Below are positions 1 to 64,000 of a DNA stretch of 64,000 nucleotides, piece by piece. The stretch is taken from the NCBI RefSeq assembly GCF_024623785.1, contig NZ_JANKBZ010000015.1:62001-126000 (forward strand). Direction: 5' to 3'. This stretch comes from Archangium lipolyticum. GTDB lineage: Bacteria > Myxococcota > Myxococcia > Myxococcales > Myxococcaceae. The notes under the pieces are model-generated. The model made no database searches and had not been told where the DNA came from. It saw only the letters and a program-made list of their open reading frames with translations. Positions within the stretch are counted from its first letter, which is position 1; each line of letters starts with the position of its first letter. The position numbers were made by a program, and so were the translations under genes.

Positions 1-402
1 CCGGCGCGCGAGCTGCGGCTGGAGGCGCGGGGCGACCTCCAGGGCGAGTGGGACCAGGACCGGCTGGCCCAGCTGCTCGGCAACCTGCTGCGCAACGCCC
101 TGGACTACAGCCCCGAGGACACGCCCGTCACGCTGACCCTCCAGGACGAGGGCCCGAGCATCCGCATCGAGGTGGGCAACCGGGGCGAGCCCATCCCCGT
201 CGAGCTGCTGCCCGCCCTCTTCGAGCCCTTCCGCCGGGGGGAGCTGCGCGGTCACAGGCGCTCCTCCGGGCTGGGGTTGGGGCTCTACATCGTCCAGCAG
301 ATCGCCCTGGCGCACGCAGGCACCATCGAGGCGCGCTCGACGCGCGAGGAGGGCACGGTGTTCACCGTACGACTGCCCCGGCTCGTGCCCCAACGCGAGT
401 GA
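1..402 (+). CDS. Sensor histidine kinase, C-terminal part (5' end outside window)
   Basis: The frame is open from the first base and ends in TGA at 400-402. The visible 133 residues are the ATP-binding (HATPase_c) domain of a histidine kinase. An N-box reads NLLRNALDYSP, and a G2-box reads SSGLGLGLYIVQQIA, followed by the usual HAGTIEARS strand and a final TVFTVRLP. The phosphoacceptor histidine and any sensor domain lie outside the window, so the signal cannot be guessed. The kinase would autophosphorylate and pass phosphate to a receiver. A receiver-only protein follows on the same strand after 270 bases and is a possible partner, but the gap is too long to assume an operon. Confidence 0.9.
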   Translation, partial: PARELRLEARGDLQGEWDQDRLAQLLGNLLRNALDYSPEDTPVTLTLQDEGPSIRIEVGNRGEPIPVELLPALFEPFRRGELRGHRRSSGLGLGLYIVQQIALAHAGTIEARSTREEGTVFTVRLPRLVPQRE

Positions 403-672
403 GCGTCCGGGCGGACTCCCCACGGGAGCCCCTGCTCGCTCGCCCGCCTTGTTGGCTTCCTGGCTTTGCCCGGCTCGCCGGACTCATGCCCGCAGGCTCT
501 TCCTCGCTTTGCACAGAACCCCGGGCTGCGGACGTCGGATTTGTGGCCTCCGGATACGGTTCTGGTGGGGGAGGGACTCCCACTGTGGGGCCGAGACGGT
601 ATTCTTGAGGCCCGCAGCCATTGGCTGCCTCTGTCGAAAACCATCTCTGCCCATCCTCCAAGAGGAGCCCCC

Positions 673-1080
673 ATGTCCGAGAGCGAGAACAAGATTCGTG
701 TCCTCGTGGTGGACGACGATGTGGATCAGCTCATGCTGTTGGAACGGACCCTCAACGCGTACGGCTTCGAGGTCCGTACCCACCGTTCGTCGCTGGGCGT
801 ATCCAATCTGGTCCGCAACGCACTGCCGGACCTCGTCCTGTTGGACGTGAACATCCCGGCGCTCAGCGGGGACAAGGTGCTGGCGCTGGCGCGCAACCAG
901 GCGCCGGCCACCACGCGCTTCATCCTCTACTCGGCCTCGGACGAGTCCAAGCTGCGCGCGCTGGCGCTGGCCTCGGGAGCGGACGGCTACATCTCCAAGA
1001 GCGTCCAGGGCGAGGCGCTGGCCCGCAAGCTCATCAGCATCTACAAGAAGAGCCGGCTGCCGGCGGCGAGCGCCCGCTAG
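673..1080 (+). CDS. Single-domain response regulator (receiver only)
   Basis: A 135-residue CheY-like receiver with no output domain. The acidic cluster VVDDD at residues 12-16, the phosphoacceptor in LLDVNIP (Asp58), a Ser in LYSAS (about 87) and the Lys in YISKS (Lys109) are all in the expected places. The start is the ATG at 673, preceded by AGAGGAG at good spacing. The longer open frame upstream has no family-like sequence. Such proteins relay phosphate or bind a partner protein and do not bind DNA themselves. The preceding histidine kinase is a candidate donor. The next gene is convergent and ends only six bases away, with no clear terminator between them. Confidence 0.92.
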   Translation: MSESENKIRVLVVDDDVDQLMLLERTLNAYGFEVRTHRSSLGVSNLVRNALPDLVLLDVNIPALSGDKVLALARNQAPATTRFILYSASDESKLRALALASGADGYISKSVQGEALARKLISIYKKSRLPAASAR

Positions 1081-1086
1081 CGGCGC

Positions 1087-2397
1087 TCACAGCAGGGCGG
1101 CGACCTCCTGGAAGACGGCCCGGAAGTCGCCCCGCGCCCCGATGAGCCGCAGGTTCTGCGCCAGCCCGCCGGTGGAGCGGAAGAACATCACTGCCTCGGC
1201 GGGTGGACGGATTTTGAGAAAACGAGAGGCATTGCGCGCGAAGTGCAGCTTCATGTCGCGCGTGATGGAGCACGTGGCGTAGTCGTACGAGGTGGAGCGC
1301 ATGGGCCGCCCGGCGATGTGCAGCACCTCCTGGATGAGCTCGCTGGCCTCCGCGTCCGGCAGCTCCGAGGTGAAGCCCACCTCGCGGCTCAGGCCCATCA
1401 CGTCCATGGACTCCAGCCGCACGGCGTGGAGGAACATGCGCCGGTTGGCGTCCACGAAGTGGGGGCTGAAGCGCTTGATGGAGCCGAAGTCGAGCAGCCC
1501 CAGCCGCCCGTCCTCCAGCACCATGAAGTTGCCCGGGTGCGGGTCGGCGTGCATCTCCCCCACGGTGAAGAAGGGCCCGTAGATGGCGAGGATGAGCTGG
1601 CGCGCCACGCGGAAGCGCTCCTCGGCGGAGGGCTCGGAGACGACCCAGTCCTTGAGGGTACGGCCCTGGAGCAGCTCCAGGGTGAGCACGCGCCGGGAGG
1701 TGCGCTCGGAGATGACGGCGGGCACCTTGAGCTCCGGCAGGCGCGCCACGCCGCGGCCGAAGGCGGTGCACAGCCCGGCCTCGCGCAGATAGTCCGTTTC
1801 CAGGAGCATCTCCTCGCGCAGCTCCTGGAAGTAGGCGGTGCCGTCCGCGAGGCGCGAGGCCTTGGAGAGGGTGTTCACCACCAGGCCCAGGTTGTCCATG
1901 TCCCCGCTCAGCGTCGCGGCGATGCCGGGGTATTGGATCTTCACCGCCACCGGGCGGCCGTCATGCAGCACGGCGCGGTGCACCTGGCCCAGCGAGGCGG
2001 CGGCGAGCGGCGTCTTGTCGAAGTCGCGGAAGAGGGCCTCGGGGGAGTCGCCCAGCTCCTCGCGCAGCACGCGCGCCACCACCTCGTACGGCATGGGCGG
2101 GGCCTCGTTCTGCAGCCGGGCGATGACCTGGCGCACCTCGGGGGAAAGGAACTCCGTGTCCATGGACACGGCCTGGCCGAGCTTCATGGCCGCGCCCTTG
2201 AGCTCACCCAGGGTGGTGACGAGCTTCTCGGCGGCGGCCCTGCTGAGCAGCTCCGGCTCCTGGCCGACGAGCCGTCTGGCGCCGCTCTTGAGGACGTCCG
2301 CGCCGAGCTGGGCGGAGAGGCCGGCGAGTTTGCGGAAGCGGGTGAAGCGCCCCTGCGTGGGGAGCTTGTCGTCGAGGTCGGAAGGATCGGAGGGCAT
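1087..2397 (-). CDS. AarF/ABC1/UbiB family atypical kinase
   Basis: A 436-residue protein of the ABC1/ADCK/UbiB family, atypical kinase-like proteins linked to ubiquinone synthesis and lipid homeostasis. The diagnostic KxGQ motif is at about 72-75 (MKLGQAVSMD). The Ala-rich loop that replaces the glycine loop is AAASLGQVHRA (132-142). The nucleotide-binding Lys lies in VAVKIQYPG (153), the catalytic-loop equivalent is ADPHPGNF (283-290), and the DFG is at 302-304. No membrane segment is evident, unlike E. coli UbiB, which carries a C-terminal membrane anchor. It starts 18 bases after the Ser/Thr kinase gene stops, so the two are probably co-transcribed. No clear Shine-Dalgarno is seen. The substrate is unknown. 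Confidence 0.9.
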   Translation of the reverse strand: MPSDPSDLDDKLPTQGRFTRFRKLAGLSAQLGADVLKSGARRLVGQEPELLSRAAAEKLVTTLGELKGAAMKLGQAVSMDTEFLSPEVRQVIARLQNEAPPMPYEVVARVLREELGDSPEALFRDFDKTPLAAASLGQVHRAVLHDGRPVAVKIQYPGIAATLSGDMDNLGLVVNTLSKASRLADGTAYFQELREEMLLETDYLREAGLCTAFGRGVARLPELKVPAVISERTSRRVLTLELLQGRTLKDWVVSEPSAEERFRVARQLILAIYGPFFTVGEMHADPHPGNFMVLEDGRLGLLDFGSIKRFSPHFVDANRRMFLHAVRLESMDVMGLSREVGFTSELPDAEASELIQEVLHIAGRPMRSTSYDYATCSITRDMKLHFARNASRFLKIRPPAEAVMFFRSTGGLAQNLRLIGARGDFRAVFQEVAALL

Positions 2398-2415
2398 GCG
2401 CGCGGGCCGATACTA

Positions 2416-4305
<1,890 letters not shown>

Positions 4306-4748
4306 GGCACTTTTGAATCCATGCCATCTTCGTGCCGACAAGCCGGAGAGCAAGGGATGGACCTGGGACCCTCGCGAAGTGGCTGAAGTAGCAAGCCCGC
4401 AGGCCCCTCTCGGCGGAAATCCTCTCATCCGCTGATACAGGGCGGCGCGTCGGGACTGTAAAAGGTGCCGAAGGCGGGCTGAAAATCCTACCGATTCCTG
4501 CCTCGATTCCGCCGCACCCGAGCCATCACGCACACCGAGGGAGACGGGAGTGCGGAGGCGGGTACGAGAAGCTGACACACGAGCTGAAGCCAGAGGAGGT
4601 GCGGGGCATCATCATCGCCGGAAGGAGGCTGATGACGGCGAAAGGCATCCAGCGCACCGGGTGAAACAATCTCCCCTCTCCCTCCGGGAGAGGGACGGGG
4701 TGAGGGTCATCGCGCGCCGTGGGTTCAACCCCACGTCGCCCCCGTCAT
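4306..4748. other. 443-base stretch between genes
   Basis: The stretch lies upstream of the Ser/Thr kinase GTG and downstream of the RelE-like gene. It presumably holds the kinase promoter, but no convincing -35/-10 pair was found. It contains one REP-like palindrome (4673-4707). A short plus-strand frame ending at 4664 reads like ordinary protein (ELKPEEVRG, AGRRLMTAKGIQ) but has no good start and may be a gene remnant. Confidence 0.5.
4673..4707 (+). repeat. REP-like palindrome, copy 1
   Basis: The sequence is an inverted repeat, CCCTCTCCC then TCC then GGGAGAGGG, followed by a GGGTGAGGGT tail. The same core and tail recur at 7277, 12056 and, inverted, at 54594. This copy sits just beyond the 3' end of the minus-strand RelE-like gene. 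Similar elements are common in GC-rich bacteria, and their function here is unknown. Confidence 0.75.
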
Positions 4749-5078
4749 TCAGTGACGGCCGTTGGCGGCCAGCAGCTCCGAGGCCAGGGTGGGAGCGGCG
4801 TCCTCCTCCTCGATGTCGAGGACGGAGATGGTGCGGCAGGAGGTATCGACCTCATAGAGGACGACGTACCCATCGACGACGCAGCGCAGCAGGGGCAGGT
4901 CGGTGGCGCCGAGCTTCAACCAGAGGGGGTTGAGGGGAGGAGCCATCTCCGCCAGGCGCGAGATGTCGTCGATGCGGCGGTGCAATCGCTCGACGAGCGC
5001 GGGCGGAAGTGACTTCAAGGTACTCCACAGCTCCACTGGGATATGGACTCGGTAGGCCATTGGGGGCGAGGTGGCCAT
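4749..5078 (-). CDS. RelE/ParE-like toxin-family protein
   Basis: A 109-residue protein starting at the ATG at 5078, which has AGAGGA in front. The next ATG (5060) has no ribosome site. The pattern fits the RelE/ParE fold: an N-terminal strand (YRVHIP), a helical pair (LPPALVERLHRRIDDI), then strands LRCVVDGYVVLYEVD and RTISVLDIEEE. RelE proteins cut mRNA on the ribosome and ParE proteins block gyrase. The catalytic residues cannot be assigned with confidence, so which type this is stays open. No antitoxin-like gene is adjacent on the same strand, so it may be orphaned, inactive or controlled from elsewhere. The family call rests on pattern only. Confidence 0.6.
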   Translation of the reverse strand: MATSPPMAYRVHIPVELWSTLKSLPPALVERLHRRIDDISRLAEMAPPLNPLWLKLGATDLPLLRCVVDGYVVLYEVDTSCRTISVLDIEEEDAAPTLASELLAANGRH

Positions 5079-5315
5079 TGTCCTCTGGCCCGACAAGTGG
5101 GGGGTTGCGCATTGCCGGACAGGGAGTGCCCGGCACGGTTCACGCGTCGACGAAAGGAGGGGGTCCACGGGGTTTGGAGTGTGGACCATCCATCAGGAGA
5201 GCGGCGCGGGAGGCGGGAGGGGCGGTGCCGGATTTCTCGGAAGGCGGGCTGAGCCGTGTTCAGATGTGACAGGGGCCGTACGCGCCCTTGCCCGCTCATC
5301 GGAGCCAGACGCCAC

Positions 5316-6659
5316 GTGGAGACACTCGTTCGAATCGCGGAGGCGCTGGGCCGCTTCTCCGCGCGCTTCGTGCCCAGCTCGTTCGCGATCGCCGTGCTGC
5401 TGTCGCTGCTCACGCTGGCCCTGGCGCTGGGATGGACGGACGCACCGGCGCCGCGGGTGCTGGACGCCTGGGGAGGAGGCTTCTGGGAGCTGCTGACCTT
5501 CTCGATGCAGATGGCGCTGGTGATGTTCACCGGGTACCTGCTGGCGCTCACGGGCCCGGTGCGGGCGCTGCTGGAGCACCTGGCGAGGCTGGCGACAGGC
5601 CCGCGCAGCGCGGTGGTGCTGATGGCGGCGGTGTCGATGGGGCTGGCCTACATCAACTGGGGCCTGTCGCTGGTGGCGAGCGCCATGCTGGTGCGCTTCG
5701 TGGTGAGGCGGCAACCGGACGTGGACTACCGGCTGCTGGTGGCGTGCGCCTACTTCGGGCTGGGGGCCACGTGGCATGCGGGGCTGTCGGCGTCCGCGCC
5801 GTTGCTGGTGGCGACGCCCGGCCACTTCCTGGAGAAGCAGCTCGGCCTCATCCCCATCGACCGGACGCTCTTCTCGCCGTTCAACCTCGGGCTGACGGTG
5901 GGCGTGGTGGCCATGCTGACGCTGCTGGCGTGGGCGCTGCATCCACGGCCCGAGCGCGCGGTGCGGGTGGACCCGGCCATCCTGGAACAACTGAAGGACT
6001 TCGAGCCGCCCGCGCGCCCGGCGGACAGGAGCCCCGCGGCGTGGATGGACTTCTCGCCGCTGCTCAACGTGCTCTTCGGCGTGCTGGGGGTGCTGTGGTT
6101 CGGACGGCACCTGTGGCTCAACGGGGGCTGGAAGGCCATCAACCTGAACGTGGTGAACTTCCTCTTCCTGATGCTGGCGGTGCTGCTGCATGGAACGCCC
6201 GCGCGGCTGCTCAAGGCGAGCGAGGAGGCGGCGAGCGTGCTGCACGGCATCGTGCTGCAGTTCCCGCTGTACGCGGGCATCTACGGCATCTTCAAGGCCA
6301 CGGGGCTGACCGAGCGCATCGGACAGCTCTTCGTGTCCGTGTCCACGCCCACGACATTTCCAGCCATCATTTATCTCTACAGCGGAGTCGTGAATTACTT
6401 CGTGCCCTCGGGGGGCTCCAAGTGGGCCATCGAAGCGCCCTACCTGCTGGAGGCGGCGAAGACGCTGGGGGTGGGGCCGGAGAAGGTGGTGATGGCATAC
6501 GCCTGGGGGGACATGGCCACGGACCTCATCCAGCCCTTCTGGGCGCTGCCGTTGCTGGCGGTGGCGCGGTTGGACTTCAAGGACATCCTCGGGTTCCTGC
6601 TGGTGGCCTTCTTCGTCTACCTGCCGCTGGTGACACTGGCCTTCCTGCTCTGGGGTTGA
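5316..6659 (+). CDS. Short-chain fatty acid transporter (AtoE family)
   Basis: About 447 residues with many hydrophobic segments, matching the AtoE short-chain fatty acid transporter family, inner-membrane carriers for butyrate and acetoacetate. Family-like features are an N terminus ending in ARFVPSSFAIAVLLS, the stretches YINWGLSLVASA and GLGATWHAGLSASAPLL, and a C-terminal FVPSGGSKWAIEAP with WGDMATDLIQPFWALP. The GTG at 5316 is preceded by GGAG and begins where family similarity begins. An ATG 60 bases upstream is in frame but adds charged, non-family sequence. No acyl-CoA transferase or thiolase gene is adjacent, so the gene stands alone rather than in an ato-type operon. Confidence 0.88.
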   Translation: METLVRIAEALGRFSARFVPSSFAIAVLLSLLTLALALGWTDAPAPRVLDAWGGGFWELLTFSMQMALVMFTGYLLALTGPVRALLEHLARLATGPRSAVVLMAAVSMGLAYINWGLSLVASAMLVRFVVRRQPDVDYRLLVACAYFGLGATWHAGLSASAPLLVATPGHFLEKQLGLIPIDRTLFSPFNLGLTVGVVAMLTLLAWALHPRPERAVRVDPAILEQLKDFEPPARPADRSPAAWMDFSPLLNVLFGVLGVLWFGRHLWLNGGWKAINLNVVNFLFLMLAVLLHGTPARLLKASEEAASVLHGIVLQFPLYAGIYGIFKATGLTERIGQLFVSVSTPTTFPAIIYLYSGVVNYFVPSGGSKWAIEAPYLLEAAKTLGVGPEKVVMAYAWGDMATDLIQPFWALPLLAVARLDFKDILGFLLVAFFVYLPLVTLAFLLWG

Positions 6660-6758
6660 GGGTATGGCCAGGCCCGGGGTGTCCTGTGGTAGACATTGCC
6701 GCGCGGGCCCGGACCGACTTCACGGCCCTGGATGGCCCAATCCGAGGGGGAAGCACCC

Positions 6759-7268
6759 ATGACTGGAAATCTGAAGAAGCTGGCGGTGTGCGCTGTGGTG
6801 GCGTTTGGCGGCGTGGCGATGGCGCAGGACCAGGCGGCGGAGGCTCCGGCGCGCGAGCCGGTGAAGGCGCCGTCGGGCGACGCGGTGAAGACCACGTGGG
6901 ACTACTTCTACAAGGGCCAGGGCCAGGGTCCGGTGCTGGTGGAAGCGAAGCTGTGCACCGAGGTGGCCAAGGACGGCCCCAACAAGTTCGAGTGCATCAC
7001 CGAGGTGGCGCCGGAGGGAGTGAAGGCCAACACGAGCGTGATGGTGTGGCAGTCATACCTGGTGCCGCAGGGGGACAGCATCGAGGACCTGATGGTGCAG
7101 GTGAAGCAGGGCAACGTGGTGCGCGAGACGAAGGACGTGAAGGTGAAGGGAGACGGCTGGCGGGCGCGGCAGTGGACGGGGGTGCGCCTGAGCAAGCCGG
7201 GTGACTGGAGCGTGGTCATCATGCGCGGCGAGCAGGTCCTGAAGACGTTCAACGTGAAGGTGCTGTAG
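6759..7268 (+). CDS. Secreted protein of unknown function
   Basis: A 169-residue protein starting at the ATG at 6759, with a GAGGGGG ribosome site upstream. The N terminus is a signal peptide (basic TGNLKK, hydrophobic AVCAVVAFGGVA, probable cleavage after AMA before QDQ), so it is exported to the periplasm. The mature part begins with an Ala/Pro/Glu-rich linker. A small domain follows with alternating strands, two Cys (CTEV and ECITEV), and a C-terminal GDWSVVIMRGEQVLKTFNVKV that reads like a beta-sandwich end. I do not recognise the family. A REP-like palindrome begins nine bases after the stop. The gene appears to be a single transcription unit. Confidence 0.75.
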   Translation: MTGNLKKLAVCAVVAFGGVAMAQDQAAEAPAREPVKAPSGDAVKTTWDYFYKGQGQGPVLVEAKLCTEVAKDGPNKFECITEVAPEGVKANTSVMVWQSYLVPQGDSIEDLMVQVKQGNVVRETKDVKVKGDGWRARQWTGVRLSKPGDWSVVIMRGEQVLKTFNVKVL

Positions 7269-7611
7269 CAGCACCTCCCTCTCCCTCCGGGAGAGGGTTT
7301 GGGGTGAGGGTATCCGTGCCCCGGAGACCCATCCTTGGGTCATCCCCCACCCCGTCCCGCATCCTGGAAGAGAGGGATTGTCCAACACTCGCTCTTCCGG
7401 GAATTCGACTTCTCCACCGTGCCCGTGGTACACGCGGGCCGCCTTCAGGCGTGCTCTCCGGCCTTGAAGGGCGAGGCTGTGCTGAAGCGTCGGCGTGCGG
7501 ACCCCCGCCCGCAGGCGGCCAACCCCTCGACACTCTCACCCTCTTCTCCCCGGCACGCGGAGGCAGAGCGCCGTGCGCCACAGACGATGAGCTTCTGAGG
7601 AGTTGCACCCC
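7269..7611. other. 343-base stretch between genes
   Basis: The stretch separates the secreted protein from the membrane pyrophosphatase. It begins with a REP-like palindrome (7277-7311) and ends with the GAGGAG ribosome site of the pyrophosphatase gene. The rest has frames that look random. The pyrophosphatase promoter should be here, but I cannot place it. Confidence 0.5.
7277..7311 (+). repeat. REP-like palindrome, copy 2
   Basis: The arms CCCTCTCCC and GGGAGAGGG around TCC are followed by TTTGGGGTGAGGGT, the same layout as copy 1. It starts nine bases after the stop of the preceding gene. The strong hairpin could stabilise the mRNA end or attenuate read-through. Confidence 0.75.
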
Positions 7612-10119
<2,508 letters not shown>

Positions 10120-10153
10120 TCCCCACGGGCCTCGAGGCCCCTGAGACACGCGA

Positions 10154-10192
10154 GCGGCGGGGAGCCTCCGGGCTTCCCGCCGCTTCGCTTTT
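10154..10192. terminator. Intrinsic terminator, probably two-way
   Basis: A near-perfect hairpin has arms GCGGCGGGGAGCC and GGCTTCCCGCCGC around a TCCG loop and is followed by TTCGCTTTT. It lies between the convergent pyrophosphatase and HTH/zinc-ribbon genes. The T-run favours termination of the plus-strand transcript. Confidence 0.75.
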
Positions 10193-10213
10193 GGGGGGCT
10201 TGCTCCGGAGGCC

Positions 10214-10534
10214 TCAGCGGATGCGGAACGCGGGAGGGTCGATGCGGGTGGAGCGGCACTCGGGGCAGGAGCCGGGCCGGGTGAGGCGCTTGCGGTCGCG
10301 GAAGACGAAACCGCAGGCCAGACACTCGGCGGGGATGACCTCCAGCGCGGCGCCGCCGGCGCGCAGGGACTTCTCCAGGTGCTCCAGGTGGCCGGCTACG
10401 TCCTTCTCGGAGATACCCACCAGGCCGGAGAGCTCCTTGGCGGTGAGGCCCGTCTCCGGGGCGGAGGACAGCTCGGCCTCCAGCGCGCCGCGCACGGTGG
10501 CGCCTCGGGGTTGGGGAACGGGGCTGGGGCTCAT
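10214..10534 (-). CDS. HTH/zinc-ribbon transcriptional regulator (COG3357-like)
   Basis: A 106-residue protein. Residues about 12-60 form a winged-helix-like region (LTAKELSGLVGISEKDVAGHLEHLEK). Residues 68-106 form a zinc ribbon with Cys71, Cys74, Cys90 and Cys93 and the pattern CLACGFVFRDRKR, RPGSCPECRS, IDPPAF. That order and spacing match the small family of predicted regulators with an HTH fused to a zinc ribbon (COG3357). The start at 10534 is preceded by GGGAGG, and the longer frame upstream lacks support. The target genes are unknown. The neighbouring desaturase gene is divergent, with about 145 bases between the two starts, so it is a possible target. Confidence 0.8.
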   Translation of the reverse strand: MSPSPVPQPRGATVRGALEAELSSAPETGLTAKELSGLVGISEKDVAGHLEHLEKSLRAGGAALEVIPAECLACGFVFRDRKRLTRPGSCPECRSTRIDPPAFRIR

Positions 10535-10678
10535 GGACCACGACCTCCCAGGTGGAGGGTAGTCACGCCCACCTGCTCTGGCGTCCAGGAGCACATGCCC
10601 GCTCGGAGGGCAAGAGCCATTCCCGTGCCGGAAAGAGTCCTGGATGCATCAAGGGGGGTCCGAGTAGCCTCCCCGGCC

Positions 10679-11644
10679 ATGAGCCTCCGCTACACCGCTG
10701 ATTACAGAACGCTCCTGTGGTGCATCGTCATGCCCATCGTGGCCATGGCGCAGTACGTCAATCCCACGCTCATCCCCTACCTCAGCCCGCTCGGCTGCTA
10801 CCTGGCGCTGAGCGCTGGCGTCATCGCGCACAACCACAACCACTGCCCCACGTTCAAGAACCGGCGGCTCAACTTCTTGATGAGCCTGTGGCTGGCGCAC
10901 TTCTACGGCTACCCGACGTTCGCCTGGGTGCCGACGCACAACCTCAACCATCACAAGTACGTGAACAAGGCGGGTGACGCGACCATCACCTGGCGCTACA
11001 CGACGAAGCACAACTGGTTGATGGCCTTCACGTACTTCTTCGTCTCGTCCTACTGGCAGAGCGATCCCATCAAGCAGTACATCCGCAAGGCGCGTCAGTC
11101 GAACCCCACGCTCTTCCGGCAGATCGTCACCCAGTACATGACGTGGGCGGGCCTGCACCTGGCGCTGCTGGGGCTGGCGATCGCGTGGCACGGGCCGCTG
11201 CAGGGCTTGAAGGTGTGGAGCTTCGCGTTCCTCATCCCGGCGCTCTTCGCGCTGTGGACGATCATGTTCTTCAACTACATCCAGCACGTGCACGCGGATC
11301 CGTGGAGCGAGCACGACCACTCGCGCAACTTCGACGGGAAGCTCATCAACTTCTTGCTCTTCAACAACGGGTTGCACGCGGCGCACCACGAGATGCCGGG
11401 CGCGCACTGGAGCATGCTGCGCGAGGCGCACGAGAAGATCGCCCCGCAGATCAACCCGCAGCTCATCCACCGCAGCTTCTTCTGGTTCTGCTTCAGCAAC
11501 TACGTGCTGGCGCCCTTCTTCCCGAAGCTCGGAACGAAGCAGGTGGGTCGCGCGCCGTACGATGTGCCGACGGGAGAGTCGCTGGAGCTGGCGTCGGCGG
11601 ATGTGGACGCGCTGGAGTCGGGAATCAACGCTGCACGAACCTGA
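10679..11644 (+). CDS. Fatty acid desaturase, membrane di-iron
   Basis: A 321-residue membrane protein with the histidine boxes of the fatty acid desaturase superfamily: HNHNH (51-55), HNLNHH (87-92), a HVHAD element, and a C-terminal [14 protein letters not shown]. These ligate the di-iron centre that inserts double bonds into acyl chains. Four or so hydrophobic segments separate the boxes as expected. The ATG at 10679 is the best start by family length, although only a weak ribosome site precedes it. A cold shock gene follows 119 bases later, and both products are typical of adaptation to low temperature. No ferredoxin or reductase partner is adjacent. Acyl-lipid and acyl-CoA types cannot be told apart. 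Confidence 0.9.
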
Positions 11645-11763
11645 ACACTCGAGGCGGGCGCCCTCTCGACATTTTGGATGGGACGGACTACGCCTTGCCT
11701 TCCGGCTCAAGTCCGGGCCGAGAAGGCGGTAGCTGCCGCCTGGTAACGAAAGAAGAACGATTC

Positions 11764-11970
11764 ATGGCAACTGGTACTGTCAAGTGGTTCAACGACGCGA
11801 AGGGCTTCGGGTTCATCACGCAGGACGGCGGTGGTGAGGACGTGTTCTGCCACCACACGGCCATCAACATGGATGGCTTCCGCACCCTGGCCGAGGGCCA
11901 GCGCGTGGAGTTTGAGGTCACCAAGGGCCCCAAGGGCCTGCAGGCGCAGAACGTGCGCGCCGCCGGGTAG
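11764..11970 (+). CDS. Cold shock protein (CspA family)
   Basis: A 68-residue single cold-shock domain that binds RNA and single-stranded DNA. The RNP1 motif is KGFGFI, and RNP2 appears as DVFCHH, where most family members have DVFVHF or DVFVHY. The protein opens with the standard GTVKWFN and ends [10 protein letters not shown]. The ATG at 11764 follows AAGAAG. The leader from 11645 is long, with a small hairpin (GGCGG...CCGCC), fitting the long structured leaders of cold-shock mRNAs. A strong terminator hairpin follows the gene. Confidence 0.95.
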
Positions 11971-11992
11971 TCCGTACCCCGGATGATTCCTG

Positions 11993-12031
11993 GAGCCCGA
12001 TCCTCTGCGAGAGGGTCGGGCTCTTGCTTTT
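11993..12031 (+). terminator. Intrinsic terminator after the cold shock gene
   Basis: The arms GAGCCCGA(T)CCTC and GAGGG(T)CGGGCTC surround a TGCGA loop, and TTGCTTTT follows. The hairpin begins 22 bases after the stop codon. Confidence 0.8.
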
Positions 12032-12055
12032 GGTGGTGCCGTTGCCCGTGCCAAT

Positions 12056-12090
12056 CCCCTCTCCCCCTGGGAGAGGGTCAGGGTGAGGGT
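12056..12090 (+). repeat. REP-like palindrome, copy 3
   Basis: The arms CCCTCTCCCC and GGGAGAGGG are followed by TCAGGGTGAGGGT. The GAGGGT end lies about nine bases before the ATG of the next gene and is the only visible Shine-Dalgarno-like sequence for it. Confidence 0.75.
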
Positions 12091-12098
12091 CTTCGCCG

Positions 12099-12665
12099 AT
12101 GCGTCTACCGCCCCTGCCCCGAGTCATAGGTTTCGATGACGCCCCGTTCACGAAGCGCCCGGGCGCGAAGGTGCCGCTGGTGGGAGTGGTGTGCGGGGGC
12201 ACGAGGTTCGAGGGGCTGGTCTGGGGCCAGGTGCGCAAGGACGGGTGGACGGCGACGAGCGAGGTGAGCCGGCTGCTGGTAGGGGGCAAGTTCCTGCCGC
12301 AACTCCACCTGGTGTTGCTGGATGGAATCGCGTTCGGGGGGTTCAACGTGGTGGACCTGCCGAGGCTGGCGAACGAGCTGAAGAAGCCATGCGTGGCGGT
12401 CATGAGGAGGATGCCGGACCTGGAGGCGGTGGAGGGAGCCTTGCGGCACCTGCCCCGAGCGGAGCGGCGGCTGGAGTTGCTGAGGAAGGCAGGCCCCATC
12501 CACCAACTGGGAGGCTTCACGTTCCAGGTGCAGGGAGCGGAGCCGGAGTGGGTGGCGGAAGCCCTGAAGCGCCTGACGGACCGGGGGCACGTACCAGAGG
12601 CCTTGCGACTGGCGCACCTGATCGGCTCGGCGGTGGTGACGGGAGAAAGCTCCAAGAGGGCCTGA
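12099..12665 (+). CDS. DUF99 family protein (endonuclease dU-like)
   Basis: A 188-residue protein matching the DUF99/UPF0215 family, best known from archaea. It has the early IGFDDAPF motif with paired acidic residues, GGTRFEGLVWGQVRKDGWTA, LDGIAFGGFNVVDL, and a C-terminal LRLAHLIGSAVV. The family has an RNase H-like fold, and archaeal members have been linked to cleavage at deoxyuridine in DNA. That activity is only inferred here. The ATG at 12099 has its ribosome-site-like GAGGGT inside the preceding REP-like repeat. The next gene is convergent and ends eight bases away. It encodes another probable RNase H/RuvC-fold protein, though the two share no obvious sequence. Confidence 0.8.
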   Translation: MRLPPLPRVIGFDDAPFTKRPGAKVPLVGVVCGGTRFEGLVWGQVRKDGWTATSEVSRLLVGGKFLPQLHLVLLDGIAFGGFNVVDLPRLANELKKPCVAVMRRMPDLEAVEGALRHLPRAERRLELLRKAGPIHQLGGFTFQVQGAEPEWVAEALKRLTDRGHVPEALRLAHLIGSAVVTGESSKRA

Positions 12666-12673
12666 CGGTGCCC

Positions 12674-13162
12674 CTACCTGCGGACCTCGGGCGGCACCTG
12701 TTCCAACCACCCCACCTCGAGCGAGGCCCACAGGCCGAGCAACACGGCCTCGGCGGCATCATGCCGGAGCGAGGTAGGCCGAGGGGCACCGGACCATTCG
12801 ATGACGCGGCGAGCGAGCACATCGGCCGCGTCCTTGGCCAACCCACCACTGCGCTGCTCACGGGCGTACAACAGGCGGGCGCGCCAGTCCTGGGCGGACA
12901 CACGGAGCACGGGGAGCGCGCGCCGAGCGGCCTCACGCTCCCAGACCTCGGCGATGGGCCCGCCGCCCTCCAAGACCAACCACGCGAGAGGAGCGGCGGA
13001 GTGCAGCACGGCGGGCACCGCCCGCTTGAGCCGCGACTGGGAGCCGAAGTTCTGCGAGCGGTACCAACGCAACCGCCCATCGGAGCCGAACAGAGCCAGG
13101 CCCGAGCGGAGCCCGAGATCGACCGCGAGCAAGCCCGGCTCCGTGGGCGAATCCGGGCTCAC
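12674..13162 (-). CDS. Predicted RuvC/RNase H-fold protein
   Basis: A 162-residue protein with the signature order of the RuvC-like nuclease fold: a first strand LLAVDLGLRSGLALF with Asp15, a mid-protein Glu in LVLEGGG (Glu65), and a late acidic HDAAEAVLLG (Asp135, Glu138). These could bind metal ions, as in RuvC or YqgF, but no specific substrate is indicated. It starts at a GTG overlapping the TGA of the upstream TolC-like gene (GTGA), so it is translationally coupled to the efflux operon. That is a surprising partner for a nuclease-type fold. The position may be a chance of gene order or may point to a real link. I know of no named function. Confidence 0.7.
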   Translation of the reverse strand: MSPDSPTEPGLLAVDLGLRSGLALFGSDGRLRWYRSQNFGSQSRLKRAVPAVLHSAAPLAWLVLEGGGPIAEVWEREAARRALPVLRVSAQDWRARLLYAREQRSGGLAKDAADVLARRVIEWSGAPRPTSLRHDAAEAVLLGLWASLEVGWLEQVPPEVRR

Positions 13163-14628
13163 CGCGGCTGCGACTGCTCGGCCTGCTCGAGGGAGGAGGC
13201 GATGCGGCCGGCGGCGGCGACGAGCTCGACGCGGCGGATTTCCAGGGTGGCGCGGGCCTGGGCGGCGGCGCTGGCGGCGAGGAAGCGGCGCGTGTCGGCG
13301 TCGGACATCTCCAGGCTGGTGGCGACACCGGCCTTGAAGGCGGCGGCGATCTGCTGCTGCACGCGAGCGGCGAGCTGCGACTGGGCCTCGGCCTGGGCGA
13401 GCGCGGCCTGTGCGGCCTCCAGGTTGGCCTTGGCGGCGACCCAGTTGGCGCGGCCCCTGGCGCGAGCCGACTCATACTGCGCCCTGGCCTGAGCCAGGCG
13501 GGCCTCGTCCTCGTGCAGGTTGGCGTAGCGCTGGCCGCGGTCGTACAGCGGCACCGAGGCGGCGACGACGAGCTCGTAGGTGGTGTTCTTGCCGGTGAAG
13601 CCGGCGTTGGAGTTGTAGTTGCCGCGGGCGATGGCGGCGAGGCTGGGCAGCCAGGAGAAACGGTCGTAGGTCACCTTGCCCTCGTTGGCCTGAACGGCCT
13701 TGGAAGCCGAGCGCACGGCGAAGGTGTCCTCCCAGGGGCTCTGGTCGTCGGAGGGAATCACCCACTGAGGGCCAGGGGTCTCCAGCGGTGCGGGCTGCAC
13801 GGGCTCGCCCACGAGCGCCCCCAACATGGCCAGCAGCTGGGCGTACTGTCCGGAGAGCTGAGCCAGCTGAACACGGGCCTGGGCGGTCTCCGCCTGGGCG
13901 CGCAGCAGCGAGGCCTCGACGGTCATGCCCACGCCGAGCTGGGCGCGGGCATCCGCCTCGCGCTGGAGGGCCACCTGCTCGGCCTCACGGGCGGCGTCCA
14001 TCATCTGCATGATGCCCTGCAGACCCAGGTAGGTGCGCGCCACGGCCAGCAGCACCTGCTCGCGGGCCTCGAGGGCCCCCAGCTCGGCGGCCTCGGCGCC
14101 CGCCTTGGCGGGGCCGATGAGGAAGACACCGGCGGGGGTGAAGAGGGGCTGGGAGATCTGCGCCGTCGCGTAGCGCGAGTTCTCCGCGGAGATGACGACG
14201 GGGGGAGGGATGATGCCCGGGTTGACGGGCTGGAGGGCGAACACGCCGCCCACCAGCTGGACGAAGCTGCCGAGGTCCAGCTCGGCCGCGGCGCTGGAGT
14301 GGACGAACTGGCCGCTGAGCGTCAGCTCGGGCTGCCAGGCGGTCCAGGCGCGGCGGACGCCAGCGGCGGCGACGGCGGACTGGGCGCGAGCGGCGGCCAC
14401 GTCCGGGCCCTGCTTCGCGGCGAGGGAGAGCGCCTCCTGCAGCGTCACGGTGCGGAGCGTGCCGGGTGCGGGAGAGGCCACCGCGGAGGGCTGGGCGGTG
14501 GGAGCCTGCGGAGCGGACTGCGCGGGGGCCGAGGGCGCCTGGGCGAGCGCGCCGAGCGGCGAGAGCGCGGCGAGCAGGACGAGGGAGAGGGGACGCCGGA
14601 CGGAACCAGCAGCGATTCGGATGGACAT
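13159..14628 (-). CDS. TolC-family outer membrane efflux channel
   Basis: A 489-residue protein of the TolC/OprM outer membrane factor family, forming the exit channel of a tripartite pump. A signal peptide (RRPLSLVLLAALSPLGALAQ) precedes a Pro/Ala-rich linker. The mature part has two long Ala/Gln/Leu-rich helical hairpins typical of the periplasmic tunnel, each followed by strand-rich segments. LQEALSLAAKQGPDVAAARA at the start of the first repeat is characteristic. The gene follows the RND pump gene after 39 bases and overlaps the downstream RuvC-like gene by four bases. It should assemble with the two proteins encoded upstream. Confidence 0.92.
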   Translation of the reverse strand: MSIRIAAGSVRRPLSLVLLAALSPLGALAQAPSAPAQSAPQAPTAQPSAVASPAPGTLRTVTLQEALSLAAKQGPDVAAARAQSAVAAAGVRRAWTAWQPELTLSGQFVHSSAAAELDLGSFVQLVGGVFALQPVNPGIIPPPVVISAENSRYATAQISQPLFTPAGVFLIGPAKAGAEAAELGALEAREQVLLAVARTYLGLQGIMQMMDAAREAEQVALQREADARAQLGVGMTVEASLLRAQAETAQARVQLAQLSGQYAQLLAMLGALVGEPVQPAPLETPGPQWVIPSDDQSPWEDTFAVRSASKAVQANEGKVTYDRFSWLPSLAAIARGNYNSNAGFTGKNTTYELVVAASVPLYDRGQRYANLHEDEARLAQARAQYESARARGRANWVAAKANLEAAQAALAQAEAQSQLAARVQQQIAAAFKAGVATSLEMSDADTRRFLAASAAAQARATLEIRRVELVAAAGRIASSLEQAEQSQPR

Positions 14629-14667
14629 AAGGATGAAGGGACGGAGGGGGTGAGCCCGGGGGACCGC

Positions 14668-17600
14668 TCAGGCGGCGCGGCCGGGCTGCTGCTCGGAGAC
14701 GGGAACGGGGGAGGCCTCGTCCTTCTTCTGGACGGTCTTGGAGAAGCCCAGACGCTCCATGGCGGCGAAGACCACGGGCACCACCAGCAGGGTGAGGAAG
14801 GTGGAGGTGATGACACCGCCGATGACGGCGATGGCCATGGGGGCGCGGAACTCGGAGCCCACGCCCTTGCCGATGGCGGTGGGCACCATGCCGATGGCCA
14901 TGGCGGCGCTCGTCATGAGGATGGGGCGCAGGCGGCGGGGGCCGGCCTTCATCAGCGCCTCGTCGACCGAGTCACCCTCGCGCAGGTACTGAAGCGCGCC
15001 GTCCACCAGGAGGATGGCGTTCTTCGTCACCAGGCCCATCAGCAGGATGATGCCGATCATCGCGCCCATGGAGACGTGGAAGCCGCCGAAGAACAGACCC
15101 AGCAGCGCGCCCACGAGGGCGAGCGGCAGCGAGACCATGATGGTGAAGGGGTGCTTGAGGGACTCGAACTGGCTGGCGAGCACCATGTAGATGAAGACGA
15201 AGGCCAGCAGGAAGGCGGTGCCGAAGGCGTCGTTCTGCTCGGCCATCATCTTCATCTGACCGTCGTAGACGAGCGAGTAGCCCGGGGCGAGCGGCTTCTC
15301 GGCCACCTTCTCGCGGAGCTTGTTCGCCACGTCGCCCAGGGGAGCGCCCTGGAGCTGGGCGTAGACGGCGAGCTGCCGCTGGCGGTTCTCGTGCTCGATG
15401 ACGCTGGGGCCATCGCGCAGCTCCACCTTGGCCAGGTCCGACACGGGGACGAGCCCCTTGGGCGTGGCCAGGAGGATCTGCCGCACGCGCTCGGGGGTGC
15501 CACGGTCGCGCTCGGAGAGACGGACGCGGATGTCCGTCTCGTCGACACCCTCGCGCAGCTTGGCGGCCACGTCACCGCCGATGGCCAGACGCATCTGCAT
15601 GGCCAGGGCCGCGGCGCTCACGCCCAGGTCCTTGGCGCGGGCCCGGTCGATCTCGATGGCCAGCTCCGGCTTGGGCGGGTTGAAGTCCACGCGCACGTCC
15701 GCGGTGCCGGGGATGTCGCGCAGAATCTGGGCGACGCGCTCGGACTCCTCGCGGATCTTCTCCAGGTCCGGACCGGTGACGCGCACGATGATGGGATAGA
15801 AGTCACCACCCAGGCCGTCGATGATGGGCGGGTCCTGCATGATGACGCGGGTGGAGACCAGCGCGGGCGTGAGAATCTCGCGCGCCTGCTCCTTGATGGG
15901 ATCGATGCCCCGGGTGCGCTGGTGCTTCTCCACCGTGAGCACCCGGATGCGCGCCTTGTTCACATCGCCGTTGTCACCGACGATGGAGTAGACGTCCGTC
16001 ACCTCGGGAATCTGCTTGAGGAGCCGCTCGGCCTCCGCCACGCGAGCCCCCGTCTGCTCCAGGTTCGAGGCATCCGGCAGGATGAGCTGCACGAGGAACT
16101 GCGAGCGGTCCTCGGGGGAGAGGAACTCCACGCCCAGGCGGCTGGCGGCGCCGAAGGACAGCCCCATCACCAGCACGGTGATGCCCGCGGTCGTCCACTT
16201 GTGGTCCAGCACCCAGCGCAGGATGCGCGAGTAGAAGCGCTCGCTCCCGTCCAGGAAGCGGCGGATGGACCGGGCCAGCGCGTTCTCCTGGTGGTGCTCG
16301 CCGGGTTTGCGCTGCTTGGCCAGACGCGCGGACAGCATGGGATCCAACGTGAAGGAGATGAAGAGCGAGATGAGCACCGCCACCGAGATGGTGAGGCCGA
16401 ACTGCTGGAGGAACTGGCCCACCATGCCGGGCATGAAGGCCACCGGGACGAACACCGCCACCAGGGCGAGCGTGGTGGCGAGCACCGCCAGGCCCACGTC
16501 CGAGGTGCCCTTGGAGGCCGCGGACACGGGGTCCTCACCCTGCTCCAGACGGTGGGTGATGGCCTCGCGCACCACCACCGCGTCGTCGATGAGCAGACCG
16601 ATGGCCAGCGACAGCGCCAGCAGCGTCATCTGGTTGAGCGAGTACTCCAGCAGGTACATCACGAAGAACGTGCCGACGACCGAGGTGGGCAGCGCCAGCG
16701 AGGAGATGAAGGTGCCGCGCGGGTCCAACAGGAACATCAAGATGATGAGCACCGCCATCGCGCCGCCGAAGATGAGGGCGACCCACACCTCGTGGGCGTT
16801 CTCGCGGATGGGAATCGACTGGTCGATGAGCAGCGTGGTCTTGAAGTCATGCCCCAGGGAGGGCACCACGGTGTCCAGCGCATTCTTCACCGCGTCGCTC
16901 ACGGCCACGGTGTTGGAGCCGGGCTGCTTGACGATCTCGAAGATGACCGCGTCCTTGCCATTGAGGCGGGCGGTGGTGCGCCGCTCGGCCACGCCGTCGG
17001 TGATGGTGGCGATCTCCTCCAGCCGCACCTGGGCGCCCGTGCGGCTCTGGGCCACCGGGAGCTGCCGCAGCTCGTCCACGTCGCGGAACTGACCCAGCGA
17101 GCGCACCGTCAGCTCGTTGGGCCCCAGCTGCAGGCGGCCCGCGGGCAGGTCCAGGTTCTCCATGCCGATGCGCTGGGAGATGTCCATCGGGGACACGCCC
17201 ACCGCGCGCGCCTTGTCCAGGTCGATGTCCACCTGGATCTCCCGCACGTCACCGCCGTTGATGCGCACGTCGGCCACGCCCTCGAGCTGCGCCAGGGCCG
17301 GCTTGAGCTTGTCCTCGATGAGCTTGCGCACCGTGCGCGAGTCCGCCTGCGCGCTCGCCGCGTAGGTGAGGACGGCCACCGCGGAGATGTCCACGCGGCC
17401 CACCACCGGCGTGTCCGCGTCCTGCGGCAGCCGGTTGGCCACGCCCGACACCTTGTCGCGCACCTCCTGCACCGACCGGTCCAGGTCGGCCGACAGCTTG
17501 AACTGCACGATCACCGTGCCGACGTTCTCGCGGCTGAAGGAGTGGATCTTGTCCACACCGCTGATGCCGGCGACGGCATCCTCGATGGGCTTGATGACCT

Positions 17601-17784
17601 GGGTCTCGATCTCACCCGGGCCCGCGCCCTTGTAGATGGTGTTGACCACCACCACGGGGATGGACACGTCCGGGTAGAGGTCGGTACCGAGCCGGGTGTA
17701 CCCCATCACTCCGAGGACGATGAGGCAGAGGGACAGCATGGCCGTGAAGACGGGCCGGCGGATGGAGACGTCGCTGAGGAGCAT
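14668..17784 (-). CDS. RND-family efflux pump, inner membrane subunit
   Basis: A 1,038-residue protein of the AcrB/MexB-like RND superfamily, a proton-driven trimeric exporter. It starts with the typical DVSIRRPVFTAMLSL first membrane segment and has two large periplasmic loops and twelve predicted membrane segments. The proton-relay Asp pair is visible in membrane segment 4 (GLLIDDAVVV, Asp400-Asp401), and the facing Lys in segment 10 (GLVTKNAILLVDGAL). Length and motifs fit drug/hydrophobe exporters rather than the metal (CusA) branch. The gene is third in a tetR-led operon and starts 27 bases after the membrane-fusion protein gene. The substrate cannot be read from sequence. Confidence 0.95.
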   Translation of the reverse strand: MLLSDVSIRRPVFTAMLSLCLIVLGVMGYTRLGTDLYPDVSIPVVVVNTIYKGAGPGEIETQVIKPIEDAVAGISGVDKIHSFSRENVGTVIVQFKLSADLDRSVQEVRDKVSGVANRLPQDADTPVVGRVDISAVAVLTYAASAQADSRTVRKLIEDKLKPALAQLEGVADVRINGGDVREIQVDIDLDKARAVGVSPMDISQRIGMENLDLPAGRLQLGPNELTVRSLGQFRDVDELRQLPVAQSRTGAQVRLEEIATITDGVAERRTTARLNGKDAVIFEIVKQPGSNTVAVSDAVKNALDTVVPSLGHDFKTTLLIDQSIPIRENAHEVWVALIFGGAMAVLIILMFLLDPRGTFISSLALPTSVVGTFFVMYLLEYSLNQMTLLALSLAIGLLIDDAVVVREAITHRLEQGEDPVSAASKGTSDVGLAVLATTLALVAVFVPVAFMPGMVGQFLQQFGLTISVAVLISLFISFTLDPMLSARLAKQRKPGEHHQENALARSIRRFLDGSERFYSRILRWVLDHKWTTAGITVLVMGLSFGAASRLGVEFLSPEDRSQFLVQLILPDASNLEQTGARVAEAERLLKQIPEVTDVYSIVGDNGDVNKARIRVLTVEKHQRTRGIDPIKEQAREILTPALVSTRVIMQDPPIIDGLGGDFYPIIVRVTGPDLEKIREESERVAQILRDIPGTADVRVDFNPPKPELAIEIDRARAKDLGVSAAALAMQMRLAIGGDVAAKLREGVDETDIRVRLSERDRGTPERVRQILLATPKGLVPVSDLAKVELRDGPSVIEHENRQRQLAVYAQLQGAPLGDVANKLREKVAEKPLAPGYSLVYDGQMKMMAEQNDAFGTAFLLAFVFIYMVLASQFESLKHPFTIMVSLPLALVGALLGLFFGGFHVSMGAMIGIILLMGLVTKNAILLVDGALQYLREGDSVDEALMKAGPRRLRPILMTSAAMAIGMVPTAIGKGVGSEFRAPMAIAVIGGVITSTFLTLLVVPVVFAAMERLGFSKTVQKKDEASPVPVSEQQPGRAA

Positions 17785-17811
17785 GGGAAACGCCCTGGTA
17801 TCCTTCGAGGC

Positions 17812-18918
17812 CTACTTCACGGAGACGCGCGTACCCTCGGCGAGGGACGGCGTGGGGTATTCGACGACCTTGTCCAGCGGGGAGGCGGCCTTCACGACCA
17901 CCTCACGCACGCGGCGCTCGAGCACCTGCACGTCCACGCGGCGCACCTCGCCATTGGAGGCCACCACGTAGACGTGGTCCCCGCCCGAGGAGGACAGCGC
18001 GGAGACGGGAATCACCTGGGCCTCCTGCGCCTCGCCCAGCGGGAGGATGACGCGCGCCAGGGTGTTGGCCACGAAGCGCCCGTCCTTGTTGGGCACCACG
18101 ATGTCCACCGGGATGCGGCGGGTGGCCGGGTCCGCGGAGCGGATGATGGTGCGGATGACGGCCTCGTCCGTGGAGGCGCCACCGCCGACGACCTCGACGC
18201 GCACCTTGGTGCCCGGCTTGAGGTGGGCGCGCGTGGACTCGGCCACCGTCGTCTTCAGCAGCAGGGTGTCCAGGTTCTCCAGGCCGAACTGGGGAGCGCC
18301 CGGGCCCACGATGGCACCCACCTGCTCGGGCGCGTCGGTGATGGTGCCGGCGAAGGGCGCCCTCAGGTCGTGCTTGCGGCGGCCGGCCTGCGCCTGCGCG
18401 CGCTGCGCCTTCGCGGCGAGCAGCTGCGCCTCGGCCTGCCGGGCCTGGGTGGTGGAGGTGAGGTTCTGCAGGTCGCTCACGTTGCCCTGCTCCTGCAGCT
18501 TCGCGTTGCGTCCGGCCACGTCGGCGGCCATGGCGGCGCTCACCTCGGCGGCGGCCACGGCGGCCTGCGCCTGCGCGAGCTGCGCGTCGGCGATCTCCAC
18601 GTTGAGCTGCGCGAGCACCTGGCCCTCCTGCACCGTCTGGCCCTTCTTCACGCGCACCTTCTCCAGGCGGCCACCCACCTCGAAGCCCACCTGCAGGGCC
18701 TGGGCGGGGAAGAGCGTGCCCGTCACCTCCTCGCGCAGCGCGGCCTGCTCCGAGCGGGTCGCGGCGAGCGTCACCGCGGGGAGCTGCTCCGCGGTGGCGG
18801 CCTTGGTGGCGGTGGAGGGCGGAGCGGCGTCCGCCTTGCAGCCGGAGAGGGACAGCGCGGTGGCGGCCATGCCCACGGCGGCGAGCCCGGCGACGAGAGG
18901 CGTCCTGGAGAGTTTCAC
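17812..18918 (-). CDS. RND membrane-fusion (periplasmic adaptor) lipoprotein
   Basis: A 368-residue adaptor that links the RND pump to the TolC-like channel. The N terminus is a lipoprotein signal with lipobox LSGC (TALSLSGCKAD). A barrel-sandwich half follows (GRLEKVRVKKGQTVQEGQVLAQL), then a long Ala/Gln-rich helical hairpin, the second barrel-sandwich half (HDLRAPFAGTITDAPEQVG), a beta-barrel, and a membrane-proximal domain. The GTG start overlaps the TGA of tetR (GTGA), so the regulator and pump are translationally coupled. Confidence 0.93.
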   Translation of the reverse strand: MKLSRTPLVAGLAAVGMAATALSLSGCKADAAPPSTATKAATAEQLPAVTLAATRSEQAALREEVTGTLFPAQALQVGFEVGGRLEKVRVKKGQTVQEGQVLAQLNVEIADAQLAQAQAAVAAAEVSAAMAADVAGRNAKLQEQGNVSDLQNLTSTTQARQAEAQLLAAKAQRAQAQAGRRKHDLRAPFAGTITDAPEQVGAIVGPGAPQFGLENLDTLLLKTTVAESTRAHLKPGTKVRVEVVGGGASTDEAVIRTIIRSADPATRRIPVDIVVPNKDGRFVANTLARVILPLGEAQEAQVIPVSALSSSGGDHVYVVASNGEVRRVDVQVLERRVREVVVKAASPLDKVVEYPTPSLAEGTRVSVK

Positions 18919-19676
18919 GATCCTGACCTCGGGGTGCTGCGAGTGCGAGAGAGCGCGCGGGCCCGGGGGGACCGGCGCGGGGAAGTCTTCGGAGTCCTCG
19001 AAGAGGAGAGGCGCGGGGCGGTGATGCCCGGGGCCAGGCTGCCCTCGAGGATGAGGAGGTGGAGCGAGTTGGCCCAGGCGGCCAGGTCCGGCTTGTGCTC
19101 CATCTGGCTCATCCGCTGGGCCAGCAACACGTAGGTGCCGACGAGCAGAGAGCCGGTGACCTCGGGAGGCACGTCCGAGCGGAAGGCGCGGTTGCGCTGC
19201 AGCCGTTGGAAGTCCTGCGCCACCCGCGCCACCTCATGCTCCACCACCCGCCACAGCACCGTCTCGAACTCGGTGCCCTGGCTGCCGCGCATGAGCACGT
19301 GCACCACGTCACGGTAGGACCACATCAGCTCCAGCGTCCGCAGGTCCGCCTCGGTGCTCATGCGCACCAGGCCCTCGTAACGCTCGGAGCGCTCGGCCAC
19401 GTCACCCGGTTCCAGCGGGCCGTGCTCGGCGAAGAAGCGCTCCCCGTCCGCCTTGCGCTGGGTGATGAGCCGGTTCATCGCCTCCGTGAACTCGCCCACC
19501 ACCTCGCCGAAGAGCGCCTCCTTGGAGGAGTAGTGCAGGTAGAACGCGCCCTTGGAGAGGCCGCACGCGGCGGTGATGTCCTCGATGCGGGCGCCTCGGA
19601 TGCCCTTCTTCACGAATTCGGTTCGCGCGGCGGCGATGAGTGCCGCACGGGCATGTGGGTCCGCGGGACGAGCCAT
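18915..19676 (-). CDS. TetR-family repressor of the RND operon
   Basis: A 253-residue TetR regulator. The DNA-binding domain is complete: ARAALIAAARTEFVKKGIRG, then IEDITAACGLSKGAFYLHY as the helix-turn-helix (about 32-50). The rest is a helical ligand-binding domain. It heads the efflux operon and overlaps the next gene, so it most likely represses its own promoter and the pump until a ligand binds. The probable operator, an inverted repeat, lies 10-65 bases before the ATG. The last 35 or so residues are unusually rich in Ser, Arg, Thr and Pro, a basic tail not typical of the family. This may be a real extension or a sign that the original stop has been lost. Confidence 0.9.
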   Translation of the reverse strand: MARPADPHARAALIAAARTEFVKKGIRGARIEDITAACGLSKGAFYLHYSSKEALFGEVVGEFTEAMNRLITQRKADGERFFAEHGPLEPGDVAERSERYEGLVRMSTEADLRTLELMWSYRDVVHVLMRGSQGTEFETVLWRVVEHEVARVAQDFQRLQRNRAFRSDVPPEVTGSLLVGTYVLLAQRMSQMEHKPDLAAWANSLHLLILEGSLAPGITAPRLSSSRTPKTSPRRSPRARALSRTRSTPRSGS

Positions 19677-19686
19677 GACGGGCGCA

Positions 19687-19741
19687 TTACTAACCCGCTG
19701 GTCAGAAACCGCCAGGGGGTTTCTGAATCACGGGTCAGTAA
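19687..19741. promoter_or_regulatory. Probable TetR operator: long imperfect inverted repeat
   Basis: Two 24-base arms (19687-19710 and 19718-19741) match at 19 of 24 positions around a seven-base spacer. The left arm begins TTACTAACCCG, and the right arm ends CGGGTCAGTAA. The inner part, CAGAAACC against GGTTTCTG, is perfect. It lies just upstream of the tetR ATG, where a self-regulating TetR protein would bind. Confidence 0.65.
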
Positions 19742-19804
19742 CCGCCCGAGTGTTGCTTACCGAACCCATCAGTTCAACTACCTGAATGAAAGCCGGGCTA
19801 CTGA

Positions 19805-20497
19805 CTACGGAGAGGGAGCGCCGAGCCGCGCCAGGGCGGTGCACAGGGGGCACGCGGGAGGTGCATGGGGCACGTCGCGGCGGTGCAGGTCCAACACCGC
19901 GCGGGACACCTCGGCCAGCTCGCGGCGCACCTCGCGGCGGGCGCCCTTCACCCGGGCGATGGAGAGGTTGTCGTAGGCCGTCGTCTGGTGTCGCATCCAG
20001 GCGATGACGGCGGCCTCGGCGCGGCGCTCGAGGGGGATGCGCTCGGTGCGGGCCACGGTGCCACTGCCCACGGGGGTGGCATGGGCCGACACCGCCACGG
20101 CCAGCCGCTTCGCCTGGGGGGTGAAGGTGGGCGCGAAGGCGAGGAAGCGCAGCACCGCGTTGGCGAAGTCCACCTCGTACTCGGCCTGCTCGCGCTCGCG
20201 GCGGCGGACGTCCGCCTCGCGCTTGCGGGCGTAGGCGGGGGTGGCACGCTCGGCCTCCAGGGCGGCCTGGGCGGCGGTGATGTGGGCCTCGGGCGCCCAG
20301 ACCCCCTGCGAGAAGATTTTGCGGCCCTTCTTCTCCACCACCGTCCAGCTGGGGCCGGCGGCCTTCACCCGGCGCGTGAGGCCCGCGTCACCCGGAGGCA
20401 ACAGGGCCCAGCCGGCGGGCACGGAGAGGATGGAACCATCGGCCGCGCGCACGCGGCGCGGGTCGCTCGTGGGGGACACGGTGAGGGAGTCGCTCAT
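19805..20497 (-). CDS. DUF2293-containing protein
   Basis: A 230-residue protein with no signal peptide or membrane segment. Residues about 150-200 match the DUF2293 pattern: ERRAEAAVIAWMRHQTTAYD, then NLSIARVKGARREVRRELAE. The middle (about 88-115) is a charged, probably coiled stretch (YARKREADVRRREREQAEYE). The extreme C terminus has a CPLC pair after an HRRDVPHAPPA segment. DUF2293 has no established function. In fungi it is found in uncharacterised proteins. The ATG at 20497 begins the only plausible coding start. The gene lies upstream of the tetR operon on the same strand, with the operator region between, so it is probably transcribed separately. Confidence 0.72.
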   Translation of the reverse strand: MSDSLTVSPTSDPRRVRAADGSILSVPAGWALLPPGDAGLTRRVKAAGPSWTVVEKKGRKIFSQGVWAPEAHITAAQAALEAERATPAYARKREADVRRREREQAEYEVDFANAVLRFLAFAPTFTPQAKRLAVAVSAHATPVGSGTVARTERIPLERRAEAAVIAWMRHQTTAYDNLSIARVKGARREVRRELAEVSRAVLDLHRRDVPHAPPACPLCTALARLGAPSP

Positions 20498-20589
20498 GAC
20501 GGGGGGTGGCGCCTATATCGTGCTAAAGGGGCATGTCGCCAGCGCTGGGGCGCTGCGCGGGAGGGTCTTCAATCGTGGGCAGCGCCGGC

Positions 20590-21513
20590 ATGTCCATTCT
20601 CAGGCTCACCTTCCTCGGCACCTCGGCCGCACAGCCGACGCTGCACCGCAACCTCTCGGGGCTCGCGGTGAAGGCGGACGCGGACCTGCTCCTCTTCGAC
20701 TGCGGCGAGGGCAGCCAGCGGCAGATGGTGCGCTACGGCACCGGCTTCACCGTGGATGCCGTCTTCTTCACCCACTTCCACGCGGACCACTACCTGGGAA
20801 TCATCGGGTTCTTGCGCACGCTGGGGATGATGGGGCGGGACTCGCCCGTGCAGCTCTACGGGCCTCCGCCGGCGCGGCGGCTGCTGAACCAGGCGGTGCA
20901 CCTGGGCGTGGAGTCGCTGTCCTTCCCGGTGGAGGTGCACGAGCTGCGCGACGGGGACAAGGTGGAGCGGCGCGGCTACACGGTGCACGCGGTGGGGGTG
21001 GACCACCGCATCAACGCGCTGGGCTACGTGCTGCAGGAGGACGAGCGCCCGGGCAAGTTCAACCTGGAGAAGGCGAAGGCCATGGGGATTCCCTCGGGGC
21101 CCGTCTACGGCCAGCTCCAGCGCGGTGAGACGGTGACGCTGCCGGATGGCCGGACCATCGGTCCCGCCGAGGTGGTGGGAGACCCGAGACCCGGGCGGCG
21201 GCTGGTCATCTCCGGCGACACCCGCCCCTGCCAGTCCATGGTGCGCGCGGCGAAGGACGCGGATCTGCTCATCCACGAGTCCACCTTCTCCGACGACGAG
21301 CAGGAGCGCGCGCACGAGACGCGGCACTCCACGGCGCGCGAGGCGGCGCAGGTGGCGCGAGAGGCCGGGGCCCGGCGCCTCATCCTCACGCACCTCTCCA
21401 GCCGTCACGACACGGACCCCGCGCGGCTGCTCGCCCAGGCGCGCGAGGAGTTCAAGGGACCCGTCGAGGTGGCCTTCGACGGGCTCACCGTGGAGCTGCC
21501 CCTGCGCGACTGA
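20590..21513 (+). CDS. rnz: Ribonuclease Z
   Basis: A 307-residue metallo-beta-lactamase-fold enzyme, the length of B. subtilis RNase Z, which cuts tRNA precursors just 3' of the discriminator. The metal-binding motif HFHADH is at 62-67. Other ligands are seen in VISGDTRPC and LTHLSSRH. The substrate-clamping exosite region is also recognisable (GKFNLEKAKAMGIPSGPVYGQL). The N terminus ILRLTFLGTSAAQPT is typical. The ATG at 20590 gives the family length. An in-frame GTG at 20575 has a better ribosome site (GGAGGG) and would add five residues, so the start is not settled. The next gene is convergent. Confidence 0.95.
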   Translation: MSILRLTFLGTSAAQPTLHRNLSGLAVKADADLLLFDCGEGSQRQMVRYGTGFTVDAVFFTHFHADHYLGIIGFLRTLGMMGRDSPVQLYGPPPARRLLNQAVHLGVESLSFPVEVHELRDGDKVERRGYTVHAVGVDHRINALGYVLQEDERPGKFNLEKAKAMGIPSGPVYGQLQRGETVTLPDGRTIGPAEVVGDPRPGRRLVISGDTRPCQSMVRAAKDADLLIHESTFSDDEQERAHETRHSTAREAAQVAREAGARRLILTHLSSRHDTDPARLLAQAREEFKGPVEVAFDGLTVELPLRD

Positions 21514-21531
21514 GCGCGCGGGGCGGCCGGG

Positions 21532-22047
21532 CTACTTGATGGACTTCTCGGCGTCCTCGCGCAGCGCCTTGGCATCCTCGGGCGCCAGGCGCTGAAGCAG
21601 CTCCCACTCCATCTCCATGTCGCGCACCAGGTTGGTGCTGTCGGTGCCCAGCTGCCGGCGCTCGCCGGTGTTCGGGTCCACCGGGCCCTGGCCGGCCTCG
21701 GTGCGGTTCTGCTTGAAGATCTCCACCGAGGACATGGCCGGGGTGGGCTGCTTGCCGCGCACCAGGTAGCGCACGTAGTTGGTGCCCAGCGACGAGGGCG
21801 CGCCCACCATGTGCCAGTCGGTGCTGATCTCATAGGAGCCCGGGGCCTCGCGCAGGGGCAGGTCCTTCTCCTTCAAGAAGGAGCGGACCTGCGGCCATAC
21901 CTCGGCGATGGGCTGGCGGTACACGTGCTGCGAGGCCTTCTCCTGGAGGTAGGCCTCGCGGCGCGTGGACGCGCACCCGGCGGCGAGTGAGGTGACGGCG
22001 AGCAGCAGCAGCGACAGGCTCCATGGCGAGCGCTTCGAGAGCGACAT
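21532..22047 (-). CDS. Lipoprotein of unknown function
   Basis: A 171-residue lipoprotein. It begins at the ATG at 22047, preceded by AGGAGAG. The longer frame upstream is not supported. The signal is SLSLLLLAVTSLAAGC with the lipobox Cys at about residue 25. The mature part starts STRREAYLQEKASQHVYRQP and continues IAEVWPQVRSFLKEKDLPLREA. This resembles the one-repeat helix-strand layout of BamC/NlpB-type domains, but I cannot show homology. The C terminus is acidic and helical. It is expected to sit on the inner or outer membrane facing the periplasm. Confidence 0.72.
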   Translation of the reverse strand: MSLSKRSPWSLSLLLLAVTSLAAGCASTRREAYLQEKASQHVYRQPIAEVWPQVRSFLKEKDLPLREAPGSYEISTDWHMVGAPSSLGTNYVRYLVRGKQPTPAMSSVEIFKQNRTEAGQGPVDPNTGERRQLGTDSTNLVRDMEMEWELLQRLAPEDAKALREDAEKSIK

Positions 22048-22207
22048 GTGCGGATCTCTCCTGAGACGGAGGGTGGGCCAGGGATTTGAAGCACGGGCCT
22101 CCACTCGCGCCAAGCCACCGCGAGGACGCGCCGCGTCGTGCCCGCGCCACCGGCGCTCCGACGCCGAGTCAACGCGCACGCAATGACAGCAAAAACCATC
22201 AACCAAC

Positions 22208-22235
22208 TTGAAACATACAAAGACGCTGGTAGTTT
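22208..22235 (+). promoter_or_regulatory. Candidate promoter of the giant lipoprotein gene
   Basis: TTGAAA (22208-22213) and TAGTTT (22230-22235) are 16 bases apart in the only clearly A/T-rich stretch nearby (about 22182-22320). The -10 match is weak. The position fits a start of transcription well before the ATG at 22317. Confidence 0.35.
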
Positions 22236-22316
22236 GCCGCGCTCTCAGAATCTCAAAACTTGAACACAGGGGCCCTCACCACGCGCATCCGCGGGAAGGG
22301 GCTCCTTTTGTCTTTT

Positions 22317-25300
22317 ATGCGCCCTGAATCCAGCGAAAGCCGTTTCCTGGTCCCCTCCCGCCTCTGGGTGGCCCTGCTGTGCACCGTGGGGCTCGCGTTC
22401 GGTTGCGGAGACCCGGAGCTCCCGGTCAACGGCGACACGGACGCCGATGGCTTGTCGACGAAGCTCGAGGCGCGCTACGGCACCGACCCGCGCAAGGCGG
22501 ACACGGACGAGGACGGCGTCACCGACGGCGCCGAGGTGGAGCGCGGCCTGGACCCGCTGTCCCCCGACACCGACCATGACGGCGTGAAGGACGGCGACGA
22601 GCTGCACGCCGGCCTCAACCCGAAGAGCCCGGACACGGACTCGGACGGACTGCCGGACGGGCGCGAGCTGGAGCTGGGGACGAACCCGCTGGCGGCCGAC
22701 TCGGACGGGGACACGCTCGTGGACGGTGCCGAGCTGGCCGCGGGCACCCACCCCGCGAAGGCGGACACGGACGGCGATGGCCTGCCGGACAACCAGGAGA
22801 AGACGCTGGGGACGGATCCGCTGCGCCCCGACACGGACGACGACGGGGTGAGCGATGGCGAGGAGCGCGCCGCGGGGACGGATCCGCTGAAGAAGGACAC
22901 GGACGGTGACGGCCTGGATGACGGCACCGAGCGCCGGCTGGGCACCAACCCGAAGGAGAAGGACACCGACGGCGACACGCTCGCGGACGCGGACGAGGTG
23001 CGCGACGGCACCGACCCGCTGCGCGCCGACACCGACGGTGACGGCATGTCCGACCCGGACGAGAAGCGCATCGGCACGGACCCGAAGCGGGCGGACGCGG
23101 ACGAGGACCCGGACAACGATGGCCTGACGAACGCGGGCGAGCTGGCCGCGGGCACGCTCGTGCGCAACCCGGACACGGACGGTGACGGGCTGCTGGACGG
23201 CGTGGACCCGCACCCGCTCGTGAGCGACCGCACGGACACGGACCAGGACGGCGACGGCCTGCCCGACGTCATCGACCCGAACCCCAAGCGCGCCGACACC
23301 GATGGGGACGGGCTGCTGGATGGCCAGGAGGACAAGAACAAGAACGGCATCGTCGACCGCGGCGAGACAGACCCGCGCGACCCGGACTTCGACAACGATG
23401 GCCTCTCCGACGGCGAGGAGGTGGCGACGGGCCGCGATGGCTTCATCACCGACCCGCTCAGCCGGGACACGGACGGCGACGGCCTGCTCGACGGCGTGGA
23501 CCCGAACCCCGTGGACCGCACCATTCCCCCGGGCGGCAACACGGGTGACGGCGACGGCGACGGCCTGCCCGATACGAAGGATCCGGATCCGGCCAACCCG
23601 GACACCGACGGCGACGGCCTGCTGGATGGCCAGGAGGACACGGACCGTGATGGCGTGCTCGACGCGGGCGAGACGGACCCGAGGAAGCCGGACACCGACG
23701 GCGACGGCCTCTCCGACTTCGAGGAGCGCATCCCCGGCCGCGACGGCTTCGTCACCGACCCGCGCAAGAAGGACACGGACGGCGACGGCCTGCTCGACAG
23801 CGTGGACCCGAACCCGCTCGTCCCCGCGACCGGCGGCACGCCCGGAGACCGGGACGGCGACGGCATCCCCAACACGGAGGACCCCTCGCCCGACAACCCG
23901 GACATGGACGGTGACGGCCTGCTGGATGGTCAGGAGGACACCAACAAGAACGGCCGCGTCGACGCGGGCGAGACCGACCCGAAGAAGGCGGACACGGACG
24001 GCGACGGCCTGAACGATGGCCTCGAGGTGCTCGTCGCGGGCACCCACCCCGTCAACGCCGACACGGACGGCGACCTCCTCTCCGACGGACAGGAGGACAA
24101 GAACAAGAACGGCCGCGTGGACCCGGGCGAGACCGACCCGAAGAAGGCGGACACGGACGGCGATGGCCTGAAGGACGGTGATGAGATCGCCCGTGGCACG
24201 GACCCGCTGAAGAAGGACACGGACGGCGACGGCCTGGAGGACGGCCGCGAGGTGGAGCTCGGCACCGACCCGAAGAACCCGGACACCGACGGTGACGGCA
24301 TCCCCGACGGCGTGGAGGTGGGCAGCGGGACGGATCCGAAGGTGAACGACGCGGACGCGGACCCGGACCACGACGGCCTCACCAACAAGCAGGAGGCGGA
24401 GATCGGCACGCGCGCCGACATGCCGGACACGGACGGTGATGGCCTGCTCGACGGCGTGGACCCCTTCCCGCTCGACAAGTTCCGCCCGGGCCCCTCCACG
24501 GGTGACACGGACGGCGATGGCCTGCCCGATGACAAGGACCCCGACCCGCGCCTGCCGGATACGGACGGTGACGGCCTGCTGGATGGCCAGGAGGATCGCA
24601 ACAAGAACGGCCTGCTCGACCCGGGCGAGACGAGCCCGCGTCTGCGTGACACCGATGGCGACGGCCTGAGCGACGGCCAGGAGGACAAGAATCGCAACGG
24701 CCAGGTGGACGCGACCGAGACCGACCCGCGCAACCCGGACACGGATGGGGACAACGTGCGGGACGGACTGGACCCGGCGCCGCTCGACCCGACCGTGCCA
24801 CCGTACGTGCCGCCCGACCAGGACTCGGACGGCCTGCCCGACGACGTGGACGCGCACCCCACCGTCGCGGACTTCGACCGCGACGGCCTCATGGACGGCC
24901 TGGAGGACCGCAACAAGAACGGCCAGGTGGACCCCGGCGAGACCGATCCCGCCGTGGCCGACACCGATCATGACGGCCTCTTCGACGGCCTGGAGGACGC
25001 CAACGCCAACGGCGTGGTGGACCCCATCGAGACGGATCCGCTGAAGGCGGACACCGACGGCGACAAGCTGCTCGACGGCGTGGACCCCTACCCGCTCGAC
25101 CCGACGCGGCCGGACGTGGGCTCCGCGCCGGACACCGACCATGACGGCCTGCCCGACGCCAAGGACCCGAACCCCACCAAGGCGGACACCGACAGCGACG
25201 GCCTGCTGGATGGCCAGGAGGACCGCAACAAGAACGGCACGGTGGACCCGGGAGAGACCGACCCGCGGGACCCCGACACCGACAACGACGGCCTGGTGGA

Positions 25301-28300
25301 CGGATACGAGGACTTCGACCGCGACGGCGTGGTGGACGCCAACGAGACCAACCCGCTCGTGGCCGACACGGACGGCGATGGCCTGCTCGACGGCGTGGAC
25401 CCCTTCCCGCTGGAGCAGAACCCTCCCCCGCCGGGCGACAGCGACGGCGACGGCCTGCCCAACGCGGTCGACCCCAACCCGGTGAAGCCGGACACGGACA
25501 CCGACGGCCTGCTCGACGGCCTGGAGGACCGCAACAAGAACGGCGTGCTCGACACGGGCGAGACCGACCCGAGCGACCCGGACACCGACGATGACGGGCT
25601 GCTCGATGGCCGCGAGGACAAGAACTTCAACGGCGTCGTGGATCCGGACGAGACGAACCCGCGCGTCTGGGACACGGACGGCGACGGCATCAGCGACGGA
25701 GAGGACGCGGCACCGCTGGACCCGACCGCCTCGGCGGACACGGACGACGATGGCGTCACCGACGACCTCGACACCGACGACGACAACGACGGCCTGAGCG
25801 ACACCGAGGAGCTGGAGCCCGGCACCGACGGCTTCGTCACCGACCCGCGCAAGTGGGACACGGACGGTGACGGCATCGGCGACCGCACGGACCTGCAGCC
25901 GCTGGAGGCGGATGCGGACAACGACGGGCTGACGGACGGCGAGGAGGACAAGAACGGCAACGGCATCGTCGACGCGGGCGAGACCAACCCGACCAACGCC
26001 GACAGCGACAACGACGGCATCGACGACGGCACCGAGCAGAAGAACGGGACGGACCCGCTGGTGCGCACGCTCACGCTGACGGGCGTCTTCCCCAGCTTCG
26101 GCACGCAGTCGGGCGGCACGCTGGTGGAGCTCACCGGCACCGGCTTCACCACCGGCATGGCGGTGAAGTTCGGGGGCAATGCCGCCTCGGCCATCTCCGT
26201 CATCTCCAACAAGAAGCTCACCGCCCGCACGCCGTCGTCCACGGCCGTGGGCGCGGTGGACGTGACGATCATCGACAACGAGAGCGGGACGGCGACCGCC
26301 ACGGACGCCTTCACCTACACGCTCTATTCGGAGATTCGCGAGTCGCGGACCATCGGCGCGACCAACACCGACTACGAGAAGGCCTGCCTCACGGTGGATG
26401 GCCCGGTGACGGTCACCATCAACGGCCGCCACGAGTTCCAGTGCCTCATCCTGAAGCGTGGCGCCGTGGTGACCCATGACGCCGCGACGCGGATGGACCT
26501 GAAGGTCACCTCCATCGTGGACATCGACGCGGACAGCCGCATCGACGTGACGGGCAGGGGCGCGCTGGGTCCCATCGCGGGCAGCGGCCCGCAGGTGGGT
26601 GGCGCGGGCGCGAGCCACGGCGGCGCGGGCGGTGACAACCCGAACGGCGTGGTCCAGGACGAGCCGGCCAGCACGGCCAATGACGTGCATGGCCAGTACG
26701 CGAGGCCCACCGACTTCGGCTCGGGAACCAGCGTGGTGCGTGGCGGTGGCTCGGTGACGCTCGACCTGGGCACCACCGGTCAGATGGTGGTGAACGGAGC
26801 CATCGTGGCGGACGGCTCGAATGGCCCCGGCACGGGCAGTGGCGGCGCTGGCGCGGGTGGCTCCCTCTACCTCATCACCCGCCGGCTGGAGGGCACGGGC
26901 CACATCCGCGCCCACGGTGGTGGGGCCACGGGCACGGGCACGGGTGGTGGCTCCGGCGGCCGTATCGCCCTCGTGGGCCTGGACGACGACGGCCTGCGCG
27001 GCGGCTTCGCCGACAGCGGCCTGTACGACACCGTCACCACGCGCGGCGGCACGGGCACCTTCCCCGGCGGCGCCGGTACGGTGTTCCTGCGCACCCGCTC
27101 GCAGCAGCACGGTGACCTCGTCATCGACAACGGCGGCACCGTGGCGCGCACCCCGCTGCTCACGGCGCCCAAGGGCCTGGTGGGCGCGGTGAGCGCCACC
27201 GGCCTTCAGAACTTCAGCCTGGTGATGCCCACGGACCGCTACGTGGGCACCTTCCTGCGGCCCAACGTCAACGCCAACCTCACCGAGACGCTCGCGGACG
27301 ACGTCTACTTCGAGGTGAAGGGCAACGACGGCATGACGTTCACGCTCTCGGGCGACCCGAGGAACGTGGCGTCCAACGGCGACCCGTACCGGGGCATCTT
27401 CGTCTTCGACAACCTGGACGTTCGCGGTGGCGCGCAGGTGTCCACCAGCGGTGACGTCCTCGTGCTCTCCGGCGACCGCGCCAGCGGGGATGACACCACC
27501 TTCGTGCTCCACGGCTCGCTGAACGCCACCTACGTGGAGCTCGAGGGGCTCGACCGGCTCATCGTGAAGGATAATTTCGGCGTGGTGGACGTGGGCACCA
27601 CCTTCGCGCCGGTGCGCAACGTCAACATCGCCAACGCCACCGGCCGCTTCGAGTCGCTGCGCGCCACCGAGACGCTCTCCGTCATCAACAGCACGCTCAC
27701 CACGAGCAGGCTGAGCGCGGGCGGCAACCTGGTCATCACCCACTCCACGCTCGACCAGGTGCAGTCGCTGGCGGGCCAGGAGGTGTCTCTCACGGACAAC
27801 AGCTCCGTGACGCACCGGACGGGCAGCGCGGCGGGCCTCACCTTCCAGGCGCGCGCGAAGCTCACCATCGACGCCACCAGCAAGGTGGACGTGTCGGGCA
27901 AGGGCCATGACGGCTTCCGCGGCTCCTCGACCACGGGCCGCGCCACGCACGCCGCCTCCTATGGTGGCACGGGCGCGAAGAGTGGCACCGGCACCACCAA
28001 CGACGTGTACGGCTACTACGGCGACCCGAAGGAGCCGGGCAGCGGCGGTGGCTCCGGCGCCAGACGCGGTGGCGGCCTCGTGCGCATCCTCTCCGGCTCG
28101 GCTGGCGCGGTGGTGCTCGACGGCGCCCTCATCGCCAACGGCCAGGGTGGATGCAGCGGCGGCGGCTCGGGTGGCGCGGTGTACGTCGAGGCTGGCTCGC
28201 TCTCCGGTACGGGCTCCATCTCCGCCAACGGTGGCGCGGGTGACGCGTGCGCGGGTGGCGGCGGTGGCCGCATCGCCCTGGTGGGCTTCGACGCCTCCCG

Positions 28301-31300
28301 GGTGTCCGGCAGCTTCGCCGACCCGGCGCTCTATACGAAGGTGACCGCCTCGGGCGGTATCAGCAGCACGGCCAACCTCAACGGCAGCGCCGGTACCGTC
28401 TTCCTCAAGTCGGCCACGCAGACGTGGGGTGACCTCGTGGTGGACAACCGCGGCGTGGTGGCCACCACCACCCTGCCGGGCATCCCGGACAGCACCGCGG
28501 AGATCGTCCGGGCGGATCGCCTCGAGGACGCCAGCCTCCGGCTGCCGCAGGACTTCTACGTGGGCTACCTGCTCAACCCCAACGTGGCGCAGAACGCCAC
28601 CCAGACGCTCACGGACGACACGTTCCTGCGCATCACCGGCAACACGGCGACGCAGCTCTTCGTCACGCCGGACCCCCGCACCGTGGCGCGCGCCGGCAAC
28701 AAGATGCGCGCCGCCTACGTCTTCGACAACCTCGAGGTGCGCGGTGGCGCCCAGCTCGCCACCACGGGCGACATCCTCGTGAAGGAGGGTGACCGCTCCA
28801 GCGGCGACACGACGACGTGGCTCACCAGCGGCGCGGTGAACGCGCACTACCTGGAGCTCGTGGGCCTGCAGAAGATGGTGGTGACGGGCACCTTCGGAAC
28901 CGTGCAGCCCGGCAGCGCCATGAGCCAGCCCGTCGTGGTGGAGGTGGCGGGCGCCAACGGCGCGATGCCCGAGCTGCGCGCGGCCAGCAAGGTCCAGATC
29001 GTCAACAGCACCCTCACCCTCACGGGCACCGGGGACACGCTGTCGGCCAACGACATCCTCCGCGTCGCGGACGGGAGCACCGTCACCGTCAATGGGCTGA
29101 AGACCGAGGGCACGCTGTCCGTGGAGGGCAGCGTGGTGTCCTCGCAGCACGTGGTGGCCCGGCAGGTGTCCCTCACGCGCAACGCCACCCTCACCCACCC
29201 GGCGATGGAGCCGGCCCGGCCCCTGCCCCAGCTCGCCCTGGAGGTGCGCGACCTGGTCTCCATCGAGTCGGGCAGCGCCATCGACGTGTCGAGGAAGGGC
29301 TACTCCGGCACGCGCACGGGCCTCACCGCGTCCGGCAACTCCGTGGGCGGCTCGTACGGCGGCCTGGGCGGAGACGTGAACACGGCCACGACCGCGAACG
29401 CCACGCCCAATGACACCTATGGCAACCATGCCTCGCCCAACGAGCTCGGCAGCGGTGGCCAGTCGGGCAACTCGCGGGGCGGCGGTCTGGTCCGCCTCCG
29501 CATGGGCGCCACGGGCGTGCTCAGCCTCGACGGCGCCATCCGGGCCAACGGTGAGAACCACAACTACGGCGCGGGCTCGGGCGGCGGTATCTACGTGGAG
29601 GCCAGGGTGCTGAAGGGCACCGGCTCCATCACCGCCAACGGCGGCAACGCGCTCGACCTCGACTACAGCTCGGGTGGCGGTGGCCGCATCGCCCTCGTGG
29701 GCTACGATGCGGCCCAGGCGGCCGGTAGCTTCTCGGACGCCAACCTCTACACGAAGGTCACCGCCTTCGGCGGCCGGAGCAGGGCCGGGAGCGCCGGCAA
29801 CGGCGGCGCGGGCACCGTCTTCCTCAAGTCGGCGGCCCAGGCGCATGGTGACCTCATCGTCAACAACGGCGGCGTCACCGGGGCCACCACCCCGCTGCCC
29901 ACCATCCCCACGGGCACCATCGAGGTCCTCACCTCCAACCGCCTGGAGAACTCGCGGCAGAACATGGTGAGCGACCTCTACGTGGGCTACCTGCTCAACC
30001 CCAACGTGGAGCAGAACACCACGCCCACGCTGAGCGACGACACGTTCCTCCCCGTCACGCGCAACACCGCGACGCAGCTCTTCGTGGCCTCGGATCCGCA
30101 GACGCTCGCGGCCACGGGCAACACCATGCGGGCGGTGTTCGTGTTCGACAACCTGGAGGTGCGCGACGGCGGCCGGCTGCTCACCCCCGAGGGCGACATC
30201 CTCGTGTACGAGGGCGACCGCTCCAGCGGTGACGCCACCAGCTACGTCACCTCCGGCGAGGTCGTGGCGCACACCCTGGAGCTGCTCAACGTGGACCACG
30301 TCAGCGTGTCCGGCAGCCTCGGCTCGGTGAACGCGCTGGCGTCCGTCAGCAACGTGGGCACGCTCGACCTCATCGACGCCAGGGGCAACCTGGACACCCT
30401 GAAGGCGCGCGACGTCATCCGCATCTCCGGCAGCGAGCTCACCTTCTCCGGCCCGGCCACCTCGCTGCAGGCCTCCAAGCTCATCCAGATCGCCAACAGC
30501 ACCGTGACGCTGCAGGACGTGGCGACGGACCGGCTCTCGCTCGAGAACAGCACGGTGTCGGCGCGCAGGCTGACGGCCAATGACGTGTCCCTCACGCGCA
30601 ACACGAAGCTGACTCACGAGCCGGGCAAGATGCCGGGTCTGGCCATCGAGAGCGCCCGCACGCTGCTCATCGAATCGGGCAGCAGCATCGACGTGAGCGG
30701 CAAGGGCCACGAGAAGTCCATCCCGGCCTTCGCCAGCATCTGGACCAACTACGCGGGCGGCTCGTACGGCGGCATGGGTGGAGACAACTCCAACGCCCTC
30801 TATGAGCCGACGCCCACCTACGGCTACTACGGCTCGCCCAACGAGCTGGGCAGCGGCGGCTACACCAACGGGAGCAGCGTCATGTCCCGCGGTGGTGGCC
30901 TGGTGCGCATCCGCATGGCCCAGGGCGGCACCATCACCCTGGACGGCGACCTCAAGTCCAACGGCGCCAGCTACGATTACGGCTCCGGCTCCGGCGGCGG
31001 CGTCTACGTGGAGACGGCGGCCCTCGGTGGTACGGGCTCCATCTCCGCCAACGGCGGTACCTCCAACGACAACGACTACGGCAGCGGCGGTGGTGGCCGT
31101 ATCGCCATCGTGGGCTTCGACGAGGGCAAGCTGACGGGCAGCTTCGCCGAGGGCCCCCTCTACACGAAGGTGACGGCCCATGGCGGCGGCAAGGGCCAGC
31201 CGGGCGGCGCGGGAACGGTCTTCCTCAAGTCCACCGCGCAGCAGCACGGCGACCTCATCGTCGACAACAACAACAACCTGGCCACGCTCGCCGCTGGAAA

Positions 31301-34300
31301 GCCCGTGCCCGCCACCCACCTGCCGGGCATCCAGGCCCAGAACGAGGTGGTCCGGAGCGACCGGGTGGTGGACACACGCCTGACGCTCGTCCCCAATCTG
31401 TACGTGGGCTACCTGCTCAGCCCGAGCACCACGCAGAACGCCACGGCCACGCTGAGCGACGACACCTTCTTCCGCATCACCGCCAACACCGGCACGGAGC
31501 TCGTCCTCAATGGGGATCCGCGCACCCTGGCGAAGGTGGGGGACACGATGCGCTCGGTGTACGTGTTCGACAACCTGGAGGTGCGCGGTGGCGCTCGAAT
31601 CACCACCCCGGGCGACATCCTCGTGAAGAAGGGTGACCGCGCCACGGGCGACGACACCACCTACGACACGAGCGGTTCGGTGGACGCCCACTACCTGGAG
31701 CTCCAGGGTGTCAACCTCATGTACGTGAAGGGCCACTTCGGCAAGGTAGGCAGCCCCAAGGCGATGAGCCCCGTGGCCAACGTCCACATCCTTGGCGCCA
31801 AGGGCTACCTGGAGACCCTGGACGTCGGCGACTCGCTGGTCATCGTCAACAGTGACGTCACCTTCGGCAACACGGCCGACGCGCTGCGCGTGGGCAACAC
31901 CCTGCGCACCGTGAAGAGCACCGTCACCGTGGGCACGGCCACCACTCCCGGAAAGATGTTCTTCGAGGGTGGCACCGTGACGGCCCGCAAGCTGGCGGCC
32001 AGCGAGCTCTCCCTGACGTCGAATGCCGTCGTGACGCACACGCGAGGCGACGCGGCGGGTCTCACCCTCGACGGCGCGAGCAGGCTGACCATCGAGGCGG
32101 GCAGCGGCATCGACGTGAGCGGCAAGGGCTACGACAAGACGCTCCCGGCGCTGGAGTCGCAGTGGAGCAACTTCCAGGGTGGCTCGTATGGCGGCCTGGG
32201 CGGCAACCTCGACGCGAGCACGCCCGCGAAGCCGAACCCCACCTATGGCCACTACGCCTCGCCCAACGAGCTGGGCAGCGGCGGCTACCTGGCCGGCAAC
32301 AACCGGTCGCCCGGTGGCGGCCTGGTGCGTATCCGCATGGCCCAGGGCGGCACCATCACCCTGGACGGCACCATCAAGTCCAACGGAACCAGCTACGACT
32401 ACGGCTCCGGCTCCGGCGGCGGCATCTACGTGGAGACGGCGGCCCTGGGCGGCACCGGTGCCATCTCCGCCAACGGAGGCAGGTCCGACAACGCGTATGG
32501 CTGCGGTGGCGGTGGCCGCATCGCCCTCGTGGGCTTCACGCCGGGCGGACTGACGGGCGACTTCGCCGAGGGTCCGCTCTACGCGAACGTGACGGCCTGG
32601 GGCGGCGCCAACGGCAGCGCCACCAGCAACATGTCCGGTGGCGCGGGCACGCTCTTCCTCAAGTCCAGCACGCAGACCTGGGGTGACCTCGTCGTCGACA
32701 ACAACGGCACGAAGACGCTCTCCAGCACGCCGCTGCCGACGGTGACGGAGTCGGACGTGGAGGTGATGGGCCCCAACAGCCTGGAGAACACCCAGCTGGC
32801 GATGCTCCCCAACTTCCACACGGGCTACCTCCTCAACCCGAACACCACGCAGAACGGCACGAAGACGCTGACGGACGACCACTTCCTCCGCATCACGGGC
32901 AACACCGCGACGCGGCTCAGCCTGTCGGAGGATCCGCGTCCGTACGCGAAGGTCGGCGCTCCCATGCGCGCGGTCTTCGTCTTCGACAACCTGGAGGTCC
33001 GCGGCAACGGCCGGCTGTCCACCGAGGGCGACGTGCTCGTCTACAACGGCGATCGCTCGAGCAACGACACCGCGACGTTCGTCATGGGCGGCGAGGTGGT
33101 CGCCCACTACCTCGACCTGGCCGGCGTCGACCGGATGAGCGTCGCCGGTGGCATCGCGTCGGCGGAGTCGCTCGGCTCCATCAGCGAGGTGGGCGTGCTC
33201 GACCTGGTGGGCGCCAGCGGCACCATCGCGCAGCTCAAGGCGCGTGAGTCCATCCGCATCACCGGCAGCACGCTGAAGCTCGGCACCGACGGCTCGTCGG
33301 AGGCCGCGCTCACCGCGCCCCAGTCCATCCGCATCACCCACAGCACGGTGACGCTCACCTCCGCGGCGACCAACGGCCCGCTCACCATCGAGGGCAGCAC
33401 GGTCAGCGCCCGGAAGCTGTCGGCCCCCGACATCATCGTGCGCCACATCGAGCTGGCGGACGGCACCTTCCGGGGCGGCATCCTCACGCACGAGGAGGAG
33501 AACGCGGTGGGCCTCTCCATCGAGGGCGCCCGCACGCTCACCATCGACGCGAGGAGCAGCATCGACGTGAGCGGCAAGGGCTACACGAAGACGCTCCCGG
33601 CGCTGGAGTCCGACTGGACCAGCGGCGCGGGCGGCTCGTACGGCGGCCTCGGGGGCGGCTTCACGTCCCCGGCCAACCCGACCTACGGCCACTATGCCTC
33701 GCCCAACGAGCTGGGCAGCGGCGGCTACCTGGCCGGTAACACCCGGAGCCGGGGTGGCGGTCTGGTGCGCATCCGCATGGCCCCCGGCGGTGCCATCACC
33801 CTCAACGGCGCGATCAAGTCCGACGGTACCACCTACGACTACGGCGGCGGCTCCGGCGGCGGCATCTACGTGGAGACGGAGACCCTGGGTGGCACCGGCT
33901 CCATCTCCGCCCGAGGAGGTCTGGCGACCCACGCCAACTACGGCAGCGGTGGCGGTGGCCGCATCGCCCTCGTGGGCTTCGCGTCCAACGGCCTCACGGG
34001 CAGCTTCGCCGAGACGGGCCTGTACGCGAACGTCCTGGCCTACGGTGGCACGCACGCCACGAAGCCGGGCGGCGCGGGCACCGTCTTCCTCAAGTCCAGC
34101 ACGCAGACGAACGGTGACCTCCTCGTGGACAACAACGGCACCGTTGCTCCCACGCCGCTGCCGGGCGTGCCGGACATGAGCGTCGAGTTCGTCCAGGCGG
34201 ACCGGTTCATCGACTCGCGGCTGCACCTGGTGACCGACCTGTACAAGGGCTACCTGGTGAACCCGGACGTGGCGCAGAACGCCACGCCCACGCTGAGCGA

Positions 34301-37300
34301 CGACACCTTCTTCCGCATCGCCTCCAACACGGCGACGGACGTCATCGTCGAGGGGGATCTGCGATCGGTCGCCCACGTGGGAGACCGGGCGCGCGCGGTG
34401 TACGTGTTCGACAACCTGGAGGTGCGCGGCGGGGCCCAGCTCAACACCACGGGCGACATCCTGGTGAAGGAGGGCGACCGCTCCAGCGGCGACACCTCCA
34501 CGTACGTCACCACGGGCGCGGTCAACGGCCACACGCTGGAGCTGCTGGGCGTCCAGCGCATGGTGGTGCGCAACGGGTTCGGCAGGATGAACGCGGTGAA
34601 GGGCGTGGCCGACGTGCGCTTCATGAGCGCGACCGGCACCCTCACCCAGTCGCTCGACGCCAGCGAGTCCGTCCACGTCGAGGGCAGCACCCTGACCTTC
34701 GGCGCGGACGCGAACCTCACCGCGGGCAAGACGCTCAAGCTGCTGGGCAGCACGGTGACGGTGAACACGGCGCGCGGCGGTAACAGCCTCGTCATCGACG
34801 GTGGCACCGTGACCGCCCGGCGCCTCTTCAGCGCGGACATCGCCATCCAGGGCAACGCGACCGTCAACCACAAGGACGGGGACGAGGCGGGCCTCTCCAT
34901 CGACGGTGCCAGCCGGCTCTTCGTGCAGGCCAACAGCAGGATCGACGTGAGCGGCAAGGGCTATGAGCAGACGCGTCCGGGCCTGATGGACGGCTGGGTC
35001 AACGGCGGGGGTGGCTCGTATGGCGGCCTCGCGGGTGGAGCGGATGCGACCAGGCTCAACACCTATGGCCACTACGCCACGCCCAACGAGCTGGGCAGCG
35101 GCGGTTACCTCACCACCACCACCAAGGTGCGCGGCGGCGGTCTGGTCCGCATCCGCATGGCCATGGGTGGCGTCGTCACCCTGGATGGCGAGCTGCGGTC
35201 CGACGGTGTCACCCACGAGTACGGCGGTGGCTCCGGCGGCGGCATCTACGTGGAGACGGCGGCCCTGGGCGGCACGGGCACCATCTCCGCCAACGGTGGC
35301 CGGGCGACCCACGCCAACTACGGCAGTGGTGGTGGCGGCCGTATCGCGCTCGTGGGCTTCGCGCCCAACGGTCTGACGGGCAGCTTCGCCGAGACCGGCC
35401 TCTACTCGAAGGTGACGGCCCACGGAGGCACCCACGCCACGAAACCGGGCGGCGCGGGCACCGTCTTCCTCAAGTCCAACACGCAGACCTGGGGTGACCT
35501 CATCGTCAACAACCGTGGCACCGTCGCCTCCACGCCGCTGCCCACGCTGCCGGAGACGAGCATCGAGGTGGTGGGCGCCGACCGGCTGGAGAACTCGCGG
35601 CTCACGATGGTGCCGGGCCTCTACTCCGGCTACCTGGTGAACCCCGACACCGCGCAGAACGGCACGGCGACCCTCACGGACGACACGTTCCTCCCGCTGA
35701 AGACGAACTCCGAGACGCAATTCCTGGTGGACGGCGATCCGCGTCCGCTCACGGCGCCGGGCCGTACCCTCCGGGCGGTGTTCGTGTTCGACAACCTGGA
35801 GGTGCGGGGCGGGGCCCAGCTCGAGACGGCGGGCGACATCCTCGTGCACGGCGGCGACCGCGCCAGCGGAGACTCGCTCACGCTGCGACTGGGTGGCGCC
35901 GTCAACGCGCGCTACCTGGAGCTGGCCAACGTGGACCGCGTCGTCTACGAGGGCACCATTGGCAACGTGAAGCCGGGCGGCCACATGACGGTGCCGCAGA
36001 TGCTGCACGTGGTGGGCGCCACCGGCGCGCTGGGTGACGTGGCGGGCCAGGAAATCCGCATCGCCAACAGCAACGTGTCGGCGTCGAGCCTCGCCGCCTC
36101 CGACCTCATCTCGCTGGCGGGCACCACGCTGTCCGCTCCGATCATCAGCAGTGGCGGCACCATCGCCATGAGTGGCACGGGGACGGTGAGCGCCCGGAAG
36201 ATCAGTGCGCCCACCACGCTGCGCATCGGCCAGGGCGTGACGGTGAAGCAGTTCGCGGACAGGGACCCCGAGGGCCTCGGCTTCGAGGGGATGGCGCAGC
36301 TCTACCTGGACACGGGTGCGAAGATCGACGTGTCGGGCCAGGGCTACGAATGGCAGACGCCCACCGCCGGGACGCAGGCCTCGGCCATGGGCGGCTCGTA
36401 CGGAGGCCGGGGTGGCGGCAGCACCTACGGGGTGAGCGGCCACTACGCCCATCCGACCTCGCCGGGCTTCGGCGCCGGTACGGGCGGAGCACGCGGTGGT
36501 GGCCGGGTGCGCATCCACCTGCCCGCTGGCAGCGTGCTCACGCTGGATGGCAAGCTCCTCGCCGATGGCGCGGATGCCGCCAGCGGTGCCAATGGCGGCG
36601 GCAGCGGTGGCGCCATCGCCATCCGGACGACGCGGCTGACGGGTGTCGGTGACATCTCCGCCACGGGTGGAGACAGCGGCAACGCCAACAGCGGCGGTGG
36701 CGGTGGCGGCCGTATCGCCATCACCGGGCTCGGCCCGAGCGGACGGGAGAGCCACTTCGCCGGGAGCAACCTGTTCGCTCACGTCCTCGCCAGTGGCGGT
36801 GCGGGCAGCGGTACCACGCCGCAGCACGGCGCAGCCGGCACGGTGTACCTCGAGACCACGGCGCAGACGGAGGGAGAGGGAGACCTCATCGTGGACAACC
36901 AGGGCCGCACCGCCACCACGGAGATGGTGGACTTCCCCACCCGGGGGATGATCGACGCGGTGACGGACGACAGCATCATCAACCTCGTGCTGGACATGAC
37001 GCCCGACGCCTACGTGGGGCTGCTCCTGAAGCCAGACACGACGGATGCGCTGGACGGCAACCTGCGCGATGACGTGATGCTGCCCATCCTGTCGAACACG
37101 AAGACGGAGTTCGTGCTCGACGTGGCGAAGCTGGCGGGCCGTCCGCTCACCGACGTCGCGGTGAAGAACGGCTCGTACCTGCCCGCCTACGTCTTCGACA
37201 ACCTGGAGATCCGCGGTGGGGCCACGCTCTCCACCACGGGCGACATCGTAGTCAACGAGGGCGACCTGACGAGCGGTGACACCACCACCTTCACGCTGGT

Positions 37301-37394
37301 GAATGGCACCGGCTTGAGGGTCAACGCCATCGACCTGGACCTCGCTCACAAGAGCGGAACGGGCACCCTCACCGGCAACGTGTACACCCGCTGA
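22317..37394 (+). CDS. Giant repeat lipoprotein: TSP3, IPT/TIG and eight glycine-rich repeats
   Basis: About 5,025 residues. From the ATG at 22317 the N terminus is a lipoprotein signal with lipobox LAFGC (Cys30). A TTG 57 bases upstream is also in frame but gives a poorer signal. Residues about 40-1247 are about 50 thrombospondin type 3 repeats (DTDGDGLLDG type, often with DKNKNG), which bind calcium in known proteins. Residues about 1252-1334 form one IPT/TIG Ig-like domain (GVFPSFGTQSGG...LTGTGF). From about 1384 to the end there are eight diverged repeats. The frame is uninterrupted. This looks like a very large surface or matrix protein held by a lipid anchor, with a role in adhesion or motility possible but unproven. 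The stop overlaps the next gene's ATG. Confidence 0.93.
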   Translation: MRPESSESRFLVPSRLWVALLCTVGLAFGCGDPELPVNGDTDADGLSTKLEARYGTDPRKADTDEDGVTDGAEVERGLDPLSPDTDHDGVKDGDELHAGLNPKSPDTDSDGLPDGRELELGTNPLAADSDGDTLVDGAELAAGTHPAKADTDGDGLPDNQEKTLGTDPLRPDTDDDGVSDGEERAAGTDPLKKDTDGDGLDDGTERRLGTNPKEKDTDGDTLADADEVRDGTDPLRADTDGDGMSDPDEKRIGTDPKRADADEDPDNDGLTNAGELAAGTLVRNPDTDGDGLLDGVDPHPLVSDRTDTDQDGDGLPDVIDPNPKRADTDGDGLLDGQEDKNKNGIVDRGETDPRDPDFDNDGLSDGEEVATGRDGFITDPLSRDTDGDGLLDGVDPNPVDRTIPPGGNTGDGDGDGLPDTKDPDPANPDTDGDGLLDGQEDTDRDGVLDAGETDPRKPDTDGDGLSDFEERIPGRDGFVTDPRKKDTDGDGLLDSVDPNPLVPATGGTPGDRDGDGIPNTEDPSPDNPDMDGDGLLDGQEDTNKNGRVDAGETDPKKADTDGDGLNDGLEVLVAGTHPVNADTDGDLLSDGQEDKNKNGRVDPGETDPKKADTDGDGLKDGDEIARGTDPLKKDTDGDGLEDGREVELGTDPKNPDTDGDGIPDGVEVGSGTDPKVNDADADPDHDGLTNKQEAEIGTRADMPDTDGDGLLDGVDPFPLDKFRPGPSTGDTDGDGLPDDKDPDPRLPDTDGDGLLDGQEDRNKNGLLDPGETSPRLRDTDGDGLSDGQEDKNRNGQVDATETDPRNPDTDGDNVRDGLDPAPLDPTVPPYVPPDQDSDGLPDDVDAHPTVADFDRDGLMDGLEDRNKNGQVDPGETDPAVADTDHDGLFDGLEDANANGVVDPIETDPLKADTDGDKLLDGVDPYPLDPTRPDVGSAPDTDHDGLPDAKDPNPTKADTDSDGLLDGQEDRNKNGTVDPGETDPRDPDTDNDGLVDGYEDFDRDGVVDANETNPLVADTDGDGLLDGVDPFPLEQNPPPPGDSDGDGLPNAVDPNPVKPDTDTDGLLDGLEDRNKNGVLDTGETDPSDPDTDDDGLLDGREDKNFNGVVDPDETNPRVWDTDGDGISDGEDAAPLDPTASADTDDDGVTDDLDTDDDNDGLSDTEELEPGTDGFVTDPRKWDTDGDGIGDRTDLQPLEADADNDGLTDGEEDKNGNGIVDAGETNPTNADSDNDGIDDGTEQKNGTDPLVRTLTLTGVFPSFGTQSGGTLVELTGTGFTTGMAVKFGGNAASAISVISNKKLTARTPSSTAVGAVDVTIIDNESGTATATDAFTYTLYSEIRESRTIGATNTDYEKACLTVDGPVTVTINGRHEFQCLILKRGAVVTHDAATRMDLKVTSIVDIDADSRIDVTGRGALGPIAGSGPQVGGAGASHGGAGGDNPNGVVQDEPASTANDVHGQYARPTDFGSGTSVVRGGGSVTLDLGTTGQMVVNGAIVADGSNGPGTGSGGAGAGGSLYLITRRLEGTGHIRAHGGGATGTGTGGGSGGRIALVGLDDDGLRGGFADSGLYDTVTTRGGTGTFPGGAGTVFLRTRSQQHGDLVIDNGGTVARTPLLTAPKGLVGAVSATGLQNFSLVMPTDRYVGTFLRPNVNANLTETLADDVYFEVKGNDGMTFTLSGDPRNVASNGDPYRGIFVFDNLDVRGGAQVSTSGDVLVLSGDRASGDDTTFVLHGSLNATYVELEGLDRLIVKDNFGVVDVGTTFAPVRNVNIANATGRFESLRATETLSVINSTLTTSRLSAGGNLVITHSTLDQVQSLAGQEVSLTDNSSVTHRTGSAAGLTFQARAKLTIDATSKVDVSGKGHDGFRGSSTTGRATHAASYGGTGAKSGTGTTNDVYGYYGDPKEPGSGGGSGARRGGGLVRILSGSAGAVVLDGALIANGQGGCSGGGSGGAVYVEAGSLSGTGSISANGGAGDACAGGGGGRIALVGFDASRVSGSFADPALYTKVTASGGISSTANLNGSAGTVFLKSATQTWGDLVVDNRGVVATTTLPGIPDSTAEIVRADRLEDASLRLPQDFYVGYLLNPNVAQNATQTLTDDTFLRITGNTATQLFVTPDPRTVARAGNKMRAAYVFDNLEVRGGAQLATTGDILVKEGDRSSGDTTTWLTSGAVNAHYLELVGLQKMVVTGTFGTVQPGSAMSQPVVVEVAGANGAMPELRAASKVQIVNSTLTLTGTGDTLSANDILRVADGSTVTVNGLKTEGTLSVEGSVVSSQHVVARQVSLTRNATLTHPAMEPARPLPQLALEVRDLVSIESGSAIDVSRKGYSGTRTGLTASGNSVGGSYGGLGGDVNTATTANATPNDTYGNHASPNELGSGGQSGNSRGGGLVRLRMGATGVLSLDGAIRANGENHNYGAGSGGGIYVEARVLKGTGSITANGGNALDLDYSSGGGGRIALVGYDAAQAAGSFSDANLYTKVTAFGGRSRAGSAGNGGAGTVFLKSAAQAHGDLIVNNGGVTGATTPLPTIPTGTIEVLTSNRLENSRQNMVSDLYVGYLLNPNVEQNTTPTLSDDTFLPVTRNTATQLFVASDPQTLAATGNTMRAVFVFDNLEVRDGGRLLTPEGDILVYEGDRSSGDATSYVTSGEVVAHTLELLNVDHVSVSGSLGSVNALASVSNVGTLDLIDARGNLDTLKARDVIRISGSELTFSGPATSLQASKLIQIANSTVTLQDVATDRLSLENSTVSARRLTANDVSLTRNTKLTHEPGKMPGLAIESARTLLIESGSSIDVSGKGHEKSIPAFASIWTNYAGGSYGGMGGDNSNALYEPTPTYGYYGSPNELGSGGYTNGSSVMSRGGGLVRIRMAQGGTITLDGDLKSNGASYDYGSGSGGGVYVETAALGGTGSISANGGTSNDNDYGSGGGGRIAIVGFDEGKLTGSFAEGPLYTKVTAHGGGKGQPGGAGTVFLKSTAQQHGDLIVDNNNNLATLAAGKPVPATHLPGIQAQNEVVRSDRVVDTRLTLVPNLYVGYLLSPSTTQNATATLSDDTFFRITANTGTELVLNGDPRTLAKVGDTMRSVYVFDNLEVRGGARITTPGDILVKKGDRATGDDTTYDTSGSVDAHYLELQGVNLMYVKGHFGKVGSPKAMSPVANVHILGAKGYLETLDVGDSLVIVNSDVTFGNTADALRVGNTLRTVKSTVTVGTATTPGKMFFEGGTVTARKLAASELSLTSNAVVTHTRGDAAGLTLDGASRLTIEAGSGIDVSGKGYDKTLPALESQWSNFQGGSYGGLGGNLDASTPAKPNPTYGHYASPNELGSGGYLAGNNRSPGGGLVRIRMAQGGTITLDGTIKSNGTSYDYGSGSGGGIYVETAALGGTGAISANGGRSDNAYGCGGGGRIALVGFTPGGLTGDFAEGPLYANVTAWGGANGSATSNMSGGAGTLFLKSSTQTWGDLVVDNNGTKTLSSTPLPTVTESDVEVMGPNSLENTQLAMLPNFHTGYLLNPNTTQNGTKTLTDDHFLRITGNTATRLSLSEDPRPYAKVGAPMRAVFVFDNLEVRGNGRLSTEGDVLVYNGDRSSNDTATFVMGGEVVAHYLDLAGVDRMSVAGGIASAESLGSISEVGVLDLVGASGTIAQLKARESIRITGSTLKLGTDGSSEAALTAPQSIRITHSTVTLTSAATNGPLTIEGSTVSARKLSAPDIIVRHIELADGTFRGGILTHEEENAVGLSIEGARTLTIDARSSIDVSGKGYTKTLPALESDWTSGAGGSYGGLGGGFTSPANPTYGHYASPNELGSGGYLAGNTRSRGGGLVRIRMAPGGAITLNGAIKSDGTTYDYGGGSGGGIYVETETLGGTGSISARGGLATHANYGSGGGGRIALVGFASNGLTGSFAETGLYANVLAYGGTHATKPGGAGTVFLKSSTQTNGDLLVDNNGTVAPTPLPGVPDMSVEFVQADRFIDSRLHLVTDLYKGYLVNPDVAQNATPTLSDDTFFRIASNTATDVIVEGDLRSVAHVGDRARAVYVFDNLEVRGGAQLNTTGDILVKEGDRSSGDTSTYVTTGAVNGHTLELLGVQRMVVRNGFGRMNAVKGVADVRFMSATGTLTQSLDASESVHVEGSTLTFGADANLTAGKTLKLLGSTVTVNTARGGNSLVIDGGTVTARRLFSADIAIQGNATVNHKDGDEAGLSIDGASRLFVQANSRIDVSGKGYEQTRPGLMDGWVNGGGGSYGGLAGGADATRLNTYGHYATPNELGSGGYLTTTTKVRGGGLVRIRMAMGGVVTLDGELRSDGVTHEYGGGSGGGIYVETAALGGTGTISANGGRATHANYGSGGGGRIALVGFAPNGLTGSFAETGLYSKVTAHGGTHATKPGGAGTVFLKSNTQTWGDLIVNNRGTVASTPLPTLPETSIEVVGADRLENSRLTMVPGLYSGYLVNPDTAQNGTATLTDDTFLPLKTNSETQFLVDGDPRPLTAPGRTLRAVFVFDNLEVRGGAQLETAGDILVHGGDRASGDSLTLRLGGAVNARYLELANVDRVVYEGTIGNVKPGGHMTVPQMLHVVGATGALGDVAGQEIRIANSNVSASSLAASDLISLAGTTLSAPIISSGGTIAMSGTGTVSARKISAPTTLRIGQGVTVKQFADRDPEGLGFEGMAQLYLDTGAKIDVSGQGYEWQTPTAGTQASAMGGSYGGRGGGSTYGVSGHYAHPTSPGFGAGTGGARGGGRVRIHLPAGSVLTLDGKLLADGADAASGANGGGSGGAIAIRTTRLTGVGDISATGGDSGNANSGGGGGGRIAITGLGPSGRESHFAGSNLFAHVLASGGAGSGTTPQHGAAGTVYLETTAQTEGEGDLIVDNQGRTATTEMVDFPTRGMIDAVTDDSIINLVLDMTPDAYVGLLLKPDTTDALDGNLRDDVMLPILSNTKTEFVLDVAKLAGRPLTDVAVKNGSYLPAYVFDNLEIRGGATLSTTGDIVVNEGDLTSGDTTTFTLVNGTGLRVNAIDLDLAHKSGTGTLTGNVYTR
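22434..26057 (+). repeat. Thrombospondin type 3 repeat array (about 50 units)
   Basis: Inside the giant lipoprotein gene, units of 18-30 codons each begin with an Asp-rich loop such as DTDGDGL and end in GTDP, DPNP or GETDP. I counted about 50 loops by eye. Several carry a second loop, KNKNG or DRDG. At DNA level the units share GACACGGACGG(C/T)GA but vary at third positions. Confidence 0.9.
26466..37391 (+). repeat. Eight long glycine-rich repeats in the giant lipoprotein
   Basis: Units begin at about 26466, 27807, 29190, 30609, 32031, 33483, 34863 and 36243. Each runs in the same order: a (L/V)TH start, SxIDVSGKGY, GGSYGGxGG, PNELGSGG, RGGGLVRIRM, GSGSGGGIYVE, GTGSISANGG, GGGGRIALVGF, GGAGTVFLKS, YVFDNLEVRGGAQ and GDILVKEGDRSSGD, then Ser/Thr/Val-rich strands. 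The IDVSGKG anchor recurs every 1,344-1,452 bases. The eighth unit stops early, after the GDLTSGDTTTF element. The alternation of Gly-rich turns and short strands suggests a beta-helix or stacked beta fold, which is an inference. Confidence 0.9.
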
Positions 37395-38773
37395 TGAGGA
37401 CGCTCGTGTTCCAACGACGGAGGGTGCTCGCCGCCCTCCTCGCCTCCCTGCAGGCCGGATGCAGTGTCATGTCCGGCGGCTTCCAGGAGTGCGAGGAGGA
37501 CCGTGACTGCAAGTCGCTCGGCGACAACATGGTGTGCTTCCAGCCGGAGATGTTCTGCGTGACGGATCCGGATCCCTTCCAGCCCGACTGCCGGCTGCTG
37601 CTGGGGGATGCGAAGGATCCGCGCGCCCCGCGCCTGGGAGCACTGCTGCCCCTGAGCGACGCGGAGGGCCATCCCCTCGCGTCGGGCGAGACGCTGCGGC
37701 AGACATTGCAGCTCGCGCTCGAGGAGGTGAACGGCCAGGGAGGGCTCGGGCCCGCGGGGTTCAACCTGCGGGTCTGTGACACGCACGGAGACGCGGCCCG
37801 GGCCGCCGCCGAGGCCGGGTACCTGGCCTCCCGTGGCGTGGTGGCCCTCTTCACGGTGGGCGTCGAGGAGACGCTGGCCGTCGCGGAGAAGGCGATTCCC
37901 GCCTCCATGATGGTGTTCGGTCTGGACGCCTCGTCGTCCGAGGTCGCGGCGCTGCCGGACAGCGGGCTCGTGTGGAGCACCGCGCCGAGCGAGGCACGGG
38001 TGGGAGAGAGGGTCGCCCGCCTCGTGGCGGACGAAGCGGGGCTCCAGAAGGTGGCGCTGCTGGGAGCCGGGGGTCCCGAAGCGGAGAGGCTGGCGGAGGG
38101 GTTCCGCGCGGGCTTCACCGCGAATGCCTCCGGACGGGAGCTGAAGTCGTTCGGGTTCTCGCGAGGACCCGGACTCGACGAGGTGCTGGACCAGGCCGAT
38201 GCCTTCGCACCGGATGCGGTGGTGGTGGTGGTGGCCTCCGCCGACGAGGCGGTCCAGGTGGTGCGGTCGCTCGGTACACACGAGGCGTTGGCCCGTTCCC
38301 GGCTGTTCTTCCTGGGAGTCGGCCGCGAAGCGCGACTCCTGGAGGCCGTGCGGGGCGAGCCCCGGCTGAAGGGAGTCTCCGGTGCCTTCGTGCGCCCGCC
38401 AGCGCCCGAGGCCGTCGAGGGCTTCCGCTGGCGCTACCGGCTGCGCTTCCAGGGGGAGCCGGACGCGGCGGCGGCCTCCGCGCGAGCCCATGACGCGCTC
38501 TACTGCACGGCGCTCGCCGCCGTCGCCAGTGCGGGCCCCTCGGGAGAGCCGCCCCTCACGGGTCCCCAGCTCGCCCAGGGCATGTCCCGGCTACTCTCCG
38601 GGGTTCCGGCGACGCTCGGACCGTTGGATTTCTCCACCACGCGAGGCGACCTCCAGCGAGGCCTGTCCGTGAAGGTGGAGGGCGTCTCGGGAGGGCTCGC
38701 GTTCGACCCCCTCACCGGGGAGGAGGACGTGCACGTGGAGGAGTGGCACATCGTGGACGGTTTGAAGGAGTGA
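37394..38773 (+). CDS. Lipoprotein with type I periplasmic-binding fold
   Basis: A 459-residue lipoprotein with signal RRRVLAALLASLQAGC (Cys23). A Cys-rich segment follows (ECEEDRDCKSLGDNMVCF...FC...DC, about 33-66). Then comes a domain like the Leu/Ile/Val-binding or receptor-ligand (Peripla_BP_6) fold: LGALLPLSDAEG, TLQLALEEVNGQGGLG, LRVCDTHGDAARA, KVALLGAGGPEAERLAEGF, DAVVVVVASADEAVQVVRSL. No ABC-transporter permease or ATPase is nearby, so it is more likely a ligand sensor or structural partner than a transport component. Its ATG shares one base with the giant gene's stop (TGATG), indicating coupled translation and probably a shared task at the cell surface. Confidence 0.85.
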   Translation: MRTLVFQRRRVLAALLASLQAGCSVMSGGFQECEEDRDCKSLGDNMVCFQPEMFCVTDPDPFQPDCRLLLGDAKDPRAPRLGALLPLSDAEGHPLASGETLRQTLQLALEEVNGQGGLGPAGFNLRVCDTHGDAARAAAEAGYLASRGVVALFTVGVEETLAVAEKAIPASMMVFGLDASSSEVAALPDSGLVWSTAPSEARVGERVARLVADEAGLQKVALLGAGGPEAERLAEGFRAGFTANASGRELKSFGFSRGPGLDEVLDQADAFAPDAVVVVVASADEAVQVVRSLGTHEALARSRLFFLGVGREARLLEAVRGEPRLKGVSGAFVRPPAPEAVEGFRWRYRLRFQGEPDAAAASARAHDALYCTALAAVASAGPSGEPPLTGPQLAQGMSRLLSGVPATLGPLDFSTTRGDLQRGLSVKVEGVSGGLAFDPLTGEEDVHVEEWHIVDGLKE

Positions 38774-38803
38774 GACCCTCGCGCGTGCTACCGTCGGCGG
38801 GCG

Positions 38804-39427
38804 ATGGCGCCCTCATCGAAGTTCTGCCCTGGATGTGAGACGGCGATGGAGCCCTTCCTGGCGAAGGGCGTGGAGATCGACTGCTGCCCGAAGTGCGGAG
38901 GGATGTGGTTCGACTTCGGCGAGCTCACCCGCGTGGCGGGACGCAAGGCGGAGCTGGAGCTGATGGGGGGGCACACCTCCCGCCGTTGCGCGTTCTGCCG
39001 CATCTCGATGGAGCCCGCGCTGCTACCCGGAGCGATTCCCGTGGAGGTGTGCACCGCGTGCCGTGGCATCTACCTCGACGAGGAGGAGCTCGAGGAGTTC
39101 GCCAGGGGTCACGTCTCGATGACACCTCGGGACGGGCATCCGTGGAAGAAAGCGGGGCCCGAGCAGCGGAAGGAGACCTCCACCGCGGCACGGCCGCAAG
39201 GCTTCGAGTGTGTGAGGTGTGGCCTGCGCTTTCCGTACAGCGAAGGCAATGCGCTGCGCGGCGGGCTCGCCTGCCGGGACTGCACGCCCAAGCCCCACAC
39301 GACGGAGGCCGAGAGGCGCTCCGCCAACCGGGACTCCGATTCGGGTCATGCGGGCGGCTCCGACGGCTACTTCGACTTCGATTTCGGCTCCGACTCCGAC
39401 TCGGGCTCCGACTTCAATTTCGACTGA
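38804..39427 (+). CDS. Triple zinc-ribbon protein (zf-TFIIB type)
   Basis: A 207-residue cytoplasmic-type protein with three CxxC...CxxC zinc ribbons: C8/C11 with C28/C31, C62/C65 with C83/C86, and C136/C139 with C157/C160. The first two match the zf-TFIIB family (FCPGC..M, then CCPKCGGMWFDFGEL; and RCAFC..M, then VCTACRGIYLDEEELEEF). The third is more divergent. The last 35 residues are a low-complexity tail of Asp, Ser, Phe and Gly (SDSDSGSDFNFD). The function of this bacterial family is unknown, though such ribbons usually mediate protein or nucleic-acid contacts. The gene lies 30 bases after the lipoprotein gene and could extend that operon. Confidence 0.8.
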   Translation: MAPSSKFCPGCETAMEPFLAKGVEIDCCPKCGGMWFDFGELTRVAGRKAELELMGGHTSRRCAFCRISMEPALLPGAIPVEVCTACRGIYLDEEELEEFARGHVSMTPRDGHPWKKAGPEQRKETSTAARPQGFECVRCGLRFPYSEGNALRGGLACRDCTPKPHTTEAERRSANRDSDSGHAGGSDGYFDFDFGSDSDSGSDFNFD

Positions 39428-39436
39428 ATGGTGGGC

Positions 39437-39916
39437 TCAGGACTCCGGCATCCGTGGCGAAAGCTCATCCGCGTCAAGCGATGACAGGAACGAGGCAAAG
39501 TCATCGGCCAGGAAGTAGAGGCTGCGCTCACCTGCACGAGCATGTCCATCCCAGTAGAAGATCGCTCCTGCGCGCTCCCCCACGGCTGACAAGCAGATCT
39601 TGTCGACGCCCTCTGTTGTTGCAATGGGAACCAGACCCGCGGGGATGCGGTCCCCGAAGACATCCAGGTTCCAATCCAGATTGCAGGATTCAACAGGGTC
39701 ATTCAATCCAAAGAACACGTGGATTCGACCACGTGAACCGCCCTCGAAACCACTGATCGTCAGCAGATCCCGCTCAGGGCGCCCGCCATTGGTGGCCAAC
39801 AAGAACTCCCTGTAGGAGGCAGGAAGGGCAAGGCCATGCTGCTCCTCGAAGGATCTGACGTCTTCCTCGACGAGAGGAGGCCCCCCCTCGCGTGTTCTTG
39901 GCAAGGCACCCATCAT
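39437..39916 (-). CDS. SMI1/KNR4 (SUKH-1) immunity protein
   Basis: A 159-residue protein of the SMI1/KNR4 (SUKH-1) family: FEEQHGLALPASYREFLLATNGG at the N terminus, ISGFEGG and HVFFGLND in the core, and a C-terminal SLYFLADDFASFLSSL. SUKH proteins often neutralise nuclease toxins by direct binding. The ATG at 39916 overlaps the TGA of the toxin gene (ATGA), and GGAGGT lies just in front, so toxin and immunity should be made together. A second ATG at 39913 is equally possible. The DNA is clearly poorer in G and C than the surroundings (27 of 60 bases in 39661-39720), a sign of recent acquisition. Confidence 0.88.
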   Translation of the reverse strand: MMGALPRTREGGPPLVEEDVRSFEEQHGLALPASYREFLLATNGGRPERDLLTISGFEGGSRGRIHVFFGLNDPVESCNLDWNLDVFGDRIPAGLVPIATTEGVDKICLSAVGERAGAIFYWDGHARAGERSLYFLADDFASFLSSLDADELSPRMPES

Positions 39917-41607
39917 TGACCTCCCGAGAAACCACCGGTGTGTCCCGTCCTTGCGTGGATTCCCGTAGGGACGAGTTGCAGAGTCGTTCCGTCCTGGTGG
40001 TGATGCCAGGTCATCCCCTTGGGCGTTTCCCTGAGCCCCGCGGCCTTGTTCGCGGCGGCGAAATCCCTGACCCGAGAGCCGGTGAATGAAATCTTCACCT
40101 CGACCTCAACGACCCCGGCAGCTCTGAAGTCGGGATAGCCGTCGGCATCGAACGGAACGTCGGTAACTGGATGCTTCCTTCCCGCCAGATGAGCGTTCCG
40201 GATGGGAGTTTCGGTTATCGGAACGTGGCCCGCCCGCTCGGACTTCGCCTCCGACAACCACACATGGGCCCTCGACACATTGCCCCGAGTTTCGTAGAGG
40301 GCCACGGCCCCAGCCTCGCCCCCTTCGTGAACCAACAGGGCCGCCTCCCGGCTGGCCTGGATGTACCTGGCCAACTGACGAATGCCGTTCCCCCCCAGCC
40401 GCATCCACAGTCGCGCCGCTACCTCGGTCAGGCCCTCGAATCCCAGTTCCGGCACCTGGAATTGCCCTACCCGTCCCCATCCGAACCCCTTGCCCTCGGA
40501 GAGATAACGCACGCCCCTACCGCCAGCGTACAAGGCCACCAGCACCGTCGCGGCCGACAGCTCGCGAGTGGCCTGCTCGTAATGGCCCTGGGATAGCGAG
40601 TACACCCCATGACACGTGCCAGCCACCAGGTTGAAGAAGCCCACCGGTACACCAAAGGTCAGCGCATCGAGGCTCCCCAGGGCCACGCTTTCCGGTGAGA
40701 GGGTTCTCGCGAACTCCGCCCGCTCCACCTCGTCGAGAGCCTGCTGGTAGAGCGGGGGCAGTTGCCCGCGCTGCGTGTCGTACTTCATGGCCAGGGCACC
40801 CCGGCGCAGCTCGCTGGTGGAAAGGGCCTCGTTGGCGGCGCTGGCCAAACCCCGGGCAACGTCGCCCAGGCTCTCGGGGCGGTCCTTGTAGTCCACGAGG
40901 TTCAGGCCCCTCTGCCTCAGCGCCTCGTCAACGGCAGCCATCCGCCCGAGGGTTTCAGCGAGGTGTTTGTCGCGGGCGAGCAGGAGGAGCACATGGTGCA
41001 AATCATCGGTGAACGCCGAGTGGATGATGAAAAGGGCGAACAACTCGGCCCTGGCGGCACCGTACTCCCGGGTGGCGGTGACGAGGAATGCGGCGCGTTT
41101 GCGGTTGAGGACATCGGCGCCCTCGCGCAGAGGACCCAGGGAGCCGAGCCGGACGGCGGACCAGCCATCCAATCCTTCCACCACCCGGGCCATATCCAAC
41201 CCGTGCTGCAACGCGATGAATTCAGCTGGCGAGGTGCACGCCAGAAAGGGGGCGAGCACCTCCTGGCCGGATGACAGCAAAGGCCAGCCTGGGGGCCGCG
41301 CCTCCTCCTTCAGGCAACTCGCACCCCGCACGAGTTGAAGGGCTTCGGCCTTCTCCCCGGGGAAACCACCCGCTCCTCCTGACACCTCCCCCCGCGTGGA
41401 GGAGAGGGCCAATGGGTTCGGCCCGAACGAGGCAGGCAGTGAGTGCACACCAAAGCCACTCAACGAACTCCCACGCGGATGGTCCGTGGCACACCCGGCC
41501 ACCAGTACCAGTGCTACCAGGAGCAGACGGACCGGGCCGGATGGATGTTCGCCCCCATGCAGGAAGGGCCTTCGAGGGAGAAGGGTCGATCTCACGGATG
41601 GAAGCAT
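39913..41607 (-). CDS. SitA-like lipoprotein toxin with C-terminal HNH nuclease
   Basis: About 564 residues from the ATG at 41607 (another in-frame ATG is at 41646, and neither has a clear ribosome site). The signal ends in RLLLVALVLVAGC (Cys39), so it is a lipoprotein. The long middle is helical, with a hydrophobic Gly-rich stretch (FGVPVGFFNLVAGTCHGVYSL). The last 100 residues are an HNH/Endo VII-type nuclease with a triple-His motif: GRKHPVTDVPFDADGYPDF, FAAANKAAGL, MTWHHHQDGTTLQLVP, then IHARTGHTGGFSGG. This fits the Tox-HNH-HHH toxin family. A lipoprotein leader, a swapped-in toxin end and a coupled immunity gene match the SitA toxins, which myxobacteria pass between cells by outer-membrane exchange. 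That delivery route is inferred. Confidence 0.82.
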   Translation of the reverse strand: MLPSVRSTLLPRRPFLHGGEHPSGPVRLLLVALVLVAGCATDHPRGSSLSGFGVHSLPASFGPNPLALSSTRGEVSGGAGGFPGEKAEALQLVRGASCLKEEARPPGWPLLSSGQEVLAPFLACTSPAEFIALQHGLDMARVVEGLDGWSAVRLGSLGPLREGADVLNRKRAAFLVTATREYGAARAELFALFIIHSAFTDDLHHVLLLLARDKHLAETLGRMAAVDEALRQRGLNLVDYKDRPESLGDVARGLASAANEALSTSELRRGALAMKYDTQRGQLPPLYQQALDEVERAEFARTLSPESVALGSLDALTFGVPVGFFNLVAGTCHGVYSLSQGHYEQATRELSAATVLVALYAGGRGVRYLSEGKGFGWGRVGQFQVPELGFEGLTEVAARLWMRLGGNGIRQLARYIQASREAALLVHEGGEAGAVALYETRGNVSRAHVWLSEAKSERAGHVPITETPIRNAHLAGRKHPVTDVPFDADGYPDFRAAGVVEVEVKISFTGSRVRDFAAANKAAGLRETPKGMTWHHHQDGTTLQLVPTGIHARTGHTGGFSGGQ

Positions 41608-41697
41608 ACTGGCAGGGGACGCTCGGACCAGGCCGTGAGTCTCCATCGCGGAGTCCGCGATTCACGAGCAAGGCCGGCGCGCTCGAGCCAGGATTCT

Positions 41698-42654
41698 TCA
41701 CGCCGGAGGCGGCGGGCTCTCCTCGTACGCTTCCGCCCCTGAGTCGGCGGACACGCCCCAGGCCTCCTCGGGACGGCTCACGGTGAAGTGCTCGATGAGG
41801 AGCGCCGCCACCTTCTCCGGTGCCTCCAGCGGCACGAAGTGTCCCTCCTCGGGCAGGTGCTGCACGGCGGGCGGCTGTTCGAAGTACGGCTCCAGCCCCC
41901 TTGTGAATGCCTTGCTCAACGCGACGTCCCGGTCACCCCAGATGAGCAGGAAGGGCGCGCGGATGCGCGGGTAGTTCCTCATCTGGCGCAGGCCTCGCGG
42001 GGTAAAATTGCGGCGGAACAGCTCGCGGTAGTAGGCGATGGCCGCGCGCGCCGCCCCGGTCTGTGAGAAGTTGGCCTCGTACTCCGCCAGCCGTCCCAGG
42101 GGCACGCGCGACGGATCCACCATCGCCCTGCGGATGAGGCGCGGTACCAGAGCGCCCCCTCGCGCGGAGAGCAGGCGCTCGGGCAGATAGGGAATCTGGA
42201 AGGCGAACACGTACCAGGAGCGCGCGAGCTGCGCGGGATTCAACAGGTGCCGCGCCATCTTGCTCGGGTGCGGAGCGTTGATGACGGCCAGCCGCTCCAC
42301 CACCTCCGGGTGCATGGCGGCCACGTGGTAGGCGATCAGCCCGCCCCAGTCGTGCCCCACCAGGTGCACGGGCCGCCCCGGCTGGAGGTGCCGTGCCAGC
42401 TGCACGACATCGTTCGCCAACGTGTCGAGGTCGTAACCCCCCTCGGGCCGGTCCGTACCGCCATAGCCGCGCAGGTCCGGCGCGACGGCATGGAAGCCGG
42501 CATCGGCCAGCCGGGGGAGCACCTCGCGCCAGCTCTCCGACGATTCGGGGAAGCCATGGAGGAGCAGCACGAGCGGCCCGTCGGCGGGACCGGCTTCCAG
42601 GACCTGCACACGCAGGCCGGGCAGCGAAACGAGGCGGGGCATGATGGATTCCAT
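41698..42654 (-). CDS. Alpha/beta hydrolase, epoxide-hydrolase-like
   Basis: About 318 residues with the full alpha/beta-hydrolase pattern: LLLHGFPESSESW, VAPDLRGYGGTDRP, and the nucleophile elbow VGHDWGG with Asp102. The acid is in WGDRDVALS, and the His in EEGHFVPLEAPE. An Asp nucleophile together with HGFPES points to epoxide hydrolases or haloalkane dehalogenases rather than esterases. The C terminus carries a short Pro/Glu-rich tail ending PPPPA. The ATG at 42654 was chosen. A TTG two codons upstream is also possible, with GGGAGGAG 12 bases before it. It lies upstream of the toxin gene on the same strand but no functional link is evident. Confidence 0.9.
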   Translation of the reverse strand: MESIMPRLVSLPGLRVQVLEAGPADGPLVLLLHGFPESSESWREVLPRLADAGFHAVAPDLRGYGGTDRPEGGYDLDTLANDVVQLARHLQPGRPVHLVGHDWGGLIAYHVAAMHPEVVERLAVINAPHPSKMARHLLNPAQLARSWYVFAFQIPYLPERLLSARGGALVPRLIRRAMVDPSRVPLGRLAEYEANFSQTGAARAAIAYYRELFRRNFTPRGLRQMRNYPRIRAPFLLIWGDRDVALSKAFTRGLEPYFEQPPAVQHLPEEGHFVPLEAPEKVAALLIEHFTVSRPEEAWGVSADSGAEAYEESPPPPA

Positions 42655-42778
42655 GCGCAACAGCTAGGTCCGCTCCTCCCTGGGAGGAAGCGGACCCCGG
42701 GACAGGACGTCGGCCGCCATACACGCCCGCCAAAATCCGTGCTCCCCCCCGACATCGTGGACATGATGGTGCCCCTCG

Positions 42779-43552
42779 ATGATTCCCATCAGCGACGACA
42801 ACCCCACACTCCGCGCTCCGATCGTCACCTGGCTGTTGCTCGGTGCCATCGGCGCCACCTGGGTCTTCGTGCAGGGCGCCGGGCTGAATGCCCTCGCCCT
42901 GGCCTCCAGCGTGTGCAACCTCGGGCTCGTCCCGGGTGAGCTCACCGGGCTGGCCCGGGTGGGCTTCGCCGTGCCCCTCGGGGATGGACTGGCCTGTGTC
43001 ATCGACCAGGAGCCCATCAACCGCTTCACTCCCGTCACCTCCATGTTCCTCCACGGGAGCTGGGGTCACATCCTGGGCAACTGCCTCTTCTTCTGGGTGT
43101 TCGGCAACAACGTCGAGGACAGCATGGGCCGGCTGCGCTTCCTCGTCTTCTACGTGGTGTGCGGCCTGGCGGCGGCGGCGGCGCAGGTGGTGGTGGACCC
43201 CGCCTCTCCCGTCCCCATGGTGGGCGCCTCGGGCGCCATCTCCGGGGTGATGGGCGCCTACCTCATCCTCTACCCGCGCGTGCGGGTGAACATGCTCTTC
43301 ATCTTCATCATCATCATCCGCATCATCCCCCTGCCCGCCTGGGTGGTGCTCCTGTACTGGTTTGGCCTCCAAGTCATCACCGGCCTGCCCCAGCTCAATC
43401 AAATCGACGCCGCGGGCGGCAGCGGGGTGGCGGTGTGGGCTCACGTGGGAGGCTTCGTCGCGGGGCTCGTGCTGGTGAAGCTCTTCGAGAACCGGGATCT
43501 CACTTCCCGGCGCACCGGGTGGAGGCACCGGCTGCACCCGGACCACCCCTGA
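42779..43552 (+). CDS. Rhomboid-family intramembrane serine protease
   Basis: A 257-residue membrane protein of the rhomboid family, which cuts membrane proteins within the bilayer. Six hydrophobic segments are visible. The catalytic Ser lies in GASGAISGVMGAYL and the paired His in VWAHVGGFVAG. The preceding MFLHGSWGHILGNCLFFWVFG is the typical loop-1/segment-2 signature with conserved HGSWxHxxxN. The last 20 residues are basic and cytoplasmic. An ATG at 42779 opens the frame directly before the first segment. The substrate is not indicated by the neighbours. Confidence 0.92.
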   Translation: MIPISDDNPTLRAPIVTWLLLGAIGATWVFVQGAGLNALALASSVCNLGLVPGELTGLARVGFAVPLGDGLACVIDQEPINRFTPVTSMFLHGSWGHILGNCLFFWVFGNNVEDSMGRLRFLVFYVVCGLAAAAAQVVVDPASPVPMVGASGAISGVMGAYLILYPRVRVNMLFIFIIIIRIIPLPAWVVLLYWFGLQVITGLPQLNQIDAAGGSGVAVWAHVGGFVAGLVLVKLFENRDLTSRRTGWRHRLHPDHP

Positions 43553-43704
43553 AGGACGGAGGGAGCCGTCGGGAACAGCCGCCTCGGCCCGTCGGTTCGC
43601 GAGCACGTCAGAGGCATGCGGTTTGCTGAAAGGCACGGCAGGGCTTCGTCACGCGGCTCGGGAGACACGCTCTCCTCGGGAGCCGCCCCAGAGGGTGTTG
43701 CACG

Positions 43705-45453
43705 ATGCGTTGGGTGGGGATGGTCTGGTCTTGCAATCCGCGGCGCTTGGCGATGGTCCTGGTGTTGCTCACCCTGCTGCTGGGGGGCTCGCCCCGGTCC
43801 GCCTCGGCGCAATCCGAGGTGGAACCCATGCTGCCCACCGGCCCCACGGCCCTCACGCTGCATGTTCCTCCCGTCCAGTCCGTGAACGAGGAGGAGGAGC
43901 TGCGGGTCACCGTGCGGGTGGAGGGTGGACAGGGGCCGGCGCGCGTCTTCGTGGACGGGCTGCCGCCCGGAGCGCACTGGGACGAGCCCGCTCGCATGCT
44001 CACCTTCCGGCCGGACTTCATCCAGGGCGGCTGGCACCAGGACGTCACCTTCACCGCCACGGACGGGCGGAGCACCACCCAGGCGAAGATGACGCTCACG
44101 GTGACCGACACGGTGCGCCCGCCCGAGCCGCGCATCGTCCACCAGGAGGAGCAGGCCGGAGTCCTGCGCCTCACGCTGGAGCAGCCCACGGACACGTGGC
44201 TGGACAGCCCTGGCTACGCGGGGCGCACCTTCCCCGCGGTGGTGACGGTGCCGCTCGCCGCCTCGGCCGCCTACCCCATGCCGGTGACGGTGCGCCTGCA
44301 CGGCGTGGGCAACTGGCCGCCCTCGCCCCAGCTCTCCCCGAACCGCTTCATCATCGAGCCGAGTGACCCCGACCTCACGTACTGGTGGGGCTACTCCGAG
44401 CGCCTGCCCCGGGGACCCGCCCTGGAGGGAGCCGTACCGCCGTACACCGCGCGCCGGGTGCTGGCGCTGATGGAGTGGGTGCTGCGCCGCTACGCCGGAG
44501 CGGATGCAGAGCGCGTCTTCCTGGAGGGAGACTCCATGGGCGGAGCGGGTGCGCTGGCGCTCGGGCTGCTCAACGCGCGGCACTTCGCGGGGGTGAGTGC
44601 CCGGCACGCACAGCCCGTGGCGCGGGCGCACCGTCCCTGGCGGCTGGCGCAGCTCTCCTCCCTCTGGGGCATGCCCGAGGAGGAGGTGCCGGACGCGGAC
44701 GGCCTGGGCGTGTGGAGCCGCCTGGACCTGACGCGCGCCCTGCGCGACGAGCCCGAGGCGCGCTCGCAGTTCCTCCTCCTGCAGCACGGCAAGGACGATC
44801 CCATCATCCACTTCGGCTCCGTGGTGAGGCCCAGCTCGCTCACGGGCGCCTCCTTCTACGAGATGCTTCAGGCACGGCACGTCGGCCACGTCGCCGTCTG
44901 GGACGAGGGCGGGCACGTGGAGCCCGATCCGTGGCTGGGCCCGCGCTGGTGGGACAACGGCTGGAGCCCCCTCACGGACGCCGACACCTTCCTCCGGAGG
45001 AACCTGGCCTTCCCCGCCTTCAGCCACTCCTCGTGGGACGGGAACCCGGGCAGCGGTGGCAACTGGAGCCAGCCCTGGCGCAACGACTCCGGCTACGCGG
45101 GAGACCCGAAGGTGCCCGGCGACACGGGCTGGGATGGAGACGTGGCGGGAATGCTCAACCGCGCGCTGCGCTGGGACAGCAAGCGGCTGGTGGACACGCA
45201 CGCGCGCTTCGAGCTGCCGCTGCGCGCGGCGGTGGGCCCCGGCGTCTCCGACAAGCCCGTGGTGGACGTGACGCCCCGGCGCGCGCAGCGCTTCCGGTGC
45301 CTGCCGGGCGAGCGCATCCACTGGAGCTTCGGCGGGGCCAGCGGCACCGTCACCGCGGGCCCGGACGGCAGCGTCACCGTGCCCCGCCTCCGGCTCGGCG
45401 CCAGCTGGACGCCGCTGGTGCTCGAGCGCGCGCGCGAGCACGATCGCAGCTGA
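43705..45453 (+). CDS. Secreted alpha/beta hydrolase with N-terminal Ig-like region
   Basis: A 582-residue exported protein. The signal peptide (LAMVLVLLTLLLGGS...ASAQ) is followed by a cadherin/Ig-like region at about 50-135 (RVTVRVEGG, ARMLTFRPDFIQGG, KMTLTVTDTVRPPEP). The catalytic domain has GDSMGGAGALALGLL with a Ser nucleophile, HGKDDPIIHFG with the likely acid, and WDEGGHVEP with the likely His. This resembles polyhydroxybutyrate-depolymerase and feruloyl-esterase-type enzymes, but the substrate cannot be told. A C-terminal strand-rich extension follows. It may act on extracellular polymers or prey material. The gene stands alone between a rhomboid gene and a convergent DUF2079 gene. 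Confidence 0.78.
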   Translation: MRWVGMVWSCNPRRLAMVLVLLTLLLGGSPRSASAQSEVEPMLPTGPTALTLHVPPVQSVNEEEELRVTVRVEGGQGPARVFVDGLPPGAHWDEPARMLTFRPDFIQGGWHQDVTFTATDGRSTTQAKMTLTVTDTVRPPEPRIVHQEEQAGVLRLTLEQPTDTWLDSPGYAGRTFPAVVTVPLAASAAYPMPVTVRLHGVGNWPPSPQLSPNRFIIEPSDPDLTYWWGYSERLPRGPALEGAVPPYTARRVLALMEWVLRRYAGADAERVFLEGDSMGGAGALALGLLNARHFAGVSARHAQPVARAHRPWRLAQLSSLWGMPEEEVPDADGLGVWSRLDLTRALRDEPEARSQFLLLQHGKDDPIIHFGSVVRPSSLTGASFYEMLQARHVGHVAVWDEGGHVEPDPWLGPRWWDNGWSPLTDADTFLRRNLAFPAFSHSSWDGNPGSGGNWSQPWRNDSGYAGDPKVPGDTGWDGDVAGMLNRALRWDSKRLVDTHARFELPLRAAVGPGVSDKPVVDVTPRRAQRFRCLPGERIHWSFGGASGTVTAGPDGSVTVPRLRLGASWTPLVLERAREHDRS

Positions 45454-45474
45454 GGGTGCTCGCGCGGGCCCGGG

Positions 45475-47103
45475 CTACCGCGGGCGCAGCAGGAGGAAGC
45501 CCTCGTCCAGGTGCTCCACCTCGCCGCGCCGCTCCGCGTTCGCCACCATCTCCCGCATCTCCTCGCGGGGGAACGGGTAGGTGTCCAGCTCCGGGTTGAT
45601 CAGCACCACCGCGCCCGGCCGCGTGAAGCTCTCGTGCACGACGAGCGGCAGCGGGTAGAGCCGATAGGGCAGGTGCGGAAAGAGCACGGTCTGCGCGTAG
45701 AACACCTCGGGCGCCTCCGCCCCCAGCTTCGCGGCCGCGCTCTCCAGCGCGCTCAGCTCCCGTGTCCGGGGCGGACCGAAGCGCACGTACGCGCCGCCCC
45801 ACAAGGGAAAGGACAGCAGGGCCACCGCGCACAGCACCAGCCTGCGCGGGGCCGGCAGCCACCGCTCCAGGTTGCGGTACGCCTCCAGCAGCCCCCAGAA
45901 GAAGAAGGGCAGGAGCGTCACGGGGTAGTACGTCCGGAACTCGTGCATCTGGTGGTACGACGCGCTCCCCAGGATGAAGAGCGTGGGCAGCATCGCCACC
46001 AGCGGCTGGCGCGAGAACAGCGGCAGCAGCAGCGCCGGGATGAACATGCGGTACCAGCCGGAGGTGAAGACGTCGCGCATCACCTGCCACGGCGAGCGGA
46101 GCATGTTGAGGACGATCTCCGGCAGCGAGTTGCCGTACTGCCCCCAGAAGCCGAGGTAGCCCGGCCGCAACTTGCCCGTCTGCCCGAGCGCCCACGGCTG
46201 GACGATGCGCGTGTTGACGATGAACAGCACCACGCTCACGGCCAGCACCGCGAGCGCCGGGCGCCACCGCTTCCGGTCGAACACCAGCGTCCCCAACGCG
46301 AGCGCGGAGGCATGGAAGGAGGCGTCCTCCTTGATACCGAGGAAGCCCACCAGGGCCGGAATCCATACCGCGGGCCGCTGCTCCACCCAGCCCAGCGCCA
46401 GGGTGAGGCCGAACACCGGATAGAAGACCTCGGGGCGGAAGCCACCGTCGAGCAGCACGCCCACCCACGGGCTGGTGAGGAAGGCCAGGCCGGCGAGCAG
46501 GGCGATGGCCTCGCTGCCCACCAGCCGCATCGCGAGCCGCCACAGGGGGATGAGCGAGGCCCACACCACGAAGGCGGTGGTGATGCACAGCAGCAGCGCG
46601 CTCTCCCAGAGGCGGTGCAGCGGGACGAAGGGCAGCAGCACGTACGAGGGGTGAACGCCGAAGTGATTCACATCGTAGATGGGCGAGTACATGAACCGCC
46701 CATGGTTCGTGCTGAAGAGCATCCAATCGAAGATGCTGAAGTCCACGCCGTTGATGGCGAAGGAGCGGTACTTCCACACCTGGCAGACGAGGCACCACAC
46801 GAGGGCGCTCGCGAGCAGGGCGTTGCGCCACGCGCGGGAGAGCCGGGCCTCGGCGAGTCCACCCAGGGCCCTGTAGCCGGCGAGCAGCCCCAGGAACAGC
46901 GGGTAGAGCAGGTACTGCCAGTTGCGCGGGGCGCCCAGCTGGGGATTCACGGTCGACAGCGGACCGGAGGCCAGGAACACCGCACACATCGCGGCGGCGA
47001 AGCCGGTGAGGATCCGGCTGGCGCGCGCGGCGGCCTCGGACGTCACGGATACTTCGCCCGGGCTGGCGGCGGAGACGAGGGGATCTGAGGAGGGAGAGGA
47101 CAC
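45475..47103 (-). CDS. DUF2079 multi-spanning membrane protein
   Basis: A 542-residue protein with about ten hydrophobic segments. Family-like features are DFSIFDWMLFSTNHGRFMYSP after the second segment, then VNHFGVHPSYVLL, LDGGFRPEVFYPVFGL, FLGIKEDASFHASALALG and HQMHEFRTYYPVTLLPF, which match DUF2079. Members resemble GT-C-type glycosyltransferases with acidic residues in the first periplasmic loop, but no enzyme activity is established. A short Ser/Glu-rich cytoplasmic N terminus (about 30 residues) precedes the first segment. It diverges from the BlaI-type gene, so its promoter shares the region next to the BlaI operators. Confidence 0.85.
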   Translation of the reverse strand: MSSPSSDPLVSAASPGEVSVTSEAAARASRILTGFAAAMCAVFLASGPLSTVNPQLGAPRNWQYLLYPLFLGLLAGYRALGGLAEARLSRAWRNALLASALVWCLVCQVWKYRSFAINGVDFSIFDWMLFSTNHGRFMYSPIYDVNHFGVHPSYVLLPFVPLHRLWESALLLCITTAFVVWASLIPLWRLAMRLVGSEAIALLAGLAFLTSPWVGVLLDGGFRPEVFYPVFGLTLALGWVEQRPAVWIPALVGFLGIKEDASFHASALALGTLVFDRKRWRPALAVLAVSVVLFIVNTRIVQPWALGQTGKLRPGYLGFWGQYGNSLPEIVLNMLRSPWQVMRDVFTSGWYRMFIPALLLPLFSRQPLVAMLPTLFILGSASYHQMHEFRTYYPVTLLPFFFWGLLEAYRNLERWLPAPRRLVLCAVALLSFPLWGGAYVRFGPPRTRELSALESAAAKLGAEAPEVFYAQTVLFPHLPYRLYPLPLVVHESFTRPGAVVLINPELDTYPFPREEMREMVANAERRGEVEHLDEGFLLLRPR

Positions 47104-47181
47104 GGCGGGGCCGGGACTCTATCCAAATCACACCCCGATGGCTCGCGGGGAGACGAACGTCCGCTCTCCTCCCCTCCCCTG

Positions 47182-47210
47182 TTGACTACAACCGTAGTCA
47201 GGGCTTACCT
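47182..47210 (+). promoter_or_regulatory. Candidate promoter of the BlaI/M56 operon
   Basis: TTGACT at 47182-47187 is a good -35 element, and 17 bases later TTACCT (47205-47210) could be the -10. The first BlaI-type dyad overlaps the -35, so binding would block RNA polymerase. Confidence 0.55.
47184..47199. promoter_or_regulatory. BlaI-type operator 1
   Basis: A perfect dyad, GACTAC-AACC-GTAGTC, resembles the TACA/TGTA dyads bound by BlaI and MecI. It overlaps the -35 element of the regulator's own promoter. Confidence 0.7.
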
Positions 47211-47218
47211 TGCTTCGT

Positions 47219-47234
47219 GACGACACTTGTAGTC
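47219..47234. promoter_or_regulatory. BlaI-type operator 2
   Basis: GACGAC-ACTT-GTAGTC differs from a perfect dyad at one position. Its centre is 35 bases from that of operator 1. It lies downstream of the promoter and before the ATG at 47250. Confidence 0.65.
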
Positions 47235-47249
47235 ACGCGGGTGGACGGA

Positions 47250-47636
47250 ATGAAGAAGCCGGTGGGAGACCAGGAGTTGGTGGTGCTGCGCTGGGTGGCG
47301 GAGCACGGCCCCGTCACCGTGGGAGAGGTGGCGGAGCGGTTCGGCGAGCCACAGGGCCTGGCGCGCTCCACCATCCTCACGGTGATGGAGCGGCTGAGGA
47401 GCAAGGGGCACCTGACGCGGCGCAAGGTGGAGGGCGTCTACCAGTACAGCTCGAGCGTGCCGCTGGCGGAGCTGCTGCGGGGCGTGGTGGGGGACTTCGT
47501 GAAGAAGTCGCTGGCGGGCTCGCTGTCGCCCTTCGCCACGTGGCTGTCCCAGGCCGAAGAGGTGAGCGACGACGAGCTGCGCCAGCTGGAGGAGGCCGTC
47601 GCCCGGCTCAAGTCCAAGAAGGAGGGGGAGGAATGA
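47250..47636 (+). CDS. BlaI/MecI-family repressor
   Basis: A 128-residue winged-helix repressor of the BlaI/MecI/CopY family: VGDQELVVLRWVAEHGPVTVGEVAERF, then GLARSTILTVMERLRSKGHLTRRK, with a C-terminal dimerisation helix (LRQLEEAVARLKSKK). In known systems it blocks its operon until cleaved after the partner M56 protease senses a signal. The frame also contains a GTG at 47217, but the second operator dyad covers that codon, and family proteins start near MKKPVG, so the ATG at 47250 was chosen. Its stop overlaps the M56 gene's ATG (ATGA). Confidence 0.92.
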   Translation: MKKPVGDQELVVLRWVAEHGPVTVGEVAERFGEPQGLARSTILTVMERLRSKGHLTRRKVEGVYQYSSSVPLAELLRGVVGDFVKKSLAGSLSPFATWLSQAEEVSDDELRQLEEAVARLKSKKEGEE

Positions 47637-49426
47637 GCGCCATGGACATGCACGCGGTGGCGGAGCAGGGACTCGCGGTGCTGTGGCGGGTGACGTGGCA
47701 GGGAGCGCTGTGGGCGCTCACGGTGTGGGCGCTCACGCGGGCGCTGCCGAGGCTGCCCTCGTCCGCGCGGGCCGCGTTGTGGTGGCTCGTGGGACTCAAG
47801 TGCCTGGTGGGCCTGTGCGCGCCGGGCCTGGTGCGTCTGCCATTGCTGCCAGCCCCCGAATCGCCCCCGGCGGCCGGGGTGAAGGTGGACACGGCTCCGG
47901 CCCACCCGGACACCGCGCTGGAGGCCATGAGGATGGACGGCGAGGCCCCGCTCGTGGAGCCCTCGCCGGAGCGCACCGGCACGCACGGGGTGGTGCTGGG
48001 AGTGTTGCTCGCGTGGCTCGGCGGCCTGGCCTGGCAGGGCTGGGCGCTGCTCCGGAGCCTCGCGCAGCTGCGCCGCATCCGGCGCGAGGCACGGCCGCTC
48101 GAGGACGCCACGCTCCATCAGGCCGCGGCGGCGCTCGGGCGGGAGCTGGGCCTCGCGCGCATTCCCCGGCTGCGCGTCTCCGAGCACGCCCCGAGTCCCC
48201 TGGCGCTCGGCCTGCTGCGCCCCGAGATCATCCTGCCGAGAGCGGCGCTGGAGAAGCTGTCGCCCCAGGAGCAGCGCATGGCCCTGGCGCACGAGCTGGC
48301 CCATGTGCGGCGCGGGGACCTGTGGCTCGGCTGGGTGCCGGCGCTCGCACAGGCGTTGTTCTTCTTCCACCCCCTCGTCCGCCGGGCGTGCCGCGAGTAC
48401 GCGCTCGCCCGCGAGGAGGCCTGCGATGCCGCCGCGCTCCAGGCCACCGGGGCCGAGCCCCACGAGTACGGGCGGCTCCTGCTCGTCTTTGGTGTCGCCC
48501 GCGCTCCGGCTGCCGCGGCGATGCCCGGTGCCTCATCCCATCTCGCAGCCCTGAAACGGAGAATCGCCATGCTTGAACACGCCGCGACCGATTCGATGCA
48601 GCGCCCTCGCTGGATCCGCTGGGCCCTGGGAGGGCTCGCGCTGGTGGCACTCGTCCCCATCCAGGTGGTGGCCCGGGAGCCGGAGGCCTCCACCCCCGTG
48701 CTCGCGCTGGCCCAGGCGCCGTCCACGACCCTGAAGGACACCTATGTCCTCCTGCACTCCAACGACTCGGCGACGATGTCGGGCTCGATGGAGGACCTGC
48801 GGACCGCGAAGGCCCTGGCGGGCGCCGACGGAAAGCCCCTCGCCTACGTGCGCCGCGGCGGGCGGGAGTACGTCATCCGGGATCCCCAGACGCTCGCGGC
48901 CATCGGGGCCGCCTTCGAGCCCCAGAGGGAACTCGGTGAGAAGCAGGCGAAGCTCGGCGAGCAGATGGAAGCGCTCGGCGAGAAGCAGGCCGAGGTCGGC
49001 GAGAAGCAAGCCGCGCTCGGCGCGAAGCAGGCCGCGCTCGGCGCGAAGCAGGGCGAGCTTGGCGGCAAGATGGGAGAGATCGGGCTCAAGATTGCCGAGC
49101 TCGCCCTGGCTCGGGCCCGTCAGGCGCGGACGGACGGAAAGGAGTCCCCGGAGCACGAGCGCCAGGAGGAACAGCTGGAGCGCGAGCAGGAGGCCCTCGA
49201 CCGGCAGATGGAGGAGTACAGCCGGCAGATGGAGGCCCTGGGCGATGAGATGGAGAAGCTCAGCGAGCCGATGAAGCAGTTCACCAGGCCGATGGAGGAG
49301 CTCGGCCGGCAGATGGAGGAGCTCGGCCGGCAGATGGAGGCGCACAGCCGGGAGGCGGACAAGAAGGTCCAGGCCCTGCTGGATGACGCGGTGCGAAAGG
49401 GGTTGGCCGAACCCGTGAAGCGCTGA
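47633..49426 (+). CDS. BlaR1-like M56 metalloprotease with coiled-coil sensor region
   Basis: A 597-residue membrane protease of the M56 (BlaR1/MecR1) family. Hydrophobic segments are at about 16-38, 48-72, 117-140, 232-250 and 329-345. The zinc motif HELAH is at 220-224, with a later Glu in REEACDAAAL. In place of the penicillin-binding sensor domain, the periplasmic C terminus has a small domain (370-430, with GREYVIRD). It is followed by seven-residue repeats of the type GEKQAxL (435-486) and a long charged coiled coil (505-580, RQMEELGRQMEE). The signal is therefore probably not a beta-lactam. It overlaps the BlaI-type gene by four bases and has a strong GGAGGGGGAGG ribosome site. Confidence 0.9.
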   Translation: MSAMDMHAVAEQGLAVLWRVTWQGALWALTVWALTRALPRLPSSARAALWWLVGLKCLVGLCAPGLVRLPLLPAPESPPAAGVKVDTAPAHPDTALEAMRMDGEAPLVEPSPERTGTHGVVLGVLLAWLGGLAWQGWALLRSLAQLRRIRREARPLEDATLHQAAAALGRELGLARIPRLRVSEHAPSPLALGLLRPEIILPRAALEKLSPQEQRMALAHELAHVRRGDLWLGWVPALAQALFFFHPLVRRACREYALAREEACDAAALQATGAEPHEYGRLLLVFGVARAPAAAAMPGASSHLAALKRRIAMLEHAATDSMQRPRWIRWALGGLALVALVPIQVVAREPEASTPVLALAQAPSTTLKDTYVLLHSNDSATMSGSMEDLRTAKALAGADGKPLAYVRRGGREYVIRDPQTLAAIGAAFEPQRELGEKQAKLGEQMEALGEKQAEVGEKQAALGAKQAALGAKQGELGGKMGEIGLKIAELALARARQARTDGKESPEHERQEEQLEREQEALDRQMEEYSRQMEALGDEMEKLSEPMKQFTRPMEELGRQMEELGRQMEAHSREADKKVQALLDDAVRKGLAEPVKR

Positions 49427-49510
49427 CCCCACGCATTCCCACTCGCGCCCGAGTGCGCCAGAGTGCAACGCCCACCGACCCCGTCCCCGGGGCTCTTCGA
49501 AGGGTGTGCG

Positions 49511-51199
49511 ATGCACGGCTTGAAGTCGCTCCTTGGCTCGATGCTCCTCCTGGTGTGCGCGGCCGGTTGTGCCCGGCGTGCTCCGGAGATGCAGCAGGCC
49601 CCCTCCTCTTCCACCACCACCGTCTATGTGGCGCGGCGTGTGCGGACGCTCGATGCGGAGCGGCCGATCGCCGAAGCGCTCTCCGTGCGCGCGGGCATGG
49701 TGCTCGCCGTGGGCACGAAGGCCGAGGTGCTCGCCTCGGCCGGAGGGGACGCGCGGGTGGTGGACCTCGGGGACGCGACGGTGGTGCCCGGCCTCACCGA
49801 CGCGCACGGGCACCTGGCGGGCCTCGGCCGCTCCCTGGCCGGGGTGCGGCTGGACGGCACGGCCTCGCGCGAGGAGATCATCTCGCGCGTGGCCGCCGCG
49901 CCCGCCACGGCGTGGCAGGGAGACTGGCTGATCGGCAGCGGGTGGGACCAGAACGACTGGCCGGAGAAGAGCTTCCCCGGCCGCGCCGAGCTGGACGCGA
50001 AGCTGCCGAAGACGCCCGTGGCGTTGGAGCGCATCGACGGTCACGCGTTGTGGGTGAACGGCGAGGCGCTCCGGCGGGCGAAGATAGACAAGGACACGCC
50101 GGACCCGGCGGGTGGGCGCATCCTCCGGGGCCCGGACGGTGAGCCCACGGGCATCCTGGTGGACAACGCGATGAACCTGGTGGCGGCGGTGCTGCCGCCG
50201 CCCACGGACGAGCAGTTGGAGGCGCAGCTGGCCGCGGCGCTCGCGCGCTGCGCGGAGGTGGGACTGACGGGGGTGCACGACGCGGGCATGGACCTGCGCA
50301 CCTTCCGGCTGATGCAGCGCTGGGACAAGGAGGGGAAGCTGCCGCTGCGCCTCTACGTGATGGCGGACGGCCAGGGGTCGGATCGCGAGACGTACCTGCG
50401 CGAGGGCCTCTTCCGGGGCCGGATGCTGACGCTGCGGGCGGTGAAGTTGAGCCTGGACGGAGCGCTGGGGAGCCGGGGCGCGGCGCTGCACGCGCCGTAC
50501 AGCGACGAGCCGAGTCACCGGGGCCTGCTGCTGCTGACGCCCGAGGAGTACGAGGCACGGGTGCGGGCCTTCATGGCGCGCGGCTTCCAGGTGGCCACGC
50601 ACGCGATTGGAGACAGGGCGAACACGCTGGTGCTGGACACGCTGCTGCGCTCGGCGGAGGCCACGGGGACGATGGAAGGGCGCCACCGGGTGGAGCACGC
50701 GCAGGTGCTGCGGCTGGAGGATATCTCGCGGCTGGGCCACAGCGGCTTCATCGCGAGCATGCAGCCCACGCACGCGACGAGCGACATGCCGTGGGCGGAG
50801 ACGCGCGTGGGGCCCGAGCGCATCAAAGGCGCGTACGCGTGGAGGAAGCTGAAGGAGACGGGGGCGCCGCTGGCGTTCGGCAGTGACTTCCCGGTGGAGC
50901 GTCCGGACCCGCTGCTGGGCCTGTACGCGGCGCGCACGCGGCAGGACGCGGAGGGCCAGCCCGCCAACGGGTGGTATCCCACGCAGCGGCTGAGCGGCGA
51001 GGAGGCCCTGGAGGGCTTCACGGTGGGAGCGGCGTACGCGGCGTTCGCGGAGAACGAGCGGGGCCGGCTGAAGCCGGGCCAGGACGCGGACTTCGTGGCG
51101 TTCTCGGTGGACCCGGTGGACGCGCCCCCGGCGGAGCTGCTGAAGGCGCAGGTGAAGCTCACGGTGGTTGCGGGCGCCGAGGTCCACAAGGCGCCGTAG
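49511..51199 (+). CDS. Amidohydrolase (YtcJ-like) lipoprotein
   Basis: A 562-residue lipoprotein (signal LLGSMLLLVCAAGC, Cys26) with a complete amidohydrolase barrel of the YtcJ/imidazolonepropionase-like group. The metal-binding pair is in PGLTDAHGHLAGLG, followed by GWDQNDWPEKSFP, ALERIDGHALWVN and GVHDAGMDLRTF. Later come VKLSLDGALGSRGAAL, THAIGDRANTLVL, HRVEHAQVL and the C-terminal FGSDFPVERPDPLLG. These enzymes hydrolyse C-N bonds in small molecules; the exact substrate is unknown. The location outside the cytoplasm suggests nutrient processing. The ATG at 49511 begins the signal peptide. The ribosome site is weak. The gene follows the M56 gene by 84 bases. Confidence 0.9.
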   Translation: MHGLKSLLGSMLLLVCAAGCARRAPEMQQAPSSSTTTVYVARRVRTLDAERPIAEALSVRAGMVLAVGTKAEVLASAGGDARVVDLGDATVVPGLTDAHGHLAGLGRSLAGVRLDGTASREEIISRVAAAPATAWQGDWLIGSGWDQNDWPEKSFPGRAELDAKLPKTPVALERIDGHALWVNGEALRRAKIDKDTPDPAGGRILRGPDGEPTGILVDNAMNLVAAVLPPPTDEQLEAQLAAALARCAEVGLTGVHDAGMDLRTFRLMQRWDKEGKLPLRLYVMADGQGSDRETYLREGLFRGRMLTLRAVKLSLDGALGSRGAALHAPYSDEPSHRGLLLLTPEEYEARVRAFMARGFQVATHAIGDRANTLVLDTLLRSAEATGTMEGRHRVEHAQVLRLEDISRLGHSGFIASMQPTHATSDMPWAETRVGPERIKGAYAWRKLKETGAPLAFGSDFPVERPDPLLGLYAARTRQDAEGQPANGWYPTQRLSGEEALEGFTVGAAYAAFAENERGRLKPGQDADFVAFSVDPVDAPPAELLKAQVKLTVVAGAEVHKAP

Positions 51200-51293
51200 C
51201 TCACGGGGCGGTGGCCGGGGACCCGGTGGGAGGGAGCCTCACGCCGGGGCTCCCCACACGCTCCGGCTGCCGCCAGACATCGACCTGGACGAG

Positions 51294-53342
51294 CTACTTG
51301 TCCTTGCCGCGCCCCCTGGGCTTCTTCTCGGTGGTGGGCGTGCCCAGGTCCGCGGTGAAGGCCAGCGCCTGGATCTTCCGGTCCATCTCCTCCTGCGCCT
51401 CGCGCCTCTCGCGCTCCACACCCTCCAACTCGCGGGCAATGGCCTCCAGCCGGTCCTCCTGCTCGCTCAGCTTCGTCACGAAGCGCTCGGAGAGCTCGCG
51501 CTGCGAGGCCCCGCTCTTCAGCGAGTCGATGTTCGCCCGGATGCGCTCCTGGTCCTTGAAGAGCTTCGTCCGCTCGTCGTTCAACTTCCGCTCCTGATGG
51601 CTCAGTGCCGCCATGCGGTCGCGGATGGCGACGACCTCGCGCACACCCTGGGCCACCCGCTCGTCGATGTAGCCCGACTCGAGGAAGAAGCGCACCTCAT
51701 CCAGCCCCGTGTTCGAGAAGTACCAGGTGCGCTGTCCCGTCGTGCGCTCGGTGATGGTGAGCTCCTCGCTGGCCGACGCGGCCAGCTCCACCTGGAAGCG
51801 CCAGAAGTTGTCCGTCGTCTCGGCGGGCTCCGGCGAGTCCTTCAGCTCCCAGCCCGTGCGCGGGTGCTCCAGGTATAGCGTCTGCGCCCGCTTCGCCTTG
51901 TTGCGCACCGTGTAGAGCGTGCTCCGCAGGTGGTAGAACTCCACCAGCAGCACCCCGCGGTTCACCACCGCCCGGAACACCGGCCCCTCCTCCGTCCGGT
52001 CCTCCTGCGACACCACGCACCCCAGCTCCACCGCGTACGGCACGAAGCGCTTGTCGTCCGGCTTCATCGTGTCGAGCATCGCCTCGCCCACGTAGGTGTC
52101 CCCCTCCGTCACCGTCACCGGCCCACCCTCCAGCGTCAGCCCCGTGGTGTTCTTCAGCTCGATGCACGCCATGGGGTTCTTCTCGCGCGTGGCGCGGTTG
52201 TAGAGCAGCACCCGCCGGCCCTCGAAGGGCCGGTGCAGGATGGGCACCAACGCACTCTGGTTGCGGTGCACCGTCACCGGATGGTCCACCCGGTACTCGA
52301 AGAGGTCCCCCACCTCCTTCGTCAGCGTCTTCACCGCCGCGCTGCGCTCCAGGGCCTCGCGCCGGCTCGGCCCTCCCCTGCCCCCCACCGCGCCGAAGGT
52401 CTTCATCATGGGCGCGGCGGCGGGCGCGGGCGCCGAGGGCATGGGCGGCTCCATCGCCATGTCCGCCGACACCTCGGCCAACACCTCCTCCTCCATCCCT
52501 CCGTACCCTTCCTCGGGGATGACGGGTGCCGCGGCCGCCTCGGTGCGCACCTCCACCACCGGCCGCCGCATGTAGCGCGGGTTGTACAGGTCGTGCACGA
52601 AGGACACCGGCAGCCCCGCGATGAGCGCCAGGTCCACGTCCACCCAGTCCTCGTCCCCTGTGTTGTCCACCACCGCCCAGCCCTGCAGCAGCGGCGGGCG
52701 CTCGGCCTCCAGCAGGATGCGGTAGCTCGTCTTCCACACCGGCGCTTCCAGCACGTACGAGACGAACAGCTCGCGCTCGCCCTCGCCCGCGGTGAGCACC
52801 GACAGCCGCTTGGTGTCCTTCTTGTACGAGGACAGCACCGTGGCCAGGTAGAACTCGAGGTCCTTGCGCACGGTGTCGTCCAGGAAGGTCAGCTCCGCCA
52901 CGTCCAGCAGGTCGAAGCTGCGCAGCGACGCGCCCACCAGCAGCGACAGGAAGGGCCGGTGCACCGCCGCCTTGCCCTCGACCACCGGCAGGGACTCGAG
53001 CCCCACGATGACGCCCTCCACCAGCTGCTCCTTGCCCACCCGCACGCGCACCCGCGCGCCCTTGATCTGCCCCAGCAGCGCGGTGAGGCTGCCCGACTCC
53101 GGTATCCGGATGGTGGCCTCCTCCAGCAGCTGCTCCAGCGGCTTGGTGGAGTCGTAGCTCACCGCCGACACCGAGCCGCCCGACAAATCCAACACCGTCA
53201 TCGACTTGAGGACGTCGTTCATGTCCCGCGCCTTGAAGTCGAAGTGGAGCGTGTCGCTACCGCTCACCGTTCCCCGGCGCTCGAAGTAGCCAACTCCATG
53301 CTTGTAGAGGACAACGCGGCGGATGGACAGGGAAGGAGGCAT
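51294..53342 (-). CDS. DUF4139-containing protein
   Basis: A 682-residue protein matching DUF4139: an N-terminal strand-rich region (RRVVLYKHGVGYFERRG), then VSYVLEAPVWKTSYRILL, ELKNTTGLTLEGGPVTVTEGDTYVGEAML, and a long C-terminal coiled coil (about 590-660, rich in Glu, Arg and Lys). A Pro/Ala/Met-rich linker (about 285-325) divides the core. Members are often annotated as mucoidy inhibitor-like, but the function is not established. There is no signal peptide or membrane segment, so the protein should be cytoplasmic. The basic tail ends KKPRGRGKDK. The next gene is divergent, with about 60 bases between the starts. Confidence 0.8.
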   Translation of the reverse strand: MPPSLSIRRVVLYKHGVGYFERRGTVSGSDTLHFDFKARDMNDVLKSMTVLDLSGGSVSAVSYDSTKPLEQLLEEATIRIPESGSLTALLGQIKGARVRVRVGKEQLVEGVIVGLESLPVVEGKAAVHRPFLSLLVGASLRSFDLLDVAELTFLDDTVRKDLEFYLATVLSSYKKDTKRLSVLTAGEGERELFVSYVLEAPVWKTSYRILLEAERPPLLQGWAVVDNTGDEDWVDVDLALIAGLPVSFVHDLYNPRYMRRPVVEVRTEAAAAPVIPEEGYGGMEEEVLAEVSADMAMEPPMPSAPAPAAAPMMKTFGAVGGRGGPSRREALERSAAVKTLTKEVGDLFEYRVDHPVTVHRNQSALVPILHRPFEGRRVLLYNRATREKNPMACIELKNTTGLTLEGGPVTVTEGDTYVGEAMLDTMKPDDKRFVPYAVELGCVVSQEDRTEEGPVFRAVVNRGVLLVEFYHLRSTLYTVRNKAKRAQTLYLEHPRTGWELKDSPEPAETTDNFWRFQVELAASASEELTITERTTGQRTWYFSNTGLDEVRFFLESGYIDERVAQGVREVVAIRDRMAALSHQERKLNDERTKLFKDQERIRANIDSLKSGASQRELSERFVTKLSEQEDRLEAIARELEGVERERREAQEEMDRKIQALAFTADLGTPTTEKKPRGRGKDK

Positions 53343-53401
53343 GTGCGCGCGGCTCCAACGAATAGTGGGAGTGGATACACTCCCGGTGTATCAAGTCTCA
53401 C

Positions 53402-54583
53402 ATGCAAATGCGCCACTCCCCACGTTCCCTGGCCGCGCTGCTGAGCGCGGCGCTGTCCTTCCTCCCGGGCTGCGAGAGTACGAAGTCGAGCGGCCCATCC
53501 CCTACCGATCCCCAGACCCAGCAGCCCGCCCCGGTGACCACGGGTGCACAATCCTGGCAGAACGCCCGCGTGGGCGACCGTGTCACCTACTCCTTCTCCG
53601 CCAACCAGGGGGCCGGGATGCACGGAGGCGCGCGCGCCCTCTCCGGGCAGGCGGTGCTCGAGGTGGTGGCCGTGCAGCAGCCCTGGGTGTGGGTGCGCAT
53701 GTCCTTCGAGGATGCGGCGGGCAAGCCGCTGGCCCAGGCGAAGCTCGCCAGGGAGCTCATCATCCCCGTGCGCGCGGACACGACGCGCCCGCTCGACGTG
53801 CCCCACCGGGGCCAGGCCACCGCCGAGAAACCCTCCTCCGCTGGCCGCACCTGGGAGGCCATGCGCTACGTCGAGGACTCGCGTCCCGTGGACGGCCCGC
53901 TGCAGACGCGCGTGTACGCCAACGAGCCGGGCCCGCTGTACCTCACCCACGGCCTGCTCGAGGCGAGCACCGAGCTCGCCGGCTTCCGCACCCCGGGCGG
54001 CTTCAGCGTGACGCTGCGTGAGCTCCGCGAGGGCGAGGCCGGCGCCAAGGCCACGCCTCCCACGCTGGAGCGGCCCCTGGGCCCCGGCGCGTACTACGAC
54101 CGGCGCGTGGAGGTGGGCCCGTCGCCCACCGTGCAGCGCGTGTGCTTCGGCGCCGAGCGCGGCTTCATCCTGCGCACCGAGGGCCCCGTCGACACCAGCG
54201 CCGCCCCCTGCTCCGACTTCTCGCAGGCCGAGCCGCAGCCGCTCGAGGACGTGCTGCTGACACTGCCCTGGGAGGCGCTGACCACCGAGTGGCCTCCGGC
54301 TTCCGCGGCTTCCGCCGTCCCCGCGAAGTTCACCGCGGAGGGCCGTGAGGTGCCCGCCCTCACCGCGCAGCGCACCGAGACGGTGGAGGGCGTCCAGCGC
54401 GTCTTGTCGGAGACCTGGGCGGCCGACCCCTGGGCCCCGGCGCTCGCGGGCCTGCCCTACGAGGCGCGCTTCCAGTCGCTCGCCGACAGCACCGAGCGCG
54501 TGGCCTCCGGCGGCAAGCGCGAGCCCGAGGGCAGCACCCGGCTCGTCCGCTGGGGCACCTGGGCGGAGGGGAGTCAGAAGTAG
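53402..54583 (+). CDS. Lipoprotein of unknown function
   Basis: A 393-residue lipoprotein with signal RSLAALLSAALSFLPGC (Cys24), then a Ser/Pro/Gln/Thr-rich linker to about residue 52. The mature region is strand-rich (VGDRVTYSF, GQAVLEVVAVQQPWVWVRMSF), with two Cys (VQRVCFG and APCSDF). I do not recognise the family. A start at the second ATG (53408) is equally possible. The 3' end faces the Ohr gene, with an inverted REP-like palindrome between them. Confidence 0.72.
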   Translation: MQMRHSPRSLAALLSAALSFLPGCESTKSSGPSPTDPQTQQPAPVTTGAQSWQNARVGDRVTYSFSANQGAGMHGGARALSGQAVLEVVAVQQPWVWVRMSFEDAAGKPLAQAKLARELIIPVRADTTRPLDVPHRGQATAEKPSSAGRTWEAMRYVEDSRPVDGPLQTRVYANEPGPLYLTHGLLEASTELAGFRTPGGFSVTLRELREGEAGAKATPPTLERPLGPGAYYDRRVEVGPSPTVQRVCFGAERGFILRTEGPVDTSAAPCSDFSQAEPQPLEDVLLTLPWEALTTEWPPASAASAVPAKFTAEGREVPALTAQRTETVEGVQRVLSETWAADPWAPALAGLPYEARFQSLADSTERVASGGKREPEGSTRLVRWGTWAEGSQK

Positions 54584-54593
54584 GCCAGGGGAG

Positions 54594-54630
54594 ACCCTCA
54601 CCCCCGTCCCCTCTCCCGAAGGGAGAGGGT
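54594..54630 (-). repeat. REP-like palindrome, copy 4 (inverted)
   Basis: On the plus strand it reads ACCCTCACCCCCGTCCC, then CTCTCCC-GAA-GGGAGAG, the reverse orientation of the other three copies. It lies between two convergent genes and could serve the ends of both transcripts. Confidence 0.75.
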
Positions 54631-54641
54631 GGAGTGGCGAC

Positions 54642-55082
54642 TCAGGCCACCTCGGACGACAGCTTCACCTCGATGTTGCCCTGCGTGGCCAGCGAGTACG
54701 GGCACACCTTGTGCGCCGCGTGCATCAGCTCATCCGCCTCGGCCTGCGACACGCCCGCGAGCTTGCCGTGCAGCTCCACCGCCAGGCCGAAGCCGCCCGT
54801 CGGCGTCTTCCCGATGGTCGCCTTCGCCGTGATGTGCGCGTCCTTGATCTGCTTCTTCATCTGCCCGGCCACCAGGCGCAGCGCTCCCTCGAAGCACGCC
54901 GAGTAACCCGCGGCGAAGAGCTGCTCGGGATTGGTGGAGCCAGGGGCCTCGGGACCGCCCAGGGCCTTCGGCATGGTGAGCGCCATGTCGATCGTCCCAT
55001 TGTCCGTGCGGACACGGCCGTTGCGTCCTCCGTGAGAGGTGGCGGTGGCGGTGTAGAGCGGCTGGATGGCGATGGGGGCCAT
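54642..55082 (-). CDS. ohr: Organic hydroperoxide resistance protein
   Basis: A 146-residue OsmC/Ohr-family peroxidase that reduces organic hydroperoxides with a pair of Cys. Both are present: SACFEGALRL (about Cys62) and HKVCPYSLAT (about Cys127). The typical start IQPLYTATATSHGGRNGRV and the NPEQLFAAGYSACF motif are seen. The ATG at 55082 follows GGAGGAG, and the 23-codon extension upstream in frame is not family-like. No OhrR-type repressor is next to it. The enzyme is cytoplasmic and uses lipoylated protein as reductant in studied species. Confidence 0.95.
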   Translation of the reverse strand: MAPIAIQPLYTATATSHGGRNGRVRTDNGTIDMALTMPKALGGPEAPGSTNPEQLFAAGYSACFEGALRLVAGQMKKQIKDAHITAKATIGKTPTGGFGLAVELHGKLAGVSQAEADELMHAAHKVCPYSLATQGNIEVKLSSEVA

Positions 55083-55198
55083 GTCGGGGACTCCTCCGGC
55101 TGGGACTGCGAGTGGAGCGCCCCTTCTAGCTCCCCCGCCCTCCACTCGCATGGCAATCCAGCGGCCCCCCGCTGCTCTATTGCCCAGGACACATCACT

Positions 55199-56407
55199 TC
55201 ACCGGCGACCGCGCACCATGCGCCCCTTCGTCAGGTGCGCCACCGCCTCGCCCAACCCTTCCAGCGTCAGCGGGAACATGTCGAAGACGTTGTGCACCGC
55301 CTGGATGGTGTTGCCTCGCCACGTCTGCGGAGGCTCCGGGTTGAGCCAGGCGCTGCGCTCGAAGTGCCGGGCCAGCTCCATCAGCCACACCAGCCCCTCC
55401 TTGCCGTTCACCGTGTCGTAGCGGCCCTCCGCGTTCGTCCGCATCGCCAGCTCGTACGGCGCCATCAACGCGTCACCCACCACCACCAGCTTGTAGTGGC
55501 GCCCCACCTGCCCCAGCAGGTCCGGCACGCTGAGGCCTCCCATCAGGTACGGCGAGTCGAACACGCGCCCGTACACGCAGTTGTGGAAGTAGTACGTGCG
55601 CAGCTCCTTGAAGTGCGTGGCCTGCTTCGCCACCGAGAAGAGCCGGCTCACCAGGTGCGCGTACGGATCCATGGAGCCGCCCACGTCCATCAACAGCACC
55701 ACGCGCGTGTTCGGCCGGCGCGGTGGGCGCGTCACCACCTCCAGCTCGCCCGCGTTCTTCGCCGTGGAGGCGATGGTGCCCTCCACGTCCAGCTCGTCCG
55801 GTGCGCCCTCGCGCGCGAAGGCTCGCAGCTTGCGCAGCGCCACCGCCATCTGCCGCGTGTCCAGCACCACGTCGCCCCGGTACCCCTGGTACCTGCGCGC
55901 CCCGGCCATCTTCATCGCCATGCGGCCGCCACCGCCCTCGGCTCCCTCGCCGCCCACCCGGAAGCCCTCGCGCGGCTCGCCCGAGTGCCCGAAGGGTGAC
56001 GCGCCTCCGGTGCCGATCCACCGCGTGCCGCCGTCGTGCCGCTCGCGCTGGTCCTCCAACCGCTGTTGGAAGAGCCGCTCCAGCTCCTCCACGTCGAAGT
56101 GCTCCAGCAGCGCCCGCTCCTCGGGGGTGAGCTCGCGCCGCTGGCGCGCCTCCTTCAGCCAATCGAGCAGCTCGTCCTTGAGCTTCTGCCCCGCGCCCTC
56201 CATGCCCTTGAAGTGCGCCAGGAAGGCCTGATCGAAGGCGTCCAGGTGCGTCTCCGCGTGCACCAGCAGCGCGCGCGCCACGTGGTAGAAGCCATCCAGC
56301 GAGCTGTCGTGCAGCCCCGCCTTCAGCGCCCCCGCCAGCGCGAGCGCCTCCTGCGCGCCCACCGGCACCCCGCGCCGCCGCAACTCGTAGAGGAAGGGCA
56401 GGAACAT
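55199..56407 (-). CDS. VWA-domain protein (CoxE-like), partner of MoxR ATPase
   Basis: A 402-residue cytoplasmic protein. The N-terminal half is helical (FLYELRRRGVPVGAQEALALAGAL, then ERALLEHFDVEELERLFQQRL). A Gly-rich linker with a GEGAEGGGGR stretch follows. The C-terminal half is a von Willebrand A domain with the metal site in LLMDVGGSMDPYAHL. Such CoxE-like proteins pair with MoxR AAA+ ATPases to insert metal or remodel partner proteins. The MoxR gene lies directly upstream, with 13 bases between. The enzyme served by this pair is not encoded nearby. Confidence 0.9.
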   Translation of the reverse strand: MFLPFLYELRRRGVPVGAQEALALAGALKAGLHDSSLDGFYHVARALLVHAETHLDAFDQAFLAHFKGMEGAGQKLKDELLDWLKEARQRRELTPEERALLEHFDVEELERLFQQRLEDQRERHDGGTRWIGTGGASPFGHSGEPREGFRVGGEGAEGGGGRMAMKMAGARRYQGYRGDVVLDTRQMAVALRKLRAFAREGAPDELDVEGTIASTAKNAGELEVVTRPPRRPNTRVVLLMDVGGSMDPYAHLVSRLFSVAKQATHFKELRTYYFHNCVYGRVFDSPYLMGGLSVPDLLGQVGRHYKLVVVGDALMAPYELAMRTNAEGRYDTVNGKEGLVWLMELARHFERSAWLNPEPPQTWRGNTIQAVHNVFDMFPLTLEGLGEAVAHLTKGRMVRGRR

Positions 56408-56420
56408 GGCTCGCTCCCCG

Positions 56421-57263
56421 TCAGGCCTTCGTCCGGCGGCCCCGCCCGAAGGCCTCCGCCACCGCCATCAGGTCCTGCTCACGCTTCAACAGCGCGCCCA
56501 GGAAGGGCAGGTTGTCCTCCAGCTTCACGTCCGTGACGCCGTTGGCCTTGAGCACGGCGATCCAATCCACGAGCTCACTCGTGCTCGGCCGCTTGCGCAG
56601 CCGCGTGAAGCCGCGCAGCTCGTAGAAGATCTTCAGCGCCTGCTCCGTCAGCGCCGCGTCCAGCCCCGGGTGATGCACCGCCACGATGCGGCGCATCAGC
56701 TCCTGGTCCGGGAAGTCGATGAAGTGGAAGACGCACCGGCGCAGGAAGGCGTCCGGCAGCTCCTTCTCGTTGTTGCTGGTGATGATGACCACCGGGCGCT
56801 GCGTGGCCACCACCTCCTCGTTCGTCTCCGTGATGCGGAAGCGCATCCGGTCCAGCTCGTGGAGCAGGTCGTTGGGGAACTCCAGGTCCGCCTTGTCCAC
56901 CTCGTCGATGAGCAGCACCACGCGCTCGCGGGAGGCGAAGGCCTCGCCCAAGGGGCCCATGCGGATGTAGCGGCGGATGTCCCGCACGTCCCCGTCATTG
57001 AAGCGCGAGTCGTACAGGCGCTGCACGGTGTCGTAGACGTACAGGCCGTCCTGGGCGCGCGTGGTGCTCTTCACGTGCCAGGTGAGCAGGCGCAGGCCCA
57101 GGCTCTCGGCGACGGCCTCGGCCAGCAGCGTCTTGCCGGTGCCGGGCTCGCCGCGCACCAGCAGCGGACGCTGGAGCGTCAGCGCGCAGTTGACTGCGGC
57201 CTGGAGGCCTTCGCTGGAGAGGTAGGTATCGGTTCCGCGGAAACGGGAAGGAGAGGACGTCAT
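56421..57263 (-). CDS. MoxR-family AAA+ ATPase
   Basis: A 280-residue AAA+ ATPase. Walker A is GEPGTGKT, Walker B is LLIDEVDKAD, sensor 1 is IITSNNEKELPDAFLRR, and the C-terminal lid follows. The N-terminal TYLSSEGLQAAVNCALTLQRPLLV is typical. MoxR ATPases act as chaperones for metal-cofactor assembly and complex maturation, usually with a VWA partner such as the downstream CoxE-like protein. The ATG at 57263 has AGGAGAGG at a good spacing. A GTG six codons upstream lacks that support. Confidence 0.92.
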   Translation of the reverse strand: MTSSPSRFRGTDTYLSSEGLQAAVNCALTLQRPLLVRGEPGTGKTLLAEAVAESLGLRLLTWHVKSTTRAQDGLYVYDTVQRLYDSRFNDGDVRDIRRYIRMGPLGEAFASRERVVLLIDEVDKADLEFPNDLLHELDRMRFRITETNEEVVATQRPVVIITSNNEKELPDAFLRRCVFHFIDFPDQELMRRIVAVHHPGLDAALTEQALKIFYELRGFTRLRKRPSTSELVDWIAVLKANGVTDVKLEDNLPFLGALLKREQDLMAVAEAFGRGRRTKA

Positions 57264-57309
57264 GCCCTCTCCTTCTAACACCGACCCGCCCCCGACGCCT
57301 GCCTGTCCG

Positions 57310-57846
57310 CTAGTTGTTGGCGGTGTTGCTCACCTGAAGCGTTGGGTCCACGTCGAGGCGGCGGCCCTCGAAGCGCAGCGTGGCATCACAACCGGGAGTG
57401 CAACCGGGGCCTGTGCAGGAGAAGCTCAGCGCGAGCGTGCCCTCCACGGTCTCCCCCAGCTTGTCGAAGGTGTAGGTGGCCCGTGAGGTGCGGCTGGGAT
57501 TGGCCTGCGTCCGCTCGGCGGTGAAGGTCGGCTTCTTGGCGTCGCCGGTGCTCACGAGGGCGTCGCCCTGGATGAGCACCTGGGAGCTGCCCAGCTGGTA
57601 GTTGATGTTGCCCACCTGCAGGTACTTCCGGTCATCCACTCCGTCCCAGATGATCCACTGTCCGACATCGACCACGTTGGTCGTCCTGTCCGAGGGCCCC
57701 TCGCCCGAGCTGTAACAGGCACCGGAGACCTCATCCAGCGGCGACCGGTCGATGGCCACGCGGTAGTACTTCGGCTGCTCACCACAGCCCAGCAGGCCGC
57801 CCGCGGCCACGGCCATCGCCACACACAGCGTCGAACGCAGGTTCAT
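57310..57846 (-). CDS. Small lipoprotein of unknown function
   Basis: A 178-residue lipoprotein with signal CVAMAVAAGGLLGC (Cys21). The mature part has paired Cys (GACYSSG, then SFSCTGPGCTPGCDATL near the C terminus), which suggests disulfides. It is mostly short strands (WIIWDGVDDRKYLQVGN, NINYQLGSSQVLIQG) with a Thr/Arg-rich stretch. I do not recognise the family. The product probably sits on the periplasmic face of a membrane. Confidence 0.7.
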   Translation of the reverse strand: MNLRSTLCVAMAVAAGGLLGCGEQPKYYRVAIDRSPLDEVSGACYSSGEGPSDRTTNVVDVGQWIIWDGVDDRKYLQVGNINYQLGSSQVLIQGDALVSTGDAKKPTFTAERTQANPSRTSRATYTFDKLGETVEGTLALSFSCTGPGCTPGCDATLRFEGRRLDVDPTLQVSNTANN

Positions 57847-58065
57847 GCGCTTCCTCTTCGGGTTGGGCGCGGAGCAACCGCGCCGGAGTCAAGGCCCACT
57901 GCCAGACAGAGGGCGGTCCGTACGTCTCCGGGGGGAGCGAGCAACCCCGGACGCGGCGCAATACCCCTCCCCCGGGGCCGCGCGCAAGGCTGGGGCGCTC
58001 CCACTGGGAAATGGGAGGCAATAGTTTCCCCCTACTTCCCGCCTCCACAGGACGAACGAGCGAGC

Positions 58066-59055
58066 ATGGCCGACACGCCTCTACGCATCGTCAGCTACAA
58101 CGTCCGCTACTTCGGACATGCCCTGCGCGGGCTCGCCAGCACGCTGGGGCCCAAGCGCCGGGTGGCCGCGGCCCTGGCCGCGATCGATCCCCTCCCGGAC
58201 ATCATCTGCCTGCAGGAGGTGGAGACGCAGTCGTTCCGCAGCAGCGTCGCCCACCGGCGGGCCCGCCCCGACGAGACGCAGCTGGAGGCCTTCATGAGGC
58301 GCATGGAGGAGACGTTCGCCAACCTGCGCCGGCCCATGCCCTACGAGGCCTTCTACTTCCGCGCCCACCACTACAAGCTGGGCGAGTTCTCGCTCTACAC
58401 CACCGGGCTGGCCATCCTCGTCAACGTCCAGCGGCTCGCGGTGGACACCCACAACGTGGACTCGCCCCACCACATCACGCACCACCACGTGCGGATGCTG
58501 CGCGAGCGCAAGCAGAGCCGCATCTGCGCGCACATGCGCCTGCTGCGCAGGGACAACGGTCTCCCGCTCCATGTCTTCAACACCCACCTGAGCCTGCCCA
58601 CCCCCTTCTCCCGCGCCTTCTGGGCCACCCGGGAGAAGATGGGCAACGGCATCAACCAGCTCCACGAGGCACGCGCCCTGGCCCAGCTGGTGCGTGCCAG
58701 AGCGGCCGGGGAACCCTTCCTCGTCTGCGGGGACTTCAACTCCCCCCCCGCCTCGCCCGTGTTCCACTACCTGTGCGACGAGGCCTGTCTCACCGATGCC
58801 CAGGTGGCGGTGGGGCAGATCGATCCACGGCTCTCACGGGGCTTCCCCACGGCCGGCTTCATGCACATGCGCATGCACCTGGACCACATCTTCTCCGGTG
58901 GAGGGGTGCGCTGGCTGGACGCCGACGAGACGCGTCCCTTCGGGGACACGCAAAGCCGCTTCCACGGCCTGTCGGACCACATGCCGCTCATCGCGCGCTT
59001 CCACCTCGAGCCACCAGCCGCGCACGCCGAAGCCGCCCCTCCCGCGCCAGGCTGA
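58066..59055 (+). CDS. Endonuclease/exonuclease/phosphatase (EEP) family protein
   Basis: A 329-residue protein of the EEP superfamily. Motifs seen are IVSYNVRYFG, IICLQEVE, FNTHLSLP, VCGDFNSPPASPVFHYL and the C-terminal LSDHMPLIARF, so all the usual metal and catalytic residues (Asn, Glu, Asp-Asn, His-Asp-His) are present. The family covers DNA nucleases, phosphatases and sphingomyelinases, and which activity this one has cannot be told. No signal peptide or membrane segment is seen. The ATG at 58066 follows a GAGCGAGC stretch. The last 20 residues are Pro/Ala-rich. Confidence 0.85.
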   Translation: MADTPLRIVSYNVRYFGHALRGLASTLGPKRRVAAALAAIDPLPDIICLQEVETQSFRSSVAHRRARPDETQLEAFMRRMEETFANLRRPMPYEAFYFRAHHYKLGEFSLYTTGLAILVNVQRLAVDTHNVDSPHHITHHHVRMLRERKQSRICAHMRLLRRDNGLPLHVFNTHLSLPTPFSRAFWATREKMGNGINQLHEARALAQLVRARAAGEPFLVCGDFNSPPASPVFHYLCDEACLTDAQVAVGQIDPRLSRGFPTAGFMHMRMHLDHIFSGGGVRWLDADETRPFGDTQSRFHGLSDHMPLIARFHLEPPAAHAEAAPPAPG

Positions 59056-59172
59056 GCCCACGGCCGCCCGCTCGCCCTCCATGCCAGGACGCGGCCTTCC
59101 GAGACGTGGGCCGGTGGTACTCACGGCTCCGTGCCCTCATCTCCAACCTGTAATCTCTAGAGGAGGATCCGC

Positions 59173-60753
59173 GTGGTGGGAGGGATGTCCAGCAACGACT
59201 TCAGGGAGTTGATGGACGCCATGGCCGACCCGCTCGTGGCCTGCGATGGGGGCGAGTACGTCCTCTACCTGAACCCCGCCGCCGAGCGCCTGCTTGGCTG
59301 GACGCTGCCGGAGCTGGTGGGGCAGCCCTTCTCCCTTCTCCTCCCCTCACGGTTGTGCTCCTTCGATGGGCAGACCTTCCTGCGCTACCTGCTGGGCCGG
59401 CGGCGCGCGCTGAGTGGACGTCCCGTCCGGACGTCCCTGCTGCGCCGGGGCGGGCCGGAGATGGAGCTGGAGGTGACGGTGGGCAGCTCCGGAGAAGTCG
59501 GTGGGGAGCGCATCTCGCTGGTGCTGCGGCGTCCGCCCGAGTTCCCCGACTACACCCAGGAGCCGATGGAGCGGCTGTCCTCCGCGGTGCACACGCGCAC
59601 GGTGAGCCCCATCTCCGCCGGGGAGCGCGCCTACCAGCTCGTCTTCGAGAACGCTCCGCTGGGGCTCCTGCACTTCGACACCACGCCCACCCTCCTCGCG
59701 TGCAACGACTACTTCGTGCGCATCCTGGGCTCGTCCAAGCGGATGCTCATCGGGCTGAACCTGCTCAGCCTCCAGAGCGAGTCGATCATGGGCTGTGTGC
59801 GCGACGTGCTCGACGGGCGACACGCGTACTTCGAGGGGGACTATCGCGCCGTCACCTCGGGCAAGGTCACCCCGGTGCGCGCCCGCTTCGCCCCCTGCTT
59901 CAACGAGAAGGGAGAGGTGGAGGGCGGCGTGGGCATCATCGAGGACATCACCGCGCAGCGGAGCGCGGAGGCCGAGCGGGGCCGCCTCCTGCGCGAGGCC
60001 CAGGAGGCCATCCGGGTACGCGACGACTTCCTCACCATCGCCTCGCACGAGCTGAAGACGCCCCTCACGCCGCTGTCGCTGCGGCTGGCCAGCCTGGAGC
60101 GGCGACTGGAGCGCAAGGAGCCGGTGGACCCCACGCTGCTGCGCCACGCCCGTCAGCACCTGGTGCGGCTGGCGGCGCTCATCAATGACCTGCTGGATGC
60201 CTCGCGCATCGAGGCCGGCCGGCTCGCACTGCACTTCGAGCCCATGCGGCTGGACAACATCGTGGAGCACGTGCTGACCGGCATGGACGCCGAGCGGGGC
60301 CAGCACCGCATCGACTACGCGCACCCGGCCGAGCCGGTGCGCATCCGGGGAGATCCCTATCGGCTCGAGCAGGTCATCGCCAACCTGCTGGAGAACGCGC
60401 TCAAGTACAGCCCCGGGGACAGCACCGTGCGTGTGACGTTGGACATGCGCGGCGACTTCGCGCTGCTCTCCGTGGCGGACGAGGGCATCGGGATACCTCG
60501 GGACCAGCAGGAGCTGCTCTTCGAGCGCTACTTCCGCGCCCGCAACGTCTCCGTCACGTCCTACGGCGGACTGGGACTGGGCCTCTACATCAGCCGCGAC
60601 ATCGTGGAGCGTCACGGGGGCCGCATATGGGTGGAGAGCGAGCTCGGCCGGGGTTCCACCTTCTACGTGGCCCTCCCCCTGCTGTCCGAGGCCAACCCCA
60701 CGCCACCCGAGCCCACGCACCCCACCACCGGCTCGCCCCAGCAGGTGCACTGA
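59173..60753 (+). CDS. Cytoplasmic PAS-PAS histidine kinase
   Basis: A 526-residue kinase without membrane segments. Two PAS domains are visible, at about 8-120 (LVACDGGEYVLYLNPAAERLLG) and 152-262 (LLHFDTTPTLLACNDYFVRI, with the closing GGVGIIEDITAQR). The HisKA domain has the phosphoacceptor in FLTIASHELKTPLTPL (His292). The HATPase domain shows NLLENALKYSP, DEGIGIPRDQQELLFERYFR and GGLGLGLYISRDIVERHGG. The GTG at 59173 sits at a good distance from AGGAGG, while the ATG at 59185 has its ribosome site too close. No response regulator is adjacent. It presumably senses a soluble signal or redox state through the PAS domains. Confidence 0.92.
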   Translation: MVGGMSSNDFRELMDAMADPLVACDGGEYVLYLNPAAERLLGWTLPELVGQPFSLLLPSRLCSFDGQTFLRYLLGRRRALSGRPVRTSLLRRGGPEMELEVTVGSSGEVGGERISLVLRRPPEFPDYTQEPMERLSSAVHTRTVSPISAGERAYQLVFENAPLGLLHFDTTPTLLACNDYFVRILGSSKRMLIGLNLLSLQSESIMGCVRDVLDGRHAYFEGDYRAVTSGKVTPVRARFAPCFNEKGEVEGGVGIIEDITAQRSAEAERGRLLREAQEAIRVRDDFLTIASHELKTPLTPLSLRLASLERRLERKEPVDPTLLRHARQHLVRLAALINDLLDASRIEAGRLALHFEPMRLDNIVEHVLTGMDAERGQHRIDYAHPAEPVRIRGDPYRLEQVIANLLENALKYSPGDSTVRVTLDMRGDFALLSVADEGIGIPRDQQELLFERYFRARNVSVTSYGGLGLGLYISRDIVERHGGRIWVESELGRGSTFYVALPLLSEANPTPPEPTHPTTGSPQQVH

Positions 60754-60766
60754 GCCAATGAAGAGA

Positions 60767-60801
60767 CCGGGCCCCGCCTCCCGTGAGGGAGGAGAGCCCG
60801 G
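60767..60801. terminator. Hairpin between convergent genes
   Basis: The arms CCGGGC(CCCG)CCTCCC and GGGAGG(AGA)GCCCGG surround a GTGA loop. It lies between the histidine kinase gene and the minus-strand surface protein gene. The T-rich side (TCTCTTCATT on the minus strand) is weak. Confidence 0.45.
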
Positions 60802-60828
60802 CCTGGTTCACGACAGGGAGGCCGCGGG

Positions 60829-63800
60829 TTACCGGCGCCGGCGGCGGGCCAGGGCGAGGAACGTGCCCAGGCTCAACAGCACCAGCGAGGAGTCACCGCC
60901 CGTGGCCGAGCAGCCGAAGCCATCACCCAGGAAGGCGATGTCCCCGCCCGTGCCCGGGTTGGTGTCCTGGACGACGGTGAAGGTGCGGCCAGGAGAGACC
61001 GGGCTCTCGTTGCCAACCGGGTCCGAGGTGCGGACCGTCACCACGTGCGAGCCGGGCGTCAGCGGCTCGGTCGGCGTGTAGCTCCAGTTGCCATTCGCAT
61101 CCACCGGGGCGGTGCCCACCACCTGTCCGTCGATGATGACGGTGACGGTGCCGCCGGGCTCCGCCGTGCCGGAGATGACCGGCGTGGAGGTGTCCACGGT
61201 CGCGCCGTCGGCCGGCGCGCTCACCACAGGGGCGGCCGCATGGGTGTCCACGGTCCAGGTGCGGGTGGCCGGGGTGGCGGACACGTTGCCCTGGGAATCA
61301 CGAGCACGCACCTCGAGGGTGTGCGAACCCTCGGCCAGGTTGGAGAGAGAATGCGGGTTGGTGCACGGGACGAAGTCACCCGTGTTGTCCAGCCGGCACT
61401 CGTAGGAAACGCCCGGCTCCGAGGAGCTGAAGCCGAACGAGGCGTTCGAATCGCGGGTGACGCCCGACGGGCCCGAGGTGATGGAGATGTCCGGAGCCGT
61501 GGTGTCCACCGTGAAGGTGTTGGTGTTGGACTCGGGGCCGGGATTGCCCACCGCGTCCGTGGCCTGCGCCTTCACCGTGTGCTGGCCATCATCCAGCGCC
61601 TTGTCGGCCGGAACCGTCACGCTCCACTCGCCCGAGGCGTTGGCCTTCACCTGACCCACCTCTTTCCCGTCCACGTAGACGGTGACGGTGCTACCGGGCT
61701 CCGCCTTGCCCTCGAGCTCCGGCGTATGGGTGCCCACCGTCGTCCCGTTCGCGGGCGTCAGTACCTCCGGCGCGGCGGGAGCCGTGGAGTCCACGTAGAA
61801 GGTGCGCAGCGCGGACTCGGGGCCGGTGTTGCCCGCCTCATCCGTGGCCTGGGCCTTCACCGTGTGCTTGTCATCCAGCAGCACGCTCTTCGGCGTGTAG
61901 CTCCAATTGCCATCCGCATCCACGTCGACGATGTCCACGGGGATGTCGTCGAGGATGATCGTCACCCGGCTGTTCGCCTCGGCCTTACCGGTGATGACCG
62001 GCGTGGGACCCCTGACGAGGGCACCCTCGGTGGGCGTGAGCACCTCGGGAGCCGCGGGCTCGGTGGTGTCCACGTAGAAGACGCGCGGCACGGGCGACAC
62101 GGGGCTCTCGTTGCCCGCCGCGTCCCTGGCCCGGGTCTCCACCTGGTTCCTGTCCTCGGGCAGCGGCGTCGTCGGCGTGTAGCTCCACTTGCCGTCCGCA
62201 CCCGCCTTCACCGGGCCATACTCCTCGCCGTTGATGATGACCGTCACATCGACGCCGGGCTCCGCCGTTCCCGTGATCTCCGGCCGGGTCTCCTTCGTGC
62301 GGAGCCCCTCCGTGGGAGTGCTCACCGCCGGAATCCCCGGCGGCGTCTTGTCCACCGTGAAGGTGGTGGTGTCGGACACGGGGCCGATGTTGCCCGCCTC
62401 ATCCGTGGCCCGGGCCTCCACCGTGTGCGAGGTCTCGGACAGGGGCGTGGTGGGCGTGTAGGTCCACTTGCCGTCCACGTCCGCCGTCACCGGACCGTAG
62501 TCCTTGCCGTCGATGATGACCGTCACCTTGCTGCCGGGCTCCGCCGTGCCAGAGATCTCCGGCTGGGTCTCCTGCGTGGAGGAGCCAGTCGCGGGCACGA
62601 GCACCGTCGGCTTCCCGGGAGGAGTGGTGTCCACCGTGAAGGTGTTGACCGTGCTCCTGGCGCTCTGCACGCCCTGGTACTCCGTGACCGCCTCGATCGT
62701 ATGACGGCCCTCGGAGAGGTTCCTGGGCATGGGCAGCAAGAAGTCGCCATTGGCGTAGGGCGTCACCCGGTACTCGGACGTGTCGACGTAGACCCCATCG
62801 ATGATGATGAGCACCCTGAGCGCCGTGACATCGGGGATGGGGCCCGAGGGGTTGACCGGGACCTTGCCCCTGATGTCTGGCCGGACGTTCCGGGTGGACA
62901 AGCCATGGGCTGGCTCGGTCACGGAGGGTACGGGCGGCACGACGAACACACCGATGAGCCTCTCGGCGATACCCGGGGAGCCGGACCTCGCACCGTACTG
63001 GGGATCGAAATCATCCGACTGCGTCCCGGACGACACGCCGCTGACGCTGCGGATGCATGCATCAGTGCTGGCCTGGAACAGGATACGGCCGCCGCCGCCG
63101 CCGCCCCCAGGGCCCCTGAAGTCCGAGTTGGAGTTGCCGCCGATGCCGCCGTTCGCCCTGGTGCTGGCGCACTCGGCGGGCCCGGCGAGGCGCAGGTAGA
63201 TACTCCCACCCGCGCCGCCACCGCTGCCGGCATCGGACTCAGACAAATTGCTGGCGCCACCCGACGCGGTGATGGCGCCCGCCGTTCCCGCGAGTGCCCC
63301 CGCGCGAATGAAGATGGCACCACCGCCCGAGCCGCCTCGCTGTCCGGTCCCGGAAGGACCATGACCCGCGCCGCCGCCACCGCCAAACGTCAGGCGATAG
63401 AGGCCATCATACTGGAGCGCCGCGCCGCCCTGGCCGCCCACGGGGCGCTTCCCGTCGGAGGAAGAGCCACCCCGGCCACCCGCACCACCGTTGCCACCAC
63501 CACCGCCTCCGGACCATTTGCAGACCCCCCCACCTCCGCCATTGGTCACGTTGCCCAGGCCGGTGCTCTTCGTCGGCTCATACCGCGTGATGTCGAGACC
63601 CTCGCCCTTCTGCGCCCCTCGGGTGGAAGGCTCGTCCAGACCCGAGCAACTGGTGTTCGTCGCGGTATCGACGGTGGGCAGGCCCCCGCGGAACCCGCTC
63701 CGGTTGGCGGTGATGGTCCCCTCGTTCGTGATGGTACCCGTGGCCAGGAACGCGATGACGCCACCACTGGTGCCGTCCCAGTCCTGGGCGGACAGATTCA

Positions 63801-64000
63801 GCCCCGTGGGGATGACGAGGTCCGTGTACTCGGGCACCCGGATGACCTGGGTGACGTTCGACGGGTAGTCGCGGATGAGGGGCGCCGTCAGCTCGAGCGT
63901 CGTTCCCGTCACCGACTTCAGCCGCGCCAGTTCCCACAAGCCCACCTGGAACTTCGTTGGGTCGTTGATGACGATGGGGCCGGCATACCCCGAGGCAGCC
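60829..64000 (-). CDS. AgmC-like surface protein with Ig-like repeats and MYXO-CTERM tail (5' end outside window)
   Basis: The frame runs off the right edge, and about 1,056 residues are visible. A strand-rich start (TTLELTAPLIRDYP) is followed by glycine-rich segments of the same style as the giant lipoprotein (GGGGGGNGGAGGRGG, FGGGGGAGHGPSGTG, GPGGGGGGGRILFQA). Seven Ig-like repeats follow, most of the form GKWSYTPTTPL, then SHTVEARATDEAGNIGP and TFTVDKTPPG. The end is FGCSATGGDSSLVLLSLG, a hydrophobic helix, then Arg residues. This is a MYXO-CTERM-type sorting signal: Cys, helix, basic tail. The order resembles proteins annotated as adventurous gliding motility protein AgmC, which I infer by architecture only. 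Confidence 0.85.
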   Translation of the reverse strand, partial: AASGYAGPIVINDPTKFQVGLWELARLKSVTGTTLELTAPLIRDYPSNVTQVIRVPEYTDLVIPTGLNLSAQDWDGTSGGVIAFLATGTITNEGTITANRSGFRGGLPTVDTATNTSCSGLDEPSTRGAQKGEGLDITRYEPTKSTGLGNVTNGGGGGVCKWSGGGGGGNGGAGGRGGSSSDGKRPVGGQGGAALQYDGLYRLTFGGGGGAGHGPSGTGQRGGSGGGAIFIRAGALAGTAGAITASGGASNLSESDAGSGGGAGGSIYLRLAGPAECASTRANGGIGGNSNSDFRGPGGGGGGGRILFQASTDACIRSVSGVSSGTQSDDFDPQYGARSGSPGIAERLIGVFVVPPVPSVTEPAHGLSTRNVRPDIRGKVPVNPSGPIPDVTALRVLIIIDGVYVDTSEYRVTPYANGDFLLPMPRNLSEGRHTIEAVTEYQGVQSARSTVNTFTVDTTPPGKPTVLVPATGSSTQETQPEISGTAEPGSKVTVIIDGKDYGPVTADVDGKWTYTPTTPLSETSHTVEARATDEAGNIGPVSDTTTFTVDKTPPGIPAVSTPTEGLRTKETRPEITGTAEPGVDVTVIINGEEYGPVKAGADGKWSYTPTTPLPEDRNQVETRARDAAGNESPVSPVPRVFYVDTTEPAAPEVLTPTEGALVRGPTPVITGKAEANSRVTIILDDIPVDIVDVDADGNWSYTPKSVLLDDKHTVKAQATDEAGNTGPESALRTFYVDSTAPAAPEVLTPANGTTVGTHTPELEGKAEPGSTVTVYVDGKEVGQVKANASGEWSVTVPADKALDDGQHTVKAQATDAVGNPGPESNTNTFTVDTTAPDISITSGPSGVTRDSNASFGFSSSEPGVSYECRLDNTGDFVPCTNPHSLSNLAEGSHTLEVRARDSQGNVSATPATRTWTVDTHAAAPVVSAPADGATVDTSTPVISGTAEPGGTVTVIIDGQVVGTAPVDANGNWSYTPTEPLTPGSHVVTVRTSDPVGNESPVSPGRTFTVVQDTNPGTGGDIAFLGDGFGCSATGGDSSLVLLSLGTFLALARRRRR

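Follow-up and report, generated by a model that had tools for sequence, protein, structure and literature searches.

A 5,025-residue predicted lipoprotein of Archangium lipolyticum with a TSP3 stalk, a TIG domain and eight predicted β-helix modules, a candidate fibrillar adhesin

The window analysed here, a stretch of 64,000 nucleotides from Archangium lipolyticum, contains on its plus strand a gene of 5,025 open codons followed by a stop, in agreement with a preliminary description of this DNA that had reported one uninterrupted frame of about 15 kb. The product is a predicted lipoprotein, and the gene overlaps a downstream gene for a second lipoprotein of the Peripla_BP_6 family (Table 1). 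With respect to a collapsed repeat, against which the preliminary description had cautioned, no N bases were present in the giant gene or in the window, the longest exact DNA repeat inside the gene was 47 bp, and the eight modules described below were 53-70% identical to one another at the DNA level; collapse during assembly is thus unlikely. The CAI of the gene lay inside the range of the host ribosomal set (0.67-0.86), and recent alien codon usage was therefore rejected. Opposite the giant gene, the minus strand carries an antisense open frame of 5,034 codons (22245-37349). TTA, CTA and TCA were absent from the plus frame, to which the family scan was confined, when about 16 were expected from the codon use of neighbouring genes. 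We therefore attribute the antisense frame to strong codon bias, and rejected it as a second gene.

Table 1. Features of the giant gene and its surroundings (positions in the window).
Feature	Position	Strand	Basis
Giant lipoprotein ORF, 5,025 aa	22317..37394	+	Single open frame; GC3 0.937; CAI 0.754
Predicted signal peptide and lipobox, Cys30 (LAFG-C)	22317..22406	+	Sequence; PROSITE PS00013 fit by eye
TSP3 stalk, aa 31-1250, 46 DxDxD-type units	22407..26066	+	PF18884 9.6e-85; composition; unit-for-unit kept in L025 and L026
IPT/TIG domain	26073..26318	+	PF01833 4.8e-12; model region resembles TIG/IPT folds
Predicted β-helix module R1 (first; common with module 1 of relatives)	26325..27671	+	Repeat comparison; TIG-R1-R2 model; module tree
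Module R2 (middle type)	27630..29003	+	Repeat comparison; TIG-R1-R2 model; module tree
Module R3 (middle type)	29010..30425	+	Repeat comparison; module tree
Module R4 (middle type; pairs with R6)	30438..31844	+	Repeat comparison; module tree
Module R5 (middle type; pairs with R7)	31857..33263	+	Repeat comparison; module tree
Module R6 (middle type), modelled alone	33294..34679	+	pLDDT 96.1, pTM 0.95; fold matches
Module R7 (middle type)	34695..36062	+	Repeat comparison; module tree
Module R8 (last; common with module 3 of relatives)	36063..37349	+	Repeat comparison; module tree
Peripla_BP_6-family lipoprotein, 459 aa, TGATG overlap with giant gene	37394..38773	+	PF13458 5.7e-22; sequence
Accessory block absent from closest congener G003	22227..38761		Flanks match 94.6% and 88.5%

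The N-terminal half of the giant protein consists of a lipid-anchor signal, a stalk and a single domain of another type. The predicted lipobox was compared by eye with the PROSITE pattern and fits it, and the relative from Lujinxingia described below has a lipobox (VAVA-C) at the same place. The stalk matched TSP3_bac (PF18884) with 278.3 bits, compared with a gathering score of 25; the calcium-type TSP3 repeats proposed earlier were thus confirmed in type, and their number, previously put at about 50, was set at 46 by a motif scan (aa 40-1240). The stalk contains no cysteine and has a net charge of -268, and no convincing sequence relatives of it were found in the PDB. As had been described, one IPT/TIG domain follows (aa ~1253-1334), and the model of this region resembled TIG/IPT folds with Z of about 9.5-11. 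A MYXO-CTERM tag (TIGR03901) was not reported for the C-terminal piece, and the protein ends in ...VYTR.

The giant frame scored 669.9 bits, against a cut-off of 400, on the NCBIfam model of CglD (NF033765), a lipoprotein of adventurous gliding, and the protein might be taken for a gliding-motility lipoprotein of this type. This score, however, was the sum over 11 TSP3 stretches, and the matches of this frame in a search of the genome were confined to model positions 141-387. Both are lipoproteins with TSP3 repeats, but the giant protein lacks the rest of the model and no VWA domain was found in it by Pfam. Moreover, a full-length CglD is encoded elsewhere in the genome (G000:C9:202762-206097; 1,615 bits, model positions 6-1124), and all five sampled congeners have their own CglD without having the giant gene. 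CglD identity was therefore rejected, the match reflecting the TSP3 repeat type only. A role of this kind is extremely improbable, and gliding is the weakest of the functions that the preliminary description had proposed. Given that summed TSP3 repeats alone can lift a protein above the cut-off of this model, automatic annotation may misname TSP3 proteins; a repeat-rich model can in this way give its name to a different protein. As a separate observation, the minus strand of the window at 60829-63945 encodes a protein that matched an AgmC N-terminal gliding model (378 bits against a cut-off of 275). This match starts at model position 106, and the protein start may lie outside the window; the protein also has calcium-adhesin-type repeats and a weak MYXO-CTERM match.

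The C-terminal part of the giant protein, from aa ~1337 to 5011, is made up of the eight repeats of about 460 residues that had been noticed earlier, with mutual identities of 36-58%. At the cut-offs of Pfam and NCBIfam, the modules had no match to any family. A Pfam scan of the giant protein brought up none of the known adhesive domains, and a search of the PDB with the modules gave no convincing sequence relatives, the weak matches being fusion constructs that contain linkers. Prediction of the structure of one repeat unit, a check suggested earlier, was carried out with AlphaFold2. R6 alone was predicted with high confidence (Table 1) as a right-handed β-helix that carries a small β-barrel; the TIG-R1-R2 model (pLDDT 87.8, pTM 0.80) had strands throughout. 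When R6 was compared by VIA-align with chains ranked by Foldseek, the nearest solved fold was the secretion domain of EtpA (8cpk; Z 15.2, 196 residues aligned, 2.7 Å), followed by the secretion domain of HxuA (4i84; Z 12.8, 176 aligned, 3.2 Å), EtpA 8vbb (Z 12.5) and 4wa0, a possible Caldicellulosiruptor adhesin (Z 12.3). The best matches were thus mostly surface or secreted adhesins. Module residues ~311-389 resembled a small phage tail-tip protein domain (Z 8.4, 71-74 residues, 2.2 Å), and we therefore interpret every module as a β-helix into which a barrel is inserted. A β-helix rises 4.8 Å per coil. If the eight predicted modules are collinear, and if a coil takes about 20 residues (our own estimate), the array would extend for approximately 60-75 nm.

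β-Helices are also frequent in glycan-cleaving enzymes, and a common fold does not show a function. Among the weaker fold matches were GH110, PL6 and phage tailspikes, as would be expected if the giant protein were a glycan-degrading β-helix enzyme on a stalk. However, the near-invariant residues of 82 aligned modules were mostly glycine, together with R243, T283, N300 and T307. The alignment showed no outstanding cluster of conserved acidic residues, its Asp positions reaching only 71-85%. We consider an enzyme of this kind very unlikely.

Relatives were sought with a profile built from the eight modules. Among the loci examined, the whole layout was found in two proteins: one of 2,612 aa from Lujinxingia vulgaris TMQ2 (L026), with lipobox, stalk, TIG and three modules, and one from the Myxococcales MAG UBA5297 (L025), with stalk, TIG and three modules, which is cut by the contig end. 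The earlier statement that no characterised protein has the full layout stands with regard to NCBIfam, the PDB and open-access papers. The layout nevertheless recurs in two other lineages, where there are three modules and not eight, and so is not unique. The stalk was 63% identical to that of L026 over 1,169 columns and 68% identical to that of L025 over 757 columns, and the stalks of L025 and L026 were 70% identical to each other. The 1,200-residue stalk aligned unit for unit across all three proteins; the alignment score was 3,767 in the real order, compared with 2,221 (sd 91) when the Lujinxingia units were shuffled, indicating that the stalk has been passed on as a whole, with little change in length. 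Conservation was lower in the module region (43-50%, vs 63-68% in the stalk): the TIG-R1-R2 stretch was 49% and 43% identical to the two relatives, and the best single case was R1 against UBA module 1 (50%).

In the module tree, R1 clustered with module 1 of each relative and R8 with module 3 of each (support 100/99 in both cases), while R2-R7 fell with the middle modules. R3-R7 formed a clade (87/86) that included the pairs R4-R6 (91/91) and R5-R7 (85/83). The middle module thus appears likely, judging from the tree, to have expanded from one to six copies in this protein; this is not proven, because the fork uniting middle and last modules had a support of only 84/87 and was drawn open. Among relatives whose C-terminus was complete and which had two or more full-length modules, nearly all ended no more than about 90 residues after the last module, L097 being the clear exception; the array thus usually forms the distal end of the protein. 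Modules of other kinds or settings were also encountered. A predicted lipoprotein of ~1,118 residues (L109, 949-4302) has two modules at its end, and frames of 1,139-1,309 codons resembling it occur in several Myxococcaceae genomes. Shorter modules that do not have the barrel part lie near the C-terminal end of frames of ~10-11 thousand codons in other Myxococcaceae; in two frames of ~11,400 codons (L155+L156 in G128; L158+L159 in G101), five or six short modules are located C-terminally, and Ig-like, TIG-like and propeller-like stretches are also present. A plasmid search returned one weak match and a phage search none.

Presence across genomes, which the preliminary description had suggested comparing, was limited. 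The giant gene was missing from all five sampled congeners, and a search of 195 genomes from the phylum found closely related modules in only two, A. lipolyticum and G036. The closest congener, G003, is without exactly the accessory block of 16.5 kb that comprises the giant gene and the coupled gene for the periplasmic-binding-type lipoprotein, with 36 bp between the flanks; in the four other congeners, ~650-3,000 bp of other sequence replaces the region from about 22125 to 41770-42708. The downstream lipoprotein has only a ~32% paralog elsewhere in the genome and in congeners, and no relative of it was found at the Lujinxingia and UBA loci, where the neighbours are unrelated; a conserved neighbourhood was rejected. 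A mobile element was rejected as well, since the window contained no tRNA and the 130-bp stretches around the block ends, when compared, shared no direct repeat of more than 8 bp. The block may have been acquired by transfer or may have been lost repeatedly. Beyond it, at 39437-41646 on the minus strand, a SUKH-family gene adjoins a lipoprotein gene with a C-terminal WHH nuclease domain. This pair, of low GC3 (0.66 and 0.76), looks like a lipoprotein toxin and a cognate immunity gene, and the central part of the region has many copies across the genus.

Presence in only one of six sampled congeners would fit a strain-specific trait, such as a fibre that does not bind prey but links cells of one strain to each other, or a cell to the exopolysaccharide that it produces. 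Other myxobacterial TSP3 surface proteins are named for cohesion (MtsD, NF047639), and TraB has a TSP3 linker (PMC12045341). On the other hand, the giant frame scored 80.2 bits against the MtsD cut-off of 800, so that MtsD identity was rejected, and the occurrence of a relative in a different class makes a tag restricted to kin less plausible. Kin cohesion or matrix binding is, in our estimation, rather unlikely.

In the reading that we prefer, to which we assign a probability of roughly 60%, the giant protein is a fibrillar adhesin of the outer membrane whose stalk is stiffened by calcium and whose tip serves for binding. The family matches, the structure prediction and the relatives support the earlier idea of a calcium-type, far-reaching adhesive fibre. 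In the proposed mechanism, the acylated N-terminus would anchor the protein in the outer membrane; the cysteine-free stalk, once exported, would bind calcium extracellularly and stiffen to a rod of fixed length; TIG would serve as the joint between stalk and module array; and the C-terminal half would form a β-helix rod presenting repeated binding surfaces far from the cell. The ligand would probably be a glycan or the surface of a neighbouring cell or prey cell. Duplication of middle modules may lengthen the tip and multiply binding sites, and the gene would be gained or lost as an accessory block together with the periplasmic-binding-type lipoprotein gene. No gene for surface export of the giant lipoprotein was identified. 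A lipobox alone is no proof of surface display, and the product of the gene that overlaps on the downstream side is a lipoprotein of periplasmic-binding type; the giant protein might accordingly be a structural component that resides in the periplasm or spans the envelope without being exposed. Its estimated length, however, would exceed the width of the periplasm, and its nearest folds are secreted adhesins; we regard this reading as distinctly unlikely.

Contact is the first step of both myxobacterial and bradymonad predation, and to our knowledge few contact molecules are known for either. A fixed stalk combined with a variable number of modules would allow a direct test of whether fibre reach or valency sets prey range or contact. 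The prey-contact role suggested earlier received some circumstantial support from the Lujinxingia relative: strain TMQ2 belongs to a predator group (PMC7460792) in which predation is contact-dependent, and it has been speculated that prey adhesion is needed (PMC11509652). This relative, together with the presence of a separate, conserved CglD for gliding, makes prey contact a more likely role than gliding, on circumstantial grounds. More tentatively, and with less confidence than we place in the fibrillar adhesin itself, the ~460-residue module may represent a previously undescribed kind of adhesive tip in Myxococcota and Bdellovibrionota, predators included, that is carried on interchangeable stalks (TSP3, Ig-like, TIG) and tuned in length and valency by duplication of middle modules between fixed end modules.

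Compared with known systems, the protein is closest in order of parts to the uncharacterised L026 and L025, which differ in having three modules and no matching downstream lipoprotein gene. With the two-partner-secreted EtpA and HxuA (8cpk, 8vbb, 4i84) its modules share, in the predicted model, the right-handed β-helix (Z 12.5-15.2), but each of them contains a β-barrel insertion, and the array has eight of them; moreover, the N-terminus consists of lipobox and TSP3 repeats, and no TPS secretion domain was detected in the Pfam scan. Like fibrillar adhesins as defined previously (PMC8286594), the giant protein is long and multidomain, with tandem stalk repeats (46 TSP3 motifs), an anchor at one end and a putative binding part at the other. 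It differs in its N-terminal lipid anchor and its TSP3 stalk, and it is not filed as a fibrillar adhesin by that definition because its tip matches no known adhesive Pfam domain. Finally, although its extender is built from TSP3 repeats rather than β-sandwiches and its lipid anchor is N-terminal, the protein would share with RTX adhesins (PMC7493085) the principle that calcium stiffens a long extender carrying the binding region.
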